Part shown: positions 1 through 64,000 of the stretch, piece after piece | Layout of the letters: each line of letters opens with the position of its first letter | How positions within the stretch are numbered: position 1 is the stretch's first letter | Source: Limobrevibacterium gyesilva | GTDB lineage: Bacteria > Pseudomonadota > Alphaproteobacteria > Acetobacterales > Acetobacteraceae | Assembly (NCBI RefSeq): GCF_025989185.1 | Contig: NZ_JAPDNT010000017.1 | Location: 1-64,000 of the forward strand | Direction: 5' to 3' | Length of the DNA: 64,000 nt | Translations under genes and position numbers: made by a program | The notes under the pieces: generated by a model | Databases searched by the model: none | The model's input: only the letters and a program-made list of their open reading frames with translations | Told to the model about the DNA's origin: nothing

Positions 1-422
1 AGCGAATGGCGCCGCTGATGGCGGACATGCACGCCTGGTTGGAAACGACCTGCAGCCGCATCTCCGGCCGCAGCGACATGGCCGCGGCGATCCGCTACAG
101 CCTGAAACGCTGGGACGCGTTGATGCTGGTCCTGCGCGATGGCCGCGCCTGCATCGACAACTCGGCTGCCGAGCGTGCCATGCGCCCGATCGCCCTCGGC
201 AGGCGCAATTGGAGCTTTGCCGGATCGGGCGCCGGCGGCGAGCGCGCAGCGGCGATTTACAGCCTGCTCGTGACTGCCAAGGTGAACGGCCTCGATCCCG
301 AAGCCTATCTGCGCCATGTCATCGAGCGCGTCGCCGATCATCCCGTCAACCGCATCGCAGAACGGCTGCCCTGGAACGTCGACGGGATCCGCGCAAGGCT
401 GGACCAGCGGCTCGCTGCCTAG
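1..422 (+). pseudogene. IS66-family transposase (TnpC), C-terminal part
   Basis: The reading frame is open from the left edge and ends at a stop at 420-422. The protein carries the IS66 TnpC tail: the [21 protein letters not shown] stretch (catalytic Glu region of the DDE domain), the [15 protein letters not shown] block and a PWNVDGIR-type end. Only about 138 residues of a roughly 500-residue family lie in the window, so whether the rest is intact to the left cannot be seen. It is followed directly by an IS110-family gene. Typed as a fragment because of the window edge. Confidence 0.85.
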
Positions 423-508
423 CTGACGTCATGCAATATGCCCGCGCCTTAGGCGGACGCTTACCAACAATCTCCGACCTCAAGGGAACAGCCAACAGGA
501 GCGCAGCC

Positions 509-1540
509 ATGAAGCAATATGTCGGCTTGGACGTGTCGCAGAAGGAGACCTCGGTGTGCGTCGTGGACCAGAACGGGAAGGTCCTGTTCGAGGGCAAGGT
601 CGCATCGGACCCGGGTGCGCTGGCCGGGGTGATGCACAAGCGGGCGCCCGCTGCGGAGCGCATCGGCTTTGAGACGGGCGCGATGGCGAGTTGGCTCTGG
701 CACGAGCTGAAGCGCATCGGCCTGCCTGTCGTCTGCGTCGACGCACGCCATGCCCATGCTGCGCTATCGGTGCGGATGAACAAGAGTGACCCCAACGACG
801 CCCGCGGACTGGCAGAGCTGATCCGGGCCGGCTGGTATCGTGAGGCCCGAGTGAAGAGCGACGACAGCCAGGCGACGCGCTCGCTGCTCATTGCCCGCTC
901 CCGACTGGTCTGCATCCGCCGCGACCTGGAAAACCAGGTCCGCAGCCTGCTCAAGGAGATCGGCTTGCTGTTCCCGCGAGCGATCGGCGGACCGTTCCGC
1001 ACCCACGTGCTCCGGCTCCTCGACGACAAGCACGTGCTGCGCTCGATCGTCGAAGGGCTGCTGGCCGTGCACCAGCAGGTCGAGGAGCAGCAAGCCGTGC
1101 TCGACAAGCGTGTTCGCATGGAGGCCAAGTCCGACGAGACAATACAGCGGCTGATGAGCGTGCCGGGCGTCGGCGTTGTGACCGCCTTGGCCTTCCGCCA
1201 CACCATCGACGATCCCACGCGTTTTCGATCGGCGCAGACGGTGGGCGCCTATCTTGGTCTTACGCCACGGCGAAAGCAGTCGGGCGAGCAGGACTATAAT
1301 GGCCGCATCTCGAAATGGGGCGACCGGCTGCTGCGGACCTACCTGTTCGAGGCCGCCAGCGTCTTGCTGCACCGAACCCAGCGCTGGTCGATCCTGAAAG
1401 CCTGGGGCACCCGGCTGATGAAGCGTGTCGGCGCCAAAAAGGCCAAGGTCGCGGTCGCCCGCAAGATTGCCGTCATCCTGCACTGCATCTGGACCGACGG
1501 CACCAGCTTCGAGTGGGGGACAGAGACGAAGATGGCGTAA
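509..1540 (+). CDS. IS110-family transposase (copy 1)
   Basis: 343 residues. The start at 509 is chosen because the protein begins [20 protein letters not shown], the usual IS110 N-terminus with the first Asp of the RuvC-like DEDD site; the frame is open upstream without homology. The middle has the [20 protein letters not shown] block. The C-terminal Transposase_20 part has the helix-hairpin-helix-like [13 protein letters not shown] and the conserved [13 protein letters not shown]. No stops, so probably functional. IS110 enzymes use an element-encoded bridge/seek RNA; the non-coding flanks 423-508 and 1541-1780 are the places to look. Same length as the copy at 20926 but clearly divergent. 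Confidence 0.93.
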
Positions 1541-1780
1541 CCCACACTCAGCATTCCGGCCCTGCGGTTTAGGCAGCGCCGGTTGCTGTCCCTGCCGGGA
1601 CGGTGGTGTCGGTGACCTCGTTGTTTCGGCTGAAGGCAGCTTGCTTGCACTTCGGTCCACACGTTGAGGCACCCGCCCCGGACACAATCATGAGGCTCAG
1701 ACCTCGGAAAGGACCCTGACCCCGGCATGGCCATTAACATCGGAGTTGACAAACACCCGCGATTAAAGGGCCGAAACACA
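1541..1780 (+). other. Non-coding tail of IS110 copy 1 and junction with IS5 remnant
   Basis: No convincing protein in either strand. The stretch holds the 3' non-coding part of the IS110 element and the junction with the IS5-family remnant, whose homology to the other copy starts at 1781. A structured guide RNA could lie here, as in IS1111-type elements, but no clear subterminal inverted repeats were found for this copy. Confidence 0.4.
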
Positions 1781-2242
1781 GTGAAGACCACGGAGAGCGG
1801 CGGTCCTCATGGATACGACGCCGGCAAGAAGGTCAAAGGCCGCAAGCGCCATATCGTCACCGACACTGCGGGGCATCTGGTCGGACTGATCGTGCATATC
1901 GCCAGCATCCAGGATCGTGATGGTGCGGTTGCCGTGTTGGCGTCCATTCGCCGGCTCTATCCCTGGCTGCGACATATCTTCGCTGACGCTGGCTATGCCG
2001 GCGACAAGCTGCGCAATGCCCTGGCCGCGCTGGGACGCTGGACGGTGCAGATCATCAAACGCTCCGACACCGCGCAGGGCTTCGAGGTTTTGCCCCGACG
2101 CTGGGTCGTGGAGCGAACCTTCGCCTGACTCGGCAGATGCCGCAGGCTCGCAAAGGACTTCGAGACGACAATCGAAAGTTCAACGGCATGGACGCTCGTC
2201 GCCCACGTCCGACGGCTCACGCGCGCACTCGCAAGAGCTTGA
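1781..2242 (+). pseudogene. IS5-family transposase remnant with nonsense mutation
   Basis: Translation from 1781 gives VKTTESGGPHGYDAGKKVKG, then IVTDTAGHLVGLIVHIA and HIFADAGYAGDKL, the DDE core of an IS5-family transposase. The part upstream of VKTTE is replaced by unrelated sequence. A TGA at 2126-2128 stands where the frame expects TGG (…RTFA-W-LGRCRRLAKD…); past it the frame continues to a natural stop at 2240-2242. So this copy is both 5'-truncated and carries a stop. The element end, shared with the split copy at 20672, is at about 2272. Confidence 0.85.
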
Positions 2243-2282
2243 TACTCAATGCGCCATTCTGAGTCGGACACTCAAGGTTCAG

Positions 2283-2310
2283 AGCCTCCGGCAAACCCGG
2301 CGCGGTTCAG
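2283..2310. repeat. 28-bp direct repeat, copy 1
   Basis: The 28 bases here recur at 3743-3770 with one mismatch (A at 2294, G at 3754). The pair brackets the IS66 tail, the 107-residue ORF and the IS3 OrfA. It probably marks an old IS end or a duplication junction. Confidence 0.7.
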
Positions 2311-2311
2311 C

Positions 2312-2662
2312 AAGCTGTCGCGCCACAACGACGTGACCAAGGCGATGGACTACATGCTCAAGCGCTGGCACGCGTTCAGCCGCTTCCTTGCCGATGGACG
2401 CATCTGCCTCAGCAATAACACCGCCGAGCGGGCGCTGCGTGGCGTCGCCCTGGACAGAAAGTCATGGCTGTTCGCCGGGTCCGATCGCGGGGGCGAACGC
2501 GCCGCAGCGATGTATTCGCCGATCGTCACTGCCAGGCTCAACGACGTCGACCCGCGCGCATGGCTGGCCGACGTGCTCGCCCGGATCGGCGATCAGCCTG
2601 CCTCCAGATTGAACGACCTGCTACCGTGGCATTGGAAACTTCGCGAAAGGTTCGCGGCATGA
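2312..2662 (+). pseudogene. IS66-family transposase (TnpC), C-terminal fragment 2
   Basis: About 116 residues match only the IS66 tail: KAMDYMLKRWHAFSRFLADG, NNTAERALRGVALDRKSWLF, GSDRGGERAAAMYS and a PWHWKLRERFAA end. The upstream part of the open frame (2249-2311) is IS5 end and junction sequence. The divergence from the fragment at 1-422 shows that two IS66 elements contributed. It overlaps the next ORF by ATGA at 2659-2662. Confidence 0.85.
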
Positions 2663-2982
2663 TCCCACAAAACCTGCTGGACCTCGCACCCGAACTCGTG
2701 TCGGAGCTTCAGCAGCTGCTTTCTCGCGAAGGCGAGCAAGTCCTAGCAAACCAGGTCGCTCGCCTCGCTATCGCTGACCGCTGCCGGTGCGGCGACGACT
2801 TTTGTGCCACATTCTATACGGCGCCGCGACCTGCGGGCTCCTACGGACCAAACCATCGTACAATCGCCCTTGTACCAGCCCAAGGCATGCTCAGCGTTGA
2901 CGTCGTCGGCAACGATATAGTGGCCATCGAGGCTCTCTACCGGGACGACCTGAAGGCTAAAATCCACGTCGCAATGCCGTAG
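2659..2982 (+). CDS. Hypothetical protein coupled to IS66 tnpC
   Basis: 107 residues, starting at the ATG that overlaps the IS66 TnpC stop (ATGA, 2659-2662), a typical translational-coupling layout. The N-terminal half is helical (LVSELQQLLSREGEQVLANQ). The second half has a small Cys motif (CRCGDDFC) and a beta-rich end. No known family is recognised. The tight overlap suggests a passenger or accessory gene of the IS66 element, left behind when the upstream part of the IS was lost. Function unknown. Confidence 0.55.
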   Translation: MIPQNLLDLAPELVSELQQLLSREGEQVLANQVARLAIADRCRCGDDFCATFYTAPRPAGSYGPNHRTIALVPAQGMLSVDVVGNDIVAIEALYRDDLKAKIHVAMP

Positions 2983-3354
2983 CCCGTCACGCCATGCTTG
3001 GCGCGAATTCTGAAAGTCACGGCCACGGTCTTCGCCGGACGGATACGCGCTTACCCGGATGTGGCGCGATGATACAGATTTCCGCTGGTCGGCCGCCGCC
3101 TAATCGCGGCAGGCGCAAGTAACGCGCTGGCGACCTGAGCCCCTCCTTGCGGAGGAGGTCCCTGTGGGGACGATGGGAGCGGGCGAGACCGGGGAAACTC
3201 AAGCGACGGCGTCAGACGATCGCGCGGCTTAGATGGCTCCGCCCACTCCTTCTGATCCCATCATGAGGCGGCCCTGATCCCGACCTCGGAGAGAAGCAAG
3301 AGCTCCGCAGGACCATTCCTTCCGCATCGACGACACATACGAACGGGAGTTGAC
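2983..3354. other. Gene-free stretch between IS remnants
   Basis: No ORF with recognisable content. It includes a short GC hairpin around 3140-3160 (CTCC…GGAG). Probably leftover sequence between the IS66 passenger ORF and the IS3 remnant. Confidence 0.4.
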
Positions 3355-3651
3355 CTATGAGCCCCGAATAGAGAAGAAGTTTCCCCGCGCAGCCTCTTTC
3401 AGGATCAGCTTTTCAACCGTCAGGTCCGGCGCCGCGCGCCAGAGACGAGCGTTCTCCGCCTCCGATTCCTTCAAGCGGCGCACCTGCTCGCCCTTCAAGC
3501 CACCATATTCCTGACGCCAGCGGTAATACGTCGCCTCGGTCACGCCGATCACACGGACCGCGTCAGCAGCAGACTTACCCTGCGACTGAAGCATCTCTAC
3601 CTGCCGCGGCTTCGCAACAATCTCGTCCGCGGCGTGGTGCTTCCTGGCCAT
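3355..3651 (-). pseudogene. IS3-family OrfA (IS407-like), OrfB missing
   Basis: The product begins MARKHHAADEIVAKPRQVEM and carries the HTH (GKSAADAVRVIGVTEATYYR) and the leucine-zipper-like YGGLKGEQVRRLKESEAENA region typical of IS407-group OrfA, ending EKLILKEAARGNF before a few unrelated residues. Start at 3651 rather than 3666 because family members begin MARKHH. No OrfB (DDE) follows, so the element is dead. The outer IS end lies near 3690-3715. Confidence 0.85.
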
Positions 3652-3742
3652 CTTCACGTCCTCCATTCGTCTTTTCGCCTTACATCAGGGAGGACCACTT
3701 CTCAGGGGGCAGGCCACTATGGTCGCCTGAGTCAAATCAAAC

Positions 3743-3770
3743 AGCCTCCGGCAAGCCCGGCGCGGTTCAG
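3743..3770. repeat. 28-bp direct repeat, copy 2
   Basis: Second copy of the repeat at 2283-2310 (one mismatch). It lies between the IS3 outer end and the promoter region of the ABC transporter gene at 3900. Confidence 0.7.
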
Positions 3771-3899
3771 AGTTCACCATGCCGCAGATCGGACGATAAA
3801 CCCCCCAGAAACTCAATCTCGATGGCCTGCAATTTGCTTGACTCATTCCCGGCTGCACGACCACCGTACCCACTCATCGCTGCACACAGGAGCAACCCG

Positions 3900-4748
3900 A
3901 TGCGCATCCGTCTGCCATCCGCCGGTCAGTTCCTCAGCGCGGTCCTCCTCTGCGCTGCCATCGGTCTCACCCCCGCAGCCCGCGCTGAAAGCCTCCTCAA
4001 CAAGGTCAAGGACAAGGGCGTGATCGTTATCGGCACGTCTAACGACCCCCCGCTCAGCCACATCGATCCCGCCACCAAGCAGGCCGCCGGCGTGCTGCCC
4101 GACGTCCTGCGCGAATTCCTTTCCCGTCAGGGCATCAAGGCGCGCATCGAGGTCGTCGCCATGCCCTTTGCCAGCCTCATTCCCGCCGTCCAGAGCAACC
4201 GCATCGACCTCATGGGCGACGCGATGTACATCCGCCCGGAACGCCAGAAGGTCATGGACTTCACCGACGTGATCTTCTTCAATCCCGAATCGCTCGACGT
4301 TGCGAAGGGTAACCCCCTCAAGCTGCACGCTTTGTCCGATCTCTGCGGCCATTCCGGCGGCAGCTACCAGGGGACTGTCTATATCGACATGCTGAAGAAG
4401 GCGAGCGCAGCCTGCCCTGCCGGCAAGCCCATCGACGTCAAGCAGTACCCCACCATCCAGAACGTCTTCGCCGACCTCTCCGCCGGCCGGCTTGACGCCG
4501 GCGTCGTCGACGGCACCCTGTCCGCCTACGCGGTGCGGCAGAACCCCTCCCTGAGCTTCGAACTCGTCGCTGACTACAAGCCCGAAGACAAGCTCGACAC
4601 GGCCTGCGCCTTCGCCGTCAACAAGGAAGACACAAGCTTTATTGCCGCCTTCAACAAAGTCTACGCCCAGATGAGATCCGATGGCACCGCCGCCAAGCTC
4701 TTCGAGAAATGGGGCCTATCGCCAAGCGCCTTCTTCCTCAACCCCTAA
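3900..4748 (+). CDS. Amino-acid-type ABC transporter substrate-binding protein
   Basis: 282 residues, periplasmic solute-binding protein of the family-3 (SBP_bac_3) type. Start at 3900 gives a clean Sec signal peptide (MRIRLPSAGQ… with AxA before ESLLNKV, about residues 1-31) and is preceded by AGGAG. The upstream in-frame ATG at 3822 has no such features. Mature protein begins with the usual LNKVKDKGVIVIGTSNDPPL lobe, has the MDFTDVIFFNPE turn of cationic/polar amino-acid binders and a C-terminal AAKLFEKWGLSP. The permease follows 36 bp downstream. No ATPase gene lies in the cluster. Ligand cannot be told from sequence. Confidence 0.9.
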   Translation: MRIRLPSAGQFLSAVLLCAAIGLTPAARAESLLNKVKDKGVIVIGTSNDPPLSHIDPATKQAAGVLPDVLREFLSRQGIKARIEVVAMPFASLIPAVQSNRIDLMGDAMYIRPERQKVMDFTDVIFFNPESLDVAKGNPLKLHALSDLCGHSGGSYQGTVYIDMLKKASAACPAGKPIDVKQYPTIQNVFADLSAGRLDAGVVDGTLSAYAVRQNPSLSFELVADYKPEDKLDTACAFAVNKEDTSFIAAFNKVYAQMRSDGTAAKLFEKWGLSPSAFFLNP

Positions 4749-4784
4749 GCGGTCGAAACCAGCTCACAGGCAGGTCCACGCAGC

Positions 4785-5459
4785 TTGTTCGAAGACATCC
4801 GCGCCTGGACGCCGGACCTCCTGGACGGGCTCCGACTGACGGTAACCCTCACCATCGTCAGCATGGCGCTGGCGATGGTGCTCGGCCTCATTCTCGCACT
4901 CGGACGCATCCGCCCCCGGCGCGGCGTGGCCTACTGGGCATCCACAATCTTCGTCGAGCTCATCCGCGGCTCGCCGTTACTTCTGCAACTGTTCTACATT
5001 TACTACGTGTTTCCCTTCATCGGCATCCGCATGACACCGATTGCGGCCGGCGTCCTCGGCCTCACCATCAACTACAGCGCCTATCTCAGCGAAGTGTTCC
5101 GCGCCGGCATCATTGCCGTCGACAAGGGCCAGTGGGAAGCAGCCGACGCCATCGGCCTGCGCCCATGGCTTATCATGCGCCTCGTCGTGCTGCCCCAGGC
5201 CATCCGGATCGTCGTCCCGCCGGTCGGCAACTACTTCGTCTCCTTGTTCAAGGACACCGCCCTGGTCTCGACGATCTCTATCGGCGAACTGATCTTCCGC
5301 GGTCAGCTCATCGCCGCCGACACATTCAAATACCTGGAGGTCTACACGATCATCTTCGTCATCTACGTTGCCATCAGCCTCCCCGCGAGCCTGGGCGTGA
5401 AGGCGATCGAACGGCGTCTGCAAAGCTCCGCCCCAATGCCGCGCGCGCTGCGCGGCTGA
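4785..5459 (+). CDS. Amino-acid ABC transporter permease (HisM/GlnP type)
   Basis: 224 residues, inner-membrane permease. Begins with TTG at 4785, the only start that keeps the normal N-terminus FEDIRAWTPDLLDGLRLTVT. About five membrane segments are visible (for example VTLTIVSMALAMVLGLILAL). The polar amino-acid permease signature is present as FVELIRGSPLLLQLFYIYY and the EAA loop as QWEAADAIGLRPWLIMRLVV, the contact site for the ATPase. It pairs with the binding protein upstream and lies 15 bp before the DUF1989 gene. The ATPase must be supplied from elsewhere or has been lost. Confidence 0.9.
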   Translation: MFEDIRAWTPDLLDGLRLTVTLTIVSMALAMVLGLILALGRIRPRRGVAYWASTIFVELIRGSPLLLQLFYIYYVFPFIGIRMTPIAAGVLGLTINYSAYLSEVFRAGIIAVDKGQWEAADAIGLRPWLIMRLVVLPQAIRIVVPPVGNYFVSLFKDTALVSTISIGELIFRGQLIAADTFKYLEVYTIIFVIYVAISLPASLGVKAIERRLQSSAPMPRALRG

Positions 5460-5474
5460 AAGAGAGACGCGACC

Positions 5475-6068
5475 ATGCCCACCCTCATCCCGGCCCGCTA
5501 CGGCAAAGCGGTCAGACTCAAGGCCGGTGAAGCGCTCAAAATCATCAATACCCACGGCAACCAGGTGCTGGACACCTGGGCGTTCAACGCCAACGATCCG
5601 TCCGAATACATGTCCATGGCTCACACCCGCTCGCGCAACAGCCGCATCTTCGTCTCGCGCGATGACGCGCTGGCCAGCAACCACCGACGCACTATCCTGA
5701 CCATAGAGCAAGACACCTCACCCGGCCGCCACGACATCCTGCTCTGCGCCTGCAACGCATGGATCTACCGCGAACTCGGCATCACCGCCTACCATCGCAG
5801 CTGCTCCGACAACCTGCACGAAGCGCTGTCCGAATTCGGCCTGCAGATTCCCTGGACGCCATCGCCGCTCAACCTCTTCATGAACGTCCCTGTCGACCCC
5901 GAAGGCCGCCTCGACCGCCTGCCGCCCGAAAGCCGGCCAGGTGACTACGTGGTGCTGCGCACGGCCTGCGACGTGATCGTTGCGATCTCCTCCTGCCCCC
6001 AGGACATCACCGCCGTCAATGCTGGCCGGCCGAGCGACGCCGAGTTCGAGGTGATCGCGGCAGGATGA
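5475..6068 (+). CDS. DUF1989 family protein (urea carboxylase-associated type)
   Basis: 197 residues, about the normal length for DUF1989. Visible: the N-terminal IPARYGKAVRLKAGEALKII, NTHGNQVLDTWAFN, the MSMAHTRSRNSRIFV block and a Cys/His-rich middle (LLCACNAWIYRELG, YHRSCSDNL) with the NLFMNVPVDPEG motif. Family members sit beside urea/allophanate or guanidine degradation genes and amino-acid-type transporters; their biochemical role is poorly defined. Its position 15 bp after the permease indicates one operon, so the imported compound is likely a small nitrogen compound (inference). Confidence 0.85.
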   Translation: MPTLIPARYGKAVRLKAGEALKIINTHGNQVLDTWAFNANDPSEYMSMAHTRSRNSRIFVSRDDALASNHRRTILTIEQDTSPGRHDILLCACNAWIYRELGITAYHRSCSDNLHEALSEFGLQIPWTPSPLNLFMNVPVDPEGRLDRLPPESRPGDYVVLRTACDVIVAISSCPQDITAVNAGRPSDAEFEVIAAG

Positions 6069-6214
6069 TGAAAAGACCAGGGCTCTGCCCCGTAAGGGGT
6101 TCTCGTTATGGCTGTGCAGAAAGTGACGCTAAGCAATCGCTCGATATCGCTGGGAGACTTGCCGCTCCTCTAATTTAACTTATTGATTTTGTTTAAGTTG
6201 AGGTGGACCCGTTC

Positions 6215-6330
6215 CGTGGGACAGTTTGGCGACCATCGCGCGCCGCGTGATGTCGTGCTTCTTGGCCAGCCGCGCCGTCCACCAGTCCCGCTCACCCGCC
6301 AGCTTGAAGGGCCGGCGGCCGCCAACCGGC
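6215..6330 (-). pseudogene. IS630-family transposase N-terminal remnant
   Basis: On the minus strand a short frame reads GGRRPFKLAGERDWWTARLA followed by KKHDITRRAMVAKLSHG, matching the HTH/linker part of IS630-family transposases (the …KLAGERDWL.ARLAEKPDIT… pattern). No catalytic domain follows. It is a small relic within an otherwise gene-free stretch (6069-6660). Confidence 0.5.
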
Positions 6331-6660
6331 GAGGCAGCCGGGCTACCCGCTGCGCGCAAGCGCTGTGACGACCGCACCACTATTGCCACACCGACCGCGA
6401 ACCGTGGCGGGCTTCACCCGCTTTCGCGGATACTGTTGCGGCCTACACGGCCCCCCACGGACCGCCCGCGGCCGCCTCCAGATTGAACCCATCGGCTATG
6501 AACCGGCGCCTCTTGCGGCTCTGCACCATCGACACCTCCCAGGCCTTTCAGCCTATCACGGGTGTCCACCGAAGCGACCTGAGCCCGAACGTGACTGCGC
6601 CGATACTCGGTGGGGCTGGTGCCATGACATTGGCACCAGCCTGGAACCGTACTTCGCGAT
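6331..6660. other. Gene-free stretch
   Basis: Neither strand shows a recognisable protein, RNA or repeat; the reading frames present are low-complexity and lack starts with ribosome binding sites. Confidence 0.4.
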
Positions 6661-6996
6661 TCATAGCGGTCGGATTTTCTCCGCCGCCGCCCGATGCCGG
6701 CGGCGTTCTGGCCAACCGGCCATCTCGTCCTTCAGCCAGAACAGCACCGGGATCAGCGCGAATGTGCCGGCAGCGTAGCCGTAGTAGCCGAGGGCCGTCA
6801 TCGCGGCGTGAGGGGTGCGCGTGTGCAGCCACCAGGCGGACTCGGTCAAGGCGATGACCAGGAACACCGCAGAGACACACCCGATCAGCCATGCGAGGAT
6901 CGCGCCGGCCGCCAGCAGTAGCATGGCGAAGAGCCCCAGCACGCCGAACAGAAACACGCCAACCGACTTGACCACGAGGCGCCCAAGCAGACGCAT
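6661..6996 (-). CDS. Small membrane protein at the end of the tra operon
   Basis: 111 residues from the ATG at 6996 (MRLLGRLVVKSVGVFLFGVL). Three hydrophobic segments are visible: VGVFLFGVLGLFAMLLLAAG with AILAWLIGCVSAVFLVIALT, and YGYAAGTFALIPVLFWLKD, ending in a basic tail. Family not recognised. It is the last gene of the minus-strand tra block, about 80 bp after the ArdC/primase gene, so it is probably co-transcribed. A role in transfer or plasmid maintenance is only inferred from position. Confidence 0.6.
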   Translation of the reverse strand: MRLLGRLVVKSVGVFLFGVLGLFAMLLLAAGAILAWLIGCVSAVFLVIALTESAWWLHTRTPHAAMTALGYYGYAAGTFALIPVLFWLKDEMAGWPERRRHRAAAEKIRPL

Positions 6997-7076
6997 GACC
7001 GCCCTGCAGCCCGAAGGCTCCTCCCTCCCTTGGCACTTCATCGGTCGATGCCGATGGAACCTTGGCCCGCTTCACC

Positions 7077-9350
7077 CTACCGTTCCAGCTCGATCTCCGC
7101 GGTCCGTCCTTGGTCAGGGGCCAATGCGATCACTCGGGATTGCCCATGGTCCTGTTCGCGGGCCTGGCCCGCGGCCATCTCGCGGGTCTGCTGCTCCCGC
7201 TCGGCGATGGCGATCGCCACCAGGAGCTGCCGGCGCGCGCCGTCCTGGCCCTGGCTCCGGGCCAGGTCATTCCAGTCCGAGCCGGGGTCATTCTCGGCAA
7301 AGCTCGGCAGCAGAGTGAAACCCCCGATCGCCGCGGCGGCCTGCTCGGCCTTCTCGCGACCGACATTCGGTTTCCCCTGCGCCGCGCGCCCGTGGTCGTT
7401 GTCGCCGGCGATGTAGATGACGCGGTCCGGATACAGCGCCCGATATGTCCTTGCGACATGCACGAGGTTGCCCGCGTTGAACGCGGCGATCGCCGGCATG
7501 CCGGACAGCTTGTGCAACGTTGCGGTGGTGGCGTAGCCCTCGGCGATCAGCACCGGCCCCGGCGGCCGCAGGTCGCCGATCACGTAGTGCCCGCCCTCGG
7601 CCCGGCCGCCTTCGTAGAACTTCTTGACACCGTCCGGACCGATGCGCTGGACGCTCCACAGCCTGCCGTCGGCGTCCTGCACCGGCACCAGTAGCCTGCC
7701 GACCGCATCCTGGCGCAGCCCGTGCGCGGCAACCCCCTTGTCGGCGAGATATGGATGCGCCTGTGCCGGCGTCGCGGTGGTCCAGATCGCCTCCACCTCC
7801 TGGGCCGTGCGCTCGTATATCCGCTCCCGCTCAGCCGCCCTCTCCTGGCGCTTCTGGGCGACCTCGGCCGCCATCCGGGCGCGGTCCTGCGCGTCCAGTG
7901 CCGCGGCTCGGCTCGGAGCCTTCCAGGTGGTCCTCTGGCCGGTCCGGAAATTCTGGATGTAGCCGGCCGGCCGGCCGTCGAGATGCGCGACATAGACGCC
8001 GCTGCGCTCGCGCCCCTTGTCGCCGTCGACAGGAACGCGGTGCATCCGACCGTCCATCTCCGGCGGCCCATCGATGCACAGGCCGCTCTCCCGCAGCGCC
8101 AGCGCGAACGCCTCGCGTGGATCGCCGTCCACGGCGATGTGCACCTGGCCGCGCGCCGGCAGCCACGGGGAGAAGGCCTCCAGGTCGACGCCGGCGGGCA
8201 CGTACCACGCCTTCGCCTGCGGATCCCATTTCGCGCCGAGCGCCTTGGCATCGTCCTTTTCGTCATAGGGCACGGCAAGGTAGGTGCGATCCTCACTGGT
8301 CTGCATGGCAGGGTGGTCCTCCCGGATCCGGGTCGGCGCACGCATCTCGGCGACAGCCGGCGCCGCCGTGGCGATGTCGTTGGGACCGGACAGCAAGGCG
8401 GATCCGCCTTGCGACGGGAGAGCATTCGGCTCCTGGACCCGGTCGCCCGGCCGTTCCTGTTCGATCTCGAAGGCCCGGATGTGCCGCATGATCCGTTCGG
8501 CGTCGGCCGCGGCGCGGAACAGCTCCCGCGGGTCGCTCCCCAGCACGCGAATCCAGCTTGCGACATAGGCGGCGTGCTGGCCCGGGTCGTGACCGATGCC
8601 GAGCCGCTCGCCGAGCATGAGCGAGGCGATCTCGGCGCGCAGTTCCTCGCGGGCATAGCCTTCCGAGCCGAACGGATGTGCCATGTCGCGGTTCAGCCGC
8701 GACGGGTGGCCGGTCCAGTGGCCGAGCTCGTGCAGGGCCGTCGCGTAGTAGCGGTCGCCGGACCGGAACTGACTGCGCTCCGGCAGGGTGATCGCGTCCT
8801 CGGCCAGCCGGTAGAAGGCGCGGTCACCCGGCACGTGGCGGATCGTGGCGCCCGAACGGGTCAGGATCGCATCCGCACGTTTGTGACGTTCCCACTCCGC
8901 CGGCACGGGCCGCGCCGGTTCCGGCGGCAGGCCATCGATCTGCGCGGCATTGAACACCACGGCGGCCCAGACGCATGGCCGCTCGTACCGCACCACCCGG
9001 CGCACCGGCTCGCCGCTCTCGTCCAGCACCGGCTTGCCGTCCGCGTCGCTGACCGACTCCAGGCCCTGCCATTTCCAGAACTGGATCGCGGTGCCCTTCT
9101 CGCCCTTGCGCACCTGGGCGTTCTGATCCTGCGCCTGGCGGTAGGTCATCCAGCGCGCATCGGCGTAACCGTGCGGCTCAGCACGGCTCATCAGCCAGAC
9201 CGCGTTCATGCCATGGTATTCGTTGCCGGTCGTCGGATTGTAGGGCATGAAGCGCTCGCCCGGCGCCCACGGCTTCTGCCAGGGCGCGGTGCCCTGCTTC
9301 AGTTGCTCGACGAGCGCGCCCGCCACCTGCTCGACGTAATCATTGGCCAT
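7077..9350 (-). CDS. ArdC-like antirestriction/zincin domain fused to DUF5710 and Toprim primase-like domain
   Basis: 757 residues from the ATG at 9350 (MANDYVEQVAGALVEQLKQG). Domains in order: ArdC N-terminal ssDNA-binding domain (about 1-140, with PWQKPW and YHGMNAVWL), zincin metallopeptidase with HELGHWTGH at about 207-215, a DUF5710-like module (about 355-400, LGAKWDPQAKAWYVP), and a Toprim domain with VLIAEGY (about 600-606) and IAGDND (about 647-652), ending with SDWNDLA. This is the layout of plasmid TraC-type primases fused to ArdC: single-stranded DNA entering the recipient can be protected and primed. The start overlaps the previous small gene by 11 bp. Confidence 0.9.
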   Translation of the reverse strand: MANDYVEQVAGALVEQLKQGTAPWQKPWAPGERFMPYNPTTGNEYHGMNAVWLMSRAEPHGYADARWMTYRQAQDQNAQVRKGEKGTAIQFWKWQGLESVSDADGKPVLDESGEPVRRVVRYERPCVWAAVVFNAAQIDGLPPEPARPVPAEWERHKRADAILTRSGATIRHVPGDRAFYRLAEDAITLPERSQFRSGDRYYATALHELGHWTGHPSRLNRDMAHPFGSEGYAREELRAEIASLMLGERLGIGHDPGQHAAYVASWIRVLGSDPRELFRAAADAERIMRHIRAFEIEQERPGDRVQEPNALPSQGGSALLSGPNDIATAAPAVAEMRAPTRIREDHPAMQTSEDRTYLAVPYDEKDDAKALGAKWDPQAKAWYVPAGVDLEAFSPWLPARGQVHIAVDGDPREAFALALRESGLCIDGPPEMDGRMHRVPVDGDKGRERSGVYVAHLDGRPAGYIQNFRTGQRTTWKAPSRAAALDAQDRARMAAEVAQKRQERAAERERIYERTAQEVEAIWTTATPAQAHPYLADKGVAAHGLRQDAVGRLLVPVQDADGRLWSVQRIGPDGVKKFYEGGRAEGGHYVIGDLRPPGPVLIAEGYATTATLHKLSGMPAIAAFNAGNLVHVARTYRALYPDRVIYIAGDNDHGRAAQGKPNVGREKAEQAAAAIGGFTLLPSFAENDPGSDWNDLARSQGQDGARRQLLVAIAIAEREQQTREMAAGQAREQDHGQSRVIALAPDQGRTAEIELER

Positions 9351-9573
9351 GGCGGGCCTCGCCCGGCTCGATGTCCGCATTCGCGTCCCACGCATCGGCT
9401 TCGCCGAGCGCGGTCTCCTCGAAAGCGCCGAGCGCCTCGGCCTCGCTGGCGTCAAGTTCCACCACCACACCGGCGACCAGCAGGTCGGTGAGGCTGTCGG
9501 ACAGGACGGCGCCCGACGGCATGGGCGCAACAGTCGGCGCCGTCCCGTGTGGGTCGTTACTCGATCTCGACAT
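9340..9573 (-). CDS. Small acidic protein in tra operon (TraD position)
   Basis: 77 residues from the ATG at 9573 (MSRSSNDPHGTAP). The second half is strongly acidic (VELDASEAEALGAFEETALG). It overlaps the transglycosylase gene upstream by 17 bp and the ArdC/primase gene downstream by 11 bp, so it is translated as part of the operon. It occupies the place of the small traD/traE genes between traF and traC in RP4. No domain is recognised. Confidence 0.6.
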   Translation of the reverse strand: MSRSSNDPHGTAPTVAPMPSGAVLSDSLTDLLVAGVVVELDASEAEALGAFEETALGEADAWDANADIEPGEARHGQ

Positions 9574-10144
9574 GGGCTGTCTCCCGCACAAAGACCCTGG
9601 TATCGGCCGTGTAGGGGTTGGGAGGCGGCGGGGTGGGCACGCGCCACGCCGCCGTCACCGATGCGACGCCCCCGTGCTCGCCGCCCGCCAGTGCCGGTAT
9701 GCCGCCCGGGCGGTAGTACTGGGCCACGTAGCCGTTCGCGAAACCCCGATGGAAATCGCCGGTGTTGTAAGCGCTGAGCGCCGCCTGGAGCGCGGGCTGC
9801 CCCGCGCCGCGAGCACGCGCCGCCTCGGCGTAGTCGGTGGTCAGGATTGCGGCGCCGCTACGGATGTTGGTGCAGGGGTCCAAGACCTCCTGCACCGTCA
9901 GGCCGAGTGCGGCCAGATTGCGGCTGTTCACCTGCATCAAGCCGAGATCGACGCTGTAGCCTCGCGCGATGTAGCGCGCCGCAAGCTGTGCCGCCTCTCG
10001 CGCATCATGCGCCGGCGGCGGCTGCACGCGCAGGCCATTGACGTTGACCGCGAACGGATTGCCGCCACTCTCCACGCTGACAATGGCTTCCAGCGTCGTG
10101 GGCGCGACGTTGGACGCGCAGGCGAGCAGTGGGGCGGGGATCAT
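9557..10144 (-). CDS. Conjugation-associated lytic transglycosylase (VirB1/TrbN type)
   Basis: 195 residues starting at 10144, an ATG overlapping the traF stop by 4 bp. The SLT fold is clear: catalytic Glu in TTLEAIVSVESGGNPFAVNV, then VDLGLMQVNSRNLAALG, LDPCTNIRSGAAIL and ALSAYNTGDF. The first 15 residues (MIPAPLLACASNVAPT) may be a short, atypical export signal. Such enzymes open the peptidoglycan for the transfer apparatus. It is grouped here with DNA-processing genes although its usual partners (trb/virB mating-pair genes) are not in the window. Confidence 0.9.
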   Translation of the reverse strand: MIPAPLLACASNVAPTTLEAIVSVESGGNPFAVNVNGLRVQPPPAHDAREAAQLAARYIARGYSVDLGLMQVNSRNLAALGLTVQEVLDPCTNIRSGAAILTTDYAEAARARGAGQPALQAALSAYNTGDFHRGFANGYVAQYYRPGGIPALAGGEHGGVASVTAAWRVPTPPPPNPYTADTRVFVRETAHVEIE

Positions 10145-10677
10145 CGCCACACCCAGAGCGGGCGGGCGACGTCCCGCACGTTCGCGATCGGAATGGTGCC
10201 GAAATATCGGCTGTCGAAGCTCCGCGGATCGTGCCTGGACAGCAGCCACACCGTGTCTCGCGCGACCCGGTAAAGCCCGGCCGGCACGGGCCGCAGCGCC
10301 CGGCCTGCCTCGTCCTGGGCAAGCGGCACACTGCTCGGGACGGGCGCGCCGTTGACGGTGATCCCGTGCGTGGAGACAACGACCAGGTCGCCGCCGATCG
10401 CCGCGACCGGCTTCACGAGAGGCTCGCTGCCGCCCGGGCAAGCTCCGGCCGAGACGTAGCCGCGCCGTATCGCCTCACGCACCGCGTCGCCTTCGGGCAG
10501 ACACACGGTGACCACCTCGCCGCGCGCGGGGAACGGCAGGGACGATTCTATCTTCCAAAGCCCGACCGGCATGGAGGGCGTGACATTCACCCGCACACCG
10601 CCCGCGTCCGCGGCTGCGAGCGTTCCCAGCACCGCCGCCACGACGGCGCAGACTGCGACCTCCCCACGCCGCATCAT
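10141..10677 (-). CDS. traF: TraF, conjugative signal-peptidase-like protease
   Basis: 178 residues, S26 peptidase family. One N-terminal membrane segment (VAVCAVVAAVLGTLAAADAG), then NVTPSMPVGLW with the nucleophile Ser and PLVKPVAAIGGD with the general-base Lys, and a C-terminal DSRYFGTIPIANV block matching the GDSRYFG box of signal peptidases. In RP4, TraF matures and cyclises the TrbC pilin. Start at 10677 overlaps the traG stop (ATGA). Its substrate gene trbC is not in the window, so it must be elsewhere on the replicon if the system works. Confidence 0.92.
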   Translation of the reverse strand: MMRRGEVAVCAVVAAVLGTLAAADAGGVRVNVTPSMPVGLWKIESSLPFPARGEVVTVCLPEGDAVREAIRRGYVSAGACPGGSEPLVKPVAAIGGDLVVVSTHGITVNGAPVPSSVPLAQDEAGRALRPVPAGLYRVARDTVWLLSRHDPRSFDSRYFGTIPIANVRDVARPLWVWR

Positions 10678-12536
10678 GGGCGGAACACCATCGTCGGCTT
10701 CGTCGTCGAACCGCTTGCCGGGGGTTTCACTTTCGCGCGCTCGGAGAACACCGGGTCCTTGAAGTAGAGGATCTGCGTGCCGCGGATCGGTGCCTCGCCG
10801 GCGACGAACACCACCATCTCCCCCGGCGCGGTGATCTGGCCCGCCTCGTTCTTTTCCGGCTTACGCAGTTGCATGATCTCGTTCGGCGTCAGCAGCGGCC
10901 GGCTGACCTCGTGGTAGGTCCGGCTGACATGCTTCATCGGGCCGTAGCGTGTGCCGCTCTCGGTCACGTCCTCCTTCACGATCGTGGTGTTGCCGACCAT
11001 CTGCGACACCCACTCCCCGGTCTTCCATTCATTCGGGGCGTAGATGATGCGGATGTGGCAGTTGCCGGTGATCGACTGGTGCTCGCCGTACGAGCGGAAC
11101 ATCTGCTCACGGTCCTGCGTCGCGAGGTAGGCCTTGATGCCGTAACCGGCGCATTTCGGCAGCGCGTCCTCGATCAGGTGCAGCCGGTTCAGCGAAGGGA
11201 ACTCGTCCAGCATCAGCAGCAGCCGATGGCGGTGCGGCATGAGGGGCTGGCCATCCCTGAAGCGCAGCTCGACGCCCATCAGGCGGCAGGTGATCATGGT
11301 CAGCATCAGCCGGACCAGAGGCCGCAGCCTCTCCTTGTCGTCGCCGCGCGTGACCACGTAGAGCGACACCGGCCTCGCGTGGTTCATCAGATCGCGCACG
11401 CGAAAGTCACTATGCCCGGTATTGCCCGCAACGAGCGGGTCCTGAAACAGCATCAGGTAGGTCTTGGCGGTGGACAGCACGCTGCCGCGCTCGCGGGCCT
11501 CGCGCTCGAGCATGTCGCGGCCGGCCGCCGCCACCACAGGATGCAGCGCATTCCTGACGTGGCGGTTCGCCACCATCTCCGCCCAAAGCTCCTCGGACTT
11601 CCGCTTCGGGTTGGACAATGCGTTCGCCACATCCGCCAGGCTGGCGGCGGCACCCCTGGCCTTCGCCAGATAGAGAACGTGCAGGATCAGGCCCGTGAGC
11701 AGCGCAAAGCTGGTCCGCTGCCAGTGATCCGCGAGGCCCCTGCCCTCCGGATCACACAACGTGTGGGCGATGTTCTGGGCGTCCGCGACTTCGTGCGGCG
11801 TGCCGAGCCGGACCTCATCGAGGAAATTGAACCCGGAACTCCCATTGGCGGCGCCGGAGGACCCTTGGCCGACTCCGCCCGGCTCCCAGCGGATCACCAC
11901 GTTGTCGGCGCCGGTCGCGCGCCAGCCGGCGGTCAGCGCCCAGAGCTCGCCCTTCTCGTCGTAGACGACACAGCTCGCCGGCCAGGACAGCAATGTCGGC
12001 AGCACATTGCCGACGCCCTTGCCGCTGCGGGTGGGCGCGATGACGATGCAATGCTCCGGCCCGTCGTGGCGAAGGTAGTGCGTCGTCCCCTTCGCGTCGG
12101 TCCAGCCGCCGATATAGACGCCGGCGTGGGCGGCGCCGTCCCGGCGGGGAAGCAGGCCGCTCCGGCGGATCTCCTGCTCGGTCTGGAAGCGGGCGGTGCC
12201 GTGCACCCCTTCGTGTCGCACTGGCCTTCGCCGCCGTGCGGTCGAGGCCGCAACGACACCGAACATGCTCAGCGCGGTGGTGGCAAGCAGGCCCGCATCC
12301 ACGATCTGGAAGGTCGCCCTGGCATTCGGGGCCCAGGCCGCCTCCTGCCATTCGATCCAGCGCCATGGCGCGTAGAAGTGATCGAACCACGGCGCGCCGA
12401 TGGCCGGGTGAAAGCCGACACGCCAGGCCACGAACTGCGTGGCGAGGCTGCTCGCCACCATGGCCGCAACCGTGAAGCAGGCCGCGCCCAGCAGCGGGCG
12501 ACGAGGGTTTGATGCAGCGTTCACCGTGGCATCCAC
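10674..12536 (-). CDS. traG: TraG/VirD4-type coupling protein
   Basis: 620 residues, the ATPase that brings the relaxosome to the secretion channel. Two N-terminal membrane segments (about 13-38 and 77-98), the VHGTARFQT conserved region, Walker A APTRSGKG (about 167-174), and Walker B as LLLMLDEFPSLNR. The C-terminal part has the QDREQMFRSYGEHQSI and GNCHIRIIYAPNE blocks of TraG. Full length for the family. It lies 27 bp after traI, with a stem-loop across the junction (12548-12588), and overlaps traF by 4 bp. Confidence 0.95.
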   Translation of the reverse strand: MDATVNAASNPRRPLLGAACFTVAAMVASSLATQFVAWRVGFHPAIGAPWFDHFYAPWRWIEWQEAAWAPNARATFQIVDAGLLATTALSMFGVVAASTARRRRPVRHEGVHGTARFQTEQEIRRSGLLPRRDGAAHAGVYIGGWTDAKGTTHYLRHDGPEHCIVIAPTRSGKGVGNVLPTLLSWPASCVVYDEKGELWALTAGWRATGADNVVIRWEPGGVGQGSSGAANGSSGFNFLDEVRLGTPHEVADAQNIAHTLCDPEGRGLADHWQRTSFALLTGLILHVLYLAKARGAAASLADVANALSNPKRKSEELWAEMVANRHVRNALHPVVAAAGRDMLEREARERGSVLSTAKTYLMLFQDPLVAGNTGHSDFRVRDLMNHARPVSLYVVTRGDDKERLRPLVRLMLTMITCRLMGVELRFRDGQPLMPHRHRLLLMLDEFPSLNRLHLIEDALPKCAGYGIKAYLATQDREQMFRSYGEHQSITGNCHIRIIYAPNEWKTGEWVSQMVGNTTIVKEDVTESGTRYGPMKHVSRTYHEVSRPLLTPNEIMQLRKPEKNEAGQITAPGEMVVFVAGEAPIRGTQILYFKDPVFSERAKVKPPASGSTTKPTMVFRP

Positions 12537-12547
12537 TGCGGGCGGCC

Positions 12548-12588
12548 TCCGGGCAATACAATATTATCTATGTAATGTATTGCCCGGA
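12548..12588. promoter_or_regulatory. 13-bp inverted repeat at the traI-traG junction
   Basis: TCCGGGCAATACA (12548-12560) is repeated in inverse orientation as TGTATTGCCCGGA (12576-12588) with a 15-base AT-rich loop. It spans the end of traI and the gap before traG. There is no U-tract on the coding strand, so it looks more like an operator, attenuator or mRNA-processing hairpin than a simple terminator. Confidence 0.6.
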
Positions 12589-14249
12589 TCGCGCCCGCGA
12601 TCAACCACTTTCGACCGCTCGGAGGCAGCAAGCACCCGCAGCACCTCCAGCTTCGGGTCGGCGAAGGTGACGGCAAGGTCCTTCTGTCCGGCGAGCACGG
12701 CCACCTGCGCGCGAAACTCGTCCGTGCCCTGCACGGTGAGTGCACGCTGGCCGAAGCGCTCGGATGCCAGCGAGAGCGCGAGGAAGGCGGCGCCGACGGT
12801 GACCTGGTTGACGCGCACGACCCGCGCCTCGTCGGACACCACGCCGCCGTCACTCACGCGGTAGATCACGCGGCCATCGCGCCGGATGGTCGGGCGCAGG
12901 TGACGACGGATCACGTGACGGGCCTCGTCGGCGTTCTCCGCCGCCAGCAGCTGAGCCTGCACCTGCGCCCGACGGAGCGTCCGGCCGCGGAGCGCAGCCA
13001 GTGCCGCCCCATTGCCGCGGGCGGCCTCGGCCTCGAGATAGCCCTGCCAGGTCGGGATCGGGTGACAGACGCGGACTTCCCGGCGCTCCTTGGCCTCCCG
13101 CCGGATGCGGGCGGCGCGATCTTCCCGCTGCATGTCGCGCAAATGCCCGAGCGCATCGCGACGGAACGCGCCGCTCAGGCCGCTCGCCCTCTCCTGCCGG
13201 AGCCGCTCGCGGTACCAGCGCCGAAGCTCGTCGGCGTAGGCCTGATGTCTGTGGCGCAGTGTGGCCAGCGCCACCGCCCGCGCCTGCATCGCACGCTCCC
13301 GCTCGTTGCAGAAGGCGTCGTAGAGGACGCCGGTCCGCTTCGGTGTGCCGGCGTCGTACTGCGTTTCCGCTGCCTCTCGCTGGGCCTGCTCGTCGGGCGC
13401 CTGGAACGGGCCAAGGGTCTCGGTCAGCGGCCGTATGGCCAGGACTCGATCCACGTCGCTGGCCTTCACGTGCAGCCGCCGGTCGCCGCGATGGCCGATG
13501 ACCAGCCCTGCACCACGCGGCTTGATGGCCAGGCCATACCGAGCCGCGGCGCGATGCAGCGCCTGCCAATCCCCTCGTTCGCGCGCCTCCAGCAGTGCCG
13601 GCCTGGCCTGCTCGCGAACCCAGCGCAGGAAGGACGCGCCGCCCTGCTGCGCCTCGAAGTCCCCTCCCCTCCCTCCAATGGCCCTGCCGACCGGGTGTCG
13701 TCGCTCCGGCGCGGGCGTGTGGCTCGTTCGGGTCAGGCCGTGCCGGATCTCCAGCTCGGCGCAGCATTGCTGGAGCCGATAATGGTCGTACCAGGGCTCG
13801 GCATTCCGGAATGTCCGAGGGTGCACCTTGTTGATGGCGACGTGCAGGTGCCAGTTGTCGGTGTTCTGGTGCACCGCCGAGACGCGCTGGTGCTCGGCGA
13901 AGCCGATTGCCGCGCAAATCCTGTCCTCGATGTCCTCCAGCTGTGCCCGCGTGGGCTTCTCGCCCTCCGGAAAGCTGACCACCAGATGGTAGTTCTTGTC
14001 AGACCGCGACCGGGTGTTCCGGGCCTGGATGGCCAGGATCTCCTTCACCGCCCAGCCCGGATCATCGGACTGGCAGTTGGTGACGCGCGACCAAGCTACC
14101 TTCTCGCCGACGTGCCCGGCATCCAGGATGTAGGCATTGAGCCGCGTCCAGCTCGCCGGATCGCCGCCCGTCTTCGCGTTCAGCACGTAGGCGCCGAGCT
14201 GGGCGAAGCCGGCGCCGCCCTTCGGGCTCGGGATGCGTTTGGCGATCAT
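12564..14249 (-). CDS. traI: TraI relaxase (MOB-P / VirD2-like)
   Basis: 561 residues. The relaxase signature is complete: likely nucleophile Tyr21 in LGAYVLN, and the metal-binding motif III HQNTDNWHLHVAINKVHP (about 127-144). The region KNYHLVVSFPEGEKPT matches motif II. The C-terminal two-thirds is charged and coiled-coil rich, with a basic DNA-binding character. The enzyme nicks oriT and stays bound to the 5' end. ATGA overlap with traJ (14246-14249) places both in one operon reading away from the probable oriT. Confidence 0.93.
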   Translation of the reverse strand: MIAKRIPSPKGGAGFAQLGAYVLNAKTGGDPASWTRLNAYILDAGHVGEKVAWSRVTNCQSDDPGWAVKEILAIQARNTRSRSDKNYHLVVSFPEGEKPTRAQLEDIEDRICAAIGFAEHQRVSAVHQNTDNWHLHVAINKVHPRTFRNAEPWYDHYRLQQCCAELEIRHGLTRTSHTPAPERRHPVGRAIGGRGGDFEAQQGGASFLRWVREQARPALLEARERGDWQALHRAAARYGLAIKPRGAGLVIGHRGDRRLHVKASDVDRVLAIRPLTETLGPFQAPDEQAQREAAETQYDAGTPKRTGVLYDAFCNERERAMQARAVALATLRHRHQAYADELRRWYRERLRQERASGLSGAFRRDALGHLRDMQREDRAARIRREAKERREVRVCHPIPTWQGYLEAEAARGNGAALAALRGRTLRRAQVQAQLLAAENADEARHVIRRHLRPTIRRDGRVIYRVSDGGVVSDEARVVRVNQVTVGAAFLALSLASERFGQRALTVQGTDEFRAQVAVLAGQKDLAVTFADPKLEVLRVLAASERSKVVDRGRDPGNTLHR

Positions 14250-14584
14250 ACGCGGCCTGCGATCTCGGCCAGGCGCGCCTGCAACTCACCGAGGCGGTCG
14301 AGCAGACGGCGGATCTCCGTCTCCGACGCCCCCTGCCCCGCCCGCTCAGCCAGCCACAGCTTCAGCAGCCCGCCAAGCCTGCCTTGGTCCCCGTTCACTG
14401 TCGCGAGCTCGCGCACCGCGTCGTGGTCCAGGACGGACCGGAGCGGCTGGTTCAGGCCGGCGGCGCGCAGGAACGCGGAGACGGACAGGCCGGCCATCTC
14501 CGCGCGCTGTTCGATCCGCGCACGCTCGGACGCCGAGACAACGACGCGCAGGGTTCGTTGCCGGTCACGCGGTTCACCCTTCAT
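14246..14584 (-). CDS. traJ: TraJ/MobC-like oriT-binding protein
   Basis: 112 residues from the ATG at 14584 (MKGEPRDRQRTLRVVVSASE). The N-terminal beta strand TLRVVVSASERARIEQRAEM and following GLSVSAFLRAAGL form the ribbon-helix-helix-like fold of TraJ/MobC accessory proteins, which recruit the relaxase to the inverted repeat next to nic. The C-terminal helix (ETEIRRLLDRLGELQARLAE) is probably for dimerisation. It is first gene of the minus-strand operon, facing the intergenic oriT candidate. Confidence 0.85.
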   Translation of the reverse strand: MKGEPRDRQRTLRVVVSASERARIEQRAEMAGLSVSAFLRAAGLNQPLRSVLDHDAVRELATVNGDQGRLGGLLKLWLAERAGQGASETEIRRLLDRLGELQARLAEIAGRV

Positions 14585-14824
14585 GGCGTTCCAGCCACCT
14601 GCCCCGCGTCGAGCCGGAGGCGAGTAAGCCCCGCATTGTTGGCCAACAACGCACATCTTGCCATGAAAGCCCGAGGGAAATTCGTCCCGCCTCGGGCGAA
14701 CTCATCCCCTGCTGGGTCCAGCACACGAGGGCGGACGTGATCCGACAAGGTCGGACAAGATGGGCTGAGGCGGGACATCATTCTGCTATGCAACCGCGCA
14801 CACAATATATAATATGTATCTACC
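14585..14824. other. Probable oriT and divergent tra promoters
   Basis: Intergenic space between traJ (minus) and traK (plus), exactly where RP4 has oriT. It holds a 14-bp palindrome TTGTTGGCCAACAA (14636-14649), an 8-bp inverted repeat GCCCGAGG/CCTCGGGC (14669-14676 and 14690-14697), a nearby ATCCCCTGC (14704-14712) reminiscent of the IncP nic core ATCCTGC, and TCCGAC/GTCGGA arms (14741-14755). The nic call is tentative because two bases are inserted relative to IncP. Confidence 0.6.
14808..14813 (+). promoter_or_regulatory. -10-like box ahead of traK
   Basis: TATAAT lies 11 bp before the traK ATG in a short AT-rich patch. The -35 region is poor (TTCTGC at 14781 with long spacing). If used, the traK transcript would be nearly leaderless, and no ribosome binding site is visible. 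Confidence 0.4.
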
Positions 14825-15316
14825 ATGCCCGACCGCCAATTGCCAGTTTCAGCAGCAGCGCCTGGCGCGCAGAGCAATAAGCCCGCGCCCAAGGAGTGGG
14901 GCGTCGGGCGGGTGGCCTTCTTCGCCCGCATCGACGCGATCAGGGCCGAGCTCGCGCAAGGATGGCCGCTGACGGCGATCTATGCCCGTCACCGGGAGTC
15001 GCTCGGCATCAGCTACAGCGGCTTCTGCAAGCTCGTGAGCCGGCATGCCGCCGACGCCCGGCCGAGCCGCAGGCAAGCGCCAGAGGCGTCGTCGGGGATT
15101 TCGCCGTCGACGTCCGTCCTCACCAGCGGCGGCGGCGGCAACACGTCGATCGCGGCGCTCCCGCCTCACGGCGCTCCCGCCGCGCCATCACCACCCTCCA
15201 TACTCGAGGAAGGATCAGCCCCGCATGCCAGACAGCAGCCCGCGCGAACCTTCGTCCACGATCCGGTCGAACGGCCCGGCGATTACGAACGACTCTTCGG
15301 CGCCCGCAGGCGATGA
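14825..15316 (+). CDS. traK: TraK-like conjugal transfer protein
   Basis: 163 residues. The conserved part is WGVGRVAFFARIDAIRAELA followed by GWPLTAIYARH and the HTH-like SYSGFCKLVSRH, as in RP4 TraK, which wraps oriT DNA and helps relaxosome assembly. The remainder is Pro/Ser-rich and probably unstructured. Position as first gene of the rightward traK-L-M block directly next to the oriT candidate supports the call. Its last 92 bp overlap the start of traL in another frame. Confidence 0.8.
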   Translation: MPDRQLPVSAAAPGAQSNKPAPKEWGVGRVAFFARIDAIRAELAQGWPLTAIYARHRESLGISYSGFCKLVSRHAADARPSRRQAPEASSGISPSTSVLTSGGGGNTSIAALPPHGAPAAPSPPSILEEGSAPHARQQPARTFVHDPVERPGDYERLFGARRR

Positions 15317-16049
15317 GACCGCCGGCGCGCGCAAGGTCCATTTCATCCTCCAGGGCAAGGGCGGCGTCGGCAAGACCTTCGTTGCGTCCCTCCTGGCACA
15401 GTTCTACCAGGAGAAGGAGGCGCCCCTGGTCTGTCTGGATACCGATCCGGTGAACAGTTCATTCAGCGCCATTCGGACGCTCGGGGCCCGGCACGTCAGC
15501 CTGCTCGCCGGCGACGGGATCGACGTGGACGCGCTGGACGAGTTGGTCGAGCGCGTCATGTCGGAGGACGCCCATTTCGTCATCGACAACGGCGCCGCCT
15601 CTTTCGTGCCGCTGAGCCGCTACCTGGTCGAGCACGACATCGCCGGCCTGATCGCGGGCGGCGGCAAGCGCGTCGTGGTGCACACGATCCTGACCGGCGG
15701 GCCGGCCATGCTGGACACCGGCAAGGCGCTGGCGGCCGTGATGGAGCAATTCCCGCCATCGGTCGAGCTCGTCGTCTGGCTGAATGAGTTCTTCGGGCCG
15801 ATCGTGACGGATGCCGGCGAGGGTTTCGAACGGACACCCCTCTACCAGCAGAATCGGGCACGTATCTCGGGCCTGGTGCACCTGGAGCAGTTGAACCCGG
15901 ACACGTTCGGCCGGAACCTCCGGGATATGCTGTCGCGCCAGATCACCTTCGCCGAGGCGGATCAATCACCGGAGTTCCGCATCGTTGCCCGGCAACGGCT
16001 GCGCCAGGTGTGGCGGCTGATCCGGGACCAGATCGCGCTCATCGCGTGA
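15225..16049 (+). CDS. traL: TraL-like nucleotide-binding conjugal transfer protein
   Basis: 274 residues. Start at 15225 is preceded by AGGAAGG at a good distance although it lies inside the end of traK. P-loop HFILQGKGGVGKTFVASLLA (about residues 38-57) of the ParA/MinD deviant-Walker type, then CLDTDPVNSSFSA, and FVIDNGAASFVPL as the second motif. It matches TraL of the IncP Tra1 region, whose exact role is unclear. The stop overlaps the traM start by one base (TGATG). Confidence 0.87.
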   Translation: MPDSSPREPSSTIRSNGPAITNDSSAPAGDETAGARKVHFILQGKGGVGKTFVASLLAQFYQEKEAPLVCLDTDPVNSSFSAIRTLGARHVSLLAGDGIDVDALDELVERVMSEDAHFVIDNGAASFVPLSRYLVEHDIAGLIAGGGKRVVVHTILTGGPAMLDTGKALAAVMEQFPPSVELVVWLNEFFGPIVTDAGEGFERTPLYQQNRARISGLVHLEQLNPDTFGRNLRDMLSRQITFAEADQSPEFRIVARQRLRQVWRLIRDQIALIA

Positions 16050-16474
16050 TGGACCGGGAGCAGCTGGTCGCTGAGCTCGGCAAGGCCTACGGCATCCGCG
16101 TTGATCCGGACGATCCCATCCTGGTCGCCGCCCTCCTGAACCGCGGGCTTCTCGATGAAGCCATCGCTGACCTGGCGGTCGCCGTTCGGGCCTCGGCAGA
16201 TCGCATCACGGCAGCGGCCGCCCAGCAAGTGGACGGCGCCAGGGAGACCGCCGCCTCACTCGTGACGCGCGCCGGTGAATGGTCCGCGGAGCGATTGAAA
16301 ATGGCCGCCCAGGAGGCGGGCACCGACCTGGTTGACCGCATGCGGGAACAGGCCGATCGGGCCGAGCGCGCCGGGCGAACGGCCCTGTGGGCCGCGTGGA
16401 TCATCGCCTTGTCCGTGACCCTCGCCGCGGCCGGCGCAATTGGAATCTGGCTGGCAGGGTCTGGGCACGGCTGA
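16049..16474 (+). CDS. traM: TraM-like protein of the tra block
   Basis: 141 residues beginning MDREQLVAELGKAYGIRVDP. The N-terminal pattern GIRVDPDDPILVAALLNRGL resembles the start of RP4 TraM. The middle is an alanine-rich helix, and a single membrane segment lies near the end (ALWAAWIIALSVTLAAAGAI), so the protein is probably anchored with a cytoplasmic helical domain. It is third gene of the traK-L-M operon. Confidence 0.75.
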   Translation: MDREQLVAELGKAYGIRVDPDDPILVAALLNRGLLDEAIADLAVAVRASADRITAAAAQQVDGARETAASLVTRAGEWSAERLKMAAQEAGTDLVDRMREQADRAERAGRTALWAAWIIALSVTLAAAGAIGIWLAGSGHG

Positions 16475-16592
16475 TCGCGGACAGCCGGGCGCTGCCAGGT
16501 CAGCGGTCGAGGTCGCTCAGCAGAACCGGCAGATCACTTGATCCACCGCTTCAATTCCTCGTGCCGCCGTTCGATGCGTTCGAGGTGCAGCA

Positions 16593-16805
16593 TTAGCCTT
16601 TGACCTTGGCGAGATTGCCGCCGTCGGTGCGGACCGTAAACACACCTTCCAGATCTCAGGTGCCGTCCTCGTTACGCACGCCAGCGACAATCTGGCCCCC
16701 GATCGACTGCATGCTATCGCCACTCTCCAAGGACACGAAGGTCTGGCATTCCGGCTGTCGGGGTGCGATGACGCACGGGCTGAGCGTCGGGATGACGCCC
16801 GCGAC
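16593..16805 (-). pseudogene. Degenerate small ORF with in-frame stop
   Basis: Directly after the HD gene's stop the same minus-strand frame continues as VAGVIPTLSPCVIAPRQPEC, then IGGQIVAGVRNEDGT, a TGA at 16656-16658, and DLEGVFTVRTDGGNLAKVKG before TAA. The composition is protein-like, but there is no start codon. It may be a decayed plasmid gene. Family unknown. Confidence 0.3.
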
Positions 16806-17414
16806 CTACCGTTGAAGGTCTTGCAGCAGGCCGAGGAACATTCCGGCCGCCAGCCGTGGCGGCCAAGGCTCCCAGGCTTGCATGCCGGGTGGCAGCGGCA
16901 CCGGGTCCGTCGCCATCGGCTCGATTGTGATTCCGAGGCTGAAGCGGATGTCCGCCGCGGACCATCCGACGACGTGATAGGCCTCGCTCGCCGCGGCCAA
17001 CCGGTCGGCCCATTTATGGGCGGCATAGCTATCCTGGTCCCAGGGCTGCAGGTCGTACCGGATTTCGATCGCATGTCGCAGCTGGCCGACGACGCAGTGA
17101 TAGCCTTCGCCGAGATGCGGCTTCAGCGGCGTGATGGCGTCGAAGCCGAGCAGGCCCTCGTCCATGTCGTGCGCGAGTTCGCGCAAACGCTCCGCGGCCG
17201 TAAGGACACGACCGGCGTGCAGTTCGCGGATCCGCAGTACGGTGAGGCTGTGCTGGGCGACTGAGAGCGGCAGCTCCCATTTCGAATGGCCGCCCCAGCG
17301 GTAGGTGCGGGCCAGACCCGTTGCCAGATCCTCGTCGGTCCAGGCGTACGGGTCGGGTTCCAGGAGGTCGAGACGCTGACCCGATTTGAGCAATACCCAG
17401 GCACGATCGGTCAT
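16806..17414 (-). CDS. HD-domain phosphohydrolase (YfbR-like, plasmid type)
   Basis: 202 residues from the ATG at 17414. The metal site is visible: H in SVAQHSLTVLRI, the HD pair in RELAHDMDEGLLGFDAITPL, and a later Asp in the AAHKWADRLAAASEA helix. The N-terminus (LKSGQRLDLLEPDPYAWTDE) and the W-rich region are typical of plasmid and phage HD proteins related to 5'-deoxynucleotidases. A nucleotide-pool role is inferred. Its ATG overlaps the stop of a truncated primase-like gene (ATGA), so the two were an operon before the IS701 insertion. Confidence 0.8.
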   Translation of the reverse strand: MTDRAWVLLKSGQRLDLLEPDPYAWTDEDLATGLARTYRWGGHSKWELPLSVAQHSLTVLRIRELHAGRVLTAAERLRELAHDMDEGLLGFDAITPLKPHLGEGYHCVVGQLRHAIEIRYDLQPWDQDSYAAHKWADRLAAASEAYHVVGWSAADIRFSLGITIEPMATDPVPLPPGMQAWEPWPPRLAAGMFLGLLQDLQR

Positions 17415-17506
17415 ACCCCCCTCCCCTGCTTGATCACGTCGTTCCAATCCACGCCGATCGTGGGCGTTAGACGCGCGAGCGGGATGCCGGCCGCAGCGAC
17501 GAGTTC
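17411..17506 (-). pseudogene. C-terminal tail of a Toprim primase-like gene
   Basis: The minus strand upstream of the HD gene reads TPTIGVDWNDVIKQGRGV and then a stop overlapping the HD start. DWNDV near the C-terminus is characteristic of Toprim-containing plasmid primases (compare SDWNDLA near the end of the gene at 7077). Everything upstream is replaced by an IS701-family fragment. Confidence 0.55.
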
Positions 17507-18457
17507 GGCGTGGCGCGGCAGTATTGTGGACAGCTCGGCAAACAGGACAACTGCCAGGTCGCGGTCAGCCTGTCGGCGGCGAACGATCACGCCAGCCTAC
17601 CGATCGCCTATCGCCTGTATCTGCCGCATGAGTGGGCTGATGACCCCGACCGGCGTGCTCAGGCAGGCGTGCCTGACGATGTCGTCTTCCAGACCAAGCC
17701 ACAGATCGCACTTGACCAGCTTCGGGCCGCGCTTGCGGCCGGGATCGAAGCCGAGGTCGCCTTGACCGACGCGGGATATGGCACCGACACCGCCTTCCGC
17801 GACGGCATCACCGAATCCGGCCTGCCCTATGTCGTTGGCATCCAGTCCTCTACGAGCCTGTGGCCGCCCGGCGTGGAACCGCTACCACCGAAGCAATGGA
17901 GCGGGCGTGGTCGTCGGACGTCCGCGATCCGTCGCGACATCGAGCATCAGCCGATCTCGGCCAAGCAGCTGGCGCTGGACCTTCCCAAAAAAGCCTGGCG
18001 GCGGGTCTCCTGGCGCGAAGGCAGCAACACCAGGCTCGCCTCGCGCTTCGCCGCCGTGCGTGTCCGGCCCGCGCATCGCGATTATCATCGCTCCACGCCC
18101 AGACCCGAGGAATGGTGCCTGATCGAATGGCCCGCGGACGAACCCGAGCCGACGAAATACTTTCTGTCCACGCTGCCCGCGAACATCAGCCGCCGTGCCC
18201 TGGTAAACACCGCCAAGCTGCGCTGGAGGATCGAGCGGGACTATCAGGATCTCAAGCAGGAACTCGGGCTCGGCCACTACGAGGGGCGAGGGTGGCGCGG
18301 CTTTCATCATCACGCCACGCTGTGCATCGCAGCCTACGGATTCCTGATCTCCGAAACGGGAGCGATTCCCCCCTCAGGACAACGCGGCGCCCTTCTCATC
18401 GAAGAACATCCCCTTCCCGACGGTTATCGACCCCGCGGATCCCCCGATCCGACCTGA
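17507..18457 (+). pseudogene. IS701-family transposase, 5'-truncated
   Basis: About 316 residues from GVARQYCGQLGKQDNCQVAV to the end. They include the DDE parts VALTDAGYGTDTAFRDGITE and RWRIERDYQDLKQELGLGHY (YREK-like Glu region). Family members have about 100 more N-terminal residues carrying the first catalytic Asp; these are absent, so the gene is dead. The right end of the element is near 18568-18590. The truncation joins the primase tail at 17506. Confidence 0.85.
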
Positions 18458-18822
18458 GCGTCACGTCCCAAACTCAATCACATCTGTCCGTGTCGCCATC
18501 GCCCGCGCGATCGCGCGCATCATGCCGCGATGCCCATGCTGCCAGCACCAAACACGCCGTCCTACTTTAGGACACAGTAAGATTAGGGCCGCGTCCAATA
18601 CTCATTCGGGCCGTGCCCCATCGCGTGGTGTAGAAGGCCGCCGACTGACCTGCCGGAGCGACCATCGAAGTCGCACGACCTCGGATCATACGGACTGAAA
18701 CGGCGTCCTCCGATACTCTATGGCATGAAAGCAGACAGAATCAGGCGCCGAGGTGGGGGATGGGAGGGATTTGGCGATCGTGGGGCTGGTGTCGAGGGGG
18801 TGAAGCAGCTTGCCGGAGGCGG
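18458..18822. other. Gene-free stretch (IS701 end and MFS downstream region)
   Basis: Holds the IS701 3' end and the region downstream of the leftward MFS gene. No ORF or clear terminator hairpin was recognised. Confidence 0.4.
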
Positions 18823-20289
18823 TCACGGATCTGCGGAGGACAGCGGTGCCGCGACGTCCTCCAGTGGCCGCCGCTCGGCGCGTTCGCCCAGCCACAAGAC
18901 CAGTGCGGCCGCCAAGGCCATCAGCACGCAGGCCAGCAGGTAGCCCAGTAGCACGCGGTCGCGCGAGCCGCTCTCGATCAGCACGCCGAACAGCCAGGGT
19001 GCGGCGATGCCGCCGAGACCGGTGCCGAGCGCGTAGAACACGGCGATCGCCAGGGCACGCACCTCCAGCGGGAAATTCTCGCCCACCGTGAGGTTGGCGG
19101 CGGAGGCGGCGGCGGAGGCGAAGAAGAATGTGGCGCTCCAGCCCATCGTCTGGGTTGTGGCAGTCAGCGCGCCGGCGCGGAACAGCAGCCCGGTTACCAG
19201 CAGCAACGCGGCCGAGGCGGCGTAGGTAAAGGCGATCATCGGCCGGCGGCCGATCGTGTCGAACAGCGGACCGAGCAGCAGCGGGCCGAGAACGTTGCCG
19301 ACCGCGAAGGGCAGCACGTACCAGCCGACATCGCTCGCCTTCACGCCGTAGAAATCGGTCAGCAGTAGCGCATAGGTGAAGAAGATCGCGTTGTAGAAGA
19401 ATGCCTGCGAAATCATCAGGCCAAGACACAGGACTGTGCGGCGCGGATACAGGCGCAGCAGTGCGTCGATCACGTCCGCGAACGGGGTAAACGCGCGGTC
19501 GTGCAGCCGCACGCGGGTGCGTGCGGGCACCAGCGCATGGCCCGCCTGCTTGAACCGTGCCTCGACCTCCTCGACCACCGCCTCGGCCTCGCCGGCGCGG
19601 CCATGCAGCATCAGCCAGCGCGGGCTCTCCGGAATGAAACGGCGCAGCGGCAGGATCGGCACGCCGATCGCAGCCCCGATGAAGAACGCCAGCCGCCAGC
19701 CAAGCTCCGGATCGATCCGGTGCGGATCGAGCAGCACGAGGGAGCCGGCGCCGGCAATCGCGGCCCCTACCCAGAAGCTGCCGTTGATCGAGATGTCTGT
19801 GCGGCCGCGGAAGCGCGGTGGGATCAGCTCCTGGATGGCCGAGTTGATGGCGCTGTATTCGCCGCCGATGCCGGCACCGGTGAGGAAGCGCATCAGGGCG
19901 AAGCCCGGCAAGTTCCAGGTGAACGCGGTGCCGGCCGCGGCCAGCAGGTACAGTAGCAGGGTGATGCTGAACAGGCGCTTGCGGCCCAGCCGATCGGTCA
20001 GCCAGCCGAAGAGCAATGCCCCCGCCACGGCACCGGTCACATAGGCGCTATTGGCGAGCCCGACATCGGCGGCAGAAAATTGCAGCGTGGGGCTCTGCCG
20101 CAGCGTGCCGCCCACCGCTCCCGCCAGCGTCACCTCCAGGCCGTCGAGGATCCAGGTGATGCCGAGGGCAACCACCACGAGCCAGTGGAACCGCCCCCAG
20201 GGCAGCCGGTCCAACCGGGCCGGCACGTCGGTCTCGACGGTCGCACCTCGTGCGGCGCTGGCGCGGAACGCTCGCGGCGGAGGTGGCAT
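18823..20289 (-). CDS. MFS transporter (sugar/aromatic-acid porter type)
   Basis: 488 residues with twelve predicted membrane segments. The MFS signature follows TM2 as GWLTDRLGRKRLFS. RFLTGAGIGGEYSAINSAIQ is the conserved TM4-TM5 motif, and IPESPRWLMLHGR precedes the central cytoplasmic loop, as in the sugar porter and aromatic acid:H+ symporter branches. The second half repeats the loop as LFDTIGRRPMIAFTY. The substrate is not predictable. It is a single gene with 380 bp of non-coding sequence upstream, between IS remnants. Confidence 0.9.
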   Translation of the reverse strand: MPPPPRAFRASAARGATVETDVPARLDRLPWGRFHWLVVVALGITWILDGLEVTLAGAVGGTLRQSPTLQFSAADVGLANSAYVTGAVAGALLFGWLTDRLGRKRLFSITLLLYLLAAAGTAFTWNLPGFALMRFLTGAGIGGEYSAINSAIQELIPPRFRGRTDISINGSFWVGAAIAGAGSLVLLDPHRIDPELGWRLAFFIGAAIGVPILPLRRFIPESPRWLMLHGRAGEAEAVVEEVEARFKQAGHALVPARTRVRLHDRAFTPFADVIDALLRLYPRRTVLCLGLMISQAFFYNAIFFTYALLLTDFYGVKASDVGWYVLPFAVGNVLGPLLLGPLFDTIGRRPMIAFTYAASAALLLVTGLLFRAGALTATTQTMGWSATFFFASAAASAANLTVGENFPLEVRALAIAVFYALGTGLGGIAAPWLFGVLIESGSRDRVLLGYLLACVLMALAAALVLWLGERAERRPLEDVAAPLSSADP

Positions 20290-20671
20290 CCGGCATTTTC
20301 CTTTCGGCTCCCTGGGGTGTGGAGTGACTCCCGCGGGGTGGGCAGGCTCAGGATGGATTTTTGATCAGCTGGCGGGCTCAATGTGCCTGCCTGATCGCCA
20401 ACTGAAAATCTCGGTGGCCGGTACGGGGCGTGTCGGCGTCAGGGGTTTCAACCAACGATCTTCGCCGAGAAGGCGTCGCCTTATGCCGATGCCCCCATCT
20501 GATCACCGCTCTGCCCAGAAAGCCGACCTCGATCCTCCGACCGTTTGGTAGCCATCCAGCCTCAGTGTCTCCAGTATCCCTGTCGCTCAGTGGCGTGCAG
20601 CCTAAATCCGGATTTGGGTGAGGTCCGGGGCCTGCTCTTGAATAGATATGGCGGCGATCGAGTAGCGTCTT
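20290..20671. other. Upstream region of the MFS gene
   Basis: No ORF supported. It contains the promoter region of the leftward MFS gene and the outer flank of the split IS5-family copy. Confidence 0.4.
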
Positions 20672-20836
20672 AGTGTCCGACTCAGAATGGCGCATTGAGT
20701 ATCAAGCTCTTGCGAGTGCGCGCGTGAGCCGTCGGACGTGGGCGACGAGCGTCCCTGCCGTTGAGCTTTCGATTGTCGTCTCGAAGTCCTTTGCGAGCCT
20801 GCGGCATCTGCCGAGCCAGGCGAAGGTTCGCTCCAC
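20672..20836 (-). pseudogene. IS5-family copy 2, 3' part (separated by IS110-family insertion)
   Basis: The complement matches the end of the IS5-family remnant at 1781-2272: RTFAWLGRCRRLAKDFETTI through the natural stop and the same terminal bases (ending AGTGTCCGAC at 20672). The break with the 5' part of the same gene lies at 20836/20837, where the IS110-family element begins. Reading TGG here confirms that the TGA in copy 1 is a mutation. Confidence 0.85.
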
Positions 20837-20925
20837 ATGCGCTGATCGCGATCCGGCGGTCTAGCCTGCCAAGCTGGATGCGAGGCGAACGGATGACCCG
20901 CTCGCAGCAATCCAGGGAGGCGATC

Positions 20926-21957
20926 ATGGCGCACTATGTCGGTCTCGACGTTTCGGACAGGGACACCGCTATTCACGTCATCGACGAGGGCGGCAGGCTG
21001 GTCTGGCGCGGCAAGCGGGCCAGCAAGCCGGAGGCGATCGCCGCTGCCCGACGCCGCCACGCTCCGCACCTCGAGCGGGTCGGGCTCGAGACCGGGCAAC
21101 TGGCACCGTGGCTCTATCATTCGCTCAAGGCGCTTGGTTTTCCGGTTGTCTGCCTCGACGCCCGTCATGCACGTGCGGCGACGGCCCTGCAGCGAAACAA
21201 GACCGATGCCCACGACGCCGAGACATTGGCGCAACTGGTCCGAACCGGATGGTATCGGGAGGCGCGGGTCAAGGGATGGGCTGCCCATGCGATGCGGCGT
21301 TTGGTCGGTGCCCGATCGCAGCTCGTCGGCATCTCGATCGACTTGTCAAACCAGGTCCGCAGCACGCTCAAGACGTTTGGGCTCCGGGCAACCGGAGGAG
21401 GGCATATCTTCGAGGCCAAGGTGCGCGCCGCATTGGAGGGCAGACCAGAAGTTGCCGACGTGATCGAGCCGTTGCTGGCGGCCTGGCGAGCAGTCCGGGA
21501 CCAGATTGCGGCGCTCGACCGTAGGCTGATGGCCACCGTGAAGGCCGACCCGACGTCCCGCCTGCTGATGACTTGCCCGGGCGTCGGCGTGGTGGTCGCC
21601 GCGAGCTTCAGCTCTGCGGTCGAGGCACCGTCGTATTTCCGGCATTCACGCTCGATCGGGGCGTATCTCGGGCTGACCGCAAGACGCAATCAGTCGGCCG
21701 AAACTGACCGCAGCGCCGGCGTCTCAAAACGCGGCGACCGACTGTTGCGAAGCTACCTGTTCGAGGCGGCTGCTTCGCTTCTGGTGCGGGTACAGAGCCC
21801 ATCAGCATTGAAGGCGTGGGGATTGGCCCTTGTGCCGCGCCTCGGCTTCAAACGAGCCGCCGTTGCCGTCGCGCGCAAGATCGGTGCCGTGCTGCACGCC
21901 ATGTGGAAGGCTGATAAACCATTCGAAGCGTGGCCGAAGGCCGCTACGGTAGCCTGA
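20926..21957 (+). CDS. IS110/IS1111-family transposase (copy 2)
   Basis: 343 residues from the ATG at 20926, preceded by AGGGAGG. The N-terminus MAHYVGLDVSDRDTAIHVID has the first DEDD Asp. NKTDAHDAETLAQLVRTGWY is the central acidic motif, and TCPGVGVVVAASFSSAVEAP plus AYLGLTARRNQSAETD mark the Transposase_20 part, including the conserved Ser nucleophile region (RSYLFEAAASLL). No stops. It is likely active or recently active, since it splits an IS5-family gene cleanly. Confidence 0.93.
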   Translation: MAHYVGLDVSDRDTAIHVIDEGGRLVWRGKRASKPEAIAAARRRHAPHLERVGLETGQLAPWLYHSLKALGFPVVCLDARHARAATALQRNKTDAHDAETLAQLVRTGWYREARVKGWAAHAMRRLVGARSQLVGISIDLSNQVRSTLKTFGLRATGGGHIFEAKVRAALEGRPEVADVIEPLLAAWRAVRDQIAALDRRLMATVKADPTSRLLMTCPGVGVVVAASFSSAVEAPSYFRHSRSIGAYLGLTARRNQSAETDRSAGVSKRGDRLLRSYLFEAAASLLVRVQSPSALKAWGLALVPRLGFKRAAVAVARKIGAVLHAMWKADKPFEAWPKAATVA

Positions 21958-22189
21958 TACTTCTTCGATTGACGGAATCCGCCGAGGCCGGCGGACGCAG
22001 GTGTCCTCGCCGGACGCAACGAGGCTACCCCGGGTTGGGTCTTGCGACCGGATCATCCGGACCGCGCGTTCGACATGGTGGGCCTCGCCTTCGAGACGCA
22101 TGTTGCGGCGACCAGCAAGGTCGACCCCGGAAACAACCACGATCCGGCGATGATGCAACGAGCAGGAAGAAAGGAATTGAAAGGAGCAG
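21958..22189 (+). ncRNA. Candidate seek/bridge RNA region of the IS1111-type element
   Basis: The 232 bases between the transposase stop and the right subterminal repeat contain no credible ORF. In IS1111-subgroup elements the guide RNA that pairs with target and donor is encoded at this position. The call rests on position only; the internal loops were not folded. Confidence 0.4.
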
Positions 22190-22200
22190 TCGCGATCAAA

Positions 22201-22597
22201 CAACCCAGCGTCGGGGCAAAACCCCGAAGCCCTGCGCGGTGTCGGAGCGTTTGATGATCTGCACCGTCCAGCGTCCCAGCGCGGCCAGGGCGTTGCGCAG
22301 CTTGTCGCCGGCATAGCCAGCGTCAGCGAAGATATGTCGCAGCCAGGGATAGAGCCGGCGAATGGACGCCAACACGGCAACCGCACCATCACGATCCTGG
22401 ATGCTGGCGATATGCACGATCAGTCCGACCAGATGCCCCGCAGTGTCGGTGACGATATGGCGCTTGCGGCCTTTGACCTTCTTGCCGGCGTCGTATCCAT
22501 GAGGGCCGCCGCTCTCCGTGGTCTTCACCGACTGGCTGTCGATCACCCCGGCCGTCGGGCTCGGCTCGCGCCCGGCCTTCTCGCGCGATGCCATTGA
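22201..22597 (-). pseudogene. IS5-family copy 2, 5' part (truncated)
   Basis: The complement reads REPSPTAGVIDSQSVKTTES and then the same DDE core as copy 1, up to VLPRRWVV, where the IS1111-type insertion begins. The N-terminal HTH portion is missing: the homology stops at about 22597, where a parS-like palindrome begins. Together with 20672-20836 it makes one gene interrupted by the IS1111-type element. Confidence 0.85.
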
Positions 22598-22609
22598 CAG
22601 GTGTCAACT
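22594..22609. promoter_or_regulatory. parS-like site 2
   Basis: ATTGACAGGTGTCAAC differs at two positions from the perfect parS 118 bp downstream and keeps both half-sites (TTGACA/TGTCAA). It is likely a secondary RepB-binding site. Confidence 0.55.
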
Positions 22610-22714
22610 GACGAGCCCAGGACCGCGCCATCAGTGCGGGTGGTGGCGCCTGACAATTCGGCAAAAAGTCGCCGAGCCCCGTATCGCGATGACAGGTCGA
22701 TGGCACACGTCTCC

Positions 22715-22754
22715 GCCGGGCGCCACGTTGACAGCTGTCAACGTGGCGCCCGGC
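22715..22754. promoter_or_regulatory. 40-bp perfect palindrome containing parS
   Basis: The 40 bases are a perfect palindrome centred on 22734/22735. Its core GTTGACAGCTGTCAAC (22727-22742) fits the repABC partition-site consensus GTTNNNNGCNNNNAAC exactly. It lies about 100 bp before the partition ATPase gene. The outer arms (GCCGGGCGCCAC and complement) are unusually long for a parS site and would let the single strand form a strong cruciform. The TTGACA in the core could also serve as a -35 box, so RepA/RepB may autoregulate from here. Confidence 0.85.
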
Positions 22755-22852
22755 AGGGCTGCGCGTTATCCCGATTGTTCGTTGACACGACTCATCGCCG
22801 TCGCCAAAGGTTCAACAACGCTCAATCGCCCGATGGACGGAGTTTTCCGTAG

Positions 22853-24067
22853 ATGCCGAGTGCGCCCGTTGCCCCGGAAATAAGAGCTAAATTCGGCTTG
22901 GAACGATTGATCGCGCACGACGCACGATTGTTGAGCGGCCAACTGTCCTCGCTCCGCCGGCGTCTGTTCCCGCCCTCTGCGCAAAAGAGCCTCCGCACAT
23001 TCACCAGCGGAGAAGCCGCCGAGCTGATCGGGATCAGCGACGCCTATCTCCGTCAACTCTCGCTTGCCGGCGAGGCTCCTGAACCCAACAAGACCGCTGG
23101 TGGCCGACGTGTCTATACGCTCGAGCAGATCAACGAGTTGCGCCGGTTGCTCTCGCGTTCCCGGGCGAAGACGTATCTTCCCAGCCGCCAGACCGCCGAA
23201 CACCTCCAGATTATCGCCGTGACCAACTTCAAGGGCGGATCAGGCAAGACGACCACGACCGCGCATCTCGCGCAGTATCTCGTCCTCCACGGCTATCGCG
23301 TGCTCGCCATTGATCTTGACCCGCAGGCAAGTCTCTCGGCCCTGTTCGGCTATCAGCCGGAGACCGACGTCGGCGAAAACGAGACGTTGTATGGGGCACT
23401 CAGATATGACGGCGAGGCCCGGCCGCTTCGAGAGATCGCCAGGCCCACATACTTCTCTGGCCTCGACCTGGTCCCGGGCAACCTCGAGCTGCAGGAGTTC
23501 GAGCACGAGACGCCTCGCGTGCTCGCACACCAGCGCCGCGCCCCCGAAGAGCTGTTCTTCGCCCGTGTCGCCAGCGCCATCAACTCGGTGGAGACGCTGT
23601 ACGACGTGGTCATCATCGACTGTCCTCCGCAGCTCGGCTTCCTGACCCTGGGCGCCCTTTGCGCGGCCACCAGCGTGCTCATCACCGTGCACCCGCAGAT
23701 GCTCGATATCGCCTCGATGTCGCAGTTCCTGCTGATGACCTCGGATCTCCTTGACGTCGTGCAGCGGGCTGGCGGGCGGCTGCAACTGGATTTTCTCCGA
23801 TACCTGATCACGCGCTACGAGCCGCAGGACGGACCGCAAACACAGGTTGTCGGTTTCCTGCGCAACCTGTTCGGCGATCGCGTGCTGACCAATGCCATGC
23901 TCAAGAGCACCGCCATTTCCGACGCCGGCCTGACAAAGCAGACGCTATACGAGATCGGCCGACAGGGTATGGGACGCGGCACCTATATCCGCGCACTTGA
24001 GGCGCTGAATGGCGTGAACGGTGAGATCGAGGGGTTGATCCGCAGCGCGTGGGGGAGAGCGCCATGA
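22853..24067 (+). CDS. repA: RepA, ParA-type partition ATPase (repABC family)
   Basis: 404 residues. The N-terminal part has the MerR-like HTH of RepA proteins (TFTSGEAAELIGISDAYLRQ) and GGRRVYTLEQINELR. The ATPase has the deviant Walker A FKGGSGKTTTTAHLAQYL (about residues 125-142), the A' motif DLDPQASLSALFG and VVIIDCPPQLGFLTLGA. Length is typical for repABC RepA. It works with RepB on parS to segregate the plasmid and represses its own operon. The stop overlaps the repB start (ATGA, 24064-24067). Confidence 0.95.
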   Translation: MPSAPVAPEIRAKFGLERLIAHDARLLSGQLSSLRRRLFPPSAQKSLRTFTSGEAAELIGISDAYLRQLSLAGEAPEPNKTAGGRRVYTLEQINELRRLLSRSRAKTYLPSRQTAEHLQIIAVTNFKGGSGKTTTTAHLAQYLVLHGYRVLAIDLDPQASLSALFGYQPETDVGENETLYGALRYDGEARPLREIARPTYFSGLDLVPGNLELQEFEHETPRVLAHQRRAPEELFFARVASAINSVETLYDVVIIDCPPQLGFLTLGALCAATSVLITVHPQMLDIASMSQFLLMTSDLLDVVQRAGGRLQLDFLRYLITRYEPQDGPQTQVVGFLRNLFGDRVLTNAMLKSTAISDAGLTKQTLYEIGRQGMGRGTYIRALEALNGVNGEIEGLIRSAWGRAP

Positions 24068-25053
24068 AACGTCGCGACGTCGTCCGGGCTCTGCTGACGC
24101 CGGATCACATCGATGAGCCGGATGAAGCCGCCGAGAAGCCTGCCCGTATCGCCTCACCCGCGGTGCGGGCCATGGGGTTGGAAATCGGCCGGCTGACGGA
24201 CGAGGCGCGTGAGGCGGCGGCGCTGCGTAAGCTGCTGGAGAGCGGTGATGCCGTCGTCGCGCTCGATCCGGCTCTGGTCGATCCGTCCTTCGTCTCGGAT
24301 CGCCTATCCCGCACCTCCGATGGCGATTATCGGCGGCTGGTCGAAAGCATGCGCGACACCGGCCAGCAAGTGCCGATTCTGGTGCGACCTCACCCGGCTC
24401 AAGGCGGGCGGTATCAGATTGCCTATGGCCACCGGCGGCGCGAAGCCGCCGCGGAACTCGGTCTTCAGGTGAAGGCGATCGTTCGCACGCTGTCCGACGC
24501 CGAGTTGATCGTGGCGCAGGGGAAGGAAAATGCCGAACGACGCAATCTGTCGTTCATCGAGCGCGCGCTGTTCGCGGCACATCTGCAGGCAAAGGGGTTT
24601 GATCGATCCACACTGAATGCGGCGCTCGGCGTCCACACCGCGGAGATGACGCGGTTCCTTGCCGTCGCCGCTGCCGTCCCGGCCGATATTGTCCGCGCTA
24701 TCGGTCCTGCGCCGAAGGCCGGACGGCCGCGATGGATGCAACTGGCGACTTATCTTGATCGTGCTGAGGTGATCGAGACGGTCGGACGCATGCTTGCGCA
24801 ACTGTCATTCCGCCAAATGAGCACGGATCGGCGATTTGATGCGGTTATGGCCGCCCTCCGCCAGGCAGCGGAAGGCGGTGATATCGACGTGGTCCGCAAC
24901 CGCCAGGGGGATCCGGTCATCCACGTGGGACGTTCCAGCAAGACCATCAAGTTCACGGTGGATGAACGGGTGGCGCCGATGCTCGGCCAGTTCATTCTTC
25001 AGCATCTTCCTGAACTTGTTCAACGCTTTGAGGACGACGCGGCCCCGTCTTAG
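24064..25053 (+). CDS. repB: RepB, ParB-type centromere-binding protein (repABC family)
   Basis: 329 residues from the ATG at 24064 overlapping the repA stop. The GTG at 24049 is less likely. The start MKRRDVVRALLTPD carries the RepA-interaction segment. The ParB CTPase box appears as GGRYQIAYGHRRREAAAELG followed by ENAERRNLSFIERALFAAHL, with a central HTH (DRSTLNAALGVHTAEMTRFL) that reads parS. The C-terminal dimer domain is present. No repC follows, unlike standard repABC operons. Confidence 0.95.
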   Translation: MKRRDVVRALLTPDHIDEPDEAAEKPARIASPAVRAMGLEIGRLTDEAREAAALRKLLESGDAVVALDPALVDPSFVSDRLSRTSDGDYRRLVESMRDTGQQVPILVRPHPAQGGRYQIAYGHRRREAAAELGLQVKAIVRTLSDAELIVAQGKENAERRNLSFIERALFAAHLQAKGFDRSTLNAALGVHTAEMTRFLAVAAAVPADIVRAIGPAPKAGRPRWMQLATYLDRAEVIETVGRMLAQLSFRQMSTDRRFDAVMAALRQAAEGGDIDVVRNRQGDPVIHVGRSSKTIKFTVDERVAPMLGQFILQHLPELVQRFEDDAAPS

Positions 25054-25609
25054 CTTGTCTTCATCAGCTATCTGGCAAATCGAGTTCGGAGGCACCGGCA
25101 TCCGCGGCCTCCGGTGTGCTGCCAATGCCCGTGAGCTGTGGACTCTGGTGAGTGGCGACCCAGTGGCGGCGGCTTGCCAGAGCGGGTGTAATCGGGTGGA
25201 CTCTGGTGATGCCTTCTTTCCGCGAGCTGCGTTGGAGGTGCTCCTACGCCGAGCGACGACCTTCCCCGTTGTTTCATCCTGATAAGCCTGGTTGCTGACC
25301 TGTCGCACGTACTTGATGGGCGGGCATCACGGCTCGACGCGCCCCGATGAGTTGCCTGACATTGCCACCAGCGAGAGCAGGATGCCCTGCGGAAAGCTGA
25401 GTCTAGCCGCTGGTACAGGCATTGCCGTGTTCCTAGCGCCCTGGCCGCCAGTCTGAGAGGCTGTCGGCGGCCAAGCTCGGGCCACGGTAATGTGGACTTT
25501 GGTGAGCCGCTCGCCAGCGGCGAACAACAATCCGCTGCGCAGGTCCACGCCTAAGTGTGGACTTTGGTGAGCTACAGGACGTGCCCGATCAAAGGCGGCC
25601 GTTTGCGGA
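25054..25609. other. Probable oriV: plus-oriented iterons
   Basis: Four near-identical 14-mers: GTGGACTCTGGTGA at 25138 and 25196, and GTGGACTTTGGTGA at 25492 and 25557. More copies lie on the other side of the replication gene (26595-26786). Their presence on both sides of an initiator gene is typical of iteron-controlled origins. No incA-like RNA or repC was found between repB and here, and no protein-coding gene is evident. Confidence 0.8.
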
Positions 25610-26557
25610 TCAGCGAATCGCGATCACACGTGGTGCGACAGGTGGACGGCTTGGCTTCAAGATGACGCCCGCCTCGACCACTTCGACGTTCGCGGCGGGA
25701 TACACCGCAAGGGCCAGTTGCAGGGTATCGCGCCATTTGTGCTTGAAGTGGTGCAGTTCCTTGAAGCCCGCCCCGAACTGTCCCTTGAGCGCTTTCCAGG
25801 TGATGAGTTTCGGGCTGCTCAATACGTGCAGCCGATAGGCCAGCCACAGATAGGCGTCGAGCGCTGCTGGGTTGTTGTTGATTGCACGGATCGCTGCCTC
25901 CTCGAGCGGGACGGGATGGCGTCGGAGCTGCTCAAAGAAGCCTTCGGAGAGTTTGGCTGTTTCGAGTGAGAGGCGACCCTGGGTGTCGTCCGGATCTTCT
26001 ATGAACAGAGCCCGATCGACGATCGATTGATTGATCAAGCCCGCGGACTTCCCTCCTTGCAAATGGAAGGTGAGACGGCAGCGACTGATCCTTTCGGCCT
26101 GCTCTTTCACAAGCTTGCCGGTTCGCCCGCCCACTGATACGCCGATTCGCCGCAGCCAGTCGCGCAGCGAGCGGCCCAGTTCTACCTCGCGCGAGCCCGT
26201 CTTGAGGGCTTCGGTCTGCAGATAAAGCAGGATGAGCCTTGCATGGCTGCCAAACGGCACGCCGACCCACTCAAGCGGCCCGTCATCGCTGCTCGGCCGC
26301 CTGCCGGGTTCGACGACCAGCCTGACCCGCTCTGCTGCGATTTCCCAAGGTACATCGTCGCCAAGTTTGCGATGGGGCAGCGCGCATTGCGCCCATCCGG
26401 AGTAGACGAAATTGAGTGCGCCGTCTTCATCGCCCATATAGAGCGCTGCAGTCTCGACGAGGCTACGGTCATGGCCGGCTTCAAGAGCGCCGCCTTTCCC
26501 ACGTGCCTCCATGATGTCGTGGATTGTTCCCATCACCGCATTTCCGACTCGTGGCAT
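25610..26557 (-). CDS. Iteron-type plasmid replication protein (plasmid-encoded RepA, RepA_C family)
   Basis: About 315 residues from MPRVGNAVMGTIHDIMEARG (ATG 26557; alternatives 26566 and 26533). The frame is open up to 26713, but that part overlaps iterons and lacks homology. Family features: SGWAQCALPHRKLGDD, WVGVPFGSHARLILLYLQTE, LGRSLRDWLRRIGVSVGGR (winged-helix region) and AYLWLAYRLHVLSSPKLITW. It is convergent to repA/repB and flanked by matching iterons, so it is the likely initiator. No Shine-Dalgarno sequence is obvious. Confidence 0.85.
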   Translation of the reverse strand: MPRVGNAVMGTIHDIMEARGKGGALEAGHDRSLVETAALYMGDEDGALNFVYSGWAQCALPHRKLGDDVPWEIAAERVRLVVEPGRRPSSDDGPLEWVGVPFGSHARLILLYLQTEALKTGSREVELGRSLRDWLRRIGVSVGGRTGKLVKEQAERISRCRLTFHLQGGKSAGLINQSIVDRALFIEDPDDTQGRLSLETAKLSEGFFEQLRRHPVPLEEAAIRAINNNPAALDAYLWLAYRLHVLSSPKLITWKALKGQFGAGFKELHHFKHKWRDTLQLALAVYPAANVEVVEAGVILKPSRPPVAPRVIAIR

Positions 26558-26594
26558 TGACCACATTCTGTAGTTTGAACTGGTTGCTGTCACC

Positions 26595-26786
26595 GTGGAC
26601 TGTGGTGAGGAAGCTATTGGAATAGCTATTTGTGATTCTTTATTAGCTTGTTCACCAGGGTCCACGGGATAAGTCCGGCAAACGCTTGATTTGCCGTCAA
26701 CGCGCCGCACCAAGGTCCACAGGCGGCGTCACCAGAGTCCACACCGGAGCTCTGGATAAGCGGGCCCTCCGGCTCACCAGAGTCCA
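26595..26786. repeat. Iteron cluster upstream of the replication gene
   Basis: GTGGACTGTGGTGA at 26595 (plus) is followed by minus-oriented copies at 26652 (TCACCAGGGTCCAC), 26706 (CACCAAGGTCCAC), and 26727 and 26773 (both TCACCAGAGTCCAC). With the four copies at 25138-25570 this makes nine. The array covers the promoter of the replication gene, so initiator autorepression is likely, and it abuts the ccdA promoter. Confidence 0.8.
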
Positions 26787-26881
26787 CGACATCGTTGGCC
26801 GACTCGACTCTGGCTGTGAGACGGGTGGAATGCGGTTCGTGGCATGTGTATATTGCACGGGCAAATTGGTGGATACGACCC

Positions 26882-27151
26882 ATGCTTCCCATGCCATTCG
26901 ACCAGAAGGCGCGCAAACAGACGGTCAGCCTGACGGTGAACAGCGACCTCTACGCCAAGGCCCGAAATGCCGGCATCAACGTGTCTCGCGTCGCCGAGAA
27001 GGCGCTGGCCGAGGAGCTCGGGGCCAGGCAGGCCGAAGCGCTGCGCGCCGAGATCAGGCAGGACATGGATGCGCTCGCCCGCTACGTGGCCGAGCATGGT
27101 GATCCGGCGGCGGAACTCCGGGAGATGTTTGCCGCTGACCATGCAGCATGA
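26882..27151 (+). CDS. ccdA: CcdA-type antitoxin
   Basis: 89 residues from 26882 (86 if the ATG at 26891 is used). The N-terminal ribbon-helix-helix strand is ARKQTVSLTVNSDLYAKARN and the GINVSRVAEKALAEELG helix follows; the disordered C-terminal toxin-binding part ends AAELREMFAADHAA. CcdA binds its promoter and neutralises CcdB. The stop overlaps ccdB by 11 bp. It lies next to the origin, so it serves plasmid maintenance. Confidence 0.92.
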   Translation: MLPMPFDQKARKQTVSLTVNSDLYAKARNAGINVSRVAEKALAEELGARQAEALRAEIRQDMDALARYVAEHGDPAAELREMFAADHAA

Positions 27152-27452
27152 CGTGTTCGCGAATCCGGCGCCTCGGAGCCGCGGGCCGTTCCCGTTCATC
27201 GCCGTGCTGCAGGCGGACCTGGCCGAGGAAGGCCGGGGACGAATCGTCGCGCCGATGGCGCCGCGTTCGGGCATGCCGACGGCGGCCGGAAGGCTCCTTC
27301 CGGTCGTCCAGCACGCGGGAGCGGAGTATCTGCTGGCAGTCGAACTGATGACGTCGATCCCCAAGGCGGAGCTTCGCCGGCCCCTGGGCTCGATCGCCGC
27401 GCACCGGGACCAGATTACGCGGGCGCTGGATTGGTTGTTCACCGGGGTTTGA
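27141..27452 (+). CDS. ccdB: CcdB-type gyrase toxin
   Basis: 103 residues, normal for CcdB. MQHDVFANPAPRSRGPFPFI and VLQADLAEEGRGRIVAPM are the conserved N-terminal strands, and RRPLGSIAAHRDQITRALDW with a final LFTGV is the C-terminal helix that contacts gyrase. Probably active. It is translated with ccdA through the 11-bp overlap. Confidence 0.92.
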   Translation: MQHDVFANPAPRSRGPFPFIAVLQADLAEEGRGRIVAPMAPRSGMPTAAGRLLPVVQHAGAEYLLAVELMTSIPKAELRRPLGSIAAHRDQITRALDWLFTGV

Positions 27453-27506
27453 GGCGCTTCGCTTTGGCCGCTCACGGCGCTGCGCGCCCTATGCGTGGGA
27501 GCCCGT

Positions 27507-28928
27507 TCAGCCGTTCTTGTCCCCGTGGGCGCGGAACAGTTTTTCGGTGACGTTGTTGCGCCAGAGCTCGGCGGGACGCAGGTAGCCGAGGGCCACTTCG
27601 GTGGATTTGTGCCGGGTCTGGCGCATCAGCTCGGCGAGGCCGGCGCCCTGGTCGGCGGCGGCGGTGGCCAGGCCGGCGCGCAGCGAGTGGCCGGAATACA
27701 GGGCCGGGTCGAGCCCGGCGGCTGCGGCGGCCTGCTTGACCAGGCGGGCGACCGCCTTGTCCGAGAGTTTTGCCCCGGTCGGCTTTCCCGCCTTGGTGAC
27801 GGCGCAGAACAGCGGCCGCTGGGCGCGGGCGGACGGGCTGGCGGTCCAGTCCAGGTCGGCGGCAAGGTGGCGGTGCGCCAGCCAGGCTTCGAGGGCGGCG
27901 GAAGGGCAGAATCCCGGCTCGTCCGGGTTGGCGCAGACGGCGACCAGCTGGCCGGCGCCGTGCGGGTCGGTCTTCGAGCGTCGCAGCAGCAGGCGCAGGC
28001 CGCGGCCGGGCACGATCTCGACGTCGCCCAGCGCCAGCCCGACCAGTTCCGAGCGCCGCAGCGCCGCGCCGAAGCCGAGCAGCAGCATGGCGCGCTGGCG
28101 GGCACCCAGTGCCTCGCGGGCCACGATGGCCTGGCGGGCACCCGGTGCCGCGCCGGCCACGCTGGCCGGACGGGTCAGGCTCGCCTCGCCGGCCACGTTG
28201 GCCCCGCCGGAGGCGGCAACGGACAGAAGCATGGGCCGCAACACGGCGGGCACGGCCGGGGCGGCCTGGCGGCGCGGGCGGGTGCCCTTGGCCCGGGTGA
28301 TGCCGTCGATGACCATGGCCAGCCTGGGGTGGCGCAGGTCGAGCGAGATGCCGGCCAGCAGATGGGCGGTGCGGATCGCCGCCAGGTGCACGCGCAGGGT
28401 GCTGACGGCGAGGCCGTCATCGGCGCGGCGGACGGCGTACATGGCGACGGTGTCGGGATCGCCGGCGAGCGGCTCGCGGCCGAGCGACCGGCACCAGGCG
28501 GAGAAGGCCTGCCAGGCCGAGCGGTAAGCGCGCCTGGTGCCGTCGCCGCGGGCGCGGCTGGCATAGACGGCGGCGCGCGCGGTTAAGTCGCCGAGTTCCG
28601 CCGCCCGGGCGCCGTCCGGGATCTCCAAGGGGCCGAGCAGGTCGGTGTCCAGGCGGTATTTTTCCCGCCCCGTGGCGGCGGCGGCGGCGAGCGAGGCGCC
28701 GGGCGCGGGCGGCGGATCGGTTTCCCGAGGGCAAGCCCCGTCCGTCGACACGGGCGGGGGGCGGGGCGGAGCGGGCGAAGGTTCCGGCGGCGTCAGAAGC
28801 TGGAAGGCCCGCGGAGGGAGGGGAGGTGCGTCGCCGGTCCCCGCCATCGCCGGCGCGCCGGCCGCGTGCGGCCACGCTTGGCGCGGCGCGGCGTGCGGAT
28901 CGGGGTCTGGCTCGACGGGGGCGTTCAT
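27507..28928 (-). CDS. Tyrosine recombinase with Ala/Gly-rich inserts
   Basis: 473 residues. The N-terminal 100 residues are Pro/Ala-rich and probably disordered. The core-binding domain follows (GTRRAYRSAWQAFSAWCRSL). The catalytic domain shows Arg I in ALRRSELVGLALGDV, HxLR in YSGHSLRAGLATAAADQG, the second His in RQTRHKSTEVALGY and Tyr in LGYLRPAELW. An unusual 40-residue Ala/Gly segment sits before box I, made of imperfect repeats. Placed after ccdAB at the replication region, it may resolve multimers. The C-terminus ends near the ccdB stop, in convergent orientation. Confidence 0.9.
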   Translation of the reverse strand: MNAPVEPDPDPHAAPRQAWPHAAGAPAMAGTGDAPPLPPRAFQLLTPPEPSPAPPRPPPVSTDGACPRETDPPPAPGASLAAAAATGREKYRLDTDLLGPLEIPDGARAAELGDLTARAAVYASRARGDGTRRAYRSAWQAFSAWCRSLGREPLAGDPDTVAMYAVRRADDGLAVSTLRVHLAAIRTAHLLAGISLDLRHPRLAMVIDGITRAKGTRPRRQAAPAVPAVLRPMLLSVAASGGANVAGEASLTRPASVAGAAPGARQAIVAREALGARQRAMLLLGFGAALRRSELVGLALGDVEIVPGRGLRLLLRRSKTDPHGAGQLVAVCANPDEPGFCPSAALEAWLAHRHLAADLDWTASPSARAQRPLFCAVTKAGKPTGAKLSDKAVARLVKQAAAAAGLDPALYSGHSLRAGLATAAADQGAGLAELMRQTRHKSTEVALGYLRPAELWRNNVTEKLFRAHGDKNG

Positions 28929-29336
28929 GCCGCGAGTCTAGCCGGGGGAAATGACGTCCGTAAATGGCGCTTGTCGGACGGAATCTTTCGCCGGCGCCGG
29001 ACGCGGGGAAAGCGAGCGAGGCAGGCACGGCAAAGACCCACCGGGATACGGACGAAAATTCTTCAGGCTCTTCTGTCTCAGCCGAAAACTTACCAAATCC
29101 CAATAGCCTAATGTCTTCACCCAGGCGGGGTCAGCCGGCCCCCCCGCGGTCACAGTGTCTGCCACGGACCCTGTGGCGGCCTCCAAGGGAGAGGGAGCCA
29201 GCTAGCCGGGCCCGGTCCCCGGTTCGCGCTGGTCCAGTGGACGGCGCAACCGCCGTTGCCTCGCCAGGGCGATGGTGCCTGGCAGCATAATTGACAAATA
29301 TTGCCATTTCTTGCCATGGTGGCGGCGGAGGCTCCC
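28929..29336. other. Gene-free stretch upstream of the recombinase and parD
   Basis: Divergent promoter region between the leftward recombinase and the rightward parD gene. No protein or repeat was recognised. The AT-richer patch at 29288-29315, with repeated TTGCCAT, is the likely parD promoter/operator. Confidence 0.4.
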
Positions 29337-29597
29337 ATGGCAACGATGAATGTGTCACTGCCGGACCCGATGAAGGAGTGGGTCGAGGCGCAGGCCAGGA
29401 CCGGCCGTTACAGCAACGCGAGCGACTATGTGCGCGACCTGATCCGGCGCGACCAGGAGCGGGCGGCCAGGCTGGAAGAGCTGCAACGGCTCATCACCGA
29501 GGGAATTGAAAGTGGGATTAGCACCCGCTCGATCGGCGACATCCTGAAGGCCGCGCGCGCGCAGGCGACGGACGCCGCGCGCGACCATGACGTATAG
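29337..29597 (+). CDS. parD: ParD-type antitoxin
   Basis: 86 residues from the ATG at 29337 with GGAGG upstream. The RHH DNA-binding strand is MNVSLPDPMKEWVEAQART and the family motif is GRYSNASDYVRDLIRRDQER, with a C-terminal tail that would bind ParE. The downstream parE is truncated, so this antitoxin is an orphan here. Confidence 0.9.
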   Translation: MATMNVSLPDPMKEWVEAQARTGRYSNASDYVRDLIRRDQERAARLEELQRLITEGIESGISTRSIGDILKAARAQATDAARDHDV

Positions 29598-29646
29598 GAC
29601 GACCCGGCAAGCCGACCAGGACATCATCGACATCTATCTTCGGGGC
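29587..29646 (+). pseudogene. parE: ParE toxin, N-terminal stub
   Basis: Starts by ATGA-style overlap within parD's end and reads MTYRTTRQADQDIIDIYLRG, the first 20 residues of a ParE toxin. It is then cut by foreign sequence carrying inverted-repeat ends (29647-29776). The remaining 40 codons before a stop have no ParE content, so the toxin is inactive. Confidence 0.8.
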
Positions 29647-29776
29647 TGTAAATCAGCACCGAACTGGGACCCCACCGCAAACTGCGCACAATACTTTGAT
29701 ATTCCAAGCGAAATTTCGTTCGCTGTGGGATCCCGATCGGCGCCGATCGGGACCCTTTCCTTTTGCTGATTTCGCA
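29647..29776. mobile_element. 130-bp element with IS-like inverted ends and a 22-bp palindrome
   Basis: The left end TGTAAATCAGCACC… and the complement of the right end (TGCGAAATCAGC…) are related inverted repeats, both followed by a GGGACCC/GGGTCCC block. A perfect 22-bp palindrome lies at 29731-29752 (half TCCCGATCGGC). It is too small to code for a transposase. It could be a MITE derived from an IS21-like element, or two abutting IS ends. Confidence 0.45.
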
Positions 29777-29829
29777 AGTCGTTTCAGCGCATTGCGGCAG
29801 GTTTGGAGGGGGGCCCCGCTTCGGTGCCG

Positions 29830-29938
29830 TTTTACACGATTCGGCCCGCGGGACAGCAGTGATGGTCATCCGATCGGCTTCGGGACAAACTCGATCGGCA
29901 ATCAGCTCATTCGGCACGAGCGCGAGGATGGATTTCAA
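29830..29938 (-). pseudogene. Possible ISL3-family transposase N-terminal relic
   Basis: From a TTG at 29938 the minus strand reads MKSILALVPNELIADRVCPE and ADRMTITAVPRAESC, which resembles the start of ISL3-family transposases, where a CxxC zinc knuckle would follow; that part is already degenerate. Weak call. Confidence 0.3.
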
Positions 29939-30055
29939 GGATGACCGACATTGTTTCAGGTGGCGAGGTCATCTCTGTCGACGATTCGCTGAACCAGTAC
30001 AAGCGAAACTGCACCGAAAGTGCGGAAGAGCCCCTTTTGCAGGCCGATTGACAGT

Positions 30056-30246
30056 CGGCGAAACCGGCAGCGAATTTCGTGCACCAGCGTCGCACCGATT
30101 CGTGGGAGACGACAACGCCGCGTTCCGCCAAGGAGCAGCTCGACTTCCCGCAGGCTGAGGCTGAAGACGTGGTACAGCCAGACGGCGTGGCTGATGACCT
30201 TGGCGGGGAACCGATGACGGTAGGACGGGTCGGGTTGCGGCTTCAT
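30056..30246 (-). pseudogene. IS6-family transposase remnant (frameshifted)
   Basis: From 30246: PSYRHRFPAKVISHAVWLYH and FSLSLREVELLL, then, after a one-base insertion near 30131, the neighbouring frame gives AERGVVVSHESVRRWCTKF. This is the IS6-family N-terminal zinc/HTH region. The catalytic domain is missing. Confidence 0.75.
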
Positions 30247-30541
30247 ACCGCCAGTCTCGCCCGGCTCCGCCCACGCTGCCAGACCTGGTTACCGTGACAA
30301 TGCCCTCTGCCGGTCAGGAAGCAAATCCACCTGAGGCAATGCGTGCTCCTGAACGGTCATAAGGATAGCACCGGGGTGGCGTGAGATGTGCGAGCCATTC
30401 TCGCTGTTTGGGTGGCAATACCGCGGGAATTCCGCAGTGCTTCGCCTCACATGCGCTTCGGATGCATCCGGCCAAATCTGCAGCAGGACTATGCTACCCC
30501 TCCCTCACAACTTCACATGATTGGTCGCAGAACCGCGCGCC
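30247..30541. other. Gene-free stretch
   Basis: No supported ORF. It separates the IS relics from the downstream end of the leftward regulator gene and probably marks the border of the transferred segment. Confidence 0.4.
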
Positions 30542-32119
30542 TCACTCCGGCAGCCCCGCCTTCCGCAACCCATCCGCGAAGGTCGCGAGGTCCTCCGGCC
30601 GGCGGATCGGGAGCCAATCCGCGAGATTGGAGACGCGCAGCGTGGGGTCGAGCTCGCGCAGATGCTTCATCGCGCGCTGCGCCTCGTCCGGCCGACCCGC
30701 GAGCGCATGGCTTGCCGCGATGACACTGACGACCATCAGGAAGCTCGGCAACTCCCGGAAGGCTTTCTCCGCCCACGACGACGCGGCGTCGAAGCGCCCC
30801 GCGAACAGATGCGCCGCCGCCAGTCCGGCCTGCATGCGATAGAGCTCGGGGTCGAGTGGGCTCAGCCTCATGGCGCGCGCGAAGTGCTCGATGGCGGCGT
30901 CCGGCTCGCCGTTCCAGGTCCGTAGGAATCCGGCGAGGAACGAGGCCGACGCGAGATTGGGATTGAGCACGAGCGCCCGGTCGAGCAAGGCGATGCCGCC
31001 GGCTATGTCATCGGTGAGGTGGGCGAGCGCATGCCCGCCGCGGCTGAGCGCGACCGCATCGTCCCGGCCCAGGTCGACGGCCCGGCGCGCCAGGCGGGCG
31101 CCCTCGGCGATCTCGCCTGGGCGGTCGGTCATCCAGCCGTTGACCTTGCGCCAGAAATAGCACCACGCCGCCATCGCATAGGCCGACGCGAAATTCGGGT
31201 CGCGCATGAGCGCGTGGTTGAACTGGCCGAGCGCCGCGTCGATCGACTCCCTGGATCCCAGATGGAGGTGCGCCATGCCGCGCAGATAGTTGTCGTAGGC
31301 ATCGAGGCTTTCGGTTGGCTTGCGCTGCGCGCGCTCGATCTCGGCCCGCTCGAGCTGCGGCGCGATCGCGCCGACGACGGCCTCGGTGACCTGATCCTGC
31401 AGCTCGAAAATATCGCCGAGCGCGCCTTCGAAGCGCTCGGCCCACAGATGCGCCCCAGTGGTCGCATCGATCAGCTGCCCGGTGATGCGCACCTTGTGCG
31501 TCGCCTTGCGCACGCTGCCTTCCAGCACATAGCGCACGCCGAGCTCGCGGCCGACCTGTTTCACGTCGACCGCGCGGCCTTTGTAAGTGAAGCTCGAATT
31601 GCGTGCGATCACGAACAGCCAGCGAATGCGCGACAAGGCCGTGATGATGTCCTCTACCACGCCGTCAGTGAAATACTCCTGCTCGATGTCGCCGCTTAGG
31701 TTCAGGAACGGGAGCGCGGCGATCGAGGGCCTGTCGGGGAGGGCCGGCGCCTCTGCGATGGTCTTGCCCGGTGCGTCGGGCTCGGTGCTGGCCACGGCGC
31801 AGCGACTGGCGATCTCGCTGACGTCGCCGACGAACCGGAACCCCTTGCGGGCGATCGTTCGAAGCAGGCGCTGATTCTGCCCGCTGTCGCCGATGGCCTT
31901 GCGCGCCGCGTTGATGTGACTGGTCAGGGTCGATTCAGAGACGATCCGCCCGGCCCACACGGCATCCAGGAGCTCGTCCTTGCTGACGACGTGCTCGCGG
32001 CTCCGCACCAGATGGAGCAGCAGGTCGAAGACCTGCGGCCCGACGGCGATCCGCCGGGCGCTGCGCGTGAGCTCCCGCCGGTCCGAGTCGATCACGTAGT
32101 CCTCGAACGCGTACCGCAC
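30542..32119 (-). CDS. Winged-helix/TPR transcriptional regulator (CadC/adenylate-cyclase-like)
   Basis: 525 residues. Residues 1-95 form an OmpR/PhoB-type winged helix (RELTRSARRIAVGPQVFDLL, VSESTLTSHINAARKAIGDS, LLRTIARKGFRFVGDV). Then a TolB-like domain common in these proteins (RPSIAALPFLNLSGDIEQEY, GRELGVRYVLEGSVRKATHK). The C-terminal half has several TPR repeats (NPNLASASFLAGFLRTWNGE, DAAIEHFARAMRLSPLDPEL). No membrane segment is evident. It is transcribed divergently from the reductase-cupin genes, so it likely controls them. Confidence 0.88.
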   Translation of the reverse strand: MRYAFEDYVIDSDRRELTRSARRIAVGPQVFDLLLHLVRSREHVVSKDELLDAVWAGRIVSESTLTSHINAARKAIGDSGQNQRLLRTIARKGFRFVGDVSEIASRCAVASTEPDAPGKTIAEAPALPDRPSIAALPFLNLSGDIEQEYFTDGVVEDIITALSRIRWLFVIARNSSFTYKGRAVDVKQVGRELGVRYVLEGSVRKATHKVRITGQLIDATTGAHLWAERFEGALGDIFELQDQVTEAVVGAIAPQLERAEIERAQRKPTESLDAYDNYLRGMAHLHLGSRESIDAALGQFNHALMRDPNFASAYAMAAWCYFWRKVNGWMTDRPGEIAEGARLARRAVDLGRDDAVALSRGGHALAHLTDDIAGGIALLDRALVLNPNLASASFLAGFLRTWNGEPDAAIEHFARAMRLSPLDPELYRMQAGLAAAHLFAGRFDAASSWAEKAFRELPSFLMVVSVIAASHALAGRPDEAQRAMKHLRELDPTLRVSNLADWLPIRRPEDLATFADGLRKAGLPE

Positions 32120-32406
32120 GTCGCCCTCTCATCGCCATGGCCGGCAAGCCATTGATAGCACGGTGATCATCGCCGACGCTCGCGCGGGTTGTCGCGCCGG
32201 TAAAGTAAGCGGAAACTGCCGGAACAGCGGGGCGCTTTCTTCGCTCGTTTTGCTCTCTTGTCCCGCTGTCTTGGACGGAAACGCAAGCGAAATTCAATCG
32301 CGCCTCAAGGCCGCCACAAGGCTTTCCGGCCGCCGGTCCGGCATCCTTTGCCGCGTCGAATACGACACAACTGACACTCCCTTGCATACCCTTGGAGGGC
32401 AAACTC
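32120..32406. promoter_or_regulatory. Divergent promoter region between the TPR regulator and reductase gene
   Basis: 287 bp without ORF between the divergent genes. GGAGGG at 32394-32399 is the ribosome binding site of the reductase gene. No clear operator palindrome was picked out. Confidence 0.4.
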
Positions 32407-33162
32407 ATGAAGATTGTCGTCATCGGAGGCACCGGCCTCATCGGATCAAAGCTCGTCAAGAAACTGCAGGAGAAGGGTCACGAAGCCATCGCGGCCGCGC
32501 CCAATACCGGCGTCAACACCATCACGGGCGAGGGACTGAAAGAGGCGCTCTCCGGCGCACAGGTCGTCGTCGATTTGGCGAACGCGCCGGTGTGGGAGGA
32601 CAAGGCGGTGCTCGAATTCTTCGAGACCTCGGGCCGCAACCTGATGGCCGCGGAGAAGGCCGCCGGCGTGAAGCATCATCTGGTGCTGTCGATCGTCGGC
32701 AGCGACCGCAATCCCGACAGTGGCTACCTCCGCGCCAAGGTGGCGCAGGAGAATCTGATCAAGGCGTCCGGCATTCCCTATACGATCCTGCGCTCTACGC
32801 AGTTCTTCGAGTTCGTCGGCGGCATCGTCAAATCGGGCGCAGAGGGCGATGTGGTCCGGCTGTCGCCTGCGCTGTTCCAGCCGATTGCCTCGGACGACGT
32901 GGTCGCCAACCTGGCCGAGCTGACGCTCGCACCGCCGCTGAACGGCACCGTCGAGGTTGCAGGCCCGGAGGCCTGTCCGATGGACAAGTTCGCGCGCAAA
33001 TTCCTGGCCGCGAGCGGCGACCCGCGCAAGGTTATCGCTGACGTGCACTGGCGCTACTTCGGAACCGAGCTGAACGACCGCTCGCTGACGCCCGGCGATC
33101 GCCCCCGCCTCGGCTCCATCCGCTTTGACGAATGGCTGCGCCGCTCACAGGCGGCGGCTTGA
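32407..33162 (+). CDS. NAD(P)-binding atypical SDR (NmrA-like) reductase
   Basis: 251 residues from the ATG at 32407, preceded by GGAGGG. Rossmann motif KIVVIGGTGLIGSKLVKKLQ at the N-terminus. The atypical-SDR pattern continues with VDLANAPVWED, HHLVLSIVGSDRNPDSGYLR and the IPYTILRSTQFFEF motif of NmrA/azoreductase-like enzymes. It lacks the classical YxxxK catalytic pair. Probably a cytosolic quinone or flavin-related reductase or a redox sensor. It is first in an operon-like run with the cupin 30 bp downstream. Confidence 0.88.
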   Translation: MKIVVIGGTGLIGSKLVKKLQEKGHEAIAAAPNTGVNTITGEGLKEALSGAQVVVDLANAPVWEDKAVLEFFETSGRNLMAAEKAAGVKHHLVLSIVGSDRNPDSGYLRAKVAQENLIKASGIPYTILRSTQFFEFVGGIVKSGAEGDVVRLSPALFQPIASDDVVANLAELTLAPPLNGTVEVAGPEACPMDKFARKFLAASGDPRKVIADVHWRYFGTELNDRSLTPGDRPRLGSIRFDEWLRRSQAAA

Positions 33163-33191
33163 TACAAGTTGCCCAGCCGAAGGAGGGCTCG

Positions 33192-33590
33192 ATGAAACGC
33201 ATCCTCTGTTCGCTGCTCGTCACGGCCGTGCCCTTTGGTGCGGCCTTTGCGCAGACGGCGCCCCAGCCAATTGTAGCCCCCGTCATGCAGAAGGATCTCG
33301 CTGACATGCCCGGAAGGGAGATGGTGATGCTCACTGTCGAGTATCCGCCCGGAGCTGTGGAGCACATCCATCGGCACGATGCGTACGCCTTCGTCTATGT
33401 GCTGGAAGGGACCATCGTCGAAGGGGTCAGGGGCGGCAAGGAGGTCACACTGATGCCAGGGCAGACTTTTTACGAAGGCCCGAACGATGTGCACACGATC
33501 GGGCGTAACGCGAGCATCACGGATCCAGCAAAGTTCGTCGTGGTCTTGGTGAAGAAGAAGGGCGTCGATGCGGTGCTGCCCGCAGAGTAA
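33192..33590 (+). CDS. Exported cupin-domain protein
   Basis: 132 residues from 33192, with AGGAGGG upstream. The N-terminal signal peptide RILCSLLVTAVPFGAAFAQT suggests periplasmic location. A single cupin domain carries EYPPGAVEHIHRHDAYAFVY (His metal ligands) and PGQTFYEGPNDVHTIGRNAS (second motif). Such small exported cupins are common next to oxidoreductases. Substrate unknown. Confidence 0.87.
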   Translation: MKRILCSLLVTAVPFGAAFAQTAPQPIVAPVMQKDLADMPGREMVMLTVEYPPGAVEHIHRHDAYAFVYVLEGTIVEGVRGGKEVTLMPGQTFYEGPNDVHTIGRNASITDPAKFVVVLVKKKGVDAVLPAE

Positions 33591-33756
33591 GTCGTACGCT
33601 TCTCGAGCAAGACCCTTCAGCCGTGGCCAGCACGATCTTGGAGAGCATGCCGGCCGAGCTTTTCGCGGTCTTGGTGGTGGACACGAATTAAACGGAACTG
33701 ACGATCCATTTCGCGAACTGAGGTCTTAGACAGAAGACGAGTCTGGAGGAACACAA

Positions 33757-34587
33757 ATGAACACGATCACAGTCACAGACGGTACGACGATTTATTATAA
33801 GGACTGGGGTTCCAAGAACGCGCAGCCCATCGTCTTCCATCATGGCTGGCCACTTAGCGCCGACGACTGGGACACACAGATGCTGTACTTCCTCGAGAAA
33901 GGGTATCGCGTCATCGCTCATGACCGGCGCGGACACGGTCGGTCGAGCCAGGTCAGCGATGGTCACGACATGGATCATTACGCTGCGGACGCGGCTGCGG
34001 TCGTGGAGCATCTCGATCTGCGCGACGCCATCCACATTGGCCACTCGACCGGCGGCGGCGAAGCTGCGCACTTTGTCGCGCGCCATGGCAAGGGCCGTGT
34101 AGCCAAGCTCGTGCTCATCGGTGCCGTGCCGCCGATCATGGTGAAGACGCTGGCCAATCCGGGCGGTTTGCCTATCGACGTATTTGACGAGCTTCGACGA
34201 CAGCTCGCCGTCAACCGGGCTCAGTTCTATCGAGATTTCGCGAGCGGGCCGTTCTACAGCTTCAACCGGCCAGGCGCGAAGGTGTCCCAGACCGTGATCG
34301 ATAACTGGTGGCGCCAGGCCATGATGGGCGGTGCAAAAGCGCAGTATGACGGCATCAGGGCCTTTTCGGAGACAGACTTCACCGATGACCTGAAGATCAT
34401 CGACGTGCCGACGCTCGTCATGCACGGCGACGACGACCAGATCGTCCCGCTCGCCGATTCCGCGCCGCTCTCCGCCAAGCTCCTCAAGAAAAGCCGCCTT
34501 AAGGTCTACGAGAAGTTCCCGCATGGCATGTGCACGACCTACGCGGACGTGGTCAATCGCGACCTGCTCGCCTTCATCAAGAGCTGA
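33757..34587 (+). CDS. Alpha/beta hydrolase (non-haem chloroperoxidase-like)
   Basis: 276 residues, normal for the family. [20 protein letters not shown] forms the oxyanion-hole strand. The nucleophile elbow is [20 protein letters not shown]. The catalytic Asp lies in [18 protein letters not shown] and the His in [15 protein letters not shown]. The match to cofactor-free haloperoxidases/perhydrolases is strong, although the physiological reaction is usually ester hydrolysis. It is part of the rightward group of detoxification-type genes, with a GGAGGA ribosome site. Confidence 0.92.
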
Positions 34588-34735
34588 ACCGACAGGCGGC
34601 GAGGACCGGATACGCAACGCGATTTAGGCGCGCCTCGAACTAGAAGGCCTGACGCCCGCTTGAGTTCCGTCAGCGCCTGCTCGAGTGGATTCAAAGATCG
34701 GACTAAAGAGCCAATTTGACCGTGGATGGGCGATC

Positions 34736-35401
34736 ATGGATGTATATGAGGCAGTTACAAGCCGACGGGCGGTGCGCGGATTCACCGACGAGCCTGTGTC
34801 GAGAGAAGTGCTGGAGCGCGTGCTGTCCGCCGCGGCTTGGTCGCCTTCCGGATCGAACCTCCAGCCGTGGAACTCCTACGTGCTGACCGGCGCCCCGTTG
34901 GCCGAGCTCAAGACGCGCGCCGTCGAGCGCGTGTCCCACGGTGACCACTGGGACGAGCGGGAGTACGAGATGTACCCGCGCGAGCTGAAGTCCCCGTACG
35001 GAGAGCGCCGATCCGCCTTCGGCAAGGAGCGCTACAGCGCACTCGGCATTGCGCGCGAGGACTGGGAGGCGCGCCAGCGGGCGGCCATCGCCAACTGGAA
35101 CTGTTTCGGCGCGCCCGCCGCCCTGTTCTGCTACATCGACCGCGACCTGGGCCGGCCCCAATGGGCCGACGTCGGGATGTATCTGCAGACCGTCATGCTG
35201 CTACTCCGCGACGAAGGGCTGCACAGTTGCACGCAGATGGCGTGGTCGCAGGTTCGCGAGACGGTCGCGGAGTTCCTGTCCCCCCCGGACGGGCTGATCC
35301 TCTTCTGCGGCATGTCGATCGGGCACGAGGACCCCAAGGTGAGCTACACCCGCACGGGCCGCGCCCCGCTCAACGAGACGGTCACGTTCGTCGACGGCTA
35401 G
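34736..35401 (+). CDS. Nitroreductase-family flavoprotein
   Basis: 221 residues from 34736 (MDVYEAVTSRRAVRGFTDEP). FMN-phosphate contacts are in the first helix (SRRAVRGF); SAAAWSPSGSNLQPWNSYVL is the conserved dimer-interface loop. WADVGMYLQTVMLLLRDEGL and LILFCGMSIGHEDPKVSYTR complete the fold. It reduces nitro compounds or quinones using NAD(P)H. It fits with the reductase, cupin and hydrolase upstream as an electrophile-response group (inference). Confidence 0.9.
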   Translation: MDVYEAVTSRRAVRGFTDEPVSREVLERVLSAAAWSPSGSNLQPWNSYVLTGAPLAELKTRAVERVSHGDHWDEREYEMYPRELKSPYGERRSAFGKERYSALGIAREDWEARQRAAIANWNCFGAPAALFCYIDRDLGRPQWADVGMYLQTVMLLLRDEGLHSCTQMAWSQVRETVAEFLSPPDGLILFCGMSIGHEDPKVSYTRTGRAPLNETVTFVDG

Positions 35402-35447
35402 TTGCCGCTTCCGGGCGGGTGAGGACCATTCCGCCGGAAGGAGTCCG

Positions 35448-35648
35448 ATGATGGAGGAGATGGTGCTAACTGTCGAAGAAGCGATGTGTCGCGTTATTGA
35501 CTGGTGGGGAGAGCTGCCACCGTCGATGAAAGAAGCGATCGAGCAGTTTCGGACCGAACTTGGGGCGGAGATTGATTCCGTCGAATTTGTCAACAAGGCG
35601 CTCGACACACAGGCGCCCGAAACTGACAGCGGGGACGGCCCTGCTTGA
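35448..35648 (+). CDS. Small hypothetical protein
   Basis: 66 residues, preceded by GGAAGGAG. Helical and acidic (MVLTVEEAMCRVIDWWGELP, SMKEAIEQFRTELGAEIDSV). No family is recognised. It lies between the nitroreductase and the metallo-beta-lactamase-fold gene and is probably in the same transcript. Confidence 0.55.
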   Translation: MMEEMVLTVEEAMCRVIDWWGELPPSMKEAIEQFRTELGAEIDSVEFVNKALDTQAPETDSGDGPA

Positions 35649-35744
35649 AGCTAATTCCGAGTTCGGCGGCGCGTGCCGGCCCACAGGACCGGCGGCGGAG
35701 GTGGCCAATACGGCCATGGGTAAGGCGGTCAGCGGGAGACAAAC

Positions 35745-36659
35745 ATGAGCTTGGACAACACCTCACGCCCCGATAGGCCGGGGCTCGACGAGCTGGTTCC
35801 GTCGCGCTACGCGCTGCGTGTCGGCGAAATTGACGTAATGGTGGTCAGCGATGGGGTGCTATCGCTGCCAGGCGCGATGTTGGGCCACAACGTTGACCCG
35901 GCCGTCCGGGCGGCCTGGCTGGAGGACATGTTCCTGCCGCCGGACGTGCTCGAGTGGGCGCTGAACGTGGTCGTGGTGCGCAGCGGCGGCCGAACCATAC
36001 TCATCGACGCTGGGATGGGGGCGGAGTTCCCGGACTTGCCGCGGGCCGGGCGGACGGTCCAGCGACTGGAGGCCGCCGGCATCGATCTCGCATCCGTGAC
36101 CGACGTGGTGCTCACCCACATGCACATGGACCACGTTGGCGGGCTGCTCGTCGACGGAGTGAGGGACCGGCTGCGTCCGGACCTGCGCATCCACGTGGCG
36201 GCCGCCGAGACCAAGTTCTGGGAGTCGCCCGATTTCTCCCGCGTCTCCATGCCACCGGGGTTCCCGGACGCGCTTCGGCGGACGGCCAAGCGGCTCTTGC
36301 ACGAGTACCAGAGCCAATTGCGCACGTTCGAGGAGGACCACGAGGTGGCGCCGGGGGTGCTCGTCACACGCACCGGCGGCCACACCCCCGGGCACAGCGT
36401 GGTCCGCCTGGCGTCCAGCGGCGACCGGCTGACGTTCGCTGGCGACGCCGTGTTCCAGGTCGGGTTTGAGCACCCCGACTGGTACAACGGCTTCGAACAC
36501 GACCCCGAGGAGGCGGCCCGCGTCCGGGTCCGTCTTTTGCAGGAGCTGGCGGCGAACCGCGAGTCGCTGGTGGCCACTCACCTGTCATTCCCGTCCGTCT
36601 GCCATGTGGCGGTCGACGGCGACGTCTTTCGTTGGGTACCGGGCCCCTGGGAGTACTGA
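35745..36659 (+). CDS. Metallo-beta-lactamase-fold hydrolase
   Basis: 304 residues. The zinc motif HxHxDH is seen as VLTHMHMDHVGGLLVDG, further ligands in RTGGHTPGHSVVRLAS and TFAGDAVFQVGFEHPDW, and the last His in LVATHLSFPSVCHVAV. The layout is that of lactonase/quorum-quenching-like or thiolesterase-like MBL enzymes with a long N-terminal strand region. No signal peptide. The substrate is open. Confidence 0.9.
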   Translation: MSLDNTSRPDRPGLDELVPSRYALRVGEIDVMVVSDGVLSLPGAMLGHNVDPAVRAAWLEDMFLPPDVLEWALNVVVVRSGGRTILIDAGMGAEFPDLPRAGRTVQRLEAAGIDLASVTDVVLTHMHMDHVGGLLVDGVRDRLRPDLRIHVAAAETKFWESPDFSRVSMPPGFPDALRRTAKRLLHEYQSQLRTFEEDHEVAPGVLVTRTGGHTPGHSVVRLASSGDRLTFAGDAVFQVGFEHPDWYNGFEHDPEEAARVRVRLLQELAANRESLVATHLSFPSVCHVAVDGDVFRWVPGPWEY

Positions 36660-36910
36660 CCGCGTGTTAGGTTAGGCCGAACGAGACCACCGCAAGTCGT
36701 GGACGGTAGAACGCACATCACCTTCGGCTGATGCGGTGATGCCGTCGACTGTGGGCGAGGCCATCGGCTGACCATGCTGTATGATCGACGCGGGTCTAAC
36801 CCGGCGAAAGGCAGCAGCTTTTGTCACCCACCAGTCGCCGGACGTCGCTCTAACATAGACAACTCACGAGCTAGCAACAGCTGACATCCTACGATCGGAG
36901 AAGCGGCGAC
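36660..36910. other. Promoter region of the MscS gene
   Basis: No ORF supported. It ends in the upstream region of the mechanosensitive channel gene (weak GGAG at about 36897). No repeat noted. Confidence 0.4.
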
Positions 36911-38434
36911 ATGACCGACCTCCCGGATGCGGTGGCGGCGGCCGCGCACGACCCGCTGGTCATCACCCTGCTTATTTTTGCTCTGGGCGGGCTGCTGACG
37001 CATCTCTTGTTTCGCAAGCAGCCGCTCGGCCGGGCGGTGGCGCGGGTGATCTTCCTGATCGCCCTGACGATCGTCCTGCTCCGTGCTGGGGTCGTCCCCT
37101 ACGAGGCGCGGTATCTGGCGCCGACGTCGTTTCAGGTTGCGGTTCACGGCACCTTGAAGATCGCGTGGTGGCTGTTGGCGGCGTGGTTCCTGGTCGGCGT
37201 CTTGCGCGCCTTCGTCGTCACCGAACACCGGCCGCGCGAGGGCAAGTTGGTTCAAGACCTGCTCGCTGGCGTGATTTATCTCGCCGCCGTCTTTGCCATC
37301 ATCGCCTATGTCTTCGATCTGCCGATCCAGGGCCTCCTCGCAACCTCGGGTGCCATCGCCATCATTCTCGGGCTGGCGCTGCAGAGCACATTGGCGGACG
37401 TTTTTTCCGGCATTGTGCTGACTTTCAGCCGCCCCTACCGCCCAGGCGACTGGATCAGCATTGACGGCAGCACCGACGGCCGGGTCATCGAGATGAACTG
37501 GCGCGCGACGCATGTGCTGACCGTGAACCGCGATCTGGCGATCGTGCCGAACAGCGCCATCGCCAGGGCGAAGATCCTCAATGCCAGCTCCCCCTCCGGT
37601 ACCCACGGAATGACGGTGACGATCCAGCTCGATGCCAAGACGCCGCCCGGCGCCGCCGGAGAGATCCTCGAGCGCGCGATGCTGAACTCGCGGCTCATTC
37701 TGGCGACGCCGCCCTCTTCGATCATTGTCAAATCAATTACCGCCAGCTCCACCGAATTCGACATAACATTCTTCGTCGAGGAGTTGGCCCAGGCCTCACG
37801 CGCTCAGAATGAACTGTTCGATCTGATTTTCCGGCACTTGGCGGCCTCCGGCGTTGAACTTGCCGCGACCCAGAGCCAACCGTATTCGCCCCTGCAGACC
37901 GCCGCGTCGCAACGTGCGGCCAACGGTCCCGAACGGGCGCTCAACCTGGTCGAGATCTTCGCCACCTTGACGGCAGAAGAGCGGCAATCGCTGGCCCCAA
38001 AGCTGAAGCAAAGGACCTACGATCGCGGCGAGACCCTGGTGGATCCCGGGATGGTGCTGCACTCGCTGTTCATCATTGGGGCAGGTGTGCTGTCGGTAAC
38101 CAGTGTTGTTTCCGAGGGTGGTATCGAGCTGATGCGCCTCGGCCCGGGCGATCATTTCGGCGAAATCGGGCTGCTGACTGGGGCTGCCGCCACGGCCAAG
38201 ATATCGGCCCTCGTGCCGACCACTGTCTACGAGCTGACAAAGGACGATTTGGCACCAGTCCTGGAGGCGCGCCCGCCGGTCGCCCAGGAACTGTGCCGCG
38301 CCCTTGCTCGGCGTCAAGCGGCAGGCCAGCTGATCCCCTCTCCTGCTATCGACAAGACCATATCGGCAAATCGGGTGGCCAGTTGGTTCGCCGACCGGCT
38401 GCACAGGCTGTTCGATCTCACATCTTCCAAGTAA
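36911..38434 (+). CDS. MscS-type channel fused to a cyclic-nucleotide-binding domain
   Basis: 507 residues. About four membrane segments (HDPLVITLLIFALGGLL, RVIFLIALTIVLLRAGVV, WWLLAAWFLVGVLRAF, LLAGVIYLAAVFAIIAYVFD) and the pore helix GAIAIILGLALQSTLADVFS. Then the MscS beta domain (SRPYRPGDWISIDGSTDGRV, NRDLAIVPNSAIARAKILN). The C-terminal third is a cNMP-binding domain (RGETLVDPGMVLHSLFIIGA, LMRLGPGDHFGEIGLLTG). Similar chimeras (bCNG channels) are gated by cAMP rather than tension. Its last 17 bp overlap the convergent OLD gene. Confidence 0.92.
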   Translation: MTDLPDAVAAAAHDPLVITLLIFALGGLLTHLLFRKQPLGRAVARVIFLIALTIVLLRAGVVPYEARYLAPTSFQVAVHGTLKIAWWLLAAWFLVGVLRAFVVTEHRPREGKLVQDLLAGVIYLAAVFAIIAYVFDLPIQGLLATSGAIAIILGLALQSTLADVFSGIVLTFSRPYRPGDWISIDGSTDGRVIEMNWRATHVLTVNRDLAIVPNSAIARAKILNASSPSGTHGMTVTIQLDAKTPPGAAGEILERAMLNSRLILATPPSSIIVKSITASSTEFDITFFVEELAQASRAQNELFDLIFRHLAASGVELAATQSQPYSPLQTAASQRAANGPERALNLVEIFATLTAEERQSLAPKLKQRTYDRGETLVDPGMVLHSLFIIGAGVLSVTSVVSEGGIELMRLGPGDHFGEIGLLTGAAATAKISALVPTTVYELTKDDLAPVLEARPPVAQELCRALARRQAAGQLIPSPAIDKTISANRVASWFADRLHRLFDLTSSK

Positions 38435-40139
38435 GCGAGCCCCGCACCGGCGAGTCCTCGGCGATCCAAGGGATCACCTCGTCCAGGTTGGCAAGAGCCG
38501 TATCCGGTGGCAGATGCAGGCCCAGCCTCTGCTTGAGGCATCGGGCGATGTCCGCCACAAACGCCGGCATGATGTCTCTAGCGAGCAGTTGCTCCGCCAC
38601 ATAGCGGGCGATCAGCGGCTTGTTCTTCCCGGTTCCGATGCCAAGCGCTTGCCGCGCCTCGACGTCCAACCGGTTGTAGAGACCGGCCTCGATGGTCTCC
38701 AGGTCGCCCTTCGTCTGCGTTTCCCAGTCGCCGGCCAACACGGCGTGGTTTTCCGTCACCTGTGCCGGCGGCGTGTCCGTCTCGTCGATCCCGAGCAAGC
38801 GACAGATGACGCGGTTGGCAGTCGGGTTCTGAGACCGTGCGCCCATGTCGTTGTCGAAGATGACGTAGGTGGGGATTTTGTGTGCACGGTAGACCTGAAT
38901 GAGCGTGTCGATCGCCGTCTTGCCGTTGGCCGCGACAATCGAAACGCCTTCATCGTCAAAGCGCAAGCCGAGATGCGCGCATAGCAGGGGAAGCGCCTCG
39001 CGCTCGGACGGCCCTTCGGCCACGATCACCAGCCGCGCAAAATACGGCTCTGCCATCTCCGCCGTCCGCACGTTGCGCAAGAAGGCGCGCATGGACGCTA
39101 CGGTCATGGGCTTGTCGGGGTGGAGCTGCTTACGGGCGGCGAGAAGGGCCGCGGCCGTCGTCGTGCGAACCTGGGTGCAAACTTCGTCCTCGTCGTCCGG
39201 GCAACATTCGACAACGACGACGCGCTCCGGCCGGGTGATGTCAAGAAACGCCGCGCTGTGGGTCGAGATAAAAAGCTGATTGCCGTCGGCAACCAAGCCT
39301 TCGAACTGCGCCATCAGACTGCGTTGCGCGTGCGGGTGCAGAAAAAGTTCCGGCTCCTCAATGCCGAGGATCGCGCCGCCCTTGAACGCGCGCGCGAACG
39401 CATGAAACAACGCGAGCACCAGAAGATTGCGGACGCCCGATCCGGCCTCACCCGGGGATTTGGCAGCACCCCGCTCAATCAATGTCGGATAGAGGCTGCG
39501 ATACAGATTGGTTTCGTCGATCGTGCGGAACTGGAACTGCACGTCATAGCGCGAGGTCCGCAACTGATCGACGAATGCGCCACGCAGCGCCGATTCAAAG
39601 CTGGTGTAAAGGTCGGTCTTGAGCAGACTATGTGCCTGATCGAGCAGTGCGCGGAGCTGCGGGAGTCGGTCGCTGCCGGATCGCAGCAGGTCATCATGCA
39701 GGAAACGCACAGCCTGGCCGAACAGGCTCCATCGCGAGGCGCCAAATTGCCGGTCGAAGCTGCGGCTGGCATCGACATAGGCGAAGGCAAGTCTCGCGCG
39801 CTCGTCGTTGTCAAATCCGCCGCGAACGGCCTGGCCGTGCCGGTCATAAGCCTGGAAGACGTATCGCTCGCGCGAGGTGTCGAAGACCAGCCGCGAATAG
39901 GGCGCGTCCTCGAAGTCCGGCTGAATGAAAATTTCCCGCCGGCGGTCGCTGAGATAAAAATCGCTGTCGAGCAAATTACCAGGCATGGGCCAGCGGTCGC
40001 CCATCAGGAAGTTGATCGCACTGAGGATGTTGGTCTTGCCGGCGTTGTTGGCCCCGACGAGGATCGTCATGTCGGCCGGCTCGAAGTCCGCGTCTTTGAC
40101 CGAGCGCCAGTTCCGAATGATGACGCGGGAAATTCTCAT
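38418..40139 (-). CDS. OLD-family ATP-dependent endonuclease (AAA + TOPRIM)
   Basis: 573 residues. N-terminal ABC/SMC-type ATPase: ISRVIIRNWRSVKDADFEPA with P-loop ILVGANNAGKTNILSAINFL, and Walker B in AILGIEEPELFLHPHAQRSL. The C-terminal TOPRIM nuclease has LVIVAEGPSEREALPLLCA (Glu) and TYVIFDNDMGARSQNP (DxD). OLD nucleases act in phage exclusion or as the GajA half of Gabija; no UvrD-like helicase partner is adjacent, so this is a stand-alone class 1-type OLD. Its ATG is only 14 bp from an inserted IS, which must have displaced its promoter. Confidence 0.92.
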   Translation of the reverse strand: MRISRVIIRNWRSVKDADFEPADMTILVGANNAGKTNILSAINFLMGDRWPMPGNLLDSDFYLSDRRREIFIQPDFEDAPYSRLVFDTSRERYVFQAYDRHGQAVRGGFDNDERARLAFAYVDASRSFDRQFGASRWSLFGQAVRFLHDDLLRSGSDRLPQLRALLDQAHSLLKTDLYTSFESALRGAFVDQLRTSRYDVQFQFRTIDETNLYRSLYPTLIERGAAKSPGEAGSGVRNLLVLALFHAFARAFKGGAILGIEEPELFLHPHAQRSLMAQFEGLVADGNQLFISTHSAAFLDITRPERVVVVECCPDDEDEVCTQVRTTTAAALLAARKQLHPDKPMTVASMRAFLRNVRTAEMAEPYFARLVIVAEGPSEREALPLLCAHLGLRFDDEGVSIVAANGKTAIDTLIQVYRAHKIPTYVIFDNDMGARSQNPTANRVICRLLGIDETDTPPAQVTENHAVLAGDWETQTKGDLETIEAGLYNRLDVEARQALGIGTGKNKPLIARYVAEQLLARDIMPAFVADIARCLKQRLGLHLPPDTALANLDEVIPWIAEDSPVRGSLTWKM

Positions 40140-40155
40140 AAGATCTTCTCAGTAA

Positions 40156-41019
40156 GAACGCCTTTCAAAACCCTTGTACTCTGGCGCCGGGTGATTCATG
40201 AAGGGGAATGGCCACCCCTCTGCTATCCGACGCGCTTTGGTCGATCATCGAACCGCTGCTGCCGCCGCCTGTGGCAAAGCCAAAGGGCCGCCGCCCGGCG
40301 GTGCCGGCGCGTGCGGCACTCACCGGCATCCTGTTTGTCCTGCGCACGGGCATCCCGTGGGAGATGCTGCCTGCGGAGATGGGGTGCGGATCAGGCGTGA
40401 CGTGCTGGCGGCGGCTGCGCGATTGGCAGGCCGCCGGAGTGTGGGACCGGCTGCATCGTGAGTTGCTGCACAGGCTGCGCGATGCCGAGCGGATCGACTG
40501 GAGCCGGGCCTGCATGGACAGTTCGTCCATCGCCGCCAAAAAGGGGGTGACGCGACCTGCCCGAACCCGACCGACCGAGGCAGGCCCGGCACCAAACGCC
40601 ACCTCGTCACCGACCGCCGCGGCATTCCGCTCGCCTTCGTCCTGACTGGCGCGAACGCCCACGATAGCCTGCCGTTCGAGCAACTGCTCGACGCGATCCC
40701 GCCCATCGCCGGCAGGCGCGGTCGGCCACGCCGCAGACCAGACAAGCTCCATGCCGATAAGGCTTATGACCACCGGCGCTGCCGCCGGGCCTGCCACAAA
40801 CGCCGGATCAAGCCGCGCATCGCCCGGCGCGGCATCGAAACCAGCCAGAAGCTCGGCCGCCACAGATGGGTGATCGAGCGAACCTTCGCCTGGGTCAGCC
40901 GCTTCCGCCGCCTCGTTATCCGATACGAGCATAGGCTCGACATCCATCACGCATTCACCTCGATCGCGTGCTCACTCATCTGCTTCAACGCACTGCAAGG
41001 AAGGTTTTGAAAGGCGTTC
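40156..41019 (+). mobile_element. Complete IS5-family (IS427/IS1031-like) element
   Basis: Inverted ends GAACGCCTTTCAAAACC (40156-40172) and its complement (41003-41019) bracket the transposase frames. TAA at 40153-40155 and 41020-41022 is a 3-bp TNA target duplication, as known for this subgroup. The element is intact and recent-looking, sitting between the OLD gene and a hypothetical gene. Confidence 0.92.
40208..41010 (+). CDS. IS5-family transposase made by -1 frameshift
   Basis: The first frame (40208-40645) gives LLSDALWSIIEPLLPPPVAK, the DUF4096-type HTH part and WSRACMDSSSIAAKK. At an A5G5 run (40538-40547) a -1 shift leads to the second frame, GGDATCPNPTDRGRPGTKRH, then LAFVLTGANAHDSLPFEQL and WVIERTFAWVSRFRRLVIRY, ending at 41010. 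Two-frame organisation with a slippery run is normal for IS427-group elements, so this is likely functional and not a pseudogene. The shift itself is inferred. Confidence 0.87.
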
Positions 41020-41142
41020 TAAGTCGTAAAGAAAGCGGCGATCTGCTCGGGCGTCAGCTGTGCACCGCGTCAGCACTTGGCGTCGGCGGCGGTCATACCC
41101 CTTGTTCCCATATGCGTAGGGAACCGGGACGGAGCTGGTTGG

Positions 41143-41445
41143 TCATAGGAGATTCCCACGCACGACGGCATTGGGCATGAGTTGTGTTGAGGCGGCCGGA
41201 CCCGTATCGACGACGTTCCCGACCATGCCGTGAATTTCAACCTTGCCGCCGTTCATCACGGCACCGCTGACGGTGCCTCTAACGATAGCCCGGCCGCCTG
41301 GCTCAATCAGCAGGTCGGCGGCGGTGCCGGTGAGCAACAGCGTTGCCCCGGCGGTGACATGCACGGTGCCGGTGGTAAACCCGGCGAATTCCAGCTCGCC
41401 TTCGACAAGAAGGCCGCCATCGATCTCATCGTTTCGGGTATGCAT
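41143..41445 (-). CDS. Small beta-rich, bactofilin-like hypothetical protein
   Basis: 100 residues. The chain is a run of short beta turns with Gly/Val/Thr periodicity: LLVEGELEFAGFTTGTVHVT, ATLLLTGTAADLLIEPGGRA, IVRGTVSGAVMNGGKVEIHG. This resembles the stacked beta-helix of bactofilin/DUF583 polymer-forming proteins, but it is short and no strict motif is present. It sits next to the IS that lies upstream of OLD and is read in the same direction as OLD. It may be its original upstream neighbour. Confidence 0.6.
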   Translation of the reverse strand: MHTRNDEIDGGLLVEGELEFAGFTTGTVHVTAGATLLLTGTAADLLIEPGGRAIVRGTVSGAVMNGGKVEIHGMVGNVVDTGPAASTQLMPNAVVRGNLL

Positions 41446-41580
41446 GCCTCTTGCCTACCACGACATCAGCACGTGATAAACCGGATTATCACGTGCTATT
41501 TCGGGGGTCTCGAACGGCGCTGGTCGAGGCTCGCGCCTGGCCTTCGAGCTAGACTAGCTTCTCTCGGCTTGGAGGTAGGG

Positions 41581-42249
41581 GTGGGCGTCACGACAGAGTT
41601 CCTTGATGCAGCTGCTGTGATCGCCGAGCGATCGACAGCCCCGCTGCTGTTTCATTGGCCTATGCCGGGCAACCTGGGTGGCCTCCTCAAATTCGCGACC
41701 TTCGCCGAGTGGCGCGATTTCGTGCTGCAGTTTGGCTTGCGCGACGGCATCCCGGACATTGTGAAGGCAAAATTCGACCGCGCGCACAAGCTGCATGTGC
41801 TGGCATGGGTCGATCCCGACCTTCTCAAAGCCGGCGAGCAGGTTGCCCTCACGACGCTCGAACTCGCCCTGAAAGATCGCTACGGCCACAAGGTGAGAGA
41901 CAAGCGCGGAAACATCCGGTTCGCGAACGCGCTCCGCTATATGGTCGAGAGTGACGGCCTGACAGACGACCAGGTGCCGATGAATCGTCGCTGCGGGCCG
42001 CCATCTACAGTCGTGGGCCGTCTCACCGGCGACGTGAGGCCAAGCCTCGCTGATATGCGAAACGACCTCGCGCATGGCTACCCGTTCGATGGCCTTCCAC
42101 ACTCAGGTCTCTTGGAATTGGTGCGCGACCTGATCGAATACGCTTACCGCGACATGATCGGCGCGGCGGTGGGCCTCATTCCGCATCAGAATTCCGCATC
42201 AGAACTGCCGAGTGAATCCGCCGACTCCGAGCCGATGCGGGAATTTTGA
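41581..42249 (+). CDS. HEPN-like hypothetical protein
   Basis: 222 residues from a GTG at 41581, preceded by GGAGG; the frame is open but unlikely upstream. Near the C-terminus, SLADMRNDLAHGYPFDGLPH contains an Rx4H motif (R-N-D-L-A-H), the catalytic signature of HEPN RNases, followed by a long helix (LLELVRDLIEYAYRDMIGAA). The N-terminal part (LLFHWPMPGNLGGLLKFATF) is not recognised. HEPN proteins often act as toxins or in phage defence. No obvious MNT antitoxin adjoins; the next gene is HhH-GPD-like. Confidence 0.6.
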   Translation: MGVTTEFLDAAAVIAERSTAPLLFHWPMPGNLGGLLKFATFAEWRDFVLQFGLRDGIPDIVKAKFDRAHKLHVLAWVDPDLLKAGEQVALTTLELALKDRYGHKVRDKRGNIRFANALRYMVESDGLTDDQVPMNRRCGPPSTVVGRLTGDVRPSLADMRNDLAHGYPFDGLPHSGLLELVRDLIEYAYRDMIGAAVGLIPHQNSASELPSESADSEPMREF

Positions 42250-42347
42250 GTTTTGCGTGGAATGGCATTGCCCGCCGGCCTTGGTTCCGTAGTCAATGCC
42301 TCGCTATGGTGTCATATCGAACCGAAATGACGATGGAGGGCGCCTTG

Positions 42348-43049
42348 GTGACCGAGGGCAGTACGGAGCCGGAGCGACTTGCGATCTATATCAAATCCCT
42401 CCCGGGATTCGAAAAATACACTCAGATCGATGGCAACTATGGCCACGTCGGTGCGGCCCTGGCTGACGCGGTCTTGCAGTCAAACAACGACTATGAACGG
42501 AATGTCCGGCACCGCATCGCGCGCATCCGGAAAATGTATGCCCGCGAGACGAGTCTCCAGGACCTCAAGCAGCTGCTCCAGCGGATCACGGCCGCGGAGT
42601 TCCTCGACTGGAACGGAACGCGGAAGCCCGCAACCTTCTTGGATTTGGTTGGCCTACTCGGGCGGGAAGGCGTGAATACCGAAGACGACTTGCGTAAGTG
42701 GCTCCCGGGGGAGGAAAGCAGCACGAAGTTGCGCGAAATACACTTTATCGGTCCGAAAACTGTGGATTATTTGAGAATTCTGGTCGGCTTGCCTTTTGCG
42801 GCCATGGACCGCCACCTACTCGGGTTCCTCGAATGCGCCGGGATAGGGAAGTTCAACTATGCCCGCAGCCAGGAAATCGTCCACCGGGCCGCGGATTTGC
42901 TGGGACTGGATCGGGCGCACCTGGATCACAGCATCTGGCGCTACATGAAGGGTGGGAAGGCAGCGGTTCCAGGCGGAACTCGGCTGCATCTCGGCTGCGC
43001 CAGATCTGCTGACCGACGTAAATCGCACAGCGCGAAACTCTTCAGATGA
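42348..43049 (+). CDS. HhH-GPD-like hypothetical protein
   Basis: About 233 residues from the GTG at 42348, which has GGAGGG 7 bp upstream (42335-42340); in-frame ATGs at 42306, 42327 and 42333 are alternatives. A helix-hairpin-helix region is visible as REIHFIGPKTVDYLRILVGL followed by PFAAMDRHLLGFLECAGIG, resembling the HhH-GPD core of endonuclease III-like glycosylases with the conserved Asp in AMDRHL. No iron-sulfur cysteines. The C-terminal 25 residues are basic and low complexity. Partner or substrate unknown; it closely follows the HEPN-like gene. Confidence 0.6.
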   Translation: MTEGSTEPERLAIYIKSLPGFEKYTQIDGNYGHVGAALADAVLQSNNDYERNVRHRIARIRKMYARETSLQDLKQLLQRITAAEFLDWNGTRKPATFLDLVGLLGREGVNTEDDLRKWLPGEESSTKLREIHFIGPKTVDYLRILVGLPFAAMDRHLLGFLECAGIGKFNYARSQEIVHRAADLLGLDRAHLDHSIWRYMKGGKAAVPGGTRLHLGCARSADRRKSHSAKLFR

Positions 43050-43165
43050 TAGGGCACTCCGCGCCGCGCGGTAGCCCTGTGGACTACCGGCGCAAGCCCC
43101 ATCCCGGGGGTCAATTTTGGGCTCCGATCTGGAGTGCGCTCCTGGGGGTGGACGGATCGGCCCTT

Positions 43166-43903
43166 TCACCTACGCGGTTCCGGTTGATATGCGACTTGCT
43201 CAACGGCTTTCGTTGCGTCCGGCCGGCCTTGATATCTGCCGATCAGACGCCCGGCGGCGTCCTCCAGCGATTGCACGCGCCGTAATTCGAGCTTCTTGTC
43301 TGGTGCACGCGTGAGGCGATAGGTCCGACCATTGACCCGACAGTAAAGATCGGAAGACGTCTCGATCCGGATCCATTTGCTGTCAGATCCTGACAGAAAT
43401 GCCAGCTCAGCAGCCTCCTTTATCTCTGCTCGCCGTCGAGCGCGTTCCTCCCAGTCCTGCTTGAAGCGCCGGCCGATTTCCTCCCCCACCCGGTCATTCA
43501 TCAGCTCGACGATTGCGGCCAGTTCAGTGCCGGCTGTCTTTTCTTTGACATATAAGGCCTCGCAGCCGGTCCTGTAGGTCTCCTCAGGTCGGTCAAGACC
43601 CTCCTCCCAGAGCGCCAGGAGGCGCCCGGTTACGTCTGACTTGGTCAAAGGCGGCCCTGGTAGTTCGGCGAGCGCCGCGTGGATATCCTCAATCGGAATC
43701 CAACACCCCGAAGCCTTCCGGATCAGCGTATCTCGCGCCGAAGGCCATTTGCGCCAAGGATCTCGCGCGCCATCCAAAGTCTTCAGGATCTTTGTGGCGA
43801 CCTTCGAGAGCTGACCGGGATCACGGATATGCCGCAGTGAGGGGCTGGCGACGTGCTCCCTCAGAAGGGTAAAAACCGCATGCAATCGTTGGTCGTCGGA
43901 CAT
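43166..43903 (-). CDS. Hypothetical protein, charged and helical
   Basis: 245 residues (MSDDQRLHAVFTLLREHVAS). The central part is a long charged helix (RVGEEIGRRFKQDWEERARRRAEIKEAAE region) and the C-terminus is beta-rich (KWIRIETSSDLYCRVNGRTY RL). No known domain is recognised. It faces the HhH-GPD-like gene (convergent) and ends the defence-like stretch. Confidence 0.6.
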   Translation of the reverse strand: MSDDQRLHAVFTLLREHVASPSLRHIRDPGQLSKVATKILKTLDGARDPWRKWPSARDTLIRKASGCWIPIEDIHAALAELPGPPLTKSDVTGRLLALWEEGLDRPEETYRTGCEALYVKEKTAGTELAAIVELMNDRVGEEIGRRFKQDWEERARRRAEIKEAAELAFLSGSDSKWIRIETSSDLYCRVNGRTYRLTRAPDKKLELRRVQSLEDAAGRLIGRYQGRPDATKAVEQVAYQPEPRR

Positions 43904-44018
43904 GGGAACTTAGCTGCCCGGTTGTGAGGCCTCCTTGGCGGCTTCAGCCGTTCATTGTGGCCGGAAGGCACGTTCTCACGCCATCCGGCATTTCGGGTCT
44001 CCTACCTGTCCTCGTATG

Positions 44019-44705
44019 TCACAGAAGCCGGCCCGCAGGCACTGCGGCGCCCGCTGCGGCATCCTCTTTCGCCCCCTGCGCCACGATCCGCAGCGTCCCG
44101 TCCGGCAGCGGTCGTTGCAGCTTCAGCGCGTCCACCGCCGGCGCGGCCATCCACGTGATCATCTCCTCGGGTGTCCGCAGGATCACCGGCATGGCCTTCG
44201 GATGAATGGCGCCCACCTCCGCGTTCGGGTTGATCGTCAGGAAAGCGAAGATGTCGTTGGTGGTCTCGCCCTCCCGCACCTTCCGCACGGAAGTCCACCG
44301 CGTCCATATGCCAGCGAAGCAAGCGAGCGGCCGGCTTTCGTCGAAAGCGAACCATACCGGCGCTCGCCCGCCGAACGAGCCGTTGTCCGGCTCGGCGAAG
44401 CTATTGAACGGCACCAGGCAGCGGCTTTCGACGCTGAGCCAGCGCCGCCAGTGCGGCGACGTGGCGTTGCGAACGTTGGTGACGCCAGGATCGGACTTCT
44501 TGCCCTCAAGGAACTTGGGCGGCGTCGGCATGCCCCATCGCGCCATGGCTAGCTCGCGCCCCGCGGGGGAGTTGCGCACGATCGGGGCCGCATAGTCGGG
44601 ATATACGCCCGGCATCGGCGGCAGATTGCCGGTGTTGTCCACGTTGACGCGGAACAGGCGCCGGATCGCCTCCTGGTTCGTTGTCATGGAATAAAGATTG
44701 CACAC
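44019..44705 (-). CDS. SRAP/YedK peptidase, canonical Cys2 form
   Basis: 228 residues. A GTG start at 44705 is chosen because it places Cys at position 2 (M-CNLYSMTTNQEAIRRLF), the residue that crosslinks abasic sites in SRAP (HMCES/YedK) proteins. Other active-site parts: PGVYPDYAAPIV, MARWGMPTPP, NVRNATSPHWR (Asn), CLVPFNSFAEPDN (Glu) and VGAIHPKAMPVILRTPEEM (His). It protects single-stranded DNA by forming a thiazolidine crosslink at abasic sites. Last gene of a four-gene operon behind a LexA box at 45913; 16 bp from the second SRAP gene. Confidence 0.92.
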   Translation of the reverse strand: MCNLYSMTTNQEAIRRLFRVNVDNTGNLPPMPGVYPDYAAPIVRNSPAGRELAMARWGMPTPPKFLEGKKSDPGVTNVRNATSPHWRRWLSVESRCLVPFNSFAEPDNGSFGGRAPVWFAFDESRPLACFAGIWTRWTSVRKVREGETTNDIFAFLTINPNAEVGAIHPKAMPVILRTPEEMITWMAAPAVDALKLQRPLPDGTLRIVAQGAKEDAAAGAAVPAGRLL

Positions 44706-44721
44706 GGGCGGAATTCCCTCG

Positions 44722-45327
44722 TTATGCCGGTGGCCACGCCGACCTTCTCCCCTGGACCGGCCTGAGCACAAGCATGTCGCCGGCAGGTGGACGCAGAAGG
44801 GTCACGGGATCGCCCGGCGTCTCGCCCAGCCACACCGGCCAGTCCGGTTCATCGAGCACGAGCGGCATGCGATCGTGAATTTCGGCGATAGCGCCGGTGG
44901 CCTGCACCGTGACGATACAGTAGGTGCGCACGACCTCGCCGTCCGGCCGCCGGAAAGCCTCCCACAGCCCCGCGATTGCCATTGGCTGGCCGTCCCGGCG
45001 GGAGATGGCATACCGCTGTCCCGGCGCGCCGATGGTCCGCTGCTGGTAATATTCGGTGGCCGGCACGAGCGCCCGACGATGCCAAAACGCGTCGGCGAAC
45101 ACGGGAAGCTCGGCAACGATCTCCGCACGCGCATGGATAGGCCGGGGCGCCCTGTCGGGGTCCTCTGTCGCATATGGCAACAGGCCCCAGGTCAGCCAGT
45201 CGAGGTGCCGCTGCCCCGTCCGTGGGTGCAACCGGATAACCTGTCCCGGCCGGCCAGGACCGGCTCCCGCTCCGAAATCGAGGCTACCGGGATCCCCGCC
45301 GAATAAGTCGCCCGTGGCTGTCGCCAT
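44722..45327 (-). CDS. Second SRAP-family protein lacking the N-terminal catalytic Cys
   Basis: 201 residues. The SRAP core is clear (LTWGLLPYATEDPDRAPRPI, HARAEIVAELPVF, RRALVPATEYYQ with the Glu, AEIHDRMPLVLDEPDWPVWL with the His). The chain begins MATATGDLFGGDPGSLDFGA, so the Met-Cys start and about 20 residues of the usual N-terminus are replaced, and no upstream in-frame segment supplies them. It may bind DNA without crosslinking or act with the canonical protein. Operon position between the 104-residue gene and the canonical SRAP. Confidence 0.85.
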   Translation of the reverse strand: MATATGDLFGGDPGSLDFGAGAGPGRPGQVIRLHPRTGQRHLDWLTWGLLPYATEDPDRAPRPIHARAEIVAELPVFADAFWHRRALVPATEYYQQRTIGAPGQRYAISRRDGQPMAIAGLWEAFRRPDGEVVRTYCIVTVQATGAIAEIHDRMPLVLDEPDWPVWLGETPGDPVTLLRPPAGDMLVLRPVQGRRSAWPPA

Positions 45328-45378
45328 CGCTCGCCATCCTGTCCGCTGGGACTGGCCGTCACGCCTCCGGCGGCGTGG

Positions 45379-45693
45379 CTATCGCTGTCTCGACGTGTCC
45401 ACGACCAGTATCTCGCGTAGCTTCCGCGTGGTCTTTCCATAGCTCGCGACCCTCACCAGGATCACCCGCTTCGGCGTCCCCCGGCATCGTTCCCGGCCTC
45501 GGAACCCGTCGCAGTGCAAGCGCCTGATGACGTCGGCAACGTGCGTCCGTGCGCCGAGGCACTCGGCCAGATTGCTGAGCGGCAGCACGACGTGTCGCCA
45601 ACATCGCCCGCACTGGATATGGAGCTGCCACTCCTTCATGTCGCCAAGCAGCGTTGCCGGCACCGGGTCGGCATTGAAGGGCAGCTCGGGCAC
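45379..45693 (-). CDS. Hypothetical zinc-ribbon-like protein of the SRAP operon
   Basis: 104 residues from 45693, 3 bp after the previous stop. Cysteines are arranged as HIQCGRCWRHVVLPL and LHCDGFRGRERCRG, suggesting a small metal-binding site; the ends are basic. No named family. It is the second gene of the SOS-box operon, so a role in DNA damage response is likely by position only. Confidence 0.65.
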   Translation of the reverse strand: MPELPFNADPVPATLLGDMKEWQLHIQCGRCWRHVVLPLSNLAECLGARTHVADVIRRLHCDGFRGRERCRGTPKRVILVRVASYGKTTRKLREILVVDTSRQR

Positions 45694-45696
45694 GGG

Positions 45697-45906
45697 TCAC
45701 TGGCCGCGCCCGACGGGCGCACGCACGACCTCCAACCCGGCGCCGCGCAGCGCTTCGACCAGATACTCCGCGCACACGCCGCAGAGAAGCATGTCAGCCG
45801 ACCGCGGCAAGCGTCCGCCGCGCGCGATCGCGGCCCGCAATGTCTCGACCACCTCTTCATCCGGGACAATGGGTTGAGGCTCGGGAAACAGGCTGCCGTG
45901 AGTCAT
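45697..45906 (-). CDS. Small hypothetical protein, first gene of the SOS-box operon
   Basis: 69 residues from the ATG at 45906; an ATG at 45918 lies inside the LexA box. Visible: VPDEEVVETLRAAIARGGRL, SADMLLCGVCAEYLVEALRG with a CxxC. No ribosome binding site precedes it, and the LexA box ends only 6 bp upstream, so translation may be leaderless. It is followed closely by three further genes (gaps 3, 51 and 16 bp). Confidence 0.6.
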   Translation of the reverse strand: MTHGSLFPEPQPIVPDEEVVETLRAAIARGGRLPRSADMLLCGVCAEYLVEALRGAGLEVVRAPVGRGQ

Positions 45907-45912
45907 GAGCAC

Positions 45913-45927
45913 GAACATAAAGAGAAC
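45913..45927 (-). promoter_or_regulatory. LexA (SOS) box, alphaproteobacterial type
   Basis: On the minus strand GTTCTCTTTATGTTC matches GTTC-N7-GTTC, the LexA operator of alphaproteobacteria, with no mismatch. It lies directly before the operon that ends with two SRAP genes, whose family is named for SOS association. Confidence 0.8.
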
Positions 45928-46193
45928 ATTCGACCGGAGTCGAGTCGGATAACGCCGAAGCCGGTGATCCTAGCCGGTGATGCCCGCGACACCTGGCTGG
46001 AAGCTGGTCCGCCCACCGCGCTCAAACTGCAACAACCCTGGCCGGCCGATCGCCTGCCCATCATCGCTGCCGCCCGGACCGCGGCTTGGCAGCCCCGCGG
46101 GTCTTCCCGTCTGCGACAACGGTTTCCGCTGTCTGTGACAGGGATTTCCTTTCGCTATGGGAGGCAATGCGGGGTTTCGCCGCGGTCTTGCGT
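45928..46193. other. Region between the SOS operon and the S24-type repressor gene
   Basis: 266 bp without supported ORF. It contains the promoter of the SOS operon and the 3' flank of the repressor gene. Confidence 0.4.
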
Positions 46194-46937
46194 TCAGCCG
46201 CGGGTCCACGGCGCGGAAGACCGCCCCTCCGGCTGGTACGACCCCACCACGACCGCCGGGATCGAGAAGCGGTCCTCGCCCACCTTCCACATGCGGCCGT
46301 CGTTCGGCCAGGGACAGGCGATCGGCTGCTGATGGTCGGGATGGGTCGATCGCGGCCACAGCCACGCCTTGCCGCCCGCCACCTCGAGCTCGCGCACCAT
46401 CACCTCCACATGGCCGTCGCGAATGCGCTGGACAATCAGGCGCCGGCCTGTGGCTGGCGGCTCGTCGCAGTGCAGGAACGGCAGGCAGGCCAGGACGGTG
46501 CCTTCCGGATAGAGGAGCTCGGCGCCCGGCCGCCCGACCGCCACTCCGAACACGCCGGCGGCGAGCATGCCGGCGTCGACCGGCATGGCGGCTTCCGACT
46601 GGTGGTCCAGCGGCAGATCGAAGGACGGGTTCAGCCTGCCGGCGCAGGCCTCGGCGCGCACCGGGATGCCCCGGGCACCCGAGGGCCCGGCGCCGCCGGT
46701 CAGCGAGTCGAGGGTCTCGCCGGGCATGACCCTGGCCAGCTTCTCGTAGGTCTTCTGCGACAACGCCCGGCTGCGTCCGTTCAGGAAGTTGTAGATCGTA
46801 TTGGCATTGCTGAGCCCCGTCTGGCGGGCGAGCTCCGCCGGCTTCAGGCCGTGCCTGTCCATGGCCCGATGCAAGGCCTCGCGGCGCAGCTCGGCTTTGG
46901 CCTCTTCTTCCCTCGAACTCGAACCGCCTTTCGACAT
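46194..46937 (-). CDS. HTH/S24-like repressor
   Basis: 247 residues. The HTH near the N-terminus is MDRHGLKPAELARQTGLSNA followed by NTIYNFLNGRSRALSQKTYE. The C-terminal half has the LexA/CI-like beta fold (MLAAGVFGVAVGRPGAELLY, RRLIVQRIRDGHVEVMVREL). The usual GDSM nucleophile is not present (GRPGAELL instead), so self-cleavage is doubtful. Divergent from an XRE gene at 47090 across a palindrome, which suggests a phage- or ICE-like genetic switch. Confidence 0.8.
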   Translation of the reverse strand: MSKGGSSSREEEAKAELRREALHRAMDRHGLKPAELARQTGLSNANTIYNFLNGRSRALSQKTYEKLARVMPGETLDSLTGGAGPSGARGIPVRAEACAGRLNPSFDLPLDHQSEAAMPVDAGMLAAGVFGVAVGRPGAELLYPEGTVLACLPFLHCDEPPATGRRLIVQRIRDGHVEVMVRELEVAGGKAWLWPRSTHPDHQQPIACPWPNDGRMWKVGEDRFSIPAVVVGSYQPEGRSSAPWTRG

Positions 46938-47018
46938 CTGTGAGCCCCGATTCTCCGGTCTGGTAACAACGAGAACCCCTCCTCAACAGGACGAGGGGTC
47001 CATGCCCTGGATGATAAC

Positions 47019-47029
47019 CACATTATGTG
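47019..47029. promoter_or_regulatory. Candidate operator between divergent regulators
   Basis: CACATTATGTG is an 11-bp palindrome (CACAT-T-ATGTG) in the AT-rich part of the 152-bp gap between the S24-like repressor and the XRE gene. Its position fits a repressor operator overlapping a promoter. Confidence 0.45.
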
Positions 47030-47089
47030 ATTTTTATTCAATCCAATTCGTTTATGGCATGTGCCGCTGTGCCCGGCGAACAACGTCGC

Positions 47090-47425
47090 ATGGACGGTGT
47101 TGGCAATCGGCTGCGCGCCCGCGGGCGCGAATTGGGACTCTCCGACGTCGAAGTCGCGCGACGGCTTGGTTTCAGCCAGTCGCGCTACGCGAACTACATC
47201 AACGACGAGCGGGAGCCGGACTTGGCCACCTTCGTCCGCATCTGCCGCCTGCTCGAAACCAACCCCGACGAGATCCTCGGCTACGACGATCCGCCGCCGC
47301 CTGCCGCCGAGGAAGACCGGCTGCGACAGCGCATCGCCGCGGCAAGCCGCGCCATGGATTTGGAAACCCTCAGGACCGCCGCGATCGTCATGGACGCCCT
47401 CTGCGCCGCCCGAAGTCCCGGCTGA
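47090..47425 (+). CDS. XRE-family HTH regulator
   Basis: 111 residues from 47090 (alternative ATG 47054). Cro/CI-type HTH: RLRARGRELGLSDVEVARRL, GFSQSRYANYINDEREPDL and TFVRICRLLETNPDEILGYD. The C-terminal helix is short. Divergent to the S24-like repressor, so probably a counter-regulator of the island. Confidence 0.85.
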   Translation: MDGVGNRLRARGRELGLSDVEVARRLGFSQSRYANYINDEREPDLATFVRICRLLETNPDEILGYDDPPPPAAEEDRLRQRIAAASRAMDLETLRTAAIVMDALCAARSPG

Positions 47426-47814
47426 CGAGGCCGGCCGCGCCCGTCCTCCTGGGAACCGGCAACCCGAGCAACCAACCGGCCGCGGCGGCGCCAGCCCCGC
47501 CTGAATGCCGGCCTGGTGTCAGCCCATCATGACGTCAGTCCACCATGACGCCATGACACCGGGATGGTGCCGTATGGCCGACGTCTCACATTTGGATGTC
47601 AAAGGGCCGGCCTCCGGCCAAGCACGCCACGCGGAAGATCGGGCTGTTCACCGGCCGGCTTCCAAGTGGTGCGGTTCCCCGGGATGGAACACCTCTCTCC
47701 GCCGCGGCCGGCACGGCAACCAAACGGCAGCGTAGAGGTCCGCGGGGTCCGGCCGCTCACGGCCATAAGGACCTGACAGCGGCCTGGTGCAGGCGGCGCC
47801 ATTCCTCCGAATAA
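47426..47814. other. Gene-poor region with ATGACGTCA-type repeats
   Basis: No supported ORF. The motif CATGACGTCAG occurs at 47527-47537, followed by ATGACGCCATGACA, and recurs in the 22-bp hairpin region near 52167-52226. The rest is GC-rich without clear structure. It leads into the conserved leader at 47815. Confidence 0.45.
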
Positions 47815-47945
47815 ATCGCTTTCCATGGGTTTGCCGTAGCCGCGGAAACCAAGACTGCTTCCTGGAGGCGCCTCGTTCAGCACGAAGAGGCATCCCCGAA
47901 TGGTTTTCCCAGAGATCACCTCCGGCCGCCGCTGGCGGAAGGATT
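47815..47945 (+). repeat. Conserved leader, copy A
   Basis: The segment around CCATGGGTTTGCCGTAG (47823-47839), then CGCGGAAACCAAGAC, is shared with 52266-52397 and continues into the first codons (MVFPEITSGRR here, MTFHEIIPGRR there). The motif-to-ATG distance is 77 bp in this copy and 78 bp in the other. It is likely a shared 5' regulatory leader or a dispersed repeat. Confidence 0.7.
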
Positions 47946-48466
47946 CCACTTTCGGAGTCGGCCCACGGATGCCGCTGAACCGGGAGAAGCGGGCGCGCGT
48001 GCTGTTCTGCGCCCGGCTGCACCGCAAGGCCGGACGGCTATCGGCCTGTGGCCTGGACGTGGTCGAGGTGCTGGTCAAGGCGCTAGGCACGGACGGGCGG
48101 CTGGACCTGTCGCATGCGACGATCGCGGAACGCGCCTGCTGCCATGTGGCAACAGTGGTGCGGGCGCTGGCCCAGCTGCGGGCGCTGGGGCTGGTGGACT
48201 GGACCCGGCGGATGGTGCGCCGGGCCGCGACCAGCTGGCAGGCGGAGCAGATCAGCAACGCCTACGTGCTGCGGCCCGAGGCGGCCACGCCGCCCGCCGC
48301 AAGGCCACGATCCACCTGCGACACGCAAGGCGCGCGAGCAGAAAGGAATAGAGTGATTAAGAGGGCGGTTTTGAACCCGCAGATCGAGGACGAGCGGGGG
48401 CGGCACCAGGCGGCGGCGCAGTTCCGGGCGCTCGGCCTGCCCGTTCCGGCGCATCTGGAGGGCTGA
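47900..48466 (+). CDS. HTH DNA-binding protein with conserved leader
   Basis: 188 residues. After a short N-terminal segment shared with the gene at 52352 (MVFPEITSGRR), a winged-helix-like domain follows: LDLSHATIAERACCHVATVV and RALAQLRALGLVDWTRRMVR, as in plasmid replication initiators or GntR-like proteins where the first helices read DNA. The C-terminus is disordered and basic. No catalytic motif. It is either a regulator or a small Rep-like protein; the call is limited to DNA binding. Confidence 0.65.
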   Translation: MVFPEITSGRRWRKDSTFGVGPRMPLNREKRARVLFCARLHRKAGRLSACGLDVVEVLVKALGTDGRLDLSHATIAERACCHVATVVRALAQLRALGLVDWTRRMVRRAATSWQAEQISNAYVLRPEAATPPAARPRSTCDTQGARAERNRVIKRAVLNPQIEDERGRHQAAAQFRALGLPVPAHLEG

Positions 48467-48661
48467 ATCGACAAGCACTGACAGGCAAGCGTGCTCGGGA
48501 GGCGGAGGGGCGGCGGGAGCCTTGCGTCCCAGCGGTGACGGCCGGATGGGATCGCCTGTGAAAATTAATTCATCCCATCATATAAATAACCAAAACGCTT
48601 GCGCCTCCTGAATGGATCGACTATTACGCTCCTATCACAACGGCAGGCGAGAGGAACGGCG
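48467..48661. promoter_or_regulatory. AT-rich promoter region of the UDG-like operon
   Basis: The otherwise GC-rich island has a markedly AT-rich patch at 48560-48600 (AAAATTAATTC and CATATAAATAACC), a likely promoter for the four- to seven-gene run that starts at 48662. GAGAGGAA is the first ribosome site. Confidence 0.5.
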
Positions 48662-48943
48662 ATGGATCTGAACCGGACACGGCATGGCGAACAGCAGCAT
48701 CAGCGGCGAGCGACGCTCGGCCTGTTCGAGATGCTCATCCTCGATCACGGCACCCGCGTGCGCAGCCATGGCGCCGACATCGTCTTCCTCGACAAGGCCG
48801 CGAAGAAGCGGATCCGCAAGGAAGTCGGCGGCGACCGCGGCATGCGGGTCTTCGACCGCTGGCTGAACTCCTACCTCGTCGTCGCCGACGACGGCTCGAT
48901 CATCACCACCGCCCGGCGCACACGCCGGGTGAAGCGGTCGTGA
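48662..48943 (+). CDS. Hypothetical protein, first gene of the UDG-like operon
   Basis: 93 residues from the ATG at 48662. Visible: LGLFEMLILDHGTRVRSHGA, DIVFLDKAAKKRIRKEVGGD and WLNSYLVVADDGSIITTARR. It is small, basic and alpha/beta. No family recognised; the pattern of a charged hairpin followed by a strand suggests nucleic-acid binding (inference). The stop overlaps the next start (GTGA). Confidence 0.6.
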   Translation: MDLNRTRHGEQQHQRRATLGLFEMLILDHGTRVRSHGADIVFLDKAAKKRIRKEVGGDRGMRVFDRWLNSYLVVADDGSIITTARRTRRVKRS

Positions 48944-49773
48944 CCGCGACTCTCCGAACCCAACCCGACAAGGACTCTCCAGCCGCAATGGCAAACCTCG
49001 GCACCATCGACCTCGACCGTTTCGCCACCGTCGCCCGTAACGCGGGCATCGGGAATCTCAGCGACAGCCCCGCCCTCACCCTTGCACAGGAGGGCCGCGT
49101 GTCCGTGCAATGGGCCCCCTTCGACCATGCGCCGCCGACCGCGCGCCTGGTCCTGGTCGGCATCACGCCCGGCCGCGAGCAGGCCGAGAACGGGCTGCGC
49201 GCGTTCCGGCAGGCACTCGTCGCGGACGCGCCGCTCGTCGAAGCGCTGCGGCGCGCCAAGCTCGCCGGCAGCTTCAGCGGCTCGCAGATGCGCACCAACA
49301 TCGTCGACATGCTCGACAGCGTCGGCGTGAACCGTGCCCTCGGCGTACCGGGCTGCGCGGCGCTGTTCGAGCCGGCGCATGAGTTGGTGCACTTCACCTC
49401 GGCCCTGCGCTACCCGGCCTTCGTCGACTGCGCCAACTACAACGGCACGCCGGACATGCTGCGCACGCCCCTGCTGCGGCAGATGGTCGAGACCTTCCTG
49501 GCGGCCGAGGCGCGGGCCCTGCCCGGCGCGCTGTGGCTGCCGCTTGGCCCGAAGCCGGCGGCGGCGCTGCGCCACCTCGTCTCCCGCGGCGTCCTGCCGG
49601 CGGGCCATGTCCTTAAAGGCATGCCGCATCCGAGCGGCGCGAACTCGGAGCGGATCAAGTTCTTCCTGGGCCTGAAGCCGCGCTCCGCGCTGTCCGCGAA
49701 GACTCCGCCCGAGCCGATCGAGAGGGCCCGCGAGGCGCTGCTGGCCCAGGTCGCGCAGCTGCGGGTGGCCTGA
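48940..49773 (+). CDS. Uracil-DNA-glycosylase-superfamily-like protein
   Basis: 277 residues from GTG 48940 (internal ATG 48988 possible). Motifs of the UDG fold: RLVLVGITPGREQAENGLRA as motif 1, HFTSALRYPAFVDCANYNG, ALWLPLGPKPAAALRHLV and the C-terminal LKGMPHPSGANSERIKFF with the HPS motif. The catalytic Asp/Asn of classic UDGs is not obvious in GITPGREQ, so it may be a divergent member. Placed in an operon with DNA-binding genes, it may act on foreign or damaged DNA. Confidence 0.75.
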   Translation: MTATLRTQPDKDSPAAMANLGTIDLDRFATVARNAGIGNLSDSPALTLAQEGRVSVQWAPFDHAPPTARLVLVGITPGREQAENGLRAFRQALVADAPLVEALRRAKLAGSFSGSQMRTNIVDMLDSVGVNRALGVPGCAALFEPAHELVHFTSALRYPAFVDCANYNGTPDMLRTPLLRQMVETFLAAEARALPGALWLPLGPKPAAALRHLVSRGVLPAGHVLKGMPHPSGANSERIKFFLGLKPRSALSAKTPPEPIERAREALLAQVAQLRVA

Positions 49774-49775
49774 CA

Positions 49776-50912
49776 ATGGCAATGGTCAGCATCACCCGCC
49801 GCAACCCGCGCACCGGCCATATCGAGCGGCCGTGGCGCAACCGCGACGGCTTGTTCGTCCTGGGCGACCCCGCGCACGGGGCGCAGAAGCATCACGACAA
49901 GTTCGCGGTCAAGGTCGGCACGCTGGCGGAGGCGGCGGCGCTCGTCCGGCGCGGCTTCTCGCTGCGCATGACCGACGGCGAAAGCCCCCCCTCGCTCATC
50001 TCGCCCGACTCCCTCACCCTGGAGGAGGTCGAGGGCGAGGATGAGGCGGCGCTGTGGGCGGAGACGGCCCCCAAGCCGCTTTTCGGCAAGGAGGAGATGT
50101 TCGCCGAGCTGAAGCGCATCCTGCTCGTCTACGCCAACCAGATCGCGCATGCCGGCTCGCCGCAGGCGGCGCTGGCGTTCATCGGCTTCGATACCGGATC
50201 CTTCTTCCCCTACTGCGACGATGATCCGGAAAAGGTGGAGCTGCACCGGTTCAGCGCGACCAGCTACCTCGACCAGGCCTACGACTACGCGTTCCAGGTC
50301 GGGAACCACTGGAAGTTCGACAACGACATGGCCACGGACGTGAGCGAGTTTCTGGCCGGCGCCCCACGGCAGGCGAGCGACGGCATGCCTTCGCCGATCA
50401 CCCATCCGGATGGATTGTGCCGCCACGCCGCAGAGATGGCCTTCGCGCGCTGGAAGCTCGGCGACGGTCAGGATCTGACCGTCCGGGAGCTGGCGCTGCT
50501 GGCCGACATGAAGGAGGCCGCCGTCCGGAACTCCCTGAGCAAGGAAAGGATCGCCCTCGAGGACGGGAAGGTCGACACCGCGACCGCCCGGCAATGGCTG
50601 AACGGCCGGCGTGACTTCATCCCGACCCGCACGGAGGAGGCGATAAGCCAGAGCTGGGCTGTCCGGTCGCGCTTCCTTCTCGACCACGAGCCGTTCGCGG
50701 AGGCGTTCGGGCGCATCCTGAAAGGCTTCGATATCACGGCCGCGGAGCTCGCCGCCAGGGCGGAGGTCGGCGAGGAGTTCGTGCACGAGCTTCTGGAAGG
50801 ACGGCCCCGGACGGACTTGCAGGCGCTCGAGCGCATCGGCCGCGCGCTCGATCTGGACGCGCCGCATTTCGTCGGCGCCGCGGTGCAGGCCGCCCTGCGC
50901 GGTGGGCGCTGA
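49776..50912 (+). CDS. Hypothetical protein with C-terminal HTH repeats
   Basis: 378 residues beginning 3 bp after the previous stop. N-terminal part is beta-rich (ITRRNPRTGHIERPWRNRDG); the middle has an acidic loop (LTLEEVEGEDEAALWAETAP). The C-terminal half has two HTH-like segments (LTVRELALLADMKEAAVRNS, ITAAELAARAEVGEEFVHEL) with DLQALERIGRALDLDAPHF as in XRE proteins. Family unknown. Tight coupling to the UDG-like gene suggests a functional pair. Confidence 0.65.
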   Translation: MAMVSITRRNPRTGHIERPWRNRDGLFVLGDPAHGAQKHHDKFAVKVGTLAEAAALVRRGFSLRMTDGESPPSLISPDSLTLEEVEGEDEAALWAETAPKPLFGKEEMFAELKRILLVYANQIAHAGSPQAALAFIGFDTGSFFPYCDDDPEKVELHRFSATSYLDQAYDYAFQVGNHWKFDNDMATDVSEFLAGAPRQASDGMPSPITHPDGLCRHAAEMAFARWKLGDGQDLTVRELALLADMKEAAVRNSLSKERIALEDGKVDTATARQWLNGRRDFIPTRTEEAISQSWAVRSRFLLDHEPFAEAFGRILKGFDITAAELAARAEVGEEFVHELLEGRPRTDLQALERIGRALDLDAPHFVGAAVQAALRGGR

Positions 50913-51006
50913 GCATGGGGCGCCGGACCTGGCTTCCACTGGCCCCGAAGCGCCGCCGGGATCCCGGCGGGACCGGACCAGCGGCACGCGCGATGGAGGC
51001 CGTGCG

Positions 51007-51288
51007 ATGAGCGAAAGTGAACGCGCCGCGGCGAAGCAAGCCTTCTGCGAAAAGGTCTCGGGGCTCATCGAGAGAAGCGGCATGACCCAGATCGAGATCG
51101 CCCGGGCGCTCGGCTATGAGAACGCCAACATCATTACGATGTTCAAAAAGGGATCGACCCGGGTTCCGCCGGAGAAAGTGGTTCCCCTGGCCCATGTGCT
51201 CGGGCAGCATCCGGGCACGATGCTGCGAGAGTGGTTCGTGGCCTACATGCCGGAGGTCCTGTCGGACATCGAAGCGCATCTGGCATGA
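51007..51288 (+). CDS. Small XRE-family HTH protein
   Basis: 93 residues from 51007 (MSESERAAAKQAFCEKVSGL). The HTH is ERSGMTQIEIARALGYENAN followed by IITMFKKGSTRVPPEKVVPL. The last part (HVLGQHPGTMLREWFVAYMP) is a short dimerisation helix. It is the likely regulator of the UDG-like operon. Confidence 0.8.
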   Translation: MSESERAAAKQAFCEKVSGLIERSGMTQIEIARALGYENANIITMFKKGSTRVPPEKVVPLAHVLGQHPGTMLREWFVAYMPEVLSDIEAHLA

Positions 51289-51334
51289 CGGCCGTGCCGT
51301 GGATTTTCATCCTTTTCCTAGAGGAGAGGCGGAC

Positions 51335-51547
51335 ATGGCGCAGCTGCTGCTGGTTCAGGCAGTGCTCGCGGGATGCGTTCTGGCGGTCGCCTTGGGCATG
51401 GACGGCGTCATCGCCGTTCCGCTCGAGAAAATCGCGCGATTTCCGTTCCGGAATCTGCCCGCGACCAACGGGGTCTTGCTCGGGTCCACCCTTGCCGCGT
51501 GCCTGTGGTTGATCGCCTGGGCTTCCGCCCCTGGGGGCCTCCGGTGA
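51335..51547 (+). CDS. Small two-helix membrane protein
   Basis: 70 residues from 51335 with GAGGAGAGG upstream. Two hydrophobic helices: AQLLLVQAVLAGCVLAVALG and TNGVLLGSTLAACLWLIAWA. No family recognised. The stop overlaps the next gene's GTG start (GTGA), so the two are coupled. Confidence 0.6.
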   Translation: MAQLLLVQAVLAGCVLAVALGMDGVIAVPLEKIARFPFRNLPATNGVLLGSTLAACLWLIAWASAPGGLR

Positions 51548-51690
51548 GTGGTATCGAGGTCGAGCGCCCGCTGCAGACGATCTATGACGAGATCAGGCGT
51601 TTCCGCCGCGAAGTGATGGCACGCATGGATCGGCTGGAAGCCACGCTTGAAGATTGCCTGCCTGCCGACGCCGGTGCGCACCGGGCCTAA
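51544..51690 (+). CDS. 48-residue coiled-coil peptide
   Basis: GTG start at 51544 overlaps the membrane protein's stop. Sequence is one charged helix (PLQTIYDEIRRFRREVMARM DRL). Probably a partner of the small membrane protein; nothing more can be said. Confidence 0.5.
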   Translation: MSGIEVERPLQTIYDEIRRFRREVMARMDRLEATLEDCLPADAGAHRA

Positions 51691-51723
51691 TTGGCGGCCG
51701 GGCATGGCACGGACGAAGCACTA

Positions 51724-51810
51724 ATGACGTCCGACATCATCCGGGTCATGCAACGGCAGATCGCGGATCTCGAGCGTGAGGTGCGCAAGCCGAAGGGCGA
51801 GCCCTCGTGA
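51724..51810 (+). CDS. 28-residue candidate peptide
   Basis: ATG at 51724 and stop at 51808-51810 give MTSDIIRVMQRQIADLEREV with a short basic tail. It resembles the coiled coil of the 48-residue peptide just upstream, which is why it is listed. The ribosome site is weak and the call is uncertain. Confidence 0.3.
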   Translation: MTSDIIRVMQRQIADLEREVRKPKGEPS

Positions 51811-52166
51811 CGCGGAAGGCGAACCGGCGCCGGCACGCTCGCGGGGCGCCCCACGAGCGTTCATGCGTCCCTCCCCTCCCGCGGAGAGCAGGGCTGTGAA
51901 TGTGCCGAGCCAGGCAGGGCACTCTCGCTCACGATCCGGATCGGCGGCATTGAGCCGCTGACGGCGACTCCACCAGCCAATCCGTTCTACTGCTCGGCCG
52001 ACCGGGCCGTCGTGGTTCGGGGAGACTATGTCGGGCCAGCGATCCTCGCCCACCGCCTCGAGGCCTGGCTGCCTGCCGGCCTTGCGGTGTGGACAATCCT
52101 GGTGCCGGCGGCCCCGTGCGCTCGGGGAACGGCCCGATGCTCGGTGACATGGAGAACCGGCCCCCC
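51811..52166. other. Possible decayed ORF between operon and hairpin
   Basis: The plus strand has an open frame reading IGGIEPLTATPPANPFYCSA and VVVRGDYVGPAILAHRLEAW up to a stop near 52176, of protein-like composition. It has no ATG/GTG/TTG start near its beginning, so it may be a relic. No other feature seen. Confidence 0.3.
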
Positions 52167-52224
52167 GACGTCATGAAGGCCTGACGGAAGGCATGATGGA
52201 TGTCCGTCAGGCCTTCATGACGTC
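52167..52224. repeat. 22-bp perfect inverted repeat with 14-base loop
   Basis: GACGTCATGAAGGCCTGACG (plus GA; 52167-52188) is repeated as its exact complement at 52203-52224. Flanking C/G runs (CCCCCC at 52161-52166 and GGGGGG beginning 52226) extend the stem after a one-base bulge. The loop contains CATGATGG. No U-tract follows. It lies just before the conserved leader B, and ATGACGTCA recurs upstream of leader A. Confidence 0.85.
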
Positions 52225-52265
52225 AGGGGGGACGGCGCGCGCGCGATCCGCTGCCGACCAGAAAA

Positions 52266-52397
52266 ATCTCTTGCCATGGGTTTGCCGTAGACGCGGGAAC
52301 CAAGACGGCTTCCCTGAAGACCCCTGTTCCAACCGAAGGAGAAGGGGTCCCATGACCTTCCACGAGATCATCCCGGGCCGCCGCGGGCGTCCGGCAG
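52266..52397 (+). repeat. Conserved leader, copy B
   Basis: CCATGGGTTTGCCGTAG (52274-52290) followed by CGCGGGAACCAAGAC corresponds to leader A at 47815. The match resumes in the first codons of the gene (GAGATCA…CCGGGCCGCCGC). A ribosome site GAAGGAGAAGG lies at 52335-52345. Confidence 0.7.
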
Positions 52398-52714
52398 CGG
52401 CCGCTGCCATGCCGGCCAAACCGTCCCACCCTGCCACCCCGCCCAGCGGGGCCACCGTGTTCACCGGGGACGCCATCGCCGCCGCGCGCGCGGGCGACGG
52501 CCAGGCGACGGGGCCTGCGCCATTGCCGCAGCTGCTCTCGCTCGCCGAGGTCGGCGCGCTGTTCAACCGCCGCCCGCGCACCATCCGCGGCTGGATCAAG
52601 GCCGGCCGGCTGCCCGTTGTCGCGGTCGGCGGCGCCCACTTCGTTCGGCGCGACCAGCTGGAGGCAATGCTGGAGCCGTCCTGTGACGGTCCATGGGACA
52701 ATGACGACAAGTAG
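52352..52714 (+). CDS. Excisionase/MerR-like HTH protein
   Basis: 120 residues from the ATG at 52352. The C-terminal half is an HTH_17-type domain: QLLSLAEVGALFNRRPRTIR and GWIKAGRLPVVAVGGAHFVR, ending RDQLEAMLEP. The N-terminal 60 residues are Ala/Pro-rich apart from the shared leader peptide MTFHEIIPGRRGR. Placed 114 bp upstream of a tyrosine recombinase, it is a likely recombination directionality factor. Confidence 0.75.
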   Translation: MTFHEIIPGRRGRPAAAAAMPAKPSHPATPPSGATVFTGDAIAAARAGDGQATGPAPLPQLLSLAEVGALFNRRPRTIRGWIKAGRLPVVAVGGAHFVRRDQLEAMLEPSCDGPWDNDDK

Positions 52715-52828
52715 TTAGCAAGCAATAGCGAGCGCATCACCAACCTAATTTGGTAAGTTAACTATGGTAATGCTCTCGCGAATCGCCGCCTTCTGCCGCC
52801 TTTCGCCACTCACCGTAAGGACGTCTCC

Positions 52829-54628
52829 ATGTTCATCGATAACTATACTTCATCAGAGACCGAGGAACAGGGCCATGCGGCGCCGTCCGCCGCCGGGAGC
52901 GCCGCGCTGATCGCGACCTGGACCGACCTGACGCCCACGCGCCGCCGCAACCTCGCCAGCGCGCTGTCGGTGGTCACCGACATCTGCAAGCCGGAAGCGG
53001 TGGCGATGGACTGCGCCTTCTTCAACCGGCGCCTGTTCCGACGCCCGCCGATGGCCTTCGGCCTGCAGGCCAAGCGCTTCACCAGCATCGTCAGCGACCT
53101 GCGCTGCATCCTGCGCCGCCTCGGTCGCCACGCGCCCGACCACCGCGGCGCCGACGCCTTGCCGCCGGCCTGGAGGGCCCTGCACGACGCGCTGCCGACC
53201 AAGTTCCGCCGCCTCGCCCTGATCGGCTTCATGCGCTTCTGCGGCCTCACGGGGATCGCCCCCGAGGCCGTCACCATGGCCACTCTCGCGGCCTTCGAAG
53301 CCTGGTGCGACGGGGAGATCATCTGTCCCGACGCGGCCTCGCGCGCGCGGCGGACGGCGTCGAACTGGAACTGGGCGGGCCAACACGTCCCGGGCTGGCC
53401 GGCGGCCCGGCTGAGCCGGCCCAGGATGCGCGACCAGTACACCCTGCCCCTCGACCGCTACCCGGCGTCCTTCCAGGCCGACGTGCAGCGCTTCGCCGAC
53501 AGCCTCGCCGACGACAACGACGACGACTTCTTCGCCGAAGACGCCTTCGCCGAGGAGGGCGCCCGCACCTGGCGCTCGCACCGCGGCCTGCGGCCGCGCA
53601 GCATCACCACCCGGCGATTCCAGATCCGCCAGGCCGCCGCGGCGCTGGTGATCGGCGGCCATGCCCCCGGGACGATCACCTCGCTGCGCGACCTAGTGGA
53701 CCCGATCGAGCGGCCCCGGCAGATCATCGCCTTCTACCGCGAGCGCGCGGGCCGCCGGCCGACGACGCAGCTGGCGGGCATCGCCGAGGTGCTGCGCCAG
53801 ATCGCCCGCTTCCACTGCCGCCTGCCCTTGGAGGCGGTCGCGCAGATCACCGGCTGGGCGCGCAAGGTCACGCCGACGCAGCAGGTCACCATGAGCGAGA
53901 AGAACGCCCGGCGCCTGCGCGCGCTGATGCAGCCGCGGACCCGCGCGATGCTGCTGCACTTCCCCGGCGAACTGATGCGCCGGGCCGCCGGGCCGGAGCT
54001 GAAGCCGCAGGCGGCGGCCCGACTCGCGCTGTATGCGGTCGCCCTCGAGATCCTGCTCATCTGCCCAATGCGCCGCGGCAACCTGGCGGAGCTGCGTCTC
54101 GACCGGCATCTCCACCGGCCCGGGCGCACGGGTCCGGTCACCGACATCTTCGTGTCCACGGGCGAGGTGAAGAACCGCGAGCCCATCCAGTGGCCGATTC
54201 CGGCCGAGAGTGGACGGCTGATCGAGACCTATCTGACGCGGCACCGGCCGCACCTGACCCAGCCCGGCAACCCCTTCCTCTTCCCCGGCGCCGGCGACGG
54301 CGTGCGCTCGGCCCACGAGCTCGCCGTCACCTTGTCGGAGATGGTCCACCGGGAGATCGGGGCGGAGTTCAACCTGCACATCGTCCGCCATTTCGCCGTG
54401 TGCAATTTCCTGACCCGGCATCCCGGGCAGTATGACGTGGTCCGCCGCGTCCTGGGGCACCGAAAGGTCCAGACCACCATCGCCTTCTATGCCGGACTGG
54501 AGGCGGATGCCGCCGCCCGGCACTTCGACGCCGCGGTGCGGGATGACCGCCGCGAGACCCGGCTCCTGGCCGCAGAGGCCTTCCGCCGCGACCGTGGCCG
54601 CGCACGGGCAGCCAGGGGAGGCAAATGA
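52829..54628 (+). CDS. Large tyrosine recombinase (island integrase A)
   Basis: 599 residues, longer than ordinary integrases. The C-terminal catalytic domain shows Arg I in LICPMRRGNLAELRLDRHL, HxxR in FNLHIVRHFAVCNFLTRHPG, His in VRRVLGHRKVQTTIAF and Tyr in AFYAGLEADAAARHF. The long N-terminal region (about 380 residues) includes an acidic insert (DSLADDNDDDFFAEDAFAEE). Such proteins occur in multi-recombinase modules of genomic islands, in tandem with a second integrase, as here: the next gene starts 1 bp after its stop. Confidence 0.87.
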   Translation: MFIDNYTSSETEEQGHAAPSAAGSAALIATWTDLTPTRRRNLASALSVVTDICKPEAVAMDCAFFNRRLFRRPPMAFGLQAKRFTSIVSDLRCILRRLGRHAPDHRGADALPPAWRALHDALPTKFRRLALIGFMRFCGLTGIAPEAVTMATLAAFEAWCDGEIICPDAASRARRTASNWNWAGQHVPGWPAARLSRPRMRDQYTLPLDRYPASFQADVQRFADSLADDNDDDFFAEDAFAEEGARTWRSHRGLRPRSITTRRFQIRQAAAALVIGGHAPGTITSLRDLVDPIERPRQIIAFYRERAGRRPTTQLAGIAEVLRQIARFHCRLPLEAVAQITGWARKVTPTQQVTMSEKNARRLRALMQPRTRAMLLHFPGELMRRAAGPELKPQAAARLALYAVALEILLICPMRRGNLAELRLDRHLHRPGRTGPVTDIFVSTGEVKNREPIQWPIPAESGRLIETYLTRHRPHLTQPGNPFLFPGAGDGVRSAHELAVTLSEMVHREIGAEFNLHIVRHFAVCNFLTRHPGQYDVVRRVLGHRKVQTTIAFYAGLEADAAARHFDAAVRDDRRETRLLAAEAFRRDRGRARAARGGK

Positions 54629-54629
54629 C

Positions 54630-55357
54630 ATGGCGAACCGCCAACCCCCCTCCCGCAACCAGCAGCACCTGGTCCTGCGGCCGGAGGCCTGGCCGGAGAT
54701 CGACCGCCGGCTCTGGCAGGCCGGCCTGGATCCCGGCGACGGCCTGGACGGCCCGGCCTACGCCGCCGGCCTGAAGCCCATCACGCTGCGCAACGCCGCC
54801 CGCGGCTACGGCCGCTGGCTGGCGGTCCTGGCCGCCCTGGGCGAGCTCGACCCGTCAGCAGACCCTGCCGGGCGTGTCACGCGGCAACGCGCCGGCGCCT
54901 ATCTCCGGGCCCTCCGTGTCGCCGGCAACAGCAACAACACCATCATCGCCCGGTTCATGGAGCTGCGGATGGCACTGCGCGTCATGCGGCCGGAAGCCGA
55001 TGCCGCGTTCGCCTGGCTCACCGCACCCGGAGGGCGATCGCTGGCGTCCCGACTGCCGGTCGACCGGCGCCCGATCGAGGCGATCGATGCCCGTGTCCTC
55101 GCCGGTTGGGGTCGGCAGTTGATGGACGACGCCGTGTCCCTGGCCGATCCGCGCAGGCGCGGCATGCAGTTCCGCAACGGGCTGCTGATCATGCTCCTGG
55201 CCCTGCGGGCCCCGCGCCTGCGGTCGATTGCCGCCCTGCGGCTCGGCCGACAGGTCCTGTGCCAGGGCGGCGGCGCCCGGATCGCCCTCGAGGTGGCGGG
55301 CGTCAAGAACGAGCGCCGCCTCGAATACGGCGTCCCGGCCGACGCCCTCCCGTATGA
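54630..55357 (+). pseudogene. Second tyrosine recombinase, C-terminus lost to Tn3
   Basis: Starts at 54630 with AGGGGAGG upstream. About 243 residues remain: the SAM-like core-binding domain (LKPITLRNAARGYGRWLAVL, GNSNNTIIARFMELRMALRV) and the first catalytic Arg region (LRAPRLRSIAALRLGRQVLC). HxxR, His and Tyr are missing because the Tn3-family inverted repeat begins at 55358. Coupled to the 599-residue recombinase. Confidence 0.8.
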
Positions 55358-55424
55358 GGGCATAGCGTCGGTTGTCAGCCAGACAACGCTAAGGGCGAAC
55401 GTTTCCTGAATACGGCCGTGCAGT

Positions 55425-58382
55425 TCATGCCGCCCTCCTTTCCCGGCTGAGGTTCAGCGGCCGGCGCTGCCCCGCGGTCGCGGCGGCACGGTCCCACAGG
55501 AAGTCTCCGGAGAAGCCGATGTGCTCCCAGGAGAGCGGCGAGGTATGGGCCAGCAGTCCGGCGGACACGGCTTGGCTTTCGCTGCGAAGGTGATCGACGG
55601 CATCGGCCAGATAGGTCGAGTTCCAATAGACGATGGCGGCGATCACCAGATTCAGGCCCGAGGCACGGAATTGGTGCGCGTCCTGGCCGCGATCGGCGAT
55701 GCGCCCCTGCTTGAAGGTGCAGATGACCTGGGCAAGGGCGTGGCGCTGCTCGCTCTTGTTCAGGCCCGCTTGGCAGAGTTGGCGGAGCTGCGGTGATTCC
55801 AGCCAATCCAGCATGAACAGGGTGCGCTCGATCCGGCCCAGCTCCTGCAGGGCGAGGCCGAGCTGGTTCTGGCGCTGGAATGCCGCCAGCCGCTTCAGCA
55901 TCGCGGATGGCAGGACTGTGCCCGCCTGCAACGACGCAACCAGGCGCCGCACCTCGTCCCAGTGCTCGCGGATGACGTCCGTCCGGATGCGCCGCCCGAA
56001 CAGCGGCTGCAGCTCCTTGTAGGTGGCGGCGGGCTCGATGCAGGCGAACTTGCGGTCGGGGAAGTCGCGCAGCCGCGGGCAGAACCGGAAGCCCAACATG
56101 GCGCAAAGGATGAACACGTGGTCGGACGCGCCGCCGGTGTCGGTGTAGTGCGTGCCGATCCGCAGCGCCGTGCCGTGATGCATCAGCCCATCGAGCACGT
56201 ACGGCGCTTCGTGGCTGGTCGCCGACATGACGCGCGCGCTGTAGGGACCATGCTGGTCGGAGACGTGCGTATAGAAGCCCAGCCCGGGATCCTGGCCGTA
56301 GCGCGCATTGACCTCGCCGGCGGCGTCGCCGCGCTTGGCGGAGCGGAAGAACTGCCGGTCCGAGGAGGAGGTGCTGCCGTCACCCCAGATCGTCGCGATC
56401 GGCAAGGCGTGGTGCGCGTCGATGATGCGGGCAAGCGCCGCCTTGTAGGTCTCGGGGCGGATATAGGCACCGGCGGTCCAGATCAGCTTGTCGCGGGTGA
56501 CGCCGTGGCTCGCCGCCGCCATGCGGCCCAGACCGAGATTGGTTGCATCTGCCAGGATCGCGGCGAGCAGCGCGTTCCCGTCGTCGCAGCGCTCGCCGGT
56601 GCGCAGGTTGGTGAAGGCGGACGCGAAGCCAGTCGCGCGGTTCACCTCGTGCAGCAACTCGGTAATCCGTACGCGCGGCATCATCGCCTCGATCCCGTCC
56701 GCGAAGGCGCGGCCCTCTGGCGTGACGGTCGCTTTGACCGGCGACACCTGCAGGCGACCATCGCGGTATTCGATCCCCTCCAGCTCGCCTCGCTGCAGCC
56801 GGCGTGCGAAGCGCTTCAGCCGGCGATCGAGCTCGGTGCCCTTGGTCGACAGCCATTCATCGGCCGTCACTGGCAGGCCGAGTTCCGCCGCGACCGCCGG
56901 AACGGCCGGAGAGGGCAAGAGGTAGCTGTCGAACCGGCGATAGCTCGACGAACGTTCGACCCAGATGTCGCCCGAGCGCAGCTTGTCGCGCAGCGTGGCG
57001 AGCACCGCCGTCTCGTAGAGGCGCCGGTTCGGCTGCCCTCCCTTCAACACCAGGCGCCGCCAGTCCTTGCGGAACGGCATGGGTGCGTCCGGGGGCACCT
57101 CGCGTTTCGCGGACCGGTGCATGTCGATGAGCAGCTGCAGCGCCGCCAGCATCGGGTCACCGGCGCGCGCGGCGCGGAACTCCAGCGCCTCGATCAGATC
57201 GGGCGCGAACTTGTGCAGGGTCTTCCAGCGATCGGCGGCTCGGAGCAGCGGATCCTCCTCGGCCAGGTTGGCCAGATCCGCGACCTCGCCGCGCACGCGC
57301 AGCAGCTTCGCCCAGCCGACCGTCTCGTCCACTGTCTCGAAGGCGTCGTGCTCATCGGCCTGTGCCGTGGCGAGCGCGTCGATCGTGCCGTGGAACAGGC
57401 GCATCAGCCGGCCCACATCGCCGGCGCTGGCCGCGTAGCGGCGGCGCGTGGCGTTGCGTGCCTTGGCGAACAGGCCGCCGATGAGCTTGTCGGCCATGTC
57501 CAGCACCGCATCGGTCAGGCGTGCCTCAAGATCGAGGACGGTGGCGACCAGGATCGCGCGGCGTCGGCGGGCGGCATAGCGGCCGAGTTGATGGGCGTCG
57601 GAAGCGTGGCCCTCGCGTACGAACTGCCGCAGCCGCTGCTCATCGATCTGCGCGGCGATTTCGGCGGGCAAGCCAATGTCACGTACCCGGCGCAACCGGT
57701 CGAGCAGTTCGCGCACGTGGTCCGCCTTTGGGGCGACCGGCATCGCCTTGAGCCAGGCGAACGGCGTCATGTCCGCCGCGGCGTCGCGCACGAGCAGTTG
57801 GTCGAGTTTGGCCGTCTGCTCGTCGGACACTTCCGCAAGCAGGGCATCCGTCGCACGCCGGCGCGCGCGGGCTCGGCCAGCAATCGCGGCGCGCTCGATG
57901 ACGCTGCCGGCCGGCAGGATGATGTTCGCCGCGCGCAGCGCGGAGGCAACCGCGGCGGCGATGGGCTGCCCGCGGTCGGTGCTCCAGGCGGCCTGAGCGG
58001 CCACCTCGATCATCATCGGCAGGTCGGTGTTCCCCGGCGGGCGAAGTCCCAGGGTTTTCGCGAGAAGCCGCGCGTGGTCCGTCAGGGTCTGCGGGCGGCG
58101 GGCATATTCGGCGAACGGCGCGGCCAGTATCTCGAGCTGTCTTGCCAGCCACTGAACCAGCGGCTCGGCAGGCTGCTCCAGCTGCGCCAGGGCAATGCCG
58201 GGATGACGAAGCAGAGCGAGCTGGACGGCGAAGCCGATCCGATTGGCATCCCGACGGCGTTTCGCCACCAGCTCCCGGTCGGCGCGCGACAGGGTGAAGC
58301 AGCGCGCCAGGTTGTCGGCGTCAAGCGGGATGCCGAGAAGAGCTTGCCGTTCCTCGTCGGTCAGCAGCTGCCGATGCGCCAT
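55425..58382 (-). CDS. tnpA: Tn3-family transposase TnpA
   Basis: 985 residues from the ATG at 58382 with GGAGGAC upstream (the open frame starts earlier at 58451 without support). N-terminal DUF4158 region (LLTDEERQALLGIPLDADNL, RCFTLSRADRELVAKRRRDA). The DDE catalytic part includes ATIWGDGSTSSSDRQFFRSA (Asp), HYTDTGGASDHVFILCAMLG and the DAHQFRASGLNLVIAAIVYW NS block near the end. Length and motifs are normal; likely functional. Confidence 0.96.
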   Translation of the reverse strand: MAHRQLLTDEERQALLGIPLDADNLARCFTLSRADRELVAKRRRDANRIGFAVQLALLRHPGIALAQLEQPAEPLVQWLARQLEILAAPFAEYARRPQTLTDHARLLAKTLGLRPPGNTDLPMMIEVAAQAAWSTDRGQPIAAAVASALRAANIILPAGSVIERAAIAGRARARRRATDALLAEVSDEQTAKLDQLLVRDAAADMTPFAWLKAMPVAPKADHVRELLDRLRRVRDIGLPAEIAAQIDEQRLRQFVREGHASDAHQLGRYAARRRRAILVATVLDLEARLTDAVLDMADKLIGGLFAKARNATRRRYAASAGDVGRLMRLFHGTIDALATAQADEHDAFETVDETVGWAKLLRVRGEVADLANLAEEDPLLRAADRWKTLHKFAPDLIEALEFRAARAGDPMLAALQLLIDMHRSAKREVPPDAPMPFRKDWRRLVLKGGQPNRRLYETAVLATLRDKLRSGDIWVERSSSYRRFDSYLLPSPAVPAVAAELGLPVTADEWLSTKGTELDRRLKRFARRLQRGELEGIEYRDGRLQVSPVKATVTPEGRAFADGIEAMMPRVRITELLHEVNRATGFASAFTNLRTGERCDDGNALLAAILADATNLGLGRMAAASHGVTRDKLIWTAGAYIRPETYKAALARIIDAHHALPIATIWGDGSTSSSDRQFFRSAKRGDAAGEVNARYGQDPGLGFYTHVSDQHGPYSARVMSATSHEAPYVLDGLMHHGTALRIGTHYTDTGGASDHVFILCAMLGFRFCPRLRDFPDRKFACIEPAATYKELQPLFGRRIRTDVIREHWDEVRRLVASLQAGTVLPSAMLKRLAAFQRQNQLGLALQELGRIERTLFMLDWLESPQLRQLCQAGLNKSEQRHALAQVICTFKQGRIADRGQDAHQFRASGLNLVIAAIVYWNSTYLADAVDHLRSESQAVSAGLLAHTSPLSWEHIGFSGDFLWDRAAATAGQRRPLNLSRERRAA

Positions 58383-58499
58383 CCTTGTCCTCCGATAAAG
58401 GGCGGCGACCCTACGGGGCAGCTGTCCGGCAAACGACCGTTGAACGGTCAACGCCGGAATGTCCGGAAACCCTGGACAGCAGATGGGTAGCCGGACAGG
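58383..58499. promoter_or_regulatory. res site of the Tn3-family transposon
   Basis: The gap between divergent tnpA and tnpR carries the short inverse repeats TGTCCGG/CCGGACA (58422, 58458 and 58490 areas) and GACCGTTGAACGGTC (58435-58449). This is the expected place for resolvase-binding subsites and for both promoters. Confidence 0.7.
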
Positions 58500-59081
58500 A
58501 TGGTTGCCGGACGGGAAAGCGGACAGCCTGCCGTGGCAAACGTCGGCTACGCGCGCGTCAGCACGGTCGACCAGGATCCGGCACTGCAGCTCGACGCGCT
58601 CGCGGCGGCTGGGTGCGTGAAGATCTTCGAGGATCGCGCTTCGGGAGCGCGGGCCGATCGCGCCGGGCTGCGGTCCGCGCTCGACTACGTGCGCAACGGC
58701 GACGTGCTGATCGTCTGGAAACTCGATCGCCTCGGTCGCTCACTGCCGCATCTGATCGAGACCGTGACGTCGCTGGCGACGCGTGGCGTCGGGTTCCGCT
58801 CCATCACCGAGGCGATCGACACGACGACGCCGGGCGGACGCCTCGTCTTTCACCTGTTCGGGGCATTGGGCCAGTTCGAGCGTGACCTGATCCAGGAGCG
58901 GACCCGCGCGGGCCTCGCCGCAGCCGCGGCGCGCGGCCGAAAAGGCGGACGCAAGCCCGTGGTCACCGGCGAGAAGCTCGAACGCGCCCGCGCCATCATC
59001 GCCAAGGGATTGACGGTGCGCGAGGCCGCCACCCGGCTCAAAGCGGGAAAGACCGCGCTGTATGCCGCGCTACACGGCTGA
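58500..59081 (+). CDS. tnpR: Tn3-family resolvase TnpR (serine recombinase)
   Basis: 193 residues from 58500 (a GTG at 58533 would remove 11 residues). The catalytic domain is NVGYARVSTVDQDPALQLDA with the nucleophile Ser, then DVLIVWKLDRLGRSLPHLIE and GALGQFERDLIQERTRAGLA. The C-terminal HTH (KGLTVREAATRLKAGKTALY) binds res. Intact. Confidence 0.95.
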   Translation: MVAGRESGQPAVANVGYARVSTVDQDPALQLDALAAAGCVKIFEDRASGARADRAGLRSALDYVRNGDVLIVWKLDRLGRSLPHLIETVTSLATRGVGFRSITEAIDTTTPGGRLVFHLFGALGQFERDLIQERTRAGLAAAAARGRKGGRKPVVTGEKLERARAIIAKGLTVREAATRLKAGKTALYAALHG

Positions 59082-59167
59082 CAAACCGACGGCCGCGCCG
59101 CCATTCCGGGGATGTTCGCCGAAAGTTCGCTCTTAGCGTTGTTCAGCTGACAACCGACGCTATGCCC

Positions 59168-59969
59168 TCAATATGCGCGCCTGCAGAAGCAGGTGATGTT
59201 CGCCTTCAGCAGCAAATACGCGCTCGCGCTCTACGAGATGGTGCAGAAGCGCGGCAATCTGAAATTCAAAACCAGCGAAGAGTTTCCGGTCGAGCGCTTC
59301 CGCGCTTTGCTGGGCGTCGATCCGGGCAAGCTCGAAGCCTTCAAGAGCTTCAAGCAGCGCGCGATTGATCCGGCAGTGCTGGAGGTGAATGGCCTCGGCG
59401 AATTCGGCTGCAAGGTCGAGCCGTCGGCCTATGCGGGCCGCAAGGTGACGACGGTGCGGCTCTCCTGGTGGGCGAAGAATATGGACGAGCGCAAGCACGC
59501 CCTGAACGAGTTGCGTTTCAGCCGGGTCGGGCGCCGTGCGCGGCTCAAAGGCGAGGTCGTCACCGTGGCCACCGCCGGCCTGCCGCTGGCATCACCACAG
59601 GATGTTGCCTTGGCGCGGCTCGCTTCTTCGGAGCGGATTGAGGCCCCCCACCCCAAGATGTTGCCGTCAGGCCGACTAAAAGGGCAGGGGGATCAGCGGT
59701 CGCAGCGCCCCCACCCCAACTTGTTGCCGTCAGACGGTCCAAAAGGGGAGAGGGGTCAGAGCCCGGCGCCCCCCCACACCAATTTGTTGCCGTCGGGGGG
59801 CAGCAGGCTGACGGAAAGTCAGCTGCAGCGCTTCCGGCGCGACTTCGCCGGCCTCGACATTCCGTGGCTTGAGCGGGAGTTTCGTGAGTGGGTGGCGGAA
59901 CAGGATGAGCCGAGGGACTACGCCGCCGCGTTCTACGGCTTCATGAAGAAAAAGAAGGCGGAGATGTAG
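59168..59969 (+). pseudogene. Plasmid replication initiator (Rep_3/RepB type), N-terminus lost to Tn3
   Basis: The frame is open from the Tn3 end: QYARLQKQVMFAFSSKYALA, LYEMVQKRGNLKF, then EEFRALLGVDPG-like FRALLGVDPGKLEAFKSFKQ and the second winged helix KVTTVRLSWWAKN. The first winged-helix domain is largely missing. Three in-frame copies of a 21-residue unit (HPKMLPSG, HPNLLPSD, HTNLLPSG) interrupt the C-terminal part. The end is LEREFREWVAEQDEPRDYAA. It is the remains of a second or third replicon. A GTG/ATG at 59193/59196 could still make a short product. Confidence 0.8.
59646..59810 (+). repeat. Three in-frame 63-bp repeats inside rep
   Basis: Units begin with CACCCCAAGATGTTGCCGTC (59648), CACCCCAACTTGTTGCCGTC (59712) and CACACCAATTTGTTGCCGTC (59775), 63-64 bp apart, which keeps the reading frame (21 codons). 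They look like palindromic mobile repeats of the CCCC…GGGG type that insert into coding sequences. Confidence 0.7.
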
Positions 59970-60021
59970 CCCGGTCGCTGGGCAGATAAAGGGCCGCGCT
60001 AGCGCGACAGCCCCGGATCGT

Positions 60022-60384
60022 TCAATATTCGCTCGGCAGCAGGATCACGTTGTTGGCGAACCAGAGCGTGATTTCCTCACACGGAAAATCGGTGAACGGG
60101 ATTTCCTTCGTGAACACGATGTTGCCGTTGCCGTCATCGCAGCTGAGCGTGGCCGTTTGATCGGGCCGGACCTTCAACGTCCACACCTGAAACTCCTCGG
60201 CTGATACTGCCTTTTCGTAGGGCTGAATGATCGCGATCTCATCGAGCAGCCAATAGGCGCCGGCCGTATCGGCAACGTATTTCGCGCCGTCGGTGAAGGT
60301 GACCTTGCGGTTGATCCCGTGGCGATACCAGTTTTCCGATCCGGTGAACTGGCTGAGTTGGGCTTTGTCGAGTGTCTTGCTCAT
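60022..60384 (-). CDS. DUF6876-type protein
   Basis: 120 residues from the ATG at 60384 (MSKTLDKAQLSQFTGSENWY). Visible features: QFTGSENWYRHGINRKVTFT, DTAGAYWLLDEIAIIQPYEK, VWTLKVRPDQTATLSCDDGN and an ITLWFANNVILLPSEY end, which match the small DUF6876 family common on alphaproteobacterial plasmids. No function is known. Confidence 0.75.
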   Translation of the reverse strand: MSKTLDKAQLSQFTGSENWYRHGINRKVTFTDGAKYVADTAGAYWLLDEIAIIQPYEKAVSAEEFQVWTLKVRPDQTATLSCDDGNGNIVFTKEIPFTDFPCEEITLWFANNVILLPSEY

Positions 60385-60902
60385 GGCGTTGCCTTTGTTG
60401 GAATTGGGTTGCATCGGCTGATGCAACCCTGGCTTCGCCGAGAACCGGGGGTAGCAAGCGCAAGGGTTCGGATGTTGCTCGCAACATTTTTGGGGGGACC
60501 GCCGCGCTCTTTTAGCGCGGTGGGGGAGCCAAAACCGCTTGCGGCCGGTCCCTTGCGGGCGCGAGGACCCAGCGGGTCCTTAGGAACACTGGCGGCGGCA
60601 GCCGCGTATCAGGCGTTCCGCCGGCAGGCGGGGATAGTGCGTAAAGGATCGTCACCCGAATGGGCCGAGACGCCTTTTGCGGCTCGGGGCGAAGCCTAGA
60701 GCCTGGCCCGTAGGGACACGCCCATGCGGTTCTGCAAACCCTCGACCTTTTCCGGGGCAGGGCAGGGGGGAAACACGGGCGGGGGGCGCCGCCTTTAGCT
60801 TGGAAAGCCGAGGTGCTGCCGCCATAACCTCTTGGAAAACCTACATGGACGCCACTGGCGTCTTTTTATTGCCTTTGGGTGCCATTGGCGTATATTCTGG
60901 GA
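60385..60902. other. Gene-free stretch
   Basis: 518 bp with G-runs (60490-60500 and 60760-60785) and no supported ORF. It ends in the promoter of the toxin-antitoxin operon (TATATTCT-like box about 60890). Nothing else seen. Confidence 0.45.
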
Positions 60903-61247
60903 ATGCCGGGCATTCCTCTCACCGTGGTCGAAACGCCGCAATTTCTGCGGCAGGCGGAGGATGTCTGGTCAGAGGCCGAGCGGCAGGAGTTCGTGGATTA
61001 CATCGCCCGCAACCCTGAGGTCGGCGATCTGATCCCCGACACCGGCGGCATCCGCAAGGTGCGCTGGCGGCGGCAAGGCATGGGCAAACGGGGAGGGGTG
61101 CGGGTGATCTACTTTTACCACAACCCGGTAACGCCGCTGTTCCTGCTCATGGTCTATGCCAAGGCCGTGCGTGAGGATGTGGCCCCGGAAGTAAAGAAGG
61201 CGTTGGCGGAATTCGCGGCACGCATCAAGCGCGCCGCGCGAGGATGA
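60903..61247 (+). CDS. higB: RelE/HigB-type toxin
   Basis: 114 residues from 60903 (MPGIPLTVVETPQFLRQAED). The RelE fold motifs are RNPEVGDLIPDTGGIRKVRW, RVIYFYHNPVTPLFLLMVYA and KALAEFAARI. The order toxin first, HTH antitoxin second is that of HigBA. The toxin is expected to cleave mRNA on the ribosome. Confidence 0.87.
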   Translation: MPGIPLTVVETPQFLRQAEDVWSEAERQEFVDYIARNPEVGDLIPDTGGIRKVRWRRQGMGKRGGVRVIYFYHNPVTPLFLLMVYAKAVREDVAPEVKKALAEFAARIKRAARG

Positions 61248-61260
61248 GGCGGAGGGTAAG

Positions 61261-61551
61261 ATGAACAAGTTCAGCCGTGATCTGGTGCAGGGCATGAAGG
61301 AGGCCGCCGACTTCGCCGAAGGCAAGAAGGCCGCCGCACGCGTGCATGTCGTCGAAGTCCCCGACGTGCGCGCGATCCGTCAGCAGCTCCACATGTCGCA
61401 GCAGCGCTTCGCCGAGACCTATCGAATCCCGCTGCCGACGCTCAAGAACTGGGAGCAGGGGCGCCGCGCGCCGGACGCGCCAGCAGCCGCCTACTTGCAG
61501 GCGATCTCGCGTCAGCCCAAGGCCATCAAAGAAGCCCTCCAACACGGATGA
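61261..61551 (+). CDS. higA: HigA-like HTH antitoxin
   Basis: 96 residues beginning 13 bp after the toxin. The first 40 residues (MNKFSRDLVQGMKEAADFAE) bind the toxin and VRAIRQQLHMSQQRFAETYR with PLPTLKNWEQGRRAPDAPAA is the HTH. It autoregulates the operon. The small gene and the endonuclease follow in the same direction. Confidence 0.87.
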   Translation: MNKFSRDLVQGMKEAADFAEGKKAAARVHVVEVPDVRAIRQQLHMSQQRFAETYRIPLPTLKNWEQGRRAPDAPAAAYLQAISRQPKAIKEALQHG

Positions 61552-61564
61552 ACGGACGCCGGCG

Positions 61565-61714
61565 ATGCCACTGACGCGCGAATTCAAGGAGCTGCTGCGG
61601 AAGCGGATCGCATGCGATCCAGCCTTCGGCGACGCGCTCCTGCGCGAAATCGACGACGCCAAACGATCCGGTGACATCGAGACCGCGAAGGCGATCTCAG
61701 GGATGGCGGCGTGA
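61565..61714 (+). CDS. Small antitoxin-like peptide
   Basis: 49 residues from the ATG at 61565. It has the pattern KELLRKRIACDPAFGDALLR and EIDDAKRSGDIETAKAI, helical like short DNA-binding addiction-module proteins. Its stop overlaps the GTG start of the Mrr-like gene. It links the TA pair to the nuclease in one operon. Confidence 0.55.
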   Translation: MPLTREFKELLRKRIACDPAFGDALLREIDDAKRSGDIETAKAISGMAA

Positions 61715-62760
61715 AGCGGCTGTGGCTCGTTCGGCTCGGAAAGAACGGCGAATTCGAAGCCGATGCGCTCGACAAATCGCTGCTGTCGATCGGCTTCAAC
61801 ATGACGACCGACCTGAGTGCTGCGAAAGACCGCGACGCAATCCTGGCCGTCGTGAAGACGACCTTCCCGGACGCGAAGCCGGGCCGGCAAACGAACTTCG
61901 CGGCGCAGGTGAACCAGTTCGTCAACACCATGGCGGTCGGCGACATCGTGGTCTCGCCGCTCATGACGCTCCCGAAGATCGGCATCGCCGAGGTCACCAG
62001 CCCCTATCAACAGCTTGAAAACGGACATCCGGCACGGCCAGTGAAATGGCTGACGACCGACGTGCCGCGCGACGCCTTCAAGCAGGATTTGCTCTTCAGC
62101 TTCGGCGCCATCATGACCGTCTGCGAGGTGCGGCGGAACGATGCGCTGAAGCGCGTTCTGGCTGTCGCCAAGGTCGGCAAAGACCCCGGCGACGGCGCGG
62201 CGCCCGACATGCCGGAGAAGATCACACCAGGCGAGACGAGCACCGTCGATGAGACTGACCAGGCCATCAATCTCGAACAAATCGCGCGCGACCAAATCGA
62301 GCGGCGGATTTCGAGCGTCTTCACCGGCCATGATCTCACGACCCTGATCGCGGCCATCCTGACGGCGCAAGGCTACGAGACAAACGTGTCGCCGCCGGGA
62401 CCGGATTCCGGGATCGACATCGTGGCCGGGCGCGGGCCGCTCGGTTTCGAGGAACCGCGCCTCGTGGTCCAGGTGAAGTCGGGTGACATCAACGTCGATC
62501 ATCCGACGCTGCAAAGTCTGATCGGCTGCGTGCAGGACACACATGCCGATCACGGGCTGCTGGTGAGCTGGTCCGGCTTCAAGCCGACCGTCCGCAAGCG
62601 AACCAACGAACTCTTTTTCCGTGTTCGGCTCTGGGGCCGCGAAGAAATCATCAGCGCGCTGCTCAGCGTCTACGACAAACTGCCGGAGGAAATCCGCGCT
62701 GAACTGCCGCTACGCCGCACCTGGACTCTGGTGCCAGAGGATGAGGAGGGCGGCCCTTGA
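61711..62760 (+). CDS. Mrr-like restriction endonuclease
   Basis: 349 residues from the GTG at 61711. The N-terminal half resembles a PUA/EVE-like winged module (MKRLWLVRLGKNGEFEADAL, VSPLMTLPKIGIAEVTSPY). The C-terminal half is a PD-(D/E)xK nuclease of the Mrr type: GHDLTTLIAAILTAQGYETN, PPGPDSGIDIVAGRG with the Asp, and RLVVQVKSGDINVDHPTLQS with the QxK motif. Mrr enzymes cut modified foreign DNA. Coupling to HigBA and an adjacent type III-like Res gene makes a defence cluster. Confidence 0.87.
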   Translation: MKRLWLVRLGKNGEFEADALDKSLLSIGFNMTTDLSAAKDRDAILAVVKTTFPDAKPGRQTNFAAQVNQFVNTMAVGDIVVSPLMTLPKIGIAEVTSPYQQLENGHPARPVKWLTTDVPRDAFKQDLLFSFGAIMTVCEVRRNDALKRVLAVAKVGKDPGDGAAPDMPEKITPGETSTVDETDQAINLEQIARDQIERRISSVFTGHDLTTLIAAILTAQGYETNVSPPGPDSGIDIVAGRGPLGFEEPRLVVQVKSGDINVDHPTLQSLIGCVQDTHADHGLLVSWSGFKPTVRKRTNELFFRVRLWGREEIISALLSVYDKLPEEIRAELPLRRTWTLVPEDEEGGP

Positions 62761-62779
62761 TGCCGGCCATGTGCGTTGA

Positions 62780-64000
62780 CTACTCCGCAGTGGCAAGACG
62801 AACTGATGGTTCCGCCAGTGCCGGTGCCATAAGCCCATATCGGGCCATCAATCCGGCCAGCGTGGCGCTCGGCAGAACGGCATCATGGGGAACCAGTGCA
62901 TAGGCCCATAGCTTGTCGCCCGTCTCCGCCGCGTGCGCATTGGCGTAGAGGACCCACTTGGTAGCGGCGCGGGCTTTTGCCTGCACGATCGGGTCTGTCA
63001 TCTCATTGGCCGCCTTGACCTCGACAATCAGTTTTTGGGTGCTGGTTTCGACCACAAAATCCGGCTCATAGGGCTGTCCGTTCGCATATTCGATCCGAAA
63101 TTGCCGGGAGCCTGGCTTCATCCAGCGAAGCACCGTTGTCTCATTGGCGCTGTCGATGAGCACGGCGAACTCCCGTTCCTCATTCGACTGGAAACGCTGA
63201 TAGGGGTAACAGCACCGCTGGAAACCGCCAAAAACATGCTTCCGGGTGTCACCGGCAGGAACAACCAGCTGGCGGAAGTTCCGCACGGCCTGGCTGTTTG
63301 GCACATTGAAGGCTTGCGGGCGAAGGAGTTGGAAGCCGCGGGCTACCGTTGCCCGGTAGTCGGTCGGCGTTTCCCAATAGTGCTGCTTCATCTGCTCGAA
63401 GATGAAGCGGGCGAGGTCCTTGCCATGAACAAGAAGAACATTTTCAACCTCGCCGTCGCCCGGCAAGTAGGCGCGTAACCGCGCAACCATCTGGCCGGAC
63501 AGCTTGAACAGAAACTCGCTCTGGCTGTCGTAATCGACCTCCGGCATGTCCATGAGGTGACGGACCAAATAGTTTTCCGGCTGCTCCTCGCGTGCGCCTT
63601 CGGCACGGCGCGCGAGGTAGGTCCGGGCCTCGTCACGCAACCGCTGGACCATGATCTCGTCAGAGATTGGCTGCCGCGCGATAGCATCCAGACCGGTCAA
63701 GTCGAAGTCGTGGAAACCGAACGTGACCTCGCGCGTCGGGATGACGACGATCTCGGGAATTGCGATCGTCAATTCCGTGACCTTGGCGGCGACCGCCGCC
63801 ACAACCTGCGCCACATTCACCTTTGGCTCGCCAAGCTCAAGCTTTGCTTGGATCGGCGCAAGTGCCTGCTCAACATCGCGGGTGATGCGTGCTTGCACCT
63901 CCGGCTCCGAAAGCTGGCTGATGCCTTTTTTCAATTCCCGCTCATACCGATCGGAAATCAAGCGCAACGCAAAATCGGCCGCCTGGCGCTCCCCGTCGGA
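62780..64000 (-). CDS. Type III restriction-like helicase/endonuclease subunit, C-terminal part (partial)
   Basis: At least 405 residues of an incomplete gene continuing beyond the right edge. The visible part is the region after the helicase domain (VTFGFHDFDLTGLDAIARQP, DMPEVDYDSQSEFLFKLSGQ) and the C-terminal nuclease domain with QPYEPDFVVETSTQKLIVEV ending in EVKA (PD-(D/E)xK). It is typical of Res subunits or stand-alone DEAD/DEAH nucleases. The modification gene, if any, lies outside. It is convergent with the Mrr-like gene (19 bp gap). Confidence 0.85.
   Translation of the reverse strand, partial: SDGERQAADFALRLISDRYERELKKGISQLSEPEVQARITRDVEQALAPIQAKLELGEPKVNVAQVVAAVAAKVTELTIAIPEIVVIPTREVTFGFHDFDLTGLDAIARQPISDEIMVQRLRDEARTYLARRAEGAREEQPENYLVRHLMDMPEVDYDSQSEFLFKLSGQMVARLRAYLPGDGEVENVLLVHGKDLARFIFEQMKQHYWETPTDYRATVARGFQLLRPQAFNVPNSQAVRNFRQLVVPAGDTRKHVFGGFQRCCYPYQRFQSNEEREFAVLIDSANETTVLRWMKPGSRQFRIEYANGQPYEPDFVVETSTQKLIVEVKAANEMTDPIVQAKARAATKWVLYANAHAAETGDKLWAYALVPHDAVLPSATLAGLMARYGLMAPALAEPSVRLATAE

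Follow-up and report, generated by a model that had tools for sequence, protein, structure and literature searches.

What can an SRAP protein contribute to DNA repair if it has lost the catalytic residues of its family and is encoded directly beside a second SRAP protein in which they are intact? This question is raised by an operon in the window, i.e. the whole 64 kb stretch of Acetobacteraceae DNA analysed, where the genes for two such proteins, SRAP-B and SRAP-A, lie next to each other behind a LexA box. In the founding survey of the SRAP family, the cysteine was termed absolutely conserved (PMC3765255). The occurrence of SRAP genes in imuA-imuB-dnaE2, umuDC or dinB operons has been known since 2013 (Aravind et al. 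2013, PMC3765255). Those operons are likewise of the SOS type with an SRAP gene, and sometimes encode zinc-ribbon-like proteins, there together with Ku. The operon in the window differs from them in encoding two SRAPs, one of them without the catalytic residues, in containing no polymerase gene, and in its other small partners. SRAP genes in mutasome operons are thus already known; what is new is a clade of SRAP proteins without catalytic residues, SRAP-B, beside a live SRAP. A literature search, covering mostly papers available without subscription, returned no description of an SRAP clade lacking the catalytic residues.

Operon organisation and probable SOS control

The operon is located on the minus strand and comprises the following features:

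LexA box GTTCTCTTTATGTTC: 45913..45927, minus strand, perfect alphaproteobacterial GTTC-N7-GTTC
Putative promoter: 45915..45943, minus strand, TCGACT (45943-45938), 17 nt, then TTATGT (45920-45915), the box overlapping the proposed -10 element
p69: 45697..45906, minus strand, 69 aa, ATG start at 45906, small protein of a mutasome-operon family
p104: 45379..45693, minus strand, 104 aa, GTG start, CxxC-x29-C-x8-C, zinc-ribbon-like
SRAP-B: 44722..45327, minus strand, 201 aa, SRAP fold without Cys2
SRAP-A: 44019..44705, minus strand, 228 aa, GTG start, CNLY-type SRAP with Met-Cys2

An earlier note on this DNA had described a four-gene operon ending in two SRAP genes, with a perfect LexA box 6 bp before its first gene, and this description was confirmed. 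The genes are co-directed in the order p69, p104, SRAP-B, SRAP-A, with intergenic gaps of 3, 51, and 16 bp, and both SRAP genes match PF02586 (Pfam E-values of 1.5e-40 and 5e-23 for the two). The box at 45927-45913 ends 6 bp upstream of the p69 ATG at 45906, the start that is kept in both other copies of the cassette in the same genome. A further in-frame ATG at 45918, within the LexA box, is probably not the true start of p69.

Taken alone, the box in the window is no better than chance and proves nothing: GTTC-N7-GTTC occurs twice in the 64 kb against 1.45 expected, and 38 of 100 shuffled sequences reach two occurrences. It becomes credible because it recurs at the other copies in the same genome and at the same gene family elsewhere. 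In both other copies, the p69 ATG is preceded by a perfect box at a distance of 7 bp; the one on contig C32 is identical to the box in the window, the second one on contig C9 differs by one base, and the corresponding box of Acidisphaera reads GTTCTTAGTATGTTC. At the loci of the p69 family, a perfect box lies at most 80 bp upstream in 13 of 30 cases, for which the rough chance is 6e-29. Across the whole genome, the motif occurs 108 times, compared with 46 occurrences of a reversed control. The sequence CTCGACTC, followed by the box, is invariant in four aligned promoters, including that of Acidisphaera. A scan of the promoter region with the sigma-70 consensus gave no match. The conservation of the box, which had been set as a test, thus holds across the copies, and a conserved GTTC-N7-GTTC operator at a putative promoter is the pattern by which members of the LexA regulon are recognised. 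The operon is likely to be SOS-induced.

Copies of the cassette

The whole cassette is present twice more in the genome, namely on contig C9 at 84-86 kb (L078) and on contig C32 (L079). The p69 gene of the second C9 copy carries a frameshift. The 12 kb neighbourhood of the window operon was matched against the C32 copy, and the match ends at the cassette edges:

Homology block with the C32 copy: 43976..45927, minus strand, 79% nucleotide identity, reaching from the LexA box to slightly beyond SRAP-A

As the homology is confined to the stretch from the box through SRAP-A, the box and the four genes form one moving unit. The copies in the window and at L078 both reside on a single plasmid-like contig of 87 kb, of which the window is a part. 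Genes for a MobA/VirD2-type relaxase, a T4SS coupling protein, an S26-type (TraF-like) peptidase, a Tn3 transposase, a resolvase, and a Rep3-type initiator are located at 10141-14249 and 55425-59969 of the window.

SRAP-A

SRAP-A starts with GTG-TGC at 44705 and is the SRAP for which Met-Cys2 via a GTG start had been claimed; the start indeed yields Met-Cys. Its active-site set is complete, with Cys2, Asn77, Glu105, and His168, and thus corresponds to the Cys2, Asn, Glu, and His of YedK and HMCES. The GTG start followed by TGC or TGT is kept in the other copies of the same genome, in Acidisphaera, and in Rhodopila. The closest solved relative is PDB 2aeg (4.8e-50), the Agrobacterium protein Atu5096/AGR_pAT_140, which is a CNLY-type SRAP as well. 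From these residues we infer that SRAP-A crosslinks abasic sites in the manner of YedK and HMCES. The canonical SRAP of the MCGR lineage in this genome (G000:C43:7422-7889, L083/L193) is broken by three TGA stop codons, and the CNLY-type SRAP-A copies may therefore be its only live SRAPs.

SRAP-B

SRAP-B shares both the fold and the sequence family of YedK, HMCES, and SRAP-A. It matches PF02586 with 139 bits against a cut-off of 27.1, the match beginning at profile position 37. The AlphaFold2 model adopts the SRAP fold with a pLDDT of 87.5, residues 1-10 being below 50, and a Foldseek search of the model against the PDB gave 21 matches with E<0.001, all of them SRAPs, including HMCES and YedK. 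The protein had been described as lacking the N-terminal cysteine, and none is present at its N-terminus. An upstream cysteine start would have overturned this description; the in-frame region back to the stop codon contains neither a cysteine nor a fitting Cys start. The accompanying claim that the Glu and His site is kept is correct for the histidine only, since His151 corresponds to YedK His160 and Glu105 is replaced by Gln95. Further differences from E. coli YedK are Asn75 to His65, Trp106 to Gln96, and Trp68 to Ala53 (in the motif LLPYA), and there is no equivalent of Arg4. Arg77 and Arg162 are kept. The glutamate of the motif PATEYYQQ lies three residues before Gln95 and aligns with YedK Gly102. 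Trp68 of YedK is taken here to be the wedge at the abasic site.

The seven known SRAP-B sequences were compared with 58 canonical SRAPs. Cys2 is present in 58/58 canonical SRAPs and in no SRAP-B, Asn75 in 57/58 and 1/7, Glu105 in 58/58 and none, His160 in 56/58 and 7/7, and Trp or Phe at position 68 in 58/58 and none; the equivalents of Arg77 and Arg162 occur in 7/7 SRAP-B. The position of Glu105 is occupied by Gln in six SRAP-B and by Leu in one, that of Asn75 by His in six and by Asn in one (genome G747), and that of Trp68 by Ala, Gly, Asp or Asn. Other residues, among them Arg105, Tyr136, and Cys137, are conserved in SRAP-B only; Cys137, which is part of a TYC motif, is invariant in the seven proteins and present in about 2% of canonical SRAPs. 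Net charge does not differ clearly between SRAP-B and canonical SRAPs, and thus gives no sign of lost DNA binding.

The consequences of such losses can be read from mutants of YedK, in which the N-terminal Cys captures abasic sites and the E105Q exchange severely slows the enzyme (PMC9436759). YedK C2A becomes a lyase, and the lyase activity of C2A/E105Q is 25-fold below that of C2A; in Cys2-blocked YedK E105Q, the loss of β-elimination is not due to lost DNA binding (PMC9436759). Judged by its residues, SRAP-B resembles the C2A/E105Q double mutant with further losses, which makes crosslinking of abasic sites by SRAP-B very unlikely, and its lyase activity should be little. The non-crosslinking reading is stronger than first thought, because Glu105, Asn75, and the tryptophan at position 68 are gone in addition to Cys2. 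The combined loss of Trp68 and Arg4 may also weaken the recognition of abasic sites.

Distribution and evolution of SRAP-B

A SRAP-B profile was searched in 397 genomes of the family, 385 genomes of the class, and 39 genomes of the family to which G747 belongs. In addition, SRAP-B of the window was scanned against 84,980 species genomes, a scan that detects close relatives only, so that remoter SRAP-B could escape it. In total, seven SRAP-B genes were found in five genomes of two families: three in the genome of the window, and one each in a Rhodopila MAG (L037), Acidisphaera S103 (L038), G174 (L182), and G747 (L195), the last being of a different family. SRAP-B is thus rare, occurring in 2/397 of the sampled family genomes, and none was found above threshold in the 38 other genomes of the G747 family. 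Canonical SRAPs of the same family, checked with the omission of a few matches incomplete at the N-terminus, begin with MCGR or VCGR and keep the Glu. Among 72,556 plasmids, only SRAP relatives with less than 60% identity were found, none recognised as SRAP-B; phage and viral collections likewise contained only relatives below 60% identity, none shown as SRAP-B.

In a tree, the seven SRAP-B form one clade with 100/100 support and a stem length of 1.03, nested within the canonical SRAPs of Acetobacteraceae. The protein of G747, which has kept Asn75 and lost Cys2 and Glu105, is the deepest member. Between the copies in the genome of the window, dN/dS is 0.21-0.26, with values of 0.25 and 0.21 at dS 0.5-0.65; in comparisons with the other genomes, dS is near-saturated. 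The tree and these ratios show a single origin of SRAP-B and purifying selection. The possibility that SRAP-B is a pseudogene was rejected on the basis of dN/dS, the open frames, and the tree.

Linkage to the DnaE2 mutasome

SRAP-B lies beside a LexA box and/or dnaE2 at every locus where the contig allows this to be seen. In Acidisphaera, the operon runs LexA box-p91-dnaE2-AlkB-like oxygenase-SRAP-B-SRAP-A. In G174, one LexA box separates the diverging SRAP-B and p80-dnaE2-CNLY SRAP. In G747, SRAP-B is located behind a box and diverges from imuB-dnaE2, with no CNLY SRAP within 14 kb. In Rhodopila, SRAP-B is followed by SRAP-A, and the 2.2 kb examined upstream contain no perfect box. A CNLY-type SRAP with Cys2 is therefore encoded in the same locus as SRAP-B in 4/5 genomes, G747 being the exception. 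Conservation of the pair, another test that had been set, was thus found at the three loci of the same genome, in Rhodopila and Acidisphaera, and within the same locus in G174. The operon in the window contains no imuA, imuB, dnaE2 or any other polymerase gene; dnaE2 and imuB of this genome are located about 5 kb apart on another contig (C14), where dnaE2 has its own box.

The two small partners differ in how closely they follow this pattern. p69, p91, and p80 can be aligned as members of a single family of 70-90 aa, p69 sharing 28-34% pairwise identity with members other than its copies. A profile of this family found members in 52/150 Acetobacteraceae genomes and matches the window protein with 3.7e-28, a value to be read in the light of the profile including this copy. 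At 29 of 30 loci (L197-L226), the gene is either flanked by imuB and dnaE2 or placed immediately downstream of a LexA box. A perfect box occurs at most 80 bp upstream at 13 loci, imuB and dnaE2 are neighbours at 16 others, and L222 has neither. No Pfam or NCBIfam model covers the family. p104 carries two Cys pairs whose four residues are invariant in the three copies of the same genome and are also present in the p69-p104 pairs of genomes G014 and G052, which lie behind a box with no SRAP in the DNA examined there. It has no match in Pfam, zinc-ribbon models included, and its zinc-ribbon-like character is putative. p104 is absent from the SRAP-B loci of Acidisphaera, G174, and G747. Neither p69 nor p104 had a match among the plasmids.

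The earlier note had proposed the pair of an active and a non-crosslinking SRAP, with a zinc-ribbon-like partner, as a plausible new DNA-damage module. The conserved pair stands, and p104 is not a constant partner. The gene for p69 is no orphan: as its family normally sits between imuB and dnaE2, the module is to be regarded as a satellite of the DnaE2 mutasome, which is already known, and not as a free-standing new system.

Possible functions of SRAP-B

Since SRAP-B recurs elsewhere beside the same mutagenic repair genes, it has probably been retained as a helper without enzymatic activity and is not a decayed gene. Tentatively, and with slightly less than an even chance of being correct, the cassette can be understood as a DnaE2-mutasome satellite whose SRAP-A crosslinks abasic sites, while SRAP-B modulates their handling and forms no crosslink itself. 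Cleavage of LexA would free one promoter, and p69, p104, SRAP-B, and SRAP-A would be made together. Cys2 of SRAP-A would capture abasic sites in ssDNA as a reversible thiazolidine crosslink. SRAP-B, with its SRAP fold and some DNA-facing residues, would form no crosslink and show little lyase activity, and could bind the same DNA or repair complex as a non-catalytic partner. In this way, it might tune the capture of abasic sites by SRAP-A versus leaving them to the error-prone polymerase. That it modulates SRAP-A or the access of DnaE2 is a guess. SRAP-B may be likened to ImuA and ImuB, dead paralogues retained as scaffolds. The former is related to RecA but inactive, the latter an inactive polymerase (PMC3765255), and such dead paralogues are usual in the ImuA-ImuB-DnaE2 pathway. 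In a narrower and unlikely version, SRAP-B would be a dead SRAP, induced together with the live one, that is dedicated to opposing or licensing the crosslinking and holds open or releases abasic sites for error-prone synthesis by DnaE2. If it is true, the choice between protection and mutation at an abasic site would be set by the ratio of SRAP-A to SRAP-B.

SRAP-B might instead serve the mutasome as a subunit that binds DNA or protein, DnaE2, ImuB or RecA for instance, and have nothing to do with abasic sites or SRAP-A. This is possible, if rather unlikely. The retention of the fold despite the loss of the Trp68 wedge, Asn75, and Glu105 agrees with it, as do the SRAP-B-specific residues Cys137, Arg105, and Tyr136 and the position of the G747 gene by imuB-dnaE2 with no CNLY SRAP nearby. 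SRAP-like proteins have been listed as putative subunits of Y-family mutasomes (PMC12926913); those relatives, associated with UmuC-like polymerases, are DnaE2-independent, whereas SRAP-B is linked to DnaE2. However, the equivalents of His160, Arg77, and Arg162 would be free to drift in such a subunit and are kept in 7/7, and a CNLY SRAP shares the locus in 4/5 genomes. An improbable reading gives SRAP-B a reduced or altered chemistry, using its own N-terminal amine to form a Schiff base, or Cys137. YedK C2A still makes a Schiff base (PMC9436759), the His160 equivalent is invariant, and Cys137 is found in all SRAP-B compared with 2% of canonical SRAPs. Yet all seven SRAP-B have Gln or Leu in place of Glu105, the key acid-base residue for forming a Schiff base, and the N-terminal residues of SRAP-B are predicted to be disordered and are not conserved.

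The remaining readings concern the plasmid-like contig and gene decay. It is quite improbable that SRAP-B is a plasmid counter-measure blocking the host SRAP and so sparing plasmid ssDNA from crosslinks during transfer. Two cassette copies on a single 87 kb replicon with a relaxase, a coupling protein, and a Rep3 initiator would suit this role, but the copies of Acidisphaera, G174, and G747 are found with dnaE2, i.e. in a repair context, and SRAP-B was not recognised among the plasmids searched. That it is a functionless, decaying duplicate is hardly credible. The long stem branch, the catalytic losses, the frameshifted p69 in one of three copies, and the truly broken canonical SRAP on C43 in the same genome could be explained by decay; the frame, however, is open at all seven loci in two families and one clade, the dN/dS is low, the fold is predicted with high confidence, and the box is kept.

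The SRAP-B clade offers a natural tool for studying the choice that bacteria make between covalent protection and mutagenic bypass of abasic sites, being a selected clade without Cys, Glu, and mostly Asn that occurs with LexA-type boxes beside a live SRAP and a mutagenic polymerase. In addition, a family of small proteins that has no name so far emerges as part of the DnaE2 mutasome operon of Acetobacteraceae.

Further genes of the contig

A glycosylase and SRAP module, formed with an OGG-like gene at 42246 and a UDG-like gene at 48940 flanking the operon, was considered and rejected: the homology with the C32 copy ends at the cassette edges, neither gene is present at the other loci, and the matches are weak. 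The gene at 42246-43049 (plus strand, 267 aa) has a weak PADLOC match to OGG (8-oxoguanine glycosylase-like, 1.3e-6), with no Pfam or PDB support. The protein encoded at 48940-49773 (plus strand, 277 aa), 3 kb from the operon, matches the uracil-DNA glycosylase superfamily weakly, under the cut-off (E 0.0032), and, if this match is real, would make abasic sites. Just upstream of the operon, an XRE-type helix-turn-helix protein is encoded at 46194-46937 on the minus strand, for which Pfam supports the HTH only; by eye, its C-terminal half resembles an S24 (LexA/CI) repressor that lacks the serine.

The second perfect GTTC-N7-GTTC of the window lies at 59114-59128 on the plus strand, with the Rep3-type initiator gene 65 bp downstream. 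It could tie plasmid replication to the SOS response, although a single match of this kind is expected by chance. The same contig also carries defence genes, namely an OLD/GajA-like nuclease (38418-40139), an Mrr-type restriction enzyme (61711-62760; PADLOC PDC-S02, 7.5e-133), and the end of a type III restriction enzyme (62780-63967).
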